Of a DNA stretch of 34,352 bases, positions 1 to 34,352 are shown piece after piece. Below the pieces are notes generated by a model. The model was not told the origin of the DNA. It searched no databases and was given only the letters and a program-made list of their open reading frames with translations. The DNA is from Psychrobium sp. (GTDB lineage Bacteria > Pseudomonadota > Gammaproteobacteria > Enterobacterales > Psychrobiaceae). Within the stretch, counting starts at the first letter, position 1; each line of letters begins with the position of its first letter. The stretch lies in NCBI GenBank assembly GCA_013214905.1, contig JABSRV010000011.1, forward strand, positions 1 through 34,352, read 5' to 3'. The translations under genes and the position numbers were made by a program.

Positions 1-547
<547 letters not shown>

Positions 548-683
548 ACAACACCTAATGTGTTTTATGTTTTCACCTCAAAAGTATTCAAGAATACTTG
601 TTGTAAAGAACGACTATATTTAAAGAAAGTATCAGCTTTCCAAATTATCTTTGGCTTGAAAGAGCGAGAGAGAGCAACAGTTT

Positions 684-803
684 AGTCTAGTAACCATAGC
701 AAATTGGTCCCACCTGATCCCATTCCGAACTCAGTAGTGAAACGATTTAGCGCCGATGGTAGTGTGGGGCTTCCCCATGTGAGAGTAGGTCATTGCTAGA
801 CAC
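684..803 (+). rRNA. rrf: 5S ribosomal RNA
   Basis: A complete 120-nt 5S rRNA. The core TTGGTCCCACCTGA, CCGAACTCAG and the GAGAGTAGG region match the enterobacterial 5S. The ends were set by aligning to E. coli 5S from memory. The 5' strand (GTCTAG from 685) pairs with the 3' strand (CTAGAC to 801) to form helix I. It is the last gene of the rRNA operon and is followed within 10 nt by a strong terminator. Its 3'-terminal 16 nt recur in inverted orientation at 851-866. Confidence 0.97.
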
Positions 804-866
804 CCATTCAGAAAAAGGGCCCAGTCGAAAGACTGGGCCCTTTTTCGCATGTGTCTAGCAATGACC
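788..866. repeat. 16-bp perfect inverted repeat around the rrn terminator
   Basis: The last 16 nt of the 5S gene (788-803, GGTCATTGCTAGACAC) are repeated exactly as the reverse complement at 851-866 (GTGTCTAGCAATGACC), with the terminator hairpin between them. The match stops abruptly at 867. The arms could pair outside the terminator stem, and the distal arm could compete with the 5S 5' strand for the 3' strand. A relic of an inverted rrn junction is one explanation. Confidence 0.9.
812..846 (+). terminator. rRNA operon intrinsic terminator
   Basis: A perfect 15-bp stem (812-826 with 831-845) closed by a GAAA loop. The GC-rich core GGGCCCAGTC/GACTGGGCCC is flanked by five A on the left and five T on the right. 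The A-tract and T-tract make it work in both directions in principle, but its position 9 nt after 5S marks it as the rrn terminator. Confidence 0.95.
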
Positions 867-894
867 GGCATGATATTGACTATTCCAACGCGCC

Positions 895-1084
895 CGTCGC
901 TGACGCAGTCAGTGCAATCCACTCACACGGTTGATCTGGCACAGAGACGGCCATTGCTGTTTGCCACGCGCGCGACACTTCTTTGCTTTTTCTTTTGTTT
1001 TTTCGTCGCTGAACCGCAACCGATTCACACGGTTGATCTGGTACAGGGACGGCCATTGCGACTAGCCACGCCGCACTTCTTTGC
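895..1084. repeat. imperfect direct repeat downstream of rrn
   Basis: Two diverged copies lie about 105 bp apart: 895-986 and 1004-1084. Both begin CGTCGCTGA, share CACACGGTTGATCTGG, then ACGGCCATTG and CCACG, and end ACTTCTTTGC. Open frames cross this stretch on both strands, but no ribosome binding site or protein-like composition supports a gene. The rest of 867-1211 shows only the terminator of the adhesin gene. Confidence 0.8.
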
Positions 1085-1162
1085 ATCTGACCTTCATTAA
1101 GAATTTAGGGATACCCTAGCAGCTAGGACTAGTATGATTTTAACGCTAGGGAATATTTAATT

Positions 1163-1197
1163 AAAAATCCACTTCATCAATTTGAAGTGGCTTTTAT
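1163..1197 (-). terminator. terminator of the giant adhesin gene
   Basis: An 8-bp stem, CCACTTCA (1169-1176) with TGAAGTGG (1183-1190), and a 6-nt loop. Read on the minus strand it is followed by ATTTTTAATT, as expected 22 nt after the adhesin stop codon. On the plus strand the tail is CTTTTAT, so weak bidirectional action is possible. Confidence 0.75.
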
Positions 1198-1211
1198 GTG
1201 AAGCTCTATTT

Positions 1212-4200
1212 CTAAAGTATTAGGTCAATAGGTAGCATGTCGTCCTGGTCGAAAATATTATTGTCGGGTACGGTGACCCAAGGTTGCTCTGAAATGAGGA
1301 TTCCGGATATCCCTTCGTTGATAAGCTTGTCTTGATCTGATAATTCAAATTTGTCTAATGTTGAGGTGGATTCAGGCACTAAATCTGAAAAATTTAGTGC
1401 TAGATAGTGTGCTAGATTATCATCAGAACTGTCTTGTAATAACTCATTAATAGGTAGGTCAGCTAATTCTTGGGCCATTTCGTCTATTAGGCTGTCAGCA
1501 TATTTAGTTTGTTGTTGCTGCTCAAAACTATCCTTATATCTTGAAATCAGCTTATCATCATCTAAGCCCACAATAACTGTAGACGTTAAGTCATCGTACT
1601 CATATACCACATCTTCGTATGAAAACCAAACGTCTGCAATTTGTTGGCTCTCACCGGTATTGTCTAAATAACTACCTACTAATCCGATGGTATTACCATT
1701 ATCTGTCTCGGTGGAATGAGAATATGTCAGTGCTATTTCAGAGACATCGGCCTCGCTTAGAGTTAGTAATTCACCATCTTGAGTTATGCCGTCTGAATTT
1801 TTGTCTTGCCATGCCAATAGTTCTGCCCATTGGTCATCTAGCGCATTAATCACTCCATCATTATTGGAATCAAATTCAGCTAAAACATCAAAACCGTCAA
1901 TGGCTTTACTGCCATCATTTTTTACAGTTTCTTGACCGAATAATTCAGTGGCGTCGTTTATAATGCCATCGTTATTGATATCTCTTACTAATAACCCGTC
2001 ATCGGTATTAACCCAACCAGTTTGGTCATTATCTCCGTCGGCATCAATATCGAATTGGACACCTTCACTATTAACTAACGTCTCAATACCGTCATTATCT
2101 AAATCTAGAACTAAGGGGGAGTTCATTATTACATCATGATTGTTCCAGCTCGGTGATTTGTCAAACATATGACCCCATCCTAAATTTTGGGTGGCAAATC
2201 CTGGCGCCTGAGCTCTTGCATTTTCATTTTCATTATCACTATCTATTAACTGCACATCGATGGCTATCGTTTGCTCTGTTTTTAGGCCTACATCATCTTC
2301 CACGACTATTTTGACTGATGCAGTACCGAAATAACCGGGAGTCGGAGTATAGACAATATTGTTTCCTGAAAAAATGACGGTGCCACTGCCACTAAGTAAC
2401 GTGACGCTGCTGTTGTTATCTTCATCGCTTATATCGGCAATGGTCAGTGCAACGCCTTCCTGGGTTGTCGTTACTATATTATTAATTAATGGCGCTTCGT
2501 TGACATCTCCGATGTTGACGATGAACTCTTCAATCGAACTGCTTAAATCGGTTAGGGTTCGTTTGATGAACACGGTTTCTACGGTTTTATTTTCATAATT
2601 AATTTGACTATTATCACTTACCGTTACAACACCAGTGATAGCATCAACCCTAAAAGGGCCACCGATGATAGGGTCACCACTGGAATTAACTATTGAATAG
2701 GCTATATTAGACTCATTCAAATCATTTAACGCCGCATGGATACCTGCATCCATACCGTTTGCTACGTCTTCCGCTAAATCTTGCGTAATTAACGTGACAT
2801 CATTAAATGCTAATTGTTCAAAATTAGAAACCTTACTTTGAATCGTGCCTGTATTGGCATTCCAAGCGCTGAGTGTGATATTTAAACGAATAGCATCATG
2901 ATCTGCACCGCCATCAACCGTGCCAGTGATATTGCCGCCAAGTTTAAAGTAATCTTGCCCTGCACCAAGGTTAGCCGTTGCAAATACATTGGTGGCAACA
3001 ATGATGGTGTCGTTACCTGCCCCGGTATTTAATAGTTGTAAGTTAGAAGCGCCATATCCTAAATGAGTACCAATGGTGATGGTGTCATCACCGCTGCCAG
3101 TGCTGAAGGTTTTTATGCCCGATTGACCCGTAGTCGTAAAGGTATTGTCACCATCACCCAAGTTGATAATGTTGCTGTTGCCCCATGAGGTTAAATTAAC
3201 ATTGACAATATCATTACCCGACCCTGCGGTAATACCATAAGTTGTTGAACCAACAGTTAATACGTTATTGCCTTCACCTAATTTAGCGTCAGTTAAAATT
3301 CCACCTACGGTTACCGTATCTTTGCCACTACCGCCGATGACATTAGTTAACGAGGTGCCTACGGTTAATGTGTTCTCACCATCGCCTAAATGTACCGTTG
3401 TGGCGGAGGTGCCTATTGTTACCGTATCGTTACCATCACCAACATTAACGGTGCCTGATGCAGCGCCGGTTAAGGTAAAGCTATTAACACCATTACCCAA
3501 GTTAACCGTGGTGCCAGATGTTGCGGCTGAGACTGAATCGTTGCCGTCTCCAGCGTTAAATATGCCTGCGATATGACCTGCTGAGGTAAAGGTATTATTA
3601 CCCTCGCCCAACGTGACGGCTGCAGTATTAACTTGCACATGCACTACATCATCACCCGCGCCAGTGGTTAATGCGCCACTAATGGAACCGGCCTGAATAT
3701 CTATCGTATTATTGCCACTAGCCGTCGTTAAGATGCCTGTCATATTACCGGCAGTTAGCGTAAAGCTATTATTACCATCACCCAGATTAACATTAGCAAA
3801 AACCTTATTACCAACTAGTACCGTATCATCACCAGCACCGGTGTTAAATGCCTGTAAGTTAGAGCCGCCATAACCTAAATTTGTGCCTATTGTAATGATG
3901 TCGTTACCGCTGCCTGTACTGAAGTTTTTAATACCCGATTTTCCTGTGGTAGTAAAACTATTGTCTCCATCGCCTAAATTGATAATATTGCTATTACCCC
4001 ATTCAGTGGAATTTACATTAATTGTATCGTTACCTGCGCCAGCAGTGATGTCATAAACAACGGCGCTAGCCGTTAATGCATTATCACCTTCGCCTAAATT
4101 CACATAGGTAATTCCGCCAACAACAGTCACTGTATCGTCTTCACTGCCTGTTACTATATTAGTTTGCGTGGTAGTAAAGTTATGACTTAGCTGTGCGTTT

Positions 4201-7200
4201 TGCTCAACAATGTCCGCACCAGCACTAAACTTAATGGTTTCAAAATTAAGAACCATATTCTGAATGTTGTTTTGATTGTTCAACCACTGTGTTCTAGTCA
4301 TATTCAAAGTAATGGTGTCGTCACCTGACTGACCATCAATAATATGATTTACCGTACCATGAATAGTTAAGCTATCGTTGCCATCACCAAGGCTTATATT
4401 AGCCTTAGTTGAACCGTCAATTAGAACATTGTCATTACCTTGACCAGTAAGAATGGCCGCCGCATCACCGCCAATGGTGATGGTGTCATTACCACTACCC
4501 ATGTTGATGGTATTAAACGTTTCGCCAGTCACCGTTATTGTATTATTACCATTGCTAGCGCTAATGTCTCCAAGTACATTTTGGCCAATATTTAATGTGT
4601 CATCGCCACTTCCTAATGCAATGGTGTGATTATTATCACCGCTAATGATCACTGTATCGTTACCAGCTAAGGTATCAATGCTTTCGGTAGTGGTGCTGAG
4701 TGTTAATGTATTATCTGCATTATTTAAAGGCTCTAGAACGGCTTCTTCATAATCAATGAGTTGCGTCGAATCATTAAAATTAATGATCTTGAAATTTAGA
4801 ACATTGCTTCGAATGTTATTTTCATTGGCTAACCACTGCGCCTGTGTAATGTTTAAGGTAATAGTATTGTTACCGCTACCACCATCAACCACATTATTTA
4901 CGCTGCCACCAATTATGATGGTGTCATTGCCGCCACCAAGTTGAATATTGGCGGTAGTCGAGCCAGCAATATTTATCGTGTCGTTACCCATACCAGCGTC
5001 AATGGCGTTAGCGTTACCACCGATGGTAAGACTGTCGTCACCGCTGCCCAGCGATATAGCGTCATTGGCACTAAATGCAATTGTAATCGCATCATCCTCT
5101 GCTCCACTGATTATCTCTGCCGTTGCTTGACCAGCAACTGTTAAAGTATTATTGCCTCGCCCTAAATTAGTGACATGTTGTAAATCCCCCGAAATAGTGA
5201 CGATATCGTTACCCGCTAGCGTGTTTATTTCCTGGGTTGTATGTCCGGTGATTACTACTGAATTGTTAGTATTGTCTAACGGCTCCATCACGCTTTCTTG
5301 GTAATCAACTAGTTGGCTACTGTCATTAAAGTTCAACGTTTTAAAGTTAAGAACCTTACTTCTAATGTCATTGGTATTGTCTAACCAATCTGCCTGACTG
5401 ATATTCAAGGTAATTGTGTTATTGCCCGTACCACCGTCGATAATATTGTTAACCACACCGTCAATTCGAACCGTATCGTTACCATCACCGAGCGTAATAT
5501 TATTAGTGGTAGAACCTGCAATGTACAGCGTATCATTTCCGGAGCCAGTATTAATGATGCTGGCATCACCGCCAATCGTAATAACGTCGTCGCCACCAGA
5601 AACATTAATATTACCTTGCGCATTCCCAGCGATAGTTATGACATCGTTTTCGTTACCTGAGTCAACATCACCAATGAGTTTGCCCCCTACCGACAATGTA
5701 TTGTTACCCGAACCCAAATTAACTGTGCCAGAATTACCAGCGATATTAACCGTATCATTACCATCGTTGGTAGTGATAGTACGGCTAAATGAACTATTAA
5801 TTGTAATGGTATCGTTACCGTCTGCGGTACTGAAGCTATCAACCAGCGTATCTACAAACGCATTATTTAAAGTAATGGTATCGCCATCGCTAAAGTTAAT
5901 GGTTTCAAAATTCACCACCAATGCTTGGATACCGTTAACGTTGTTATCCCATGCCTCTCTTGACATATTAAGGTTAATGATGTCGTCACCTAAACCGCCA
6001 TCTATGGTGTAATTCACCGCACCGGTAACGGTTATCTCATCATCGTTGTTGGTTAATTTCGCACCGGATATCGTAATGCCTTCAATACCAATATCAACTA
6101 CTGCACCACTGTAGATACTGATAACATATTCAGCTTCATTGGTTGAGCCATCTGCACTGGTAGCGCGAACGACAATGCTTTGATTACCTTCGGCTAATAA
6201 TGTGTTATTGCCAACGGTTACTCTGCCTGTGCTGCTATCTATTTGGAATAAACCAGCGGCATCATCAATAAGCTGATAGCTTATATCATCGCCGTCGGCG
6301 TCGGTCGCTAGAGACTCAATACCGACGTATGTGCCATTGGACGAGCTTATTTCAACTAAATTAACTTCAGAATCATTATCGATTACGGCGTCTATGGCAT
6401 TGGTGGCATTGCCTACAGGAGTGGGTGCATTACTGCCTACCGTGATGGTATTAACTTGTTCGGTAAAAAACGAATTGGAACTTGTGGCGCGAATAGTGAC
6501 TTGATAAGAATCATTTAATACACCGATCAAACTAGAGTCGGCAACGGTGACCACTCCGGTTATGCTGTTTATGATGAAACGGCCACTGGCGTTGTCGCTT
6601 AAACTATAAATCACTGAATTAGCAATGTCGTTATCAACGGCTAACGCGGTTACGCCAGTGTAAGCGCCTGTGACAGTATTAGCCGCAATAACATTGCTAT
6701 CGTCTTGATCGCTATCGGTAACCAATCCTATCGTATTATTGGTGTTATTATCTAAAATTGTCGCCACGATAATATTGCCGTTAAGCTCAATCGTTAACGA
6801 CTCTGTTGCTTCGATCGTATTGTCATTAACGGTCGGGATAATGATAGAGAAACTTGCAACGTTGCTGGGTACAATAAGTTGCCCACTAGGGACATCAAAG
6901 GTCACGCCATTACTATAGGTGAGGGGGGCCAAGTCAACATTTACATCGACGCCACTAAGTGAGAAATTAATGCCACTTAGCGTACTTAAGTTATCGAGCA
7001 GATCGACTATGACGGTAATTTCTTCCCCTTCTGTAACCGAACCTGACAGCGCTTCAAAGGCGATGTTGACGTTGGTTACTGGCCTGTTAGCTAGAATGTC
7101 AATGGTTACCGTGCTTTCGTTACTTGAACCATCGCTACTCGTTGCTCTAACGACGATATCTACCTTAGTAAACTCTATAAATAAGCTTGAACTAGCCACC

Positions 7201-10200
7201 GATACTAGTCCTGACGTTGCATCGATAGTAAATGCGCCACTAGCATCATCAATTAATTCGTAACTGACCACATCGCCATCTAAATCGATAGCTTGCATGC
7301 TTACGTGAATATCGCTGCTTGGAAGTGCATTGCCAGCTGTAGCATTGGCTTGCGTGTCAGTATCAACGAGAGCACTTATTGCATTGGTCGCACTAGCTGG
7401 TGGTCCAGGGTTGGTTGGAGCCGTAGCGCCCAACGTAATTGTAAAATCATTTGATGAACTTGAACTGTCGGGTCGAACGGCAACAACGGTAACATTGTAA
7501 TTTTCGCCTTGGCTACCCAAGACTGCACCTGCCGCTACTGTTATCACGCCCGTAGAGCTGTCAATGTCAAAGCGACTGGATGAATCATCGCTTAGGCTAT
7601 AAGTTATGTTATCGCCATCTAACGCAATGACCGAGGCTGTTATGCCAGTATATGTACCAGTAATCGCATTGTGAGCAATTACATTGCTATCATCATTATC
7701 GGTGTCAATAACTGTATTGCTGGCTAAGGCTTGCAGTTTGGTTATCGTATCCACCTCACTGCCATTATCTAAAGTGTCCTGCAATGCATTTTGTATCGCT
7801 GTCAAGTTACTATCGGTAATGCCGCCAATGCCTAAGCTTTCTAATTGTGCTTTGCTTGGCGTGCCAACTGTACCATTCGCTGCATCCATGACCGCGTTTA
7901 CCGCGTCACTGAGCAATTGAATGCCACTGATATTATCGACGTCCGTTGAGTCTTTAACATCAATCACATCACCTAGTAGTGACGCCTTGACTGAGTTATC
8001 GATACCGGTAACGCCGATGTTGTTGTAATCCGCAATGCTAGGATTGGTGGCATTATCGTCTATACCGTTTGCTGCGTCTAAAATCACTTGATAGCTATCA
8101 ACCAAGCTTTGAATCTCGCTGGTGGTATCAACGGCATCGCCATCAACATTTATGCTGTTAAGTGCATTATTAATTGCTGCTAGGTTATTGCTATCAACGT
8201 CGTTAACGAAGGCATCTTGGTAATCTGTTATTGCAGGCGTTGTAGCCGTTGCGGTATTGTTTTGCGCCGCATCGCTAATCATTGAGAGCGCTGTTGCGGC
8301 GTCATCTACTGCGCTGGTGACTAGGCTTTGTAACTCAACGAGGGTATCCACGCCGCTGCCATCATCGTTAGTGGCTTGCAGCGCATGTTGAATGGCGATT
8401 AAGTTGTCATCGGTGATACCGATAATGCCCAGACTTTCGAGCTGCGCTTTGGTTGGTGTATTAAGGACGCCTGCTGCCGTGTTCATCACCGCTTGCACCG
8501 CATCGCTTAGCGTTTGTATCTCACTAACGCTGTCGACATCAGTGCTGGCTTTGACATCCAGTACATCACCGAGCAACGAGGTTTCTACAACCGTATCCAT
8601 ACCGTTAACGCCAATATTGGCGTAATCGACAATGCTAGGCTTTGCTGCATCGTCGTCAAGTCCATTGGCCGCGTCTAAAATTGCTTGATAGCTATCAACC
8701 AGAGTTTGAATTTCACTGGTGCTATCAACGGCATTTTCGTCAATAGTAACGCTGTTAAGGGCATCGTTAATCGCTGCCAGATTATCGCTATCAACACCGC
8801 TAATGCCGGCGTCTTGATAATCGCTGATGGCAGGAGTACCTGCACTTGCGGTATCGTTTTTCGCCGCACTCGTAATGAGTTCAATAGCGAGATTTGCGTT
8901 GATAATCGCGGTATAAATAAGCGCTTGCAGCTCTTCAATACTATCGATTTCACTGCCGTCATCTGCGGTTTTTTGTAACGCGTTTTGCACCACAATAAGG
9001 TTGTCGTCAGTGATGCCGTTAAGGCCCAAGCTGTCTAACTGTTCTTTGCTTGGCGTGCCGACATTACCAGCCGCTGCATCGATCACGGCTTGCGCGGTAT
9101 CACTTAATGTTTGTATTTCGTCGATAGTATCGATATCTTCGACATCTTTTTTGCCAATGATATCACCCAGCAATGCGGTTTCTTGTGGTGACTCAATGCC
9201 TACAACACCAATATTTTTGTAATCTTCGGCTGATGGGCGGGCTGAGCTATCGGTCGAGCCATTTGCAATGTCTAAGATATGATTAAAGCTATCGACTAAA
9301 TCTTGTATTCCACCCGTTGTATCAACGTTATTGCCGATAATCGCGATGGTATTTAAAGCATCATTTATCGCGGCTAAATTGTCGGCGTCAACACCAGTAA
9401 CGCCCGCATCTTGATAGGTTTCGAGTGTTGGTGTCGCTGAACTAGCCGTATTGTCTTGCGCCGCTTGTGCAATGGCTTCAATAGCCTCTTTAGCTTTCTG
9501 TGCAGCGTCATTAACAACCGATTGCAATTCATCAAGTGTATCGACATCGCTACCATCATCGGCGCTGGTACGTAAAATATTTTGTACCAGTAACAGGTTC
9601 TCGTCGGTGACGCCGGTAATTCCTAAGCGCTCAAGTTGCTCTTTGCTTGGAGTATCATGTGCTCCTGCTGCTGCATCCATGACCGTTTGTACCAAGTCAC
9701 TTAACACTTGTATTTCAGCGACCGTATCGACGTCGGCTTGATATTTCGTATCGATGACATCGCCTAATAGAGAGCTTTTTTCGTTGCTATCTACTCCGGT
9801 AATACCTATGAGTTGATAATCTTGTGCATTGGTAACCGTGCCCGCGTTATCTATGCCATCTGCGTTATCTAAAATGCGGGCATAGACATCGACAATTTCT
9901 TGGATCTTGGTACTGGTATTAGTTTTGTCTGCGTCGACGGCAATGGTATTTAATACGCTGTTAATGCTGGCTATGTTACCTGTATGAATACCTGTAATGC
10001 CCGCGCGATCATAAAGGCTTATGGTCGGGGTATTATCAGTGGCACTATTCGCCTCAGCGATAAGACTGATAGCTTGCAATGCACTATTTAAATCGAGTAT
10101 GTCGTCGATGATTGTTTGTATTTCGTTGAAACTGTCAACACCACTGGCGTCATCGCTTGTTGACCTTATTTTCGCCTGGATCTGAGCGATAATTACATCG

Positions 10201-13200
10201 CTAACGCCTGTTAATCCTAACGCTTGTAACTGTTCTTTTGTGGGGGTATTTAGGATACCACTAGCCGCGCCAATAACAGCTTGCACTGCATCGCTAATGA
10301 TCTGTAGCTCAGGGGTCGTATCAATGGCCGCTGTGGGAAGTTGGTCAATAATTTCACTGATTAAGGCTAGCTCAGCAATGTTATCAAGCCCATGAATGCC
10401 TAAGTTTTGGTAATCTTGCTGTGTTGCTTGCTCAATGTCATCAGCAATACCGTCGGCAATCGCTAATAATTTATTATAACTATCAACAATGGCTTGGATT
10501 TTCACGCGGCTGTTGACGTTCTCACCGGCAATGACGGTGGTATTTAATACGCTATTAATGGCGTCTAAATTACCACTGCTTATGCCGCTGACGCCGGCGT
10601 CTCTGTATATTTGGACCGAAATGTTTTCTGCGGTTGCATCATCTAATTGAGCTGCTTGCACGATGGCGTCAATTGCTTGCGCATTCATCTGCACTGTATT
10701 GTTGATAAACGCTTGTAAATCCTCAAGACTAACAATGTCACTGCCGTCGTCACTTGACGCGGCTATCGCTGCATTGATTAGCGCGATATTTTCGTCGGTA
10801 ACGCCAGTCAATCCTAATAATGTTAATTGATGCTCGGTGACTTCTCCTTCACCTTTGGTCAGCTTGAATAACATATCAATGGCCTCGGCCATCGATTGCA
10901 ATTCTAAAAATTCATCCACTTGCTCTTGTTGTTTGAGATCGAGAATATCACTAAACAGAGAGGCGCGATTATTATCACTGATGCCCGCTAGACCAATCGC
11001 GCTATAGTCTTCTAACGACAATGAATTTCCATTATCGATATTGTCAGCGGTGTCTAATATCTGCTGATAAGCATCGACTAATGCTTGTACTTCCACTGCT
11101 GTGTTGGTGGCGGCACCTGTTAATTTTTGACTGTTTAACGCGCTGTTGATACTGCTAAGGTTATTGGTATTAACGCCAACAATGCCTGCGCGTTGATAGA
11201 CATTGATTGCTGGTGTATCAGCGCTTGCATTATCCAACTGCGCGGCATCGCTGATTAGCTGCAAGGCCGCATTTTCATCGATAATATTATCGATAATTAC
11301 TTGTAATTCATCAATCGAATCTACTTCTTGTCCATTGTCGTCGGTACTTTGTATTATCTGCTGGATTTGGGTGAGGATAGTATCGGTAATCCCGAGTAGT
11401 CCAATAGATTCTAGTTGGCTTTTGCTTGGTGTATTTTGTTGCCCAGTTGCCGCGTCCATGACCGCTTGCACTGCGTCACTAAGTGATTGCAGCTTAGTGA
11501 CCGTATTGACATCGTTATTACTTAATTCGTCAATGGCGTCACCGAGTAACTGGTTTTTGGTCTCGCTGTCGATGCCTGTAATACCTAAGTTACTGTAATC
11601 TTGTTGGGTTGGACTCTCGTCGTCGTCATTGATGCCGTCGGCCGCGGCTAAAATTTTGTTATAACTATCGACAATGGTTTGAATTTCGGCAGCAGAATCG
11701 GCATTTTCACCATCAATAAATTCAGTGTTTAATACACTGTGGATAGCCTCGATATTTCCGCTGCTTACTCCACTAATCCCCGCATTTTTATAGACATCTA
11801 TGGTTGGCGAGTAAATCGTTGCACTGTCGTATTGTGCAGCATCAGCTAGACTGTCTAGTGCGTCTTGGGTAGCGCTGATTACATTGTTGATTAATGTTTG
11901 TAAGTCATCTAGGCTCGCCACATCGCTGCCATCATCACTTGAGGCCGCCAGTGCATTATTGATGAGGATAATATTCTCATCATCCACCCCGTCAATGCCA
12001 ATGGCTGCTAGCTGCTCTTGAGTCAGCGAACCTTCGCCCTTAGCGAACGACATTAGCGAGTCAACTATATCGGCTAGGGCTTGCAACTCGTCGAGTGTAT
12101 CAATGTCAGTTTTTAATTTAACGTCGATAATGTCACCAAGTAATTCGCCCTTTAGCGCATTATCGATGCCGACAATACCGATGGCGCTGTATTGTAATTG
12201 GCTTGGTTTTTCATCGTTGTCATCACTGCCGTCTGCTACCGCTAAAATGACAGTGTAGGCATCGACGATGGCCTGCACTTCGGCAACCGTATTAGTGGCC
12301 GAGCCGTTTAGTGCTGGACTGTTTAATGCACTGTTTATACTAGCGATATTATTTGTGTTAACACCGTTAACGCCAGCATTCTGGTAGTTGGCAATGGTTG
12401 GAGTGCTATCGGTTGCATTATTATTTTCGGCAGCTTGGCTAATCGTTAATAACGCGGTATTTTCATCGACAACATCATCGATTAAATCTTGTAATTCATC
12501 AATTGAATCGATGCCGGATCCGTCATCATCGCTTTCATTAATCGCTTGCTGAATGTCTGCCAGATTTTCGTCGCTAATACCCGTTAAACCAAGTGTTTCA
12601 AGTTGTTCTTTGGTTGGCACGTTTGGGAGGCCAGTTGCCGCATCAAACACCGCTTGTGCGGCGTCACTGATCGCTTGCAGCTCAGTGACCGTATTAACGG
12701 CACCACTTGGTAATTCATCGATAATATCACCAATAAATTCGACCAACTTCGGTGTATCAATGCCATCAATACCTAAGTTTTCATAGTCTTGTTGCGTTGG
12801 TTTTACATCGTTGTCATTGATGCTGTCCGCCGCCGCAAGAATGGAATTATAACTATCAACTATTTCTTGTAATTCTGCGGTAGTATCAGTGTCTTGACCG
12901 GTAATTAGAGGATTATTTAGCACACTATTGATAGCATCAATATTACCTTCGCTAATACCGATAACGCCAGCATCTTTGTATACGTCTAACAGATCGTGCT
13001 CATCGGAAATCGCGTTATCTTGAGCCAATTGACTCAAGGTCTCGAGCGCGTCTTTGCTGGTGTTAAGAACAGGGTTTAATAAATCTTGCAGTTTGCCTAA
13101 ATCGCTAATGTTACTGCCATCGTCATTAGATGCGGCGATAATAGCATTGACCACGTCAATATTGTCTTGCATTATGCCGGTGATGCCTAAACTTTCAAGT

Positions 13201-14579
13201 TGTTCAACGCTAACCGTGCCTTCGCCTTTTGCAGCGTTTAATAAGTCACTAACCGCACTGACTAATTGCTGTAACTCATCAAACGAATCAACGTCAGTTG
13301 GCGATTTACGATCAATCACTTGACCTAATAAATTAGCTTTGATTGCATTGTCTATCTCGGTCAAACCCAAGGCATTGTATTGCTGTTGACTAGGTGTTTC
13401 ATCGTTATCAGCATGGCCATCGGCCGCCGATATAATCATTTGGTAAGTATCGACAAGTGTTTGAATTTTTTCACGACTGTCAAGCGCTGAGCCATTGAGG
13501 TTGTCGCTATTTAGTGCGCTATTAATGGCGTCAATGTTATTACTGTCGACACCAGTGATGCCCGCTTGTTCGTAATGTTCGACGGCAGGGGAGCTGGCTG
13601 TCGCATTATCTTGCTCAGCGGCTTTACTGATTAGCTCTACCGCGAAATCAGACACCGATACACTAAAAATAATGGTCTGTAACTTACCGACGCTGTCGAT
13701 GCTGCTTGAGTCGTTGGCAGAGTTTTGTATCGCTAATTGAATGGCGGGCAAATTATCATCGGTAACGCCTTTGATGCCTAATGCTTGAAGTTGTTCCTTA
13801 CTAGGAGTGCCCTCTACACCCTGACTTGCCGAAATAACCGCTTGTACTGCATCGGCTAATAATTGCAGTTTAGCAATAGTATCCACATCATCTACACGCT
13901 TTGCGTCAATAACATCGCCTAACAATAAGACTTCGCTGGCTAAGTCTATGCCAGTCACTCCAATGTGCTCATAATCCAGTGCTGACGCCATAGGGTCACC
14001 ATCGCGTTGACCGTCTGCGGCGTTCAAAATGATGCTGTAACTATCGACTAGACTCTGTGATTCGACAACTCGACCACCTCTTTGAATCTCTTCAAGGGCA
14101 CTCAACATAGCGTCCAGATTGTCTTTATTCAGGCCGTGAATTTCTTCGGTTGATTGATACTCCTGCAGCTCGGGAGTTACTATGACAGTCTTCTCCGTAT
14201 TGAATGACCGAAATCCTGCAGCGGCTAATGACTCATGTTTATTCAGTTCTATGCTGGCATAAGAGTGATGTTGTTTATTTAAAGGGGAGACGGTGACCGT
14301 GCGCGTGTAGTCACTAAACGACGATTCGGTGCCAATGACATCTATCGTCGGCTCATCATTATTTTTTGCCAGTACTTCAATACTTGCATAGTTGATGGTT
14401 GTTTCGGAACCGTCTTCAAAGCGCAAAATTAAAATAGAATGCTTGCCGAGTGCTAGCTTGTCTCCGGATGTTAGATATATGCCAGCAATTAATGGAGTAT
14501 CTGACGATAGGTTGTTTATATGGCCAACTACGGTGACAACAAAAGATTTTTTAGAAATTGAAATAGCTTTCACGAGCAA
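1212..14579 (-). CDS. giant LapA/BapA-type RTX adhesin, type I-secreted
   Basis: About 4,455 residues without a stop. Order of parts: residues 1-70, a degenerate retention module; 119-122, AAAG, a LapG-like cleavage motif; 203-2288, thirty-two tandem modules of ~65 residues; ~2289-2824, four cadherin-like domains with a Calx-beta-like domain in the middle; ~2834-3924, a glycine/Asp-rich beta-roll region; ~3937-4110, two further cadherin-like domains; 4159-4270, five EF-hand-like calcium loops; then an acidic tail ending LPIDLIL. There is no Sec signal peptide. This agrees with type I secretion by a C-terminal signal, and the likely role is cell-surface attachment or biofilm formation (inferred). 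The start is TTG at 14579 or GTG at 14573; AAGGAAGG upstream serves either, at ~6 or ~9 nt. No transporter, LapD or LapG gene is in the window. The repeat-rich sequence could hide assembly collapse, so copy number should be treated with care. Confidence 0.9.
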   Translation of the reverse strand: MLVKAISISKKSFVVTVVGHINNLSSDTPLIAGIYLTSGDKLALGKHSILILRFEDGSETTINYASIEVLAKNNDEPTIDVIGTESSFSDYTRTVTVSPLNKQHHSYASIELNKHESLAAAGFRSFNTEKTVIVTPELQEYQSTEEIHGLNKDNLDAMLSALEEIQRGGRVVESQSLVDSYSIILNAADGQRDGDPMASALDYEHIGVTGIDLASEVLLLGDVIDAKRVDDVDTIAKLQLLADAVQAVISASQGVEGTPSKEQLQALGIKGVTDDNLPAIQLAIQNSANDSSSIDSVGKLQTIIFSVSVSDFAVELISKAAEQDNATASSPAVEHYEQAGITGVDSNNIDAINSALNSDNLNGSALDSREKIQTLVDTYQMIISAADGHADNDETPSQQQYNALGLTEIDNAIKANLLGQVIDRKSPTDVDSFDELQQLVSAVSDLLNAAKGEGTVSVEQLESLGITGIMQDNIDVVNAIIAASNDDGSNISDLGKLQDLLNPVLNTSKDALETLSQLAQDNAISDEHDLLDVYKDAGVIGISEGNIDAINSVLNNPLITGQDTDTTAELQEIVDSYNSILAAADSINDNDVKPTQQDYENLGIDGIDTPKLVEFIGDIIDELPSGAVNTVTELQAISDAAQAVFDAATGLPNVPTKEQLETLGLTGISDENLADIQQAINESDDDGSGIDSIDELQDLIDDVVDENTALLTISQAAENNNATDSTPTIANYQNAGVNGVNTNNIASINSALNSPALNGSATNTVAEVQAIVDAYTVILAVADGSDDNDEKPSQLQYSAIGIVGIDNALKGELLGDIIDVKLKTDIDTLDELQALADIVDSLMSFAKGEGSLTQEQLAAIGIDGVDDENIILINNALAASSDDGSDVASLDDLQTLINNVISATQDALDSLADAAQYDSATIYSPTIDVYKNAGISGVSSGNIEAIHSVLNTEFIDGENADSAAEIQTIVDSYNKILAAADGINDDDESPTQQDYSNLGITGIDSETKNQLLGDAIDELSNNDVNTVTKLQSLSDAVQAVMDAATGQQNTPSKSQLESIGLLGITDTILTQIQQIIQSTDDNGQEVDSIDELQVIIDNIIDENAALQLISDAAQLDNASADTPAINVYQRAGIVGVNTNNLSSINSALNSQKLTGAATNTAVEVQALVDAYQQILDTADNIDNGNSLSLEDYSAIGLAGISDNNRASLFSDILDLKQQEQVDEFLELQSMAEAIDMLFKLTKGEGEVTEHQLTLLGLTGVTDENIALINAAIAASSDDGSDIVSLEDLQAFINNTVQMNAQAIDAIVQAAQLDDATAENISVQIYRDAGVSGISSGNLDAINSVLNTTVIAGENVNSRVKIQAIVDSYNKLLAIADGIADDIEQATQQDYQNLGIHGLDNIAELALISEIIDQLPTAAIDTTPELQIISDAVQAVIGAASGILNTPTKEQLQALGLTGVSDVIIAQIQAKIRSTSDDASGVDSFNEIQTIIDDILDLNSALQAISLIAEANSATDNTPTISLYDRAGITGIHTGNIASINSVLNTIAVDADKTNTSTKIQEIVDVYARILDNADGIDNAGTVTNAQDYQLIGITGVDSNEKSSLLGDVIDTKYQADVDTVAEIQVLSDLVQTVMDAAAGAHDTPSKEQLERLGITGVTDENLLLVQNILRTSADDGSDVDTLDELQSVVNDAAQKAKEAIEAIAQAAQDNTASSATPTLETYQDAGVTGVDADNLAAINDALNTIAIIGNNVDTTGGIQDLVDSFNHILDIANGSTDSSARPSAEDYKNIGVVGIESPQETALLGDIIGKKDVEDIDTIDEIQTLSDTAQAVIDAAAGNVGTPSKEQLDSLGLNGITDDNLIVVQNALQKTADDGSEIDSIEELQALIYTAIINANLAIELITSAAKNDTASAGTPAISDYQDAGISGVDSDNLAAINDALNSVTIDENAVDSTSEIQTLVDSYQAILDAANGLDDDAAKPSIVDYANIGVNGMDTVVETSLLGDVLDVKASTDVDSVSEIQTLSDAVQAVMNTAAGVLNTPTKAQLESLGIIGITDDNLIAIQHALQATNDDGSGVDTLVELQSLVTSAVDDAATALSMISDAAQNNTATATTPAITDYQDAFVNDVDSNNLAAINNALNSINVDGDAVDTTSEIQSLVDSYQVILDAANGIDDNATNPSIADYNNIGVTGIDNSVKASLLGDVIDVKDSTDVDNISGIQLLSDAVNAVMDAANGTVGTPSKAQLESLGIGGITDSNLTAIQNALQDTLDNGSEVDTITKLQALASNTVIDTDNDDSNVIAHNAITGTYTGITASVIALDGDNITYSLSDDSSSRFDIDSSTGVITVAAGAVLGSQGENYNVTVVAVRPDSSSSSNDFTITLGATAPTNPGPPASATNAISALVDTDTQANATAGNALPSSDIHVSMQAIDLDGDVVSYELIDDASGAFTIDATSGLVSVASSSLFIEFTKVDIVVRATSSDGSSNESTVTIDILANRPVTNVNIAFEALSGSVTEGEEITVIVDLLDNLSTLSGINFSLSGVDVNVDLAPLTYSNGVTFDVPSGQLIVPSNVASFSIIIPTVNDNTIEATESLTIELNGNIIVATILDNNTNNTIGLVTDSDQDDSNVIAANTVTGAYTGVTALAVDNDIANSVIYSLSDNASGRFIINSITGVVTVADSSLIGVLNDSYQVTIRATSSNSFFTEQVNTITVGSNAPTPVGNATNAIDAVIDNDSEVNLVEISSSNGTYVGIESLATDADGDDISYQLIDDAAGLFQIDSSTGRVTVGNNTLLAEGNQSIVVRATSADGSTNEAEYVISIYSGAVVDIGIEGITISGAKLTNNDDEITVTGAVNYTIDGGLGDDIINLNMSREAWDNNVNGIQALVVNFETINFSDGDTITLNNAFVDTLVDSFSTADGNDTITINSSFSRTITTNDGNDTVNIAGNSGTVNLGSGNNTLSVGGKLIGDVDSGNENDVITIAGNAQGNINVSGGDDVITIGGDASIINTGSGNDTLYIAGSTTNNITLGDGNDTVRIDGVVNNIIDGGTGNNTITLNISQADWLDNTNDIRSKVLNFKTLNFNDSSQLVDYQESVMEPLDNTNNSVVITGHTTQEINTLAGNDIVTISGDLQHVTNLGRGNNTLTVAGQATAEIISGAEDDAITIAFSANDAISLGSGDDSLTIGGNANAIDAGMGNDTINIAGSTTANIQLGGGNDTIIIGGSVNNVVDGGSGNNTITLNITQAQWLANENNIRSNVLNFKIINFNDSTQLIDYEEAVLEPLNNADNTLTLSTTTESIDTLAGNDTVIISGDNNHTIALGSGDDTLNIGQNVLGDISASNGNNTITVTGETFNTINMGSGNDTITIGGDAAAILTGQGNDNVLIDGSTKANISLGDGNDSLTIHGTVNHIIDGQSGDDTITLNMTRTQWLNNQNNIQNMVLNFETIKFSAGADIVEQNAQLSHNFTTTQTNIVTGSEDDTVTVVGGITYVNLGEGDNALTASAVVYDITAGAGNDTINVNSTEWGNSNIINLGDGDNSFTTTGKSGIKNFSTGSGNDIITIGTNLGYGGSNLQAFNTGAGDDTVLVGNKVFANVNLGDGNNSFTLTAGNMTGILTTASGNNTIDIQAGSISGALTTGAGDDVVHVQVNTAAVTLGEGNNTFTSAGHIAGIFNAGDGNDSVSAATSGTTVNLGNGVNSFTLTGAASGTVNVGDGNDTVTIGTSATTVHLGDGENTLTVGTSLTNVIGGSGKDTVTVGGILTDAKLGEGNNVLTVGSTTYGITAGSGNDIVNVNLTSWGNSNIINLGDGDNTFTTTGQSGIKTFSTGSGDDTITIGTHLGYGASNLQLLNTGAGNDTIIVATNVFATANLGAGQDYFKLGGNITGTVDGGADHDAIRLNITLSAWNANTGTIQSKVSNFEQLAFNDVTLITQDLAEDVANGMDAGIHAALNDLNESNIAYSIVNSSGDPIIGGPFRVDAITGVVTVSDNSQINYENKTVETVFIKRTLTDLSSSIEEFIVNIGDVNEAPLINNIVTTTQEGVALTIADISDEDNNSSVTLLSGSGTVIFSGNNIVYTPTPGYFGTASVKIVVEDDVGLKTEQTIAIDVQLIDSDNENENARAQAPGFATQNLGWGHMFDKSPSWNNHDVIMNSPLVLDLDNDGIETLVNSEGVQFDIDADGDNDQTGWVNTDDGLLVRDINNDGIINDATELFGQETVKNDGSKAIDGFDVLAEFDSNNDGVINALDDQWAELLAWQDKNSDGITQDGELLTLSEADVSEIALTYSHSTETDNGNTIGLVGSYLDNTGESQQIADVWFSYEDVVYEYDDLTSTVIVGLDDDKLISRYKDSFEQQQQTKYADSLIDEMAQELADLPINELLQDSSDDNLAHYLALNFSDLVPESTSTLDKFELSDQDKLINEGISGILISEQPWVTVPDNNIFDQDDMLPIDLIL
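1768..2105 (-). other. C-terminal EF-hand-like calcium-binding block
   Basis: Residues 4159-4270 contain five EF-hand or dockerin-like loops: DLDNDGIET, DIDADGDND, DINNDGIIND, DSNNDGVIN and DKNSDGITQDGEL. They sit in the frame SPLVLDLDNDGIE ... GWVNTDDGLLVRD ... ELFG that is commonly found just before the C-terminal secretion signal of large type I-secreted adhesins. Calcium in the medium probably drives folding after export. Confidence 0.85.
2810..6080 (-). repeat. beta-roll region with sparse RTX-like repeats
   Basis: Residues ~2834-3924 hold dozens of G-x-G-(N/D)-(D/N)-T and L-G-x-G-(N/D)-N-x-(L/F) motifs spaced about 18-21 residues apart, not every 9 as in classical RTX repeats. Each is followed by a short I-x-x-x-G strand. 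Five times the series is broken by a conserved segment of the form W-x-x-N-x-x-x-I-x-x-x-V-x-N-F-(E/K)-x-(I/L)-x-F. A calcium-loaded beta-roll or beta-helix is the likely fold (inference). Confidence 0.8.
2965..4125 (-). repeat. duplicated ~350-bp block within the beta-roll
   Basis: A segment at 3778-4125 is repeated at 2965-3312, about 813 bp apart. Both encode LGEG(D/N)N, ITAG(A/S)GND, WGNSNIINLGDGDN, FTTTG(K/Q)SGIK, FSTGSG, LGYG(G/A)SNLQ and NTGAG(D/N)DT in the same order over ~115 residues. The copies are clearly diverged at the DNA level, so the duplication is not recent. The stretch between them is made of shorter 18-20 residue repeats. Confidence 0.8.
6105..7715 (-). other. cadherin-like and Calx-beta-like domains of the adhesin
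   Basis: Four cadherin-like domains carry the hallmark of an aspartate-rich opening (DTDNDDSN, DSDQDDSN), a Y-x-L-x-D-D-A-S-G-x-F-x-I-D-x-x-T-G-V-V-T-V core and a VRATSSDGS strand. The third such domain starts near 6725. Between the second and third lies a Calx-beta-like domain (VTEGEEITVIVDL, NDNTIEATESLTIEL). These domains typically bind calcium at their junctions and stiffen a long stalk. Two more domains of this kind sit near 2250-2770, after the beta-roll. Confidence 0.75.
7716..13973 (-). repeat. 32 tandem ~65-residue modules in the adhesin
   Basis: Residues 203-2288 consist of modules beginning Y/L-x-x-(A/L/I)-G-(I/V)-x-G-(I/V) and containing a (E/K)-(I/L)-Q-x-L-V-D-type helix. Three types alternate strictly: type a (start LGI/IGI, LLGDVIDxK, ending TPSKEQ or KGEG), type b (start LESLGI, IQxAL, DDGS, ending AAQ...ATxxTP) and type c (AGVxGV, NLAAINDALN, VDSYxxILDAADG). 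There are 11 a, 11 b (the last partial) and 10 c. The a-b-c triad is ~198 residues (594 bp). Helical heptad-like spacing suggests three-helix modules resembling GA-type bundles, which is inference. No Pfam name is claimed. Confidence 0.9.
14214..14225 (-). other. predicted LapG-type cleavage motif AAAG
   Basis: Codons GCC GCT GCA GGA encode Ala119-Ala-Ala-Gly122 in the context ESLAAAGFRS. LapG-family periplasmic proteases cut LapA-like adhesins between two alanines of a (T/A/P)AAG motif roughly 100 residues from the N-terminus, after the retention module. Both sequence and position fit. Cleavage itself is inferred. Confidence 0.6.
14391..14546 (-). other. retention-module-like N-terminal domain of the adhesin
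   Basis: Residues ~12-63 follow the pattern of the LapA N-terminal retention module: a beta-rich stretch with a VVGHINNL start, then PLIAGIYLTSGDKLALG and ILRFEDGSETTI. The order is a substrate-like strand, a G-x-x-L-x-x-GD turn, then a F-x-DGS-x-x-TI hairpin. In LapA this domain plugs the TolC-like pore and holds the adhesin on the cell. The match is to the pattern, not to a computed profile, and the domain is shorter than usual. Confidence 0.55.
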
Positions 14580-14634
14580 TTACCTTCCTTGGTTTTTATA
14601 CTCTAAATGACATTGGCCATTGCGAGTTAGAGAG

Positions 14635-14664
14635 TTGATACCGCTTGGAGGCTTGCTACGTCAA
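14635..14664 (-). promoter_or_regulatory. possible sigma-70 promoter of the adhesin gene
   Basis: On the minus strand TTGACG (14659-14664) and TATCAA (14635-14640) are 18 bp apart, ~56 bp before the TTG start. The -35 is good and the -10 is weak. The 14580-14869 gap otherwise holds the dcp terminator and no convincing gene. Confidence 0.3.
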
Positions 14665-14800
14665 AATAAAAATGACAGTTTTGCAGCTAATAAACACGGT
14701 ACGACAAAAGTTACATCCTGAAACTTTTATAGTGTTAATCGCTTATATTGCTTGCGATAAGAATAGAATTCAAGTTAAAGAGTGTTTTATCGTAAAAGGG

Positions 14801-14842
14801 CTGAAAAAAACCCGCGACTTATTTTTTAAGTGGCGGGCTTGG
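14801..14842 (-). terminator. terminator of the dcp-type gene
   Basis: On the minus strand AAGCCCGC-C-ACTT pairs with AAGT-C-GCGGGTTT around an A/T-rich loop with one C·C mismatch, and the stem runs into a tract of seven T. It lies ~28 bp after the M3 peptidase stop codon and insulates the adhesin gene from it. Confidence 0.85.
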
Positions 14843-14869
14843 TATAATGTTGTTAATTGGGAGTGCGTA

Positions 14870-17032
14870 TTAGTCGGTTAATCCACGACTTTTTAATAAT
14901 GGTTCAATACCAGCGTCTTTACCGCGGAATTGACGATAAAGTTTTAACGCGTTATCACTACCGCCTTGAGATAAGATATTATCTCTAAAAGCTTTGGCGG
15001 TTTTTCGGTCAAAAAGGCCATTCTCTTCAAATGCTGCAAAAGCGTCGGCGCCAAATACATCAGACCAAATGTAGCTGTAATAACCGGCCGAATAACCGCC
15101 AGAGAAAATATGAGCGAAATACGTAGAACGATAACGCGGAGTAATTTCATTAATCAACCCAAGCTCCTTCAGTGCGTCTTGCTCAAAACTTGCTGTATCG
15201 CGAATTTCGCTATCTTCTAACGAATGCCAGTTTAAATCTAATAATGTGGCTGCCATATATTCTGTTGTAGCAAATCCTTGATTAAACTTACTTGCCGCCT
15301 GAATCTTATTAACCAACTCCTGAGGAATAACTTCGCCAGTTTTGTAGTGCTTTGCAAACATGGCCAATACTTCAGGTTGCAACATCCAGTTTTCCATCAC
15401 TTGCGATGGAAACTCTACGAAATCACGTGGCACGGAAGTCCCCGTTTGTGAGCGATATTTACCATCAGACAATAACCCATGCAACGCGTGACCAAACTCA
15501 TGGAATAAGGTGCTAGCTTGATCGAAGGTTAACAATGTTGGTTGGCTAGCTGTTGGGCGAGGGTAGTTTAAGACATTAACGATAATTGGCGTTGAATCAA
15601 CACCATTCATGTTGTACTGCTTGCGATATGAATTCATCCATGCGCCGCCACGTTTGCCTGGGCGTACGTAATGATCCGATAAAAACAAACCGATATAGGT
15701 ACCGTCCGCTTCAAAAATTTCAAAGGTGCGCACGTCATCATGATAGGTTGGTAAGTCGGTACGTTCTTTTACGGTGATACCATATAGCTTCTGTGCGGTA
15801 TGAAAAACACCTTGCAATGTTGCTTCTAAGGCAAAATAAGGACGTGTTTGCTCTTCGTCTATGTCGTAACGCGCTTTACGAATTTTTTCAGCGTAATATG
15901 CGTAATCCCAAGCGGCTATCTTAAATTTACCGCCTTCTTTATCGACAACTTTTTGCATGTCAGCGACTTCTAACTTGGCTTTAGCCAATGCTGATGGCCA
16001 AATTTTATTGAGTAATTCATAAACCGCGTCCGGTGTTTTGGCTACGCGCTGCTCAAGTACAAAATGAGCGTGCGATTTATAACCCATTAACTGTGCTTTA
16101 GTAACTCGTAACGAGGCAATTTTTGCCAAAGTTTCTTTGTTATCAAACTCGTTATCGTTATTGGCACGGTTGGTATAACCGAGATATAACTTTTTACGTA
16201 ATTCACGATTATTGGCGTAAGTGATAAACGGTGTAATTGATGGACGATGCGTGGTGAATACCCACTTTCCTGCATGGCCTCGAGATTTAGCGGTGTCGGC
16301 AGCTGCATCGATCACTGACTTAGAAAGACCAGACAAATCACTCTTTTTAGATATAACTACTTCAAAGCTATTGGTTTCGGCTAATAAATTATCACCAAAA
16401 CGTAAGGTTAATTCTGATAGCTGTGCGTTCAGTTTGCGAATTTTATCTTTTTCGCTGCTATTTAACTTAGCACCGCTGCGCACAAAACCAATGTAGGTGT
16501 CTTGCAATAGCTTTTGCTGTGGAATGGTCAGATCTAGGCTGTTCTTTAATCTGTAAACATCGGCAACGCGTTTAAATAGATCGGCGTTTAGCGAGAGATC
16601 GTCTGAATGTGCAGACAACATCGGAGATACTTTTTTAGCAAGTGCCTTTAGCTCATCGTTTGTTTCTGCTGAGGTCAGGTTATAAAAAACACTAGAGACG
16701 TTGTCTAATAAATTACCACTGTATTCAAAGGCTTCGATGGTATTAGCAAAAGTAGCAGATTCAGGATTTCGGGTAATCGCACTTATTTCTAATTGTTGTG
16801 CAGCAACAGCTGCTTTAAATGCTGGCATATAGTGAGCATTATCGATTTTTGCGAAATCTGGAATGTTGTGCGGCGTATCCCAAGATGAGGCAAACGGATT
16901 GTCAGCCGCCAATTGTGCTGCTTGAATCATTTCGCTGTTATCAGCGATCATTGGTAATTTATCCGTATTGCTAGCGCTGCAACCTGTTAAGAGTATTGCT
17001 AATGCAATAGGTGCTAGAGAAAATTTTTTCAT
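14870..17032 (-). CDS. dcp: M3 family peptidyl-dipeptidase (Dcp-type), lipoprotein
   Basis: A 720-residue zinc metallopeptidase of family M3, closest in pattern to peptidyl-dipeptidase Dcp, which removes dipeptides from the C-termini of oligopeptides. The zinc site HEFGH is at 511-515 with the third ligand E540 (DFVEFPSQ), and the substrate-side loop GGYSAGYYSYIWSDVFGADAF follows near the C-terminus. The N-terminus is a lipoprotein signal, LLTGC with Cys18 and Ser at +2, predicting outer-membrane anchoring. The E. coli enzyme lacks such a signal. The ATG start is supported by AGGA upstream. The gene is transcribed alone, divergent from yrdD across a 157-bp gap, and ends at a good terminator. 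Confidence 0.93.
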   Translation of the reverse strand: MKKFSLAPIALAILLTGCSASNTDKLPMIADNSEMIQAAQLAADNPFASSWDTPHNIPDFAKIDNAHYMPAFKAAVAAQQLEISAITRNPESATFANTIEAFEYSGNLLDNVSSVFYNLTSAETNDELKALAKKVSPMLSAHSDDLSLNADLFKRVADVYRLKNSLDLTIPQQKLLQDTYIGFVRSGAKLNSSEKDKIRKLNAQLSELTLRFGDNLLAETNSFEVVISKKSDLSGLSKSVIDAAADTAKSRGHAGKWVFTTHRPSITPFITYANNRELRKKLYLGYTNRANNDNEFDNKETLAKIASLRVTKAQLMGYKSHAHFVLEQRVAKTPDAVYELLNKIWPSALAKAKLEVADMQKVVDKEGGKFKIAAWDYAYYAEKIRKARYDIDEEQTRPYFALEATLQGVFHTAQKLYGITVKERTDLPTYHDDVRTFEIFEADGTYIGLFLSDHYVRPGKRGGAWMNSYRKQYNMNGVDSTPIIVNVLNYPRPTASQPTLLTFDQASTLFHEFGHALHGLLSDGKYRSQTGTSVPRDFVEFPSQVMENWMLQPEVLAMFAKHYKTGEVIPQELVNKIQAASKFNQGFATTEYMAATLLDLNWHSLEDSEIRDTASFEQDALKELGLINEITPRYRSTYFAHIFSGGYSAGYYSYIWSDVFGADAFAAFEENGLFDRKTAKAFRDNILSQGGSDNALKLYRQFRGKDAGIEPLLKSRGLTD

Positions 17033-17130
17033 TGTACTTTATCCTAAAAAGTTATTTTTATTATCAACGAAGCTCATCCTACGGCGATTTTACGATTAAG
17101 TAAAACCCAAGCCTTGATGCAACACAATGT

Positions 17131-17159
17131 TTCACATTGGCGCGTGAACTCTGTATAAT
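17131..17159 (+). promoter_or_regulatory. sigma-70 promoter of the yrdD-purE-tsaC-hemF cluster
   Basis: TTCACA (17131-17136) and a consensus TATAAT (17154-17159) are separated by exactly 17 bp. The predicted start near 17166 leaves a short leader of ~24 nt before the GTG of yrdD. This is the clearest promoter in the window. Confidence 0.8.
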
Positions 17160-17189
17160 CCGCGCGATAAATAGTCATTGGAGAATACG

Positions 17190-17744
17190 GTGAAAAAGCA
17201 ACAATCGGCCTTGTTTGAAAAACATGAGCATGCTCTGCAAAAAGAGTATGGAGAGTGTCCGACTTGTGGCGGTGAGTTACGTATTCGAAATTCAAAGCAT
17301 GGCGCATTTTTAGGCTGTTCAGGTTATCCAACGTGTGATTATAGTCGTCCGTTAGTCGCTACCGAAACAATGGATGAGCAGGTTATTGAAGGTTCTAGTT
17401 GCCCATTATGTAACAACGAGCTAGCCATCAAAAAAGGGCGCTATGGCATTTTCATTGGCTGTACTAACTACCCACACTGCCAACACATTGAGCATGAGGA
17501 AGAGCAGAACGATATTGCTTGTCCACAGTGCAATAAAGGTCATTTGGCACAGCGCGTATCTAAATATGGCAAATCGTTTTACGCTTGCAATGACTACCCA
17601 ACGTGTAAATATATCATTAATTACCAGCCGCTTGATCAACGCTGCCCCAGTTGCGATTGGGGTATTCTTATTGAAAAAAGGGGCTCGTCTGGTCGTCGAG
17701 TAATGTGTCCACAAAAGAGTTGTGGATACAAAGAAGACACCTAA
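17190..17744 (+). CDS. yrdD: YrdD-like topoisomerase-type zinc-finger protein
   Basis: 184 residues made almost wholly of four C4 zinc ribbons like those at the C-terminus of DNA topoisomerase I: CPTCGG...GCSGYPTC, CPLCNN...GCTNYPHC, CPQCNK...ACNDYPTC and CPSCDW...CPQKSC. There is no topoisomerase catalytic domain. Length and layout match E. coli YrdD (~180 aa), whose function is not settled; single-stranded nucleic acid binding is likely. GTG at 17190 is preferred because GGAG lies 6 nt upstream; a TTG at 17178 in the same frame overlaps that site. It is the first gene of the cluster, 35 bp before purE. Confidence 0.88.
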   Translation: MKKQQSALFEKHEHALQKEYGECPTCGGELRIRNSKHGAFLGCSGYPTCDYSRPLVATETMDEQVIEGSSCPLCNNELAIKKGRYGIFIGCTNYPHCQHIEHEEEQNDIACPQCNKGHLAQRVSKYGKSFYACNDYPTCKYIINYQPLDQRCPSCDWGILIEKRGSSGRRVMCPQKSCGYKEDT

Positions 17745-17779
17745 AAACTTATTTTAATTTAACTAGTTAGGGAATAACC

Positions 17780-18288
17780 ATGAACAAACCATTTGTTGCT
17801 ATTTTGATGGGCTCCGATTCAGATTTTCCAATAATGAAAAGCACTGTAGAAGTTTTGAAATCGTTTGATATCACTGTCGAAGTTAAAGTGACATCTGCAC
17901 ACCGCACTCCAGCAGCGACTCACAGTTACGTCACTGATGCTGAAGCTCGTGGTTGTAAAGTGTTTATTTGTGCGGCAGGTCTTGCGGCTCACCTTGCGGG
18001 CGCTGTTGCTGGTATCACTACTCGCGCGGTTATTGGTGTGCCTGTGGACGCGGGTCCGTTACAAGGTCACGACGCCTTACTGTCAACAGTTATGATGCCT
18101 GCTGGCGTACCAGTTGCTACCGTGGCTATCGGTAAAGCCGGTGCTAAAAATGCGGGTTATTTGGCGGCACAGATGCTGGCGATTGCTGATGATGAATTGG
18201 CAATTCGCGTTAAGGCTGATCGTCAAGCAAACGCAGAAATCGTTTACGCGAAAGACGCCGCTCTGCAAGAGGTTTTAAAGTCTCTGTA

Positions 18289-18289
<1 letters not shown>
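17780..18289 (+). CDS. purE: N5-carboxyaminoimidazole ribonucleotide mutase PurE
   Basis: 169 residues, the usual length for class I PurE, which converts N5-CAIR to CAIR in de novo purine synthesis in the cytoplasm. Visible motifs are GSDSD near residue 11, the catalytic-loop SAHRTP near 39-44, and the AGLAAHLAG and GVPVDAGPLQGHDAL nucleotide-binding segments. AGGGA precedes the ATG. Its partner purK, which supplies N5-CAIR in class I organisms, is not adjacent. The stop codon overlaps the tsaC start by one base (TAATG), indicating translational coupling. Confidence 0.96.
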
Positions 18290-19825
<1,536 letters not shown>

Positions 19826-19841
19826 ATTAAGGAGTTTAATA

Positions 19842-20099
19842 ATGAAAATCAAAACAATTATTTTAGCGTCATGCGTTAGTTTATTACTAGTAGCTTGCAG
19901 TAAGCTTAGCAATGAAAATTATCAACGTATTGAAATGGGTCAAGACTTTAGCGAGATAGAAACCTTATTAGGCACGCCAAGTTCATGCCAAGAAACAATG
20001 GGCTTAAAGCAGTGCCAGTGGGGCAACGAGCAGCGTAATATCGACGTTAAATTTGTGGCCGACAAGGTCACTTACTTCTCTAAGAAAGGTTTAAAATAA
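19842..20099 (+). CDS. small lipoprotein, DUF3862/BamE-like
   Basis: 85 residues with a lipoprotein signal (LLVAC, Cys19). The mature part follows the DUF3862 pattern: Y-x-x-I-x-x-G-x-x-x-x-E-(I/V)-x-x-L-L-G-x-P-x-x-C, then C-x-W-G and a final V-x-F-x-x-D-K-V strand. This family shares the small SmpA/OmlA (BamE) fold; the function here is unknown. ATG at 19842 is fixed by AAGGAG 7 nt upstream and by the signal peptide. A longer frame reaches back into hemF but lacks support. It lies 16 bp after hemF, probably co-transcribed, and its stop is only 6 bp from the stop of the opposing gene. Confidence 0.85.
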   Translation: MKIKTIILASCVSLLLVACSKLSNENYQRIEMGQDFSEIETLLGTPSSCQETMGLKQCQWGNEQRNIDVKFVADKVTYFSKKGLK

Positions 20100-20105
20100 G
20101 CCTAA

Positions 20106-20783
20106 TTAAATAAGTATCACAATGAAACGGCAGTTAAGTTGTGTTATCTGCTGTTGTTGCTGCAATGGGCTAAAAACCTTAGCTGTTTTTGGTCCATACG
20201 GCGTCTGACGAATCTGCTTTGCCATTGAAAATGACACATTGAGTTGTTGTTCTTCAAACCAAAGGTGCAATGTTTCCCCATCGAACTGCCATTGTCCTTG
20301 CTTAGTACTTAAAAAGGACTGGCCATCAATGTGCTGTTCTGTTTCTAATAGAAACATTTTTTCACTAGGGAATCCCAAGGTAGCGTAATTGCTGCGGCAA
20401 TTTTCACTTTCGATATAAGCGGGCATTTTCTTTGCGGGATTGATATCGGGATGGCGCAAATAGAGCCCTATATGTCCTTGACTGTAAAAATGCTTATTTT
20501 GCCCAAAGTTAAGGCGCTGAGCCATTGAAAATCCGCTATCGAGCAACACATTTTGCAACGTGGAGATGTCACTAGGGGCTTGTAAGGGGTGGCTGGCGAT
20601 TAGCGTATTGGGATAATGGTTGGGAATGTTACTATTTTCGTCGCTGACGAGATAATCAAGCTGTTCAATTTTATTTTTTAATTCAGCTAGTTGAATATTA
20701 GAGTAACCTTCGGTGATTAAGTGCACCGTATGGCTGCAGCCAGCCAAAAATAATACCAAAAGCAGCATTAAAGATCTAATCAT
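20106..20783 (-). CDS. lipoprotein of unknown function
   Basis: 225 residues from the ATG at 20783. The start MIRSLMLLLVLFLAGC is a typical lipoprotein signal with Cys16 and Ser at +2. The mature part is of mixed composition, with an early DSGFSMAQRLNFGQ segment, several short beta-like stretches, and a Gln-rich run (QQQQQ) shortly before the C-terminus. I recognise no family. An upstream extension of the frame (to 20882) crosses a perfect palindrome and a terminator and is not accepted. The gene has a weak ribosome site (GAG), starts 18 nt after the terminator T-tract, and converges with the small lipoprotein gene downstream of hemF. Confidence 0.7.
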   Translation of the reverse strand: MIRSLMLLLVLFLAGCSHTVHLITEGYSNIQLAELKNKIEQLDYLVSDENSNIPNHYPNTLIASHPLQAPSDISTLQNVLLDSGFSMAQRLNFGQNKHFYSQGHIGLYLRHPDINPAKKMPAYIESENCRSNYATLGFPSEKMFLLETEQHIDGQSFLSTKQGQWQFDGETLHLWFEEQQLNVSFSMAKQIRQTPYGPKTAKVFSPLQQQQQITQLNCRFIVILI

Positions 20784-20800
20784 TGTTGTCTCGGACAGTG

Positions 20801-20837
20801 AAAAACAACCAAAGATTACACGTGTAATCTTTGGTTG
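20801..20837 (-). terminator. perfect 32-bp palindrome with T-tract
   Basis: Positions 20806-20837 are a perfect palindrome centred on ACACGTGT. On the minus strand it is followed at once by TTTTT (20805-20801), the form of an intrinsic terminator. It would end transcripts coming from rlmJ. Because the next gene starts only 18 nt later, it could also act as an attenuator or as a dyad operator for that gene. Confidence 0.8.
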
Positions 20838-20888
20838 GCAATGATTATTATTAACTATTGTGCATGACATGTAGCTGTTCATCGCGCA

Positions 20889-21046
20889 GCCATTTGGTGC
20901 AAGTTTTAGGAGACAAAAGAGTCTGGAACTCTTTTGAACAACGTGAGTTGGCCAGCTATGCTGGAGAACTCACGGATGTAGTTCATAAAGCGCGGAGTTT
21001 ATACGCATAAATGAGCACTTTCGACAACAAAATGGTGACAAATGGC
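20889..21046. repeat. ~158-bp imperfect palindromic element after rlmJ
   Basis: The outer ends GCCATTTGGTGCAAGTTTT (from 20889) and, inverted, AAAATGGTGACAAATGGC (to 21046) match imperfectly. Inner arms also pair: GTGAGTT-gg-CCAGC (20943-20956) with GCTGG-ag-AACTCAC (20960-20973). A separate hairpin CAAAAGAGT/ACTCTTTTG lies at 20914-20936. No credible gene is seen. It fills the gap between rlmJ and the palindrome upstream of the lipoprotein gene. Confidence 0.55.
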
Positions 21047-21066
21047 AAGACATTGAATAGTGACGA

Positions 21067-21909
21067 TTATTCTTCTACCAGCCACTCCATGGTGAAGTGT
21101 GCGCTATCGTCTTGTGCCAATTGCTTGGTTAGCCAAGGTAAAATCTCTTTCATTTGCTGTTCTAGTTTCCAAGGCGGATTGACAATAATCATGCCGCTGC
21201 CAGTCATGCCATAGCCTTCGGTATCTTGGCGAACACACATTTCGATGCGCAAGATATTTCGAATGCCTTGTTGAGTAAACTTGTTGCAAAAACGCTTAAC
21301 CTGACTGCGAGATACCATTGGATACCATAAGGCGTAAATGCCGGTGGCAAAGCGCTTGTGCGCTGCAACAATACCTTCAATGGCATCATCGTGCTCTGTC
21401 TTTAATTCGTATGGCGGATCGATCAATACCAACGCGCGGCGTTGCGGCGGCGGTAACATGGCTCGAATGCCTTGGTAACCGTCGATCTTTTGAATTCTTA
21501 CTTTTCGGTCGCCTTTAAATTCTTGTTTTAAAAGCTCTATATCGGTAGGGTGCAATTCGGTCAGCTCAAGACGATTAAAATTACCCATCAGGGTTTTCGC
21601 CACTAGCGGTGAACCTGGATAATAGGTTAGCTGACCATTGGGATTAAGCTCTTCAATAATTTCGAGGTAACTTTGCATGGCTTCAGGCGCGTCATCGGCT
21701 TGCCAAATGCGCGCTATACCTTCTTTATATTCACCTGTTTTTTCACTTTTAGGATCACGTAAGTCATAACGTCCCGCCGCCGCATGTGTATCGTGATAAA
21801 CGAATGGCGTCGCTTTTTGCTGTAAAGCGTCGATGATTAATGTTTGCACTTGGTGTTTTAATACGTCAGCAAAATTGCCAGCGTGAAAACTATGACGATA
21901 ACTTAACAT
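21067..21909 (-). CDS. rlmJ: 23S rRNA (adenine-2030-N6)-methyltransferase RlmJ
   Basis: 280 residues from ATG 21909, the same length as E. coli RlmJ, with strong similarity throughout: the opening MLSYRHSFHAGN, DTHAAAGRY (SAM-binding loop), YPGSPL, the catalytic LIDPPYE motif, FATGIYALWYP and GMIIVNPPWKLEQQM near the end. It methylates A2030 of 23S rRNA. The frame runs on to 22017, but the extra residues come from a palindromic element and are absent from the family; GGAA upstream of 21909 and the conserved N-terminus fix the start. It is monocistronic between two repeat elements. Confidence 0.96.
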   Translation of the reverse strand: MLSYRHSFHAGNFADVLKHQVQTLIIDALQQKATPFVYHDTHAAAGRYDLRDPKSEKTGEYKEGIARIWQADDAPEAMQSYLEIIEELNPNGQLTYYPGSPLVAKTLMGNFNRLELTELHPTDIELLKQEFKGDRKVRIQKIDGYQGIRAMLPPPQRRALVLIDPPYELKTEHDDAIEGIVAAHKRFATGIYALWYPMVSRSQVKRFCNKFTQQGIRNILRIEMCVRQDTEGYGMTGSGMIIVNPPWKLEQQMKEILPWLTKQLAQDDSAHFTMEWLVEE

Positions 21910-21941
21910 GGGTATTCCGAAAATATAGATTTTGGCTAGTA

Positions 21942-22102
21942 TATACCCATAACCAATGAAGATGCAGGTTTTGTAGCGCTCTAAAATACTATTTACGGCG
22001 TTGCGCTCAATCCCCATAGCCAGCTATGGGTCAATCGCGCGCCTTGTACATCGCATTTTATATCAGTTGCAAATGACCGATTTTCCATCGGCCATGGGTA
22101 TA
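21942..22102. repeat. ~161-bp imperfect palindromic element upstream of rlmJ
   Basis: The ends are TATACCCAT (21942-21950) and its exact inverse ATGGGTATA (22094-22102). The two halves can be aligned along most of their length in inverted orientation: CCAATG with CATCGG, CTAAAATACT with its partner near 22055-22065, and GCGCTCAATC with GGTCAATCGCGC. The centre is a perfect hairpin CCCATAGC-ca-GCTATGGG (22013-22030), whose midpoint coincides with the midpoint of the ends. The rlmJ start is 33 bp away, and a TATACT (minus strand, 21938-21943) at the element edge could be its -10. Confidence 0.7.
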
Positions 22103-22173
22103 ACTCAATGTATCGCCGTAAACATTGCAAAGTCAGCATTTCAACGGTCACCGCTATAATCTCTGTCTTACTA

Positions 22174-23031
22174 TTATTGCTCGATAAAATCTAAGATGGC
22201 ATGCGCAACGGCAACCGGCGATTCCATCGGTAGTAAATGATGTTGGGCTTCAAATTCAATAAATTTTTCATGAGGTTGAATCGTTTGCCATTTTTTCCAC
22301 GCTGCGGTTGACAAAAACTCCGAATGCTCGGCCTTAATGCCCAAGGTTGGTATCGAAAGCTTTCGTAAATAGCGCCATGAACGTGGCAGATTTTGATAAA
22401 ACCACGCTTCCCAGGCTTTAGGGTATGTTAAGTGCCATTGCTCATCGATCTGTTTCGTCCCGCCAATGATATATTGCCATAAGGCGGTATCGGGCAAGGC
22501 TTTAAAGGCACGTTTTCTGCGATGAAAATCAAAAGCTTGTTGCAGACTAGGCCACTGATCTGGTCTGTTTAAGGTTTTAGTCACCAATTTTATTTTTTTC
22601 ATCATCGATTTGGGTACTATTCTGGCAAACTCGACCAAATAGCTTGGCATAAAAATAGGATCTAAGAATATGATTTTTTTAAATAAATCAGGTTCTTTAA
22701 TTGCTGCTCTTAAAATAACAATACAACCCATAGAGTGTCCAATGGCGATCATAGGCTGTTTTGTTTCTGCAACACGGGCACGGGCAAACTTTAAAAAATC
22801 ATCAACCAATAAAGGCCACTGATTTGCGGCGTTAGGATCTGATGTATCCCAACAAGGGCGCGATAATGGTGCCCATACAGTGCAACCTTTTAATTGCTGC
22901 AGCATAGGCAGGTAACAATGACTCGGATAACCATTAGCATGCACAAATAGGCATGGCTGGGTACCAAGTTGCAGTTTTAAGTAAGGAATATTTGTACTGT
23001 CGCAAATTTCGGTGTTTTCACTATGGGGCAT
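22174..23031 (-). CDS. alpha/beta hydrolase
   Basis: 285 residues with the alpha/beta-hydrolase layout: HANGYP near residues 31-36 (oxyanion-hole region), the nucleophile elbow GHSMGC with Ser100, and a catalytic His in QHHLLPMESP (264 or 265). The acid residue is probably in the AEHSEF segment or the loop before it, but I cannot fix it. No signal peptide or membrane segment is seen, so a cytoplasmic esterase-like enzyme is likely; the substrate is unknown. It is divergent from the next hydrolase gene across only 46 bp, so the two probably share a control region. The ribosome site is weak. Confidence 0.85.
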   Translation of the reverse strand: MPHSENTEICDSTNIPYLKLQLGTQPCLFVHANGYPSHCYLPMLQQLKGCTVWAPLSRPCWDTSDPNAANQWPLLVDDFLKFARARVAETKQPMIAIGHSMGCIVILRAAIKEPDLFKKIIFLDPIFMPSYLVEFARIVPKSMMKKIKLVTKTLNRPDQWPSLQQAFDFHRRKRAFKALPDTALWQYIIGGTKQIDEQWHLTYPKAWEAWFYQNLPRSWRYLRKLSIPTLGIKAEHSEFLSTAAWKKWQTIQPHEKFIEFEAQHHLLPMESPVAVAHAILDFIEQ

Positions 23032-23077
23032 GATCTGGCATGATACTCATAATTAAATTAAAAAAAGTTCATTTACA

Positions 23078-24025
23078 ATGACACAATGGCTCGGCAATTT
23101 TCAACAGCAGCAGTTTATCGGTAACGCTGGCGTAACCATCAGCTGTGCCCACATGATACAAGCTAAACCATCTGACGCGTTGATTATTGTTAATGGCCGC
23201 ATAGAAAGTTACCTAAAATATCAAGATTTGGCTAATGAATTTTACAGACAAGGGCTAAGTGTTTATATGTACGATCATCGAGGCCAAGGTTTATCGGGGC
23301 GTCAATTAAGTAATAGTCACAAGGGGCATGTCGATAGCTTTGATGACTATGTTGATGATTTAGAACTATTTATTGATAAGGTTGTCTTGACGCATAATAA
23401 GTTTTTTATGATGGGACATTCGATGGGCGGCGCAATAGCTTGCCAATTTTTATTAACTAAACAACATGTTATTAATAAACTCGTATTGAGTAGCCCAATG
23501 CACGGTATCATTTTACCAGCACCTAAGTTAATCATTAAATGGCTCACCAAACTCTTTATTGCGATTGATAGTTTATTGCACCGTGAACCAAGTTTTGTTA
23601 TCGGCGGCCATGCTTATATTAATGTACCTTTTGCTGACAATGAGCTGACGCAATGTAAAACGCGTTATGATAATTTTCGTCAGATTTATCAAAACCAGCC
23701 ACAAATTAAGTTAGGTTCTGTGACCAATCAGTGGCTGCAACAAGCGCTTATCGCCACCGATACGATATTGAAAAACGCCGAACAATTTGAGGTGGCCACG
23801 CTACTGCTACAAGCTGGCGATGAGAGTATTGTTGATAACAAGGCGCAAGATCGATTTGCAAATAGTCTGCCGCCATCATTAATCGACAAAATTTTCTTGC
23901 AAGGGGCGCGTCATGAAATATTGTTTGAACGCGACGAATATCGCCAACCGGCGCTTGATGCTATCTTTAAATTTTTCAACGCACCAACTAGCACACCAAC
24001 AAAAAAACATAAGGCGATGACTTGA
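23078..24025 (+). CDS. PldB-like alpha/beta hydrolase (lysophospholipase family)
   Basis: 315 residues of the serine aminopeptidase S33 / lysophospholipase L2 type. The triad is Ser115 (GHSMGG), Asp248 (QAGDESIVDN) and His279 (ARHEILFERD). The segment YDHRGQGLSG and the following KGHVDSFDDYVDDL are typical of PldB and monoglyceride-lipase relatives. No signal peptide is visible. It likely cleaves an acyl ester of a lysophospholipid or glyceride at the inner membrane (inference). It is the first gene of a three-gene cassette; its last four bases overlap the next start (TTGA). The cassette arrangement argues for a joint role with the two following genes. Confidence 0.88.
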   Translation: MTQWLGNFQQQQFIGNAGVTISCAHMIQAKPSDALIIVNGRIESYLKYQDLANEFYRQGLSVYMYDHRGQGLSGRQLSNSHKGHVDSFDDYVDDLELFIDKVVLTHNKFFMMGHSMGGAIACQFLLTKQHVINKLVLSSPMHGIILPAPKLIIKWLTKLFIAIDSLLHREPSFVIGGHAYINVPFADNELTQCKTRYDNFRQIYQNQPQIKLGSVTNQWLQQALIATDTILKNAEQFEVATLLLQAGDESIVDNKAQDRFANSLPPSLIDKIFLQGARHEILFERDEYRQPALDAIFKFFNAPTSTPTKKHKAMT

Positions 24026-25143
24026 AACTATCTCATTTATTTGTTCTCAGTATTTTTGCTATTAGCTTACAAGCTAAGGCTGAGTCTATTTTCTCACTAG
24101 AGCAGCAACCTAATATAGGCACAATGACGGCGCAGTCATATACGCATCTTTGTGAAGTTGCTGACGGTACCTTGGCTTATTTAAACAAGGGTGAGAAGTA
24201 TGATCCCAAAGTAATTCATGGCGGCAAGTTAAATCAATCTCTGGTTACCCTAACGCGGGTTAAAGAGACGCTAGCGTTTATTTGTCGGGTGGTGGCAGAG
24301 GACAAAGCACAAGGTCGAGAGTCACGCCTTGCAAATGCTGCGTTTATTGCGCAACATTTTACCAGCATTCGCTGGCGACCTAATAAAAAGCAGGCGGCAC
24401 CATTCGCCCATAAAAAGCCTTTATTACAGCAAATACCCGACGACAAGATCTTGTTAACTAAGTATTACATTAAAAAAGCCAAAGGTAGTCCGATAAAAAC
24501 AGCAGAGACACCACACGCCTTATATGCTATTCCTCATGATGAACAAGATCTTAGCCTAGAACAGGCTGAAAAAAATAAAAGCACGCTAACGCGTTTTCAT
24601 TACACTAAGCAGCAAGTATTGAGTGGTATTTTACAGCGTAAAAAATTGGCCAAACCATTGATTTGGCTGTCTCGAGATGATCTCGAAGATACGCTAATGC
24701 AAGGCACGGTGAAGATTGAAACAGGCAATGATTCTGCAAAGCGTTATTACAATGTGCATCGCAATAACGGCATTGGCTATCAGCGCAACGTGAAAAAGAA
24801 ACAGCAACAACGCTATTGGTATTTTAAGCAAACAAGCAGTGTGATGGGTTATGGTAAAGATGCTCATTATAAAATACCCATTCATCCACTGGTGACTGTC
24901 GCTGGTGATCTTGAATTTTTCGGCCTAGGTAAGTTAATTCTATTAACTCATCAAGGGCAAAGTCGCTTAACCGTGTTAGCGGATACGGGCGGGGCGTTTG
25001 CCAATAACCAATATCAATTGGATTACCTTGGTGGTTATTTTTTTAACTGGCAAGACTATATTAAAACCTATCGCCATTTCCCTGATTATTTCGAGGCGCG
25101 TTTACTGTTGCTTAAACCGCAAGAGATCGCAGTGCCTCAGTGA
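24022..25143 (+). CDS. secreted protein with MltA/3D-like C-terminal domain
   Basis: 373 residues with a Sec signal peptide (cut probably after ...LQAKA, residue ~20). The C-terminal third resembles the double-psi barrel of MltA and 3D-domain proteins: IPIHPLVTVAGDLEFFGLG, then LADTGGAF with Asp321 and a second Asp at 334 before YLGG. In MltA-type lytic transglycosylases such a pair of aspartates sits at the active site, so a role in cutting peptidoglycan in the periplasm is possible. The N-terminal ~200 residues are not recognised. The TTG start at 24022 is preceded by AAGG and overlaps the upstream stop by 4 nt; the stop overlaps the next start. Confidence 0.65.
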   Translation: MKLSHLFVLSIFAISLQAKAESIFSLEQQPNIGTMTAQSYTHLCEVADGTLAYLNKGEKYDPKVIHGGKLNQSLVTLTRVKETLAFICRVVAEDKAQGRESRLANAAFIAQHFTSIRWRPNKKQAAPFAHKKPLLQQIPDDKILLTKYYIKKAKGSPIKTAETPHALYAIPHDEQDLSLEQAEKNKSTLTRFHYTKQQVLSGILQRKKLAKPLIWLSRDDLEDTLMQGTVKIETGNDSAKRYYNVHRNNGIGYQRNVKKKQQQRYWYFKQTSSVMGYGKDAHYKIPIHPLVTVAGDLEFFGLGKLILLTHQGQSRLTVLADTGGAFANNQYQLDYLGGYFFNWQDYIKTYRHFPDYFEARLLLLKPQEIAVPQ

Positions 25144-27134
25144 TGAATAAAGCAGTATGGATAGCTAATCACAAAGTTGATATGCAGCGCGGTGAAGTCA
25201 CTATTGCGCAAACCACGCGAGCGATCGAACCTCGGGCGTTAAGTGTATTACGGGTTTTAATTGCCGCCAATGGTGATGTGGTGACCCAACAGCAATTGTT
25301 AGATGAAGTCTGGGGTGAGGTGGTGGTTGCGCCTAATGCGTTGCAACGCTGCATAACTCAGCTTCGTAAGGTGTTTGACGATAATGCCAAACAGCAATTA
25401 GTGATTAAGACCCACCCTAAGCTTGGTTATAGTTTAGTGGCGACTGTATCTTCAGCACCAATCAAACATTCAATCGCTCACTACAAGCGTTGGTTAGGCG
25501 TATTATTTATGTTGGTTGCGGTGGGATTAAGTACCATTTATTACCAACAAGAACAGTCTGTTGAAGATCTCTCTTATACAAAACTGTTGCCATTAACCAG
25601 CAGTGATGCCGCCGAGCGTGGCAGCGCGTTGTCTGAAAATAACCTATCACTTGCTTTTATTCGCCGCATTAGTCAAAACAACGAACAACTTGTCGTTCGA
25701 GATATGATGACGGGTGAAGAACGTGTGCTGCTACAACATCAGCGTTTTAAAGGCGGCTTGTCGTTTGCAGATAATGGTCTACAGATTAGTTATGCCACTA
25801 TTGAAACAATGCATAGGGTGAAGTGCTCGCGACTGATGTCCGTTAATATCGCAACGAAAATAGAACAACAATTATTAGGCTGTGATGACGCTTTCAACCA
25901 CTCTCCGCAATGGCTTGACCCGCAACAGCTAATATTCATTCGCCAAGCGAAAAATGGTAACAGTGAATTGATTCAGTTAAATTTGGCTGACAGCAGTCAA
26001 CAACACATTGGCGGCTTGCTCGGTAATGTTGAAGGTTTTTCTTACTCGAAAGAGAATCGAATCATCGCGCTAACAATCCGCCGAAAGCAGTCATCGACCT
26101 TGTTACTGGCTAAATTTGAGGGGCAATATTTACGGAGGATTAAGTCGTGGCCATTGTTGATGCACATTCCTGTTTATCCGCAATGGCAAACTCCATCGCG
26201 TATTGTATTAGCACATCAACAAAGCATTTTTTGGTTTGATCTAAATGGCGAACAAGGACAACTGTCGATTTTGAGTCATCAAGATATACGCCGACTATTA
26301 CCTTATGATAAGCAAATGATTGTAGAGTTAGGCCAACGTGATATTGATGTGGTACAGCAGAATTATAAGTCAGCAGTTATTGATAGCGAGATTGTTGCAC
26401 GCTCGCCAAGCATTGAGCGCTCGGCGCAGTTTAAGCCACATAGTGACGCAATAAGCATGTTGTCGCAGCGCAGTGGTTTAGCGCAAATATGGATTACTGA
26501 CCAAGGTTCAGTTAAGCAACTTACTCATCATCACAGCGCTATCAATAGTTATCTATGGTCAAGTGATGGTCACCGCCTAGTTTATTTGGTTGGTGGAGAG
26601 TTGTTTTATCTTGACCTGAAAAACGGTAAAACTTCGGCGTTGTTTAAGCGCGATAAAGTGATACAGCTGATGCAGTGGGTCACCGACAAAACAGGTGAGC
26701 GGCTTTTGCTTAATGTGCTTAAGGACGATAGGCAACAGGTTGTCAGTTTGAATTTGAATGATTTATCGCTGAGCATTGAATATGACGGAACTAGCAATTG
26801 GGCACAATACAGCGATAACAACGAGCTATTCATTGATAACGAACAAGGCAATGTATTGCTGATTAAACAAGGCAAGTTACGAGCGATGCCTGCGTTAAAT
26901 AAGATGAAGTTACAGTGGCGTTATTACTGGCGTCAAGGTCGGTTATATATGCAAGATAAGCATTTTACATTGTGGTCTTTTGATCCAACTACTGATCTAA
27001 CTACAGAGCAATTAGTCTTGGTTGGTCAATATGATGAGCAAGCTATTATGATGACCGATATCTCACCAAGCAAGTTTCGCTTGCTTAGTGACAAATATAT
27101 CGGAGACAAAACAGAGCTGATGTTATTGCGCTAA
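25143..27134 (+). CDS. CadC-like membrane transcriptional regulator with periplasmic propeller-like domain
   Basis: 663 residues from ATG 25143 (a GTG at 25140 adds one). Residues 1-103 form an OmpR/CadC-type winged helix (RALSVLRVL, VTQQQLLDEVWG, recognition helix near NALQRCITQLRKVF, ending HPKLGYSLVATV). One membrane segment follows (residues 118-135), then ~525 residues with repeated beta-strand and W/D-containing motifs such as WSSDGHRLVYL, like the WD40/TolB-type propellers of PD40 proteins. It probably senses an envelope signal and binds DNA while membrane-bound. The TGATG overlap with the previous gene indicates coupling, and the natural target is the cassette itself. The 3' end overlaps the opposing esterase gene by 12 bp. 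Confidence 0.88.
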   Translation: MNKAVWIANHKVDMQRGEVTIAQTTRAIEPRALSVLRVLIAANGDVVTQQQLLDEVWGEVVVAPNALQRCITQLRKVFDDNAKQQLVIKTHPKLGYSLVATVSSAPIKHSIAHYKRWLGVLFMLVAVGLSTIYYQQEQSVEDLSYTKLLPLTSSDAAERGSALSENNLSLAFIRRISQNNEQLVVRDMMTGEERVLLQHQRFKGGLSFADNGLQISYATIETMHRVKCSRLMSVNIATKIEQQLLGCDDAFNHSPQWLDPQQLIFIRQAKNGNSELIQLNLADSSQQHIGGLLGNVEGFSYSKENRIIALTIRRKQSSTLLLAKFEGQYLRRIKSWPLLMHIPVYPQWQTPSRIVLAHQQSIFWFDLNGEQGQLSILSHQDIRRLLPYDKQMIVELGQRDIDVVQQNYKSAVIDSEIVARSPSIERSAQFKPHSDAISMLSQRSGLAQIWITDQGSVKQLTHHHSAINSYLWSSDGHRLVYLVGGELFYLDLKNGKTSALFKRDKVIQLMQWVTDKTGERLLLNVLKDDRQQVVSLNLNDLSLSIEYDGTSNWAQYSDNNELFIDNEQGNVLLIKQGKLRAMPALNKMKLQWRYYWRQGRLYMQDKHFTLWSFDPTTDLTTEQLVLVGQYDEQAIMMTDISPSKFRLLSDKYIGDKTELMLLR

Positions 27135-28268
27135 GTCTGTCAGCAAAGACTGTATCCAGCGCTGTCCATGGCCATTATTATTTTTCTTGGCAACCTTTAA
27201 CGCTGTATTTAGCGTGTCTTTAGCGGCAGACATTTGCTTGTTTTGTTGCTGCGCGTTTGCGAGTCGGCTCAAGTAATAAAGGTTGTCAGGTTTGCTAAGC
27301 ACGGCTTGTTGCATTGATGAAACCGCGGCTGAAAATTGTTTTTTTTGTATTTGCAATTGGCTTAAGTCGAGCATGGTACTGGCGCTAGACACCGCATAAC
27401 CATACTTACGCTGCAATGTGGAAAAGTACTTTGTTACCGATTGACTGCCGCCTGCTAAAAACTGCTTAATGTCTTTCGGCTGACGATCTGCAAATAATCC
27501 CTCTAGCGCTAATGGCAACGCAGTGACAGCGGCTGTGTAATAGTTGATCGCGCTTAGATCGATAAAATGGGTGTTTTTCTTGTTAGCGCTTTTTCGCAGC
27601 GTGTTAAACAAAGGTTTGTTTTGCACAAAATCACCCAAGGTGACATATACATAAGGCGAAAGGTGTTTGTTGCTGCCCTTTGAGTTTGCTAAGACAGTTT
27701 GCAATCTTGTCACAAAATCAGTTTTGTCTAAAACCAACGCCGGATTAACGCTAACATAAGCATTGAACAACTGCGGCGCACTGGCCAACACTCCCAACGC
27801 AAGATTGGCATCGGTTGAATAGCCTTCAATAATTCTAAATGGCTGGGTTTTAAAGTGTTTATCAATATAGGGCAATATTTCCTGCTGCAATACTTTAATC
27901 GCCAGCGCGGTATCGATGCCAGATGCAGCGGCGTCTTTATGCTGCGGTGAGTCCAAGTCACGAATGTTGGGTAAACCAACAATAATCAACTTTGGGATCG
28001 GGCCAAAATCGATATGGCTTAACCAGTCTAATTGTTTTTGCATTAATGCCATGCGGCGGCTATCACTGTTGCTAAAAATAACCGGATAACGCTGTATGTT
28101 AGTCGCGTCATATCCGGTGGGAAAAATGACTGTTAGTTGCAGCGTTTGTTTGGTTAGTGCTGATTGTATCGACACCGTGTTGGTTCTTGCATCAGCGGCA
28201 GTATCTTGTGCGTTAGCGAATTGAACGCTAAGCAGCAAGGTTAAAGAAAGTAACAGACGGTAAATCAT
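27123..28268 (-). CDS. exported esterase-like protein with TPR-like C-terminus, possibly inactive
   Basis: 381 residues with a Sec signal (cut after FANA, residue 20) and an esterase-D-like alpha/beta hydrolase domain (to ~260), followed by a helical region with TPR-like helices at ~305-370. The nucleophile elbow reads GYSTD (Ser151), so the usual second glycine is Asp153. At the position where the family has its catalytic His near the end of the domain (N-H-x-S-V-x-x-x-A-L), the sequence is INYYTAAVTALPLALEGL, with tyrosines. It may therefore be a binding protein rather than an enzyme. GGAG precedes the ATG. It faces the CadC-like gene and could be linked to it, though this is only positional. 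Confidence 0.75.
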   Translation of the reverse strand: MIYRLLLSLTLLLSVQFANAQDTAADARTNTVSIQSALTKQTLQLTVIFPTGYDATNIQRYPVIFSNSDSRRMALMQKQLDWLSHIDFGPIPKLIIVGLPNIRDLDSPQHKDAAASGIDTALAIKVLQQEILPYIDKHFKTQPFRIIEGYSTDANLALGVLASAPQLFNAYVSVNPALVLDKTDFVTRLQTVLANSKGSNKHLSPYVYVTLGDFVQNKPLFNTLRKSANKKNTHFIDLSAINYYTAAVTALPLALEGLFADRQPKDIKQFLAGGSQSVTKYFSTLQRKYGYAVSSASTMLDLSQLQIQKKQFSAAVSSMQQAVLSKPDNLYYLSRLANAQQQNKQMSAAKDTLNTALKVAKKNNNGHGQRWIQSLLTDLAQ

Positions 28269-28523
28269 CTAAGCTCCGGGGGTGTTTGAATAATTGATAT
28301 CAACATACCTAACTAATTGAAAATATGATTGATAGTTAGCTGATTAAAAGCTGATACTTTGCTGATGCCTGTCAAAAAACTGCTTATTTATGGATTTGTT
28401 TGGCGTTAACCTTGAGTCGCATCAGAAATAGCGAGCTATCGACCATAAAGCGATATTTTTCACTAAAGCGCTGTGATACATTAGCGATAATATTATTCAC
28501 ATAAATCAATATAAAACGCCCTT

Positions 28524-29981
28524 ATGCAGACTCGCTCGCTGATCCGGATCCTAGGTCTATTAATCACTATTTTTAGCTCCACGTTATTGATACCTGCGTT
28601 TATTGCAGCCTTGTATAACGATGGTGGCGGTGTCGCTTTTGTGCAGTCGTTTATTATCTGCATTATCATTGGTTTGGTTTGTTGGTACCCAAATCGTCAA
28701 CATAAACGCGACCTTAAAGTGCGAGATGGTTTCGTAGTAGTGGTGATGTTTTGGCTAGCGCTTGGCAGTGTAGGTGCGGTGCCATTTGTATTGTCAGATC
28801 AACCCGACATGAGTTTGACCGACAGTGTATTTGAATCGTTCTCTGCGTTAACGACCACCGGAGCAACGGTTATTGTTGGTCTTGACGATTTGCCCAAAGC
28901 CATTTTGTTTTACCGTCATTTATTACAATGGTTAGGTGGCATGGGTATCATCGTGTTAGCGGTGGCCGTATTGCCAATGCTTGGTGTTGGTGGCATGCAG
29001 TTATATCGCGCCGAAACGCCTGGTCCGGTGAAAGACTCAAAAATGACTCCGCGCATCGCTGAAACAGCTAAAGCCTTGTGGTATATATACTTTAGCATAA
29101 CCACGCTTTGTGCTCTGGCGTATTGGGGCGCAGGCATGAGTGCTTTTGATGCTATTTGCCATAGCTTTTCGACCATTGCCATCGGTGGGTTCTCTACCCA
29201 TGATGCAAGTATTGGCTATTTTAATTCACAGACTATTAATCTAATTTGTGTGGCATTTTTACTCATTTCAGCGGTCAATTTTAGCTTGCATTACGCGGCT
29301 ATTATACGACCTAAAAAGATGCTGCGTTCTTATTTTAAAGACCCTGAGTTACGCCTATTTTTACTGTTCCAATTCGTTTTAGTGTTGATTGTTTTCGCCG
29401 TATTGTATAAAGAAAATATCTATCGCTCGGTGGATGAAGCGTTTACTCATGCGCTGTTTCAAGCGGTTTCAGTGTCCACTACCGCTGGCTTTGGTACCGA
29501 AATGTTTAGTGGCTGGCCATTATTCTTACCATTATTATTGATCTTCGCTTCCTTTGTTGGTGGTTGCGCCGGTTCAACTGGCGGTGGCATGAAAGTTATT
29601 CGTGTGGTTTTATTGTTTTTACAAGGCGCACGTGAGCTTAAACGCTTGGTACACCCCCGTGCTATTTATGCGATTCGATTGGGTAACAAAGCCTTGCCTG
29701 ATCGCGTTGTTGATGCGGTATGGGGCTTCTTAGCGGCCTACACCATGGTCTTTGTAATCTGTATGTTAGCGTTATTATTTACCGGATTAGACGATATAAC
29801 GGCCTTTAGTGCTACCGCTGCCGCGCTTAATAATCTTGGGCCAGGTTTAGGGGAAGTGGCCGCTCACTACGGCAATATTAATGATCCTGCGAAATGGATA
29901 TTAGTGGTGGCGATGTTATTTGGTCGTCTAGAAATCTTCACTTTATTAGTTTTATTTACCCCTACTTTTTGGAAGAATTAG
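28524..29981 (+). CDS. trkH: Trk system potassium uptake protein TrkH
   Basis: 485 residues (E. coli 483), a multi-span inner-membrane K+ channel-like transporter. The four filter segments are visible in order: SALTTTGATV, SFSTIAIGGFSTH, VSVSTTAGFGT and AALNNLGPGLG, along with GGMGIIVLAVAVLP and GGCAGSTGGGMK. It needs the cytoplasmic NAD-binding TrkA, whose gene enters at the right edge of the window. It heads the trkH-hemG-DUF2982 run, with hemG 7 bp downstream. The trkH-hemG pair is conserved in enterobacteria. No clear promoter or ribosome site was found in the 255-bp gap upstream (28269-28523), which holds only AT-rich DNA with a repeated AGCTGAT. Confidence 0.97.
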   Translation: MQTRSLIRILGLLITIFSSTLLIPAFIAALYNDGGGVAFVQSFIICIIIGLVCWYPNRQHKRDLKVRDGFVVVVMFWLALGSVGAVPFVLSDQPDMSLTDSVFESFSALTTTGATVIVGLDDLPKAILFYRHLLQWLGGMGIIVLAVAVLPMLGVGGMQLYRAETPGPVKDSKMTPRIAETAKALWYIYFSITTLCALAYWGAGMSAFDAICHSFSTIAIGGFSTHDASIGYFNSQTINLICVAFLLISAVNFSLHYAAIIRPKKMLRSYFKDPELRLFLLFQFVLVLIVFAVLYKENIYRSVDEAFTHALFQAVSVSTTAGFGTEMFSGWPLFLPLLLIFASFVGGCAGSTGGGMKVIRVVLLFLQGARELKRLVHPRAIYAIRLGNKALPDRVVDAVWGFLAAYTMVFVICMLALLFTGLDDITAFSATAAALNNLGPGLGEVAAHYGNINDPAKWILVVAMLFGRLEIFTLLVLFTPTFWKN

Positions 29982-29988
29982 TCAGCAC

Positions 29989-30522
29989 ATGCCACATACT
30001 TTATTAATATATTCGAGCAACGACGGTCAAACAAAGAAGATTTGCCAGGCCATTGCCAGCGACATCGAGCAGGCAGGGCAAACCGTGCAATGCATCGCGC
30101 TGCAACAGGCTAATGATATTGATTGGCAAGAATTTGATAAAGTTATCATTGGGGCATCCATTCGTTATGGTCATTTTAATAAGGCATTGGCGACTTTCAT
30201 TGCGCGTTTTCAAGAGCAATTAGAACAACGGGTGCACGGTTTTTTCTGCGTTAACCTGACCGCGCGCAAGCCCGATAAAAACACCCCGAGCACCAATGCC
30301 TATATGCGAAAGTTTCTTGAGCAATCGCCGTGGCGGCCGCAGCTTCAAGCGGTATTTGCTGGCGCTTTGTTGTACTCTAAATATGGCTTTGTTGATAAGT
30401 TCATGATCCGTTTGATCATGAAAATTACCGGTGGCAATACCGATACCGCGCAAGATATTGAATATACAGATTGGAAAAAAGTGAGTGAATTCGCCGCTAT
30501 AATCACCGCGCAAGAGCAGTAA
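29989..30522 (+). CDS. hemG: menaquinone-dependent protoporphyrinogen IX dehydrogenase HemG
   Basis: 177 residues (E. coli 181) with a flavodoxin fold: FMN loop LIYSSNDGQTKKI, then IIGASIRYGHF and the long insert with NLTARKPDKNTPSTNAYMRKFL characteristic of HemG. It oxidises protoporphyrinogen IX to protoporphyrin IX at the inner membrane, passing electrons to the quinone pool, directly after the HemF reaction. It follows trkH by 7 bp and precedes the DUF2982 gene by 7 bp, so all three are probably one transcript. Confidence 0.96.
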   Translation: MPHTLLIYSSNDGQTKKICQAIASDIEQAGQTVQCIALQQANDIDWQEFDKVIIGASIRYGHFNKALATFIARFQEQLEQRVHGFFCVNLTARKPDKNTPSTNAYMRKFLEQSPWRPQLQAVFAGALLYSKYGFVDKFMIRLIMKITGGNTDTAQDIEYTDWKKVSEFAAIITAQEQ

Positions 30523-30529
30523 ATTTATC

Positions 30530-31210
30530 ATGGCACAATTATCGAGCTGCCAATTAATCGCCTCTGCTAATCAAAAGCATCGAGCATTGTTGTTATGGCT
30601 TGGTGCATTGATTTTGCTTGGCAGTGTGTTGGCTGGTCAATTATGGTTGGTAGTGATTAAGACCCAACTAATGCTGGTAAGTGTAAGCGGTATTGTGCTG
30701 ATGACCATCGGCTTGTCTAGATATCTCGAACCTGCCAATAGTTTGAGTGTTGAGTCTGAGTCCTTGCGTTACTTTCACCGTTACGGGCAATGGTCGGTTA
30801 GTTGGCACACGGTGCAGCGGATCTTTGTTCCCAGTTTCCATTATCAGCTTGAGCGGCAAGACATCCCTTTTATTGGCATTAAACTCAATCAGATAGAGCA
30901 AATAGCTAACCAAGTATCCCCGCGCTTGGCCAGTCGATTATTGCATGAACAACGCGCTATTTTAGTGCTAGCAGTGCAGCAAGGCGATATCACGATGGAG
31001 CAAGCACAATTAAATTTCTCTCCGTTTAAAATGACCCAGGGTTATGAGTTAACCGGCCCAATCGCCGCCTGGATGCATCAAATGCATGCGCTACATCAAG
31101 CCTATGGCGCACACCTGTTCATTCCACTTAACTGCATTGAACAATCAAGTGATGAGCTGATTAAATTGCTAGAACAATACCGCCGTGCTTCTCTAACGCA
31201 AGAAGAGTAG
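30530..31210 (+). CDS. DUF2982-like membrane protein
   Basis: 226 residues with two hydrophobic segments near the N-terminus (about 19-40 and 43-63) and a soluble C-terminal domain. The segment IPFIGIKLN followed by PRLASRLLHEQRAIL and the closing YGAHLFIPLNCIE are features I associate with the DUF2982 family, found mostly in Alteromonadales and Vibrionales; the function is unknown. It is the last gene of the trkH-hemG run and is followed by a strong bidirectional terminator. Confidence 0.75.
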   Translation: MAQLSSCQLIASANQKHRALLLWLGALILLGSVLAGQLWLVVIKTQLMLVSVSGIVLMTIGLSRYLEPANSLSVESESLRYFHRYGQWSVSWHTVQRIFVPSFHYQLERQDIPFIGIKLNQIEQIANQVSPRLASRLLHEQRAILVLAVQQGDITMEQAQLNFSPFKMTQGYELTGPIAAWMHQMHALHQAYGAHLFIPLNCIEQSSDELIKLLEQYRRASLTQEE

Positions 31211-31223
31211 AAATCAAACGCAT

Positions 31224-31257
31224 AAAAAAAGCGCCTATACAGGCGCTTTGTTATTTA
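31224..31257. terminator. bidirectional terminator between DUF2982 and oligopeptidase B genes
   Basis: The stem AGCGCCT (31230-31236) pairs with AGGCGCT (31241-31247) around ATAC. Seven A on the left give a strong T-tract on the minus strand, and TTGTTATTT on the right serves the plus strand. It separates two convergent genes. Confidence 0.9.
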
Positions 31258-31271
31258 TGTAGCTTGAACCG

Positions 31272-33407
31272 TTATTCTTTGACCAAATCTAAGAAAAACG
31301 CATATTGCAGTGCTGTACTATGAATACGTTTGAAACGACCAGATGCGCCGCCATGACCAGATTCCATGTTGGTTTTAAAGAGCAACACGTTGTTATCCGT
31401 TTTAAATTCACGAAGCTTAGCAACCCACTTCATTGGCTCAAAATATTGCACTTGAGAATCGTGCAAACCCGTCGTCACCAATAGGTTAGGGTAGTCTTGC
31501 GCCTTAACTTGATCGTACGGAGAGTAACGCAACATATAGTCATAATAGACCTTGTCTTTAGGGTTGCCCCATTCGTCAAACTCATTGGTGGTCAATGGAA
31601 TGCTTTCATCAAGCATAGTAGTGACCACGTCAACAAATGGCACAGCTGCCGCGACACCATTGTATAACTCAGGCGCCATGTTAATGACCGCACCCATTAA
31701 TAAACCACCGGCGCTGCCACCCGAGGCAAATACGTTGTCTTTGTTGCCATAACCTTGTGCAGTTAAGCCTTTAGTTACGTCAATAAAGTCGGTAAAGGTA
31801 TTAATTTTCTTAAGTTTTTTACCATCTTCATACCAAGGGCGACCAAGCATTTGTGAGCCACGGATATGTGAAATGGCGTACACAAAACCACGATCTAATA
31901 AGCTTAAGCGGCTGCTAGAGAAACTAGGGTCAATGGTGGTGCCGTAAGAACCATAGGCGTATTGGTACAAAGGATTAGTGCCATCTTTTTTGAAAAGATC
32001 TTTTCGATAAACAATAGATACAGGTACTTTTTTACCATCACGCGCGGTAATAAAGATTCGCTCTGACGCATAGTTATTACTGTAAAAATCACCTAATACC
32101 TTGGTTTGCTTAAGCGTATCTTTAGCGCTGCTAGTCAATGCATAGTCATAATGCGTAGCGGGCGTGGTCATGCTTGAATAATACAAACGCACGGTGCTGT
32201 TATCCAATTCATTGTTGCCGTACATGCTCACTCTGAACGCGTCGTCGTTAAAAGACAATTGACGTTCTTCACCGTTAGATAGCTGGCGCACAGTAATACG
32301 GGTAAGACCCATTTCTCGTTGCTGGTATACCAAGTGATCGTTGAATAATTCAAAGTTGCTTAGTTTAACCTGATCATTTGCCGGGATAACATCTTGCCAC
32401 TTGCTCTTATCACCTAATTGGTTGCTTTGAACTTTCATCAAACGAAAGTTAGTTGCCTGCCAGTTAGTACTGATATAAAACCAGTTTTTAAGTTTAGCAA
32501 CGGAATATTCAATGCCTTTTTCTCGAGGAATAAAGCGCTGCGGTTTTGCTTTGGCATTATTGGCATCAATAATTGATACGCCAGCAGATTCGGTACTGTC
32601 GTGTGTAATGAAAATGCTTTCACCATCTTTCGACTTCCAAATGTAGGTGTAATACGTATTATCTTTTTCTTCATAGATAAGCTCATCACTGCTTTGCGGT
32701 GTGCCTAGAGTATGACGAAAAACTTGGTAACCTAATAATGTTTGTGGATCTTTGTGAATGTAATAAACCGTTTTGTTATCGTTGGCCCAAACCGTACGAC
32801 CGCTGGTGCCAGTGAGTTGGTCGTTTAACATCTTACCGGTGACTAAATCTTTAAAACGCAGCGTGTAGATACGGCGACTAACGGTGTCTTCACCGTAGGC
32901 TAGTATGGTTTCGCTTGGGCTAGCGCTTAAACCGCTCACCGAATAATATTCGTGAGCAGCGGCGAGTTCATTGATATCAAGCAAGACCGTCTTGTTTTTA
33001 CCCTTAATATCGTCGGCGCGAACATGCACTGAATATTCACTATCACCATGGCTTTCAGTCGAATAATAGTAATTACCTTGCTTAACCGGTACCGAACTAT
33101 CGTCTTTTTCGATGCGAGATTTAATTTCTTCAAACAAAGTTTGCTGCATTGATTCGGTATGAACCATTTTAGCTTTGGTATAAGTATTTTCGGCGGCTAA
33201 ATGACCTAATATTTCAGTGTCTGTGCGGCTGTCATCACGCATCCAATAATAATTATCAACACGTTTATGACCATGAATATTCATTTCATAAGGCACTTTT
33301 TTGGCCACTGGCGCGCTGATACTTGGCTTAGTATCGCTGTTACTACAAGCTGCGAGCAAGATCGCAGGCGCTAATAGCAAACTAAGTTTGCTGAGTTTTG
33401 AGTTCAT
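31272..33407 (-). CDS. ptrB: oligopeptidase B-type S9 peptidase, lipoprotein
   Basis: 711 residues of the S9A prolyl-oligopeptidase family, most like oligopeptidase B, which cleaves small peptides after basic residues. An N-terminal propeller (HKRVDNYYWMRDD start, typical of the family) leads into the catalytic domain with Ser565 (GGSAGG), Asp650 (HDSQV) and His685 (SGHGG). The ~685-aa E. coli enzyme is cytoplasmic; here LLAAC with Cys21 and Ser at +2 predicts an outer-membrane lipoprotein. AGGA precedes the ATG. The gene is monocistronic and starts 24 bp from a palindromic element. Confidence 0.93.
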   Translation of the reverse strand: MNSKLSKLSLLLAPAILLAACSNSDTKPSISAPVAKKVPYEMNIHGHKRVDNYYWMRDDSRTDTEILGHLAAENTYTKAKMVHTESMQQTLFEEIKSRIEKDDSSVPVKQGNYYYSTESHGDSEYSVHVRADDIKGKNKTVLLDINELAAAHEYYSVSGLSASPSETILAYGEDTVSRRIYTLRFKDLVTGKMLNDQLTGTSGRTVWANDNKTVYYIHKDPQTLLGYQVFRHTLGTPQSSDELIYEEKDNTYYTYIWKSKDGESIFITHDSTESAGVSIIDANNAKAKPQRFIPREKGIEYSVAKLKNWFYISTNWQATNFRLMKVQSNQLGDKSKWQDVIPANDQVKLSNFELFNDHLVYQQREMGLTRITVRQLSNGEERQLSFNDDAFRVSMYGNNELDNSTVRLYYSSMTTPATHYDYALTSSAKDTLKQTKVLGDFYSNNYASERIFITARDGKKVPVSIVYRKDLFKKDGTNPLYQYAYGSYGTTIDPSFSSSRLSLLDRGFVYAISHIRGSQMLGRPWYEDGKKLKKINTFTDFIDVTKGLTAQGYGNKDNVFASGGSAGGLLMGAVINMAPELYNGVAAAVPFVDVVTTMLDESIPLTTNEFDEWGNPKDKVYYDYMLRYSPYDQVKAQDYPNLLVTTGLHDSQVQYFEPMKWVAKLREFKTDNNVLLFKTNMESGHGGASGRFKRIHSTALQYAFFLDLVKE

Positions 33408-33431
33408 TTAAAAGTCCTGTTTAAAATTATC

Positions 33432-33597
33432 TAATACCATTTGTATTAAAGAAGTGAGCAATTTTGTAACGAAGATAAACGAATTAGAGCAAGGCATTTA
33501 TTTACGTATGTAGTTATTCTACAAAAAAAATAAATAACGCCGCTATCATTTGTTTAGACCGTGAAAAATGTTCAACTCTTGAATGCAACTGGTATCA
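33432..33597. repeat. ~166-bp imperfect palindromic, MITE-like element
   Basis: The ends TAATACCATTTGTATTA (33432-33448) and, inverted, TGATACCAGTTGCATTC (33597-33581) agree at 13 of 17 positions. The halves continue to match inward in inverted orientation (AAGTGAGCA with AGTTGAACA, GATAAACGAAT with TCTAAACAAAT, GGCATTTATTT with GGCGTTATTTA) up to an apical TGTAG-ttatt-CTACA hairpin. The whole can fold into one long stem-loop. It lies between the trkA stop (8 bp away) and the oligopeptidase B promoter region. No clear target-site duplication is visible. Confidence 0.7.
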
Positions 33598-33604
33598 CAA
33601 ATGC

Positions 33605-34352
33605 TTATAAGAAGAAAGCACTTGGAGAGAATAAGCGTTCGATATCACCAATATATTTTTTATTTATTAGAAACAAAATGACGTGGTCATTGGACTCTAT
33701 TTTGGTTTTATCATGGGCTATGAGCACATCGTTGCCACGTACAATAGCCGCGATGGTCGCGCCCGGCGGTAGTTTTATGTCCATAATGCGTCGACCAACC
33801 ACTTTTGAAGTCATCGAATCACCATTAGCAATGGCTTCAATGGCTTCGGCAGCGCCGCGTCGTAGGGAATAAACGTTACTGATATCACCACGTCGAACGT
33901 GAGATAACAAGGCGGAAATGGTGATTTGTTGTGGCGAGATGGTGATGTCGATATTGGTATCTTCCATCAAGTCTGCGTAAACACCGCGTTGAATCAATAC
34001 CATGACCTTTTTTGCGCCCATGCGTTTCGCCAACATCGACGCCATGATATTGGCTTCATCGTCATTGGTTACCGCAATAAATAAGTCCGTTTGCTCAATA
34101 TTCTCTTCGCTAAGCAGTTCGTGATCAGCGCCATCGCCAATAAATACGGTGGCATCGGTTAGCTGTTGCGATAAAATTTCTGCGCGTTTAGGATTGCGCT
34201 CAATAAGCTTAACGCGATGGGTTTTTTCGAGTTGCTTGGCTAGGCCTGCGCCGATGTTGCCGCCACCAACAATCATAATATTCTTATAGTGATTTTCGAG
34301 TTTTTGCAACTCACCCATCACCGCACGAATATGCCCGGTGGCCGCAATAAAA
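33605..34352 (-). CDS. trkA: Trk system potassium uptake protein TrkA, C-terminal part
   Basis: The visible 248 residues correspond to the second half of TrkA (E. coli 458 aa); the gene continues past the right edge and its start is not seen. The frame is open to the window end (first residues [12 protein letters not shown]). A second NAD-binding motif [16 protein letters not shown] begins the second RCK/KTN domain, and the protein ends [12 protein letters not shown], a close match to the usual TrkA end. It is the cytoplasmic regulator of TrkH. It ends 8 bp before a palindromic element that could terminate its transcript. Confidence 0.97.

Follow-up and report, generated by a model that had tools for sequence, protein, structure and literature searches.

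A divergent MltA-type gene, sometimes paired with a ToxR/CadC-type regulator gene, in a genus-specific pldB neighbourhood of Psychrobium

The window examined here is a 34,352-nt stretch at the start of contig JABSRV010000011.1 from a Psychrobium draft genome (3.9 Mb, 447 contigs). Three ORFs follow one another on its plus strand: gene 1, a pldB-like alpha/beta hydrolase gene of the lysophospholipase L2 family (23078..24025, 315 aa); gene 2, which putatively encodes a divergent MltA-type lytic transglycosylase and begins with TTG (24022..25143, 373 aa); and gene 3, which encodes a ToxR/CadC-type transmembrane transcription regulator and runs from either 25140 or 25143 to 27134 (664 or 663 aa, respectively). 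Genes 1 and 2 share the start-stop overlap TTGA (24022..24025, 4 bases), at which most relatives have a gap. Genes 2 and 3 meet on the same strand in TGATG (25141..25145), with an overlap of 1 base when the regulator starts at the ATG at 25143 and of 4 bases when it starts at the GTG at 25140, and similarly tight spacing occurs in G006 and G007. For gene 2, initiation at TTG is credible: the signal peptide is retained, and relatives have an ATG at the equivalent place. On the minus strand, an alpha/beta hydrolase gene (22174..23031) diverges from pldB and is kept beside it throughout the genus, and an esterase/TPR gene (27123..28268) converges with gene 3 and lies downstream of it in the window, G006, G007, and G008; both are regarded as neighbours only. 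Promoter and terminator scans gave signals at or below shuffled expectation. The three ORFs and both overlaps were thus as the original prediction had described them, and the ORFs, overlaps, and domain identities are each beyond chance; the three-gene arrangement is the part that is not general.

Gene 1 matched Hydrolase_4 in Pfam (1.1e-55), and its best NCBIfam match, over almost its whole length, was PRK10749 lysophospholipase L2 (2.8e-78), in agreement with the PldB-like identity proposed earlier. It differs from PldB in falling below the equivalog cut-off (263.2 bits, with 362 needed). It is the only strong pldB-type copy in its genome, and a pldB match was found in 33 of 39 relatives, mostly as one strong copy and in varied contexts. 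In all ten genus-level genomes inspected, pldB diverged from the same alpha/beta hydrolase gene. Judged by its family, gene 1 appears to be an ordinary envelope-lipid gene.

The product of gene 2 had been described as a secreted protein with a lytic-transglycosylase-like end. In Pfam, its MltA match remained under the cut-off (E=2.5e-4, 21.5–22.9 bits vs 24.3) and the 3D domain was present only as a trace (0.078); meanwhile, 16 of 16 aligned relatives matched MltA at E < 1, and five relatives from the same family passed the cut-off. A sequence search of solved structures, profile included, returned no match, and MltAs were found by the fold search alone. The AlphaFold model (pLDDT 88.8) matched E. 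coli MltA (2pi8) over 273 residues (Z 21.4, 4.3 Å), and all 11 top structural entries were MltAs (Z 17.1–21.4), with the next unrelated entry at Z 6.5. A Foldseek match to MltA (3.7e-16) and a profile-profile comparison with canonical MltA (98.3% probability, E 1.2e-14) gave the same assignment. Every solved MltA was matched, over residues 20–367 of the model, in accord with the MltA fold of a double-psi beta-barrel with an inserted domain. By this model, gene 2 encodes a full-length divergent MltA; in other words, the predicted resemblance takes in the whole protein and is stronger than the “end” first claimed.

Gene 2 shares with canonical MltA (lytic transglycosylase family 2) the whole-chain fold, the 3D-type domain, and the T, Y, Q, and DxGGA aspartate residues. 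It differs in an insert that is 32 residues shorter (the conserved Y253 and F268 are separated by 14 residues, against 46–47), in an N-terminal region of its own with conserved C44 and C88, and in a two-residue extension ahead of the presumed catalytic Asp. Unlike E. coli MltA, which is anchored as a lipoprotein, it has an ordinary signal peptide without a lipobox. The lipobox pattern was absent from the first 60 residues of all ten gene 2 members, a rough test since the pattern also missed three canonical MltA rows, whose starts may be mis-set. Among other MltA-like proteins, Bd3285 of Bdellovibrio is likewise a divergent MltA whose C-terminus carries a 3D domain. Bd3285, however, is predicted to be a lipoprotein, has a long disordered N-terminus, and acts on prey (PMC10127604), and gene 2 carries no hint of predation.

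Gene 3 contains a Trans_reg_C domain (9.2e-15, residues 29–99 of the GTG-start form) followed by a hydrophobic stretch at about 117–135 (hydropathy peak at 117), which coincides with a helix at 115–138 in the model. The predicted layout comprises a winged helix (1–103), one transmembrane helix (~115–138), and an all-beta, propeller-like periplasmic part (148–662). This is the architecture of the CadC/ToxR regulators, with an OmpR-type winged helix at the N-terminus, one transmembrane helix, and a C-terminal periplasmic domain, and it bears out the CadC-like membrane regulator with a large periplasmic domain that had been predicted. What sets gene 3 apart is a periplasmic part of ~515 residues that is propeller-like; the word “propeller” does not occur in a survey of CadC/ToxR regulators (PMC10269533). 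For the AlphaFold model (pLDDT 81.7, pTM 0.58), the fold search was led by tandem beta-propeller proteins at a low TM of ~0.3, and NCBIfam gave TolB and Dpp5 propeller matches. The modelled periplasmic part is therefore at most described as propeller-like, probably with two propellers, because the TM is only ~0.3. Matches to gene 3 were common across the order, many of them covering the DNA-binding part only. Our literature search found no link between a lytic transglycosylase and a CadC-like regulator.

Only four genomes (the window, G006, G007, and G008) have gene 3 directly after gene 2. A regulator next to gene 2 was absent from G001, G002, G004, G005, and CAKZQF, and G003 was left out because of a contig end. 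In G008, the regulator gene is split by a contig break (contigs C84 and C145; ends of L021 and L075), and the contig end carries the sequencing-adapter sequence CTGTCTCTTATACACATCT, an assembly artefact that yields the false peptide SEMCIRDR. The trees are divided on a single gain of the regulator: with labelled outgroups, one change suffices for the genomes with the regulator in the gene 2 tree, although they are interspersed with other members of the genus, but two changes are required in the tree of the neighbouring hydrolase.

Metallo-beta-lactamase-fold genes occur near the regulator in two contexts, namely, between pldB and gene 2 (L018:4521-5429, L019:5296-6216, L021:5432-6340, L022:4138-5010) and divergent from a regulator paralogue (L083:4576-5715, L084:7415-8551, L085:3562-4698). 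Their best NCBIfam match was a SoxH-related quinoprotein relay hydrolase, under the cut-off, and the two sets share 27–32% identity with each other. It is possible, although not the reading that we favour, that the regulator is an orphan of a large paralogous family, placed beside gene 2 by chance and with a different target, such as the nearby metallo-beta-lactamase-fold gene. Six matches to gene 3 in its own genome, mostly partial and located in other contexts, are consistent with such an origin, as is the regulator paralogue in G006, G007, and G008 that is divergent to a second metallo-beta-lactamase-fold gene. Against it, four genomes have retained the adjacency to gene 2 within a few bases even though the regulators have diverged strongly, the others being only 28–33% identical to that of the window, and the window retains the gene 2-3 pair at a locus without a metallo-beta-lactamase-fold gene.

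The 14-base sequence CTTTGACATACTAG, which contains TTGACA, has exactly one copy in each of G001, G006, G007, and G008, immediately upstream of gene 2 (L018:5429-5442, L019:6216-6229, L021:6340-6353, L022:5212-5225), and has no occurrence in the genome of the window. As a shared operator of the regulator it was rejected, since it is also present in G001, which lacks the regulator, and is absent from the window. A sequence with TTGACA at this place is expected of gene 2's own promoter region in those genomes, and CTTTGACATACTAG is more likely part of a promoter than a regulator site.

The roles of the MltA active-site residues have been described (PMC4499186, PMC8562663). T99, Y101, Q162, D261, and D297 of MltA align with T146, Y148, Q227, D296, and D321 of gene 2. 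Ten diverse members and three canonical MltAs all share T146, Y148, Q227, and D321 without variation; D296 is replaced by N in two of the ten members and hence is not invariant. S184 and Y200, two substrate residues for which full conservation in MltA has been described (PMC8562663), are replaced by T229 and V245, respectively, in all ten gene 2 members, so that the activity or specificity of gene 2 could differ. The catalytic aspartate of MltA, D308, most likely corresponds to D334 of gene 2, judging from the shared motif D-hydrophobic-hydrophobic-x-G (D-Y-L-G-G in gene 2 vs D-I-Y-Q-G in E. coli MltA), and D334 is invariant. This correspondence needs the preceding loop to be two residues longer; MAFFT and hhalign leave D334 out of register, and an ungapped profile alignment places D308 opposite Q332.

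Gene 2 is single-copy in nine of nine genus genomes. Within the order, it was found in 25 of 295 sampled genomes, all in families f1, f2, and f7, so that two families besides that of the window carry it, and strong matches to canonical MltA were found in 111 of the 295, none of them in these three families, where the weak MltA matches are gene 2 itself. The two forms did not co-occur in any of the 295 genomes (25 vs 111), a mutual exclusion that follows family lines and is no independent statistical test. Elsewhere in the class, two genomes of family f68 carry gene 2, and both MltA forms coexist in that family. A counterpart with 44% identity lies on a Legionella adelaidensis plasmid, and a search in phages gave no match. 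With six SLT-domain matches in its own genome, gene 2 would be one of several transglycosylases there. In two f68 genomes, G335 and G475, gene 2 and an Amidase_2 gene, which encodes a peptidoglycan enzyme, touch each other (L054:1459-3205, L055:845-2571), and this fits a peptidoglycan role. The Amidase_2 product is weakly similar to AmpD and has what appears to be a signal peptide. Synteny with the canonical mltA-tcdA pair was also considered: a ThiF-family gene after gene 2 in G004 and G005 resembled tcdA, but its NCBIfam assignment is PRK08223 and not TcdA, which is the assignment of the gene beside canonical MltA in G018, and the argument for positional orthology was therefore dropped.

These observations bear on whether gene 2 encodes an enzyme or, with its catalytic Asp displaced, a non-catalytic MltA-fold protein that binds or scaffolds glycan strands. 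The latter could account for the position of D308 opposite Q332, the two substitutions at the substrate positions, and the replacement of the first Asp by N in some members. We consider it unlikely, however, given the invariance of D334 within a motif common to canonical MltA and of the T, Y, Q, and D321 positions, and given that gene 2 replaces canonical MltA in its lineages and abuts an amidase gene in two genomes.

Signs of joint conservation were confined to genes 2 and 3. Among nine genomes of the genus and one more MAG, the overlapping adjacent trio was found in the window only, and pldB occurs nearly everywhere without the others; the expectation that the three genes are kept as one unit in relatives thus largely failed. 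The order hydrolase (−), pldB (+), X, gene 2 (+) was observed in seven of the ten genomes looked at, where X is nothing in the window and in CAKZQF (L013; pldB and gene 2 abut), a minus-strand metallo-beta-lactamase-fold gene in G001, G006, G007, and G008, and a minus-strand putative lipoprotein gene in G002. In G003, G004, and G005, pldB lies elsewhere and is not adjacent to gene 2. Of the grouping in the original prediction, the pairing of genes 2 and 3 holds in four genomes, but the tie to pldB does not, an opposite-strand gene splitting pldB off in five. The trio is mostly a local arrangement, and the idea that pldB belongs to a conserved unit under joint regulation is unsupported. An operon of all three genes for self-regulated envelope remodelling or damage response, whose regulator would sense wall or membrane damage and induce both the lipid and the wall enzymes, is consistent with the shared strand and overlaps in the window and with the nearness of pldB to gene 2 in most of these genomes, CAKZQF included, but is improbable in view of the restriction of the overlapping trio to the window, the intervening opposite-strand genes, and the three genomes with pldB apart.

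We therefore favour, as the probable reading, a periplasmic MltA-type transglycosylase that in one sub-group has an adjacent regulator and that is encoded in a genus-specific pldB neighbourhood. This neighbourhood would consist of an ordinary pldB near the single MltA gene of the genus, and the usual separating genes would be missing in the window, leaving pldB and gene 2 to overlap. The product of gene 2, presumably secreted, would be a soluble periplasmic lytic transglycosylase, as its fold and most catalytic-site positions suggest; it probably cleaves peptidoglycan glycan strands to give 1,6-anhydro-muropeptides, and would stand in for canonical MltA in its lineages. For the regulator, the likeliest role is to sense some periplasmic ligand or protein via its propeller-like domain and to control its own two-gene unit, gene 2 included. 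pldB would be involved, if at all, only via transcription read-through in the genome of the window, and self-regulated envelope repair is a conjecture.

More tentatively, a previously unnamed MltA subfamily, soluble and with a compacted substrate-binding insert, may have taken the place of canonical MltA in several lineages of the Gammaproteobacteria and may, in one subset, be directly controlled by its own adjacent propeller-bearing ToxR-type sensor. If so, the pair would form a two-gene circuit tying wall cleavage to a periplasmic signal. Canonical MltA in E. coli has no clear mutant phenotype (PMC10127604). In this genus, a divergent form is the only MltA, in single copy throughout, and in some genomes is paired with a one-protein sensor; it would offer a natural handle on the signal to which MltA-type activity answers. 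Since the proposed cassette is not conserved as a unit, it matters little; of more interest are the divergent branch of MltA and the regulator paired with it. Elsewhere in the window, a minus-strand ORF of 4455 aa (1212-14579) is repetitive, with “DAGVTGVD...AINDALN”-like repeats, and resembles a giant surface adhesin.
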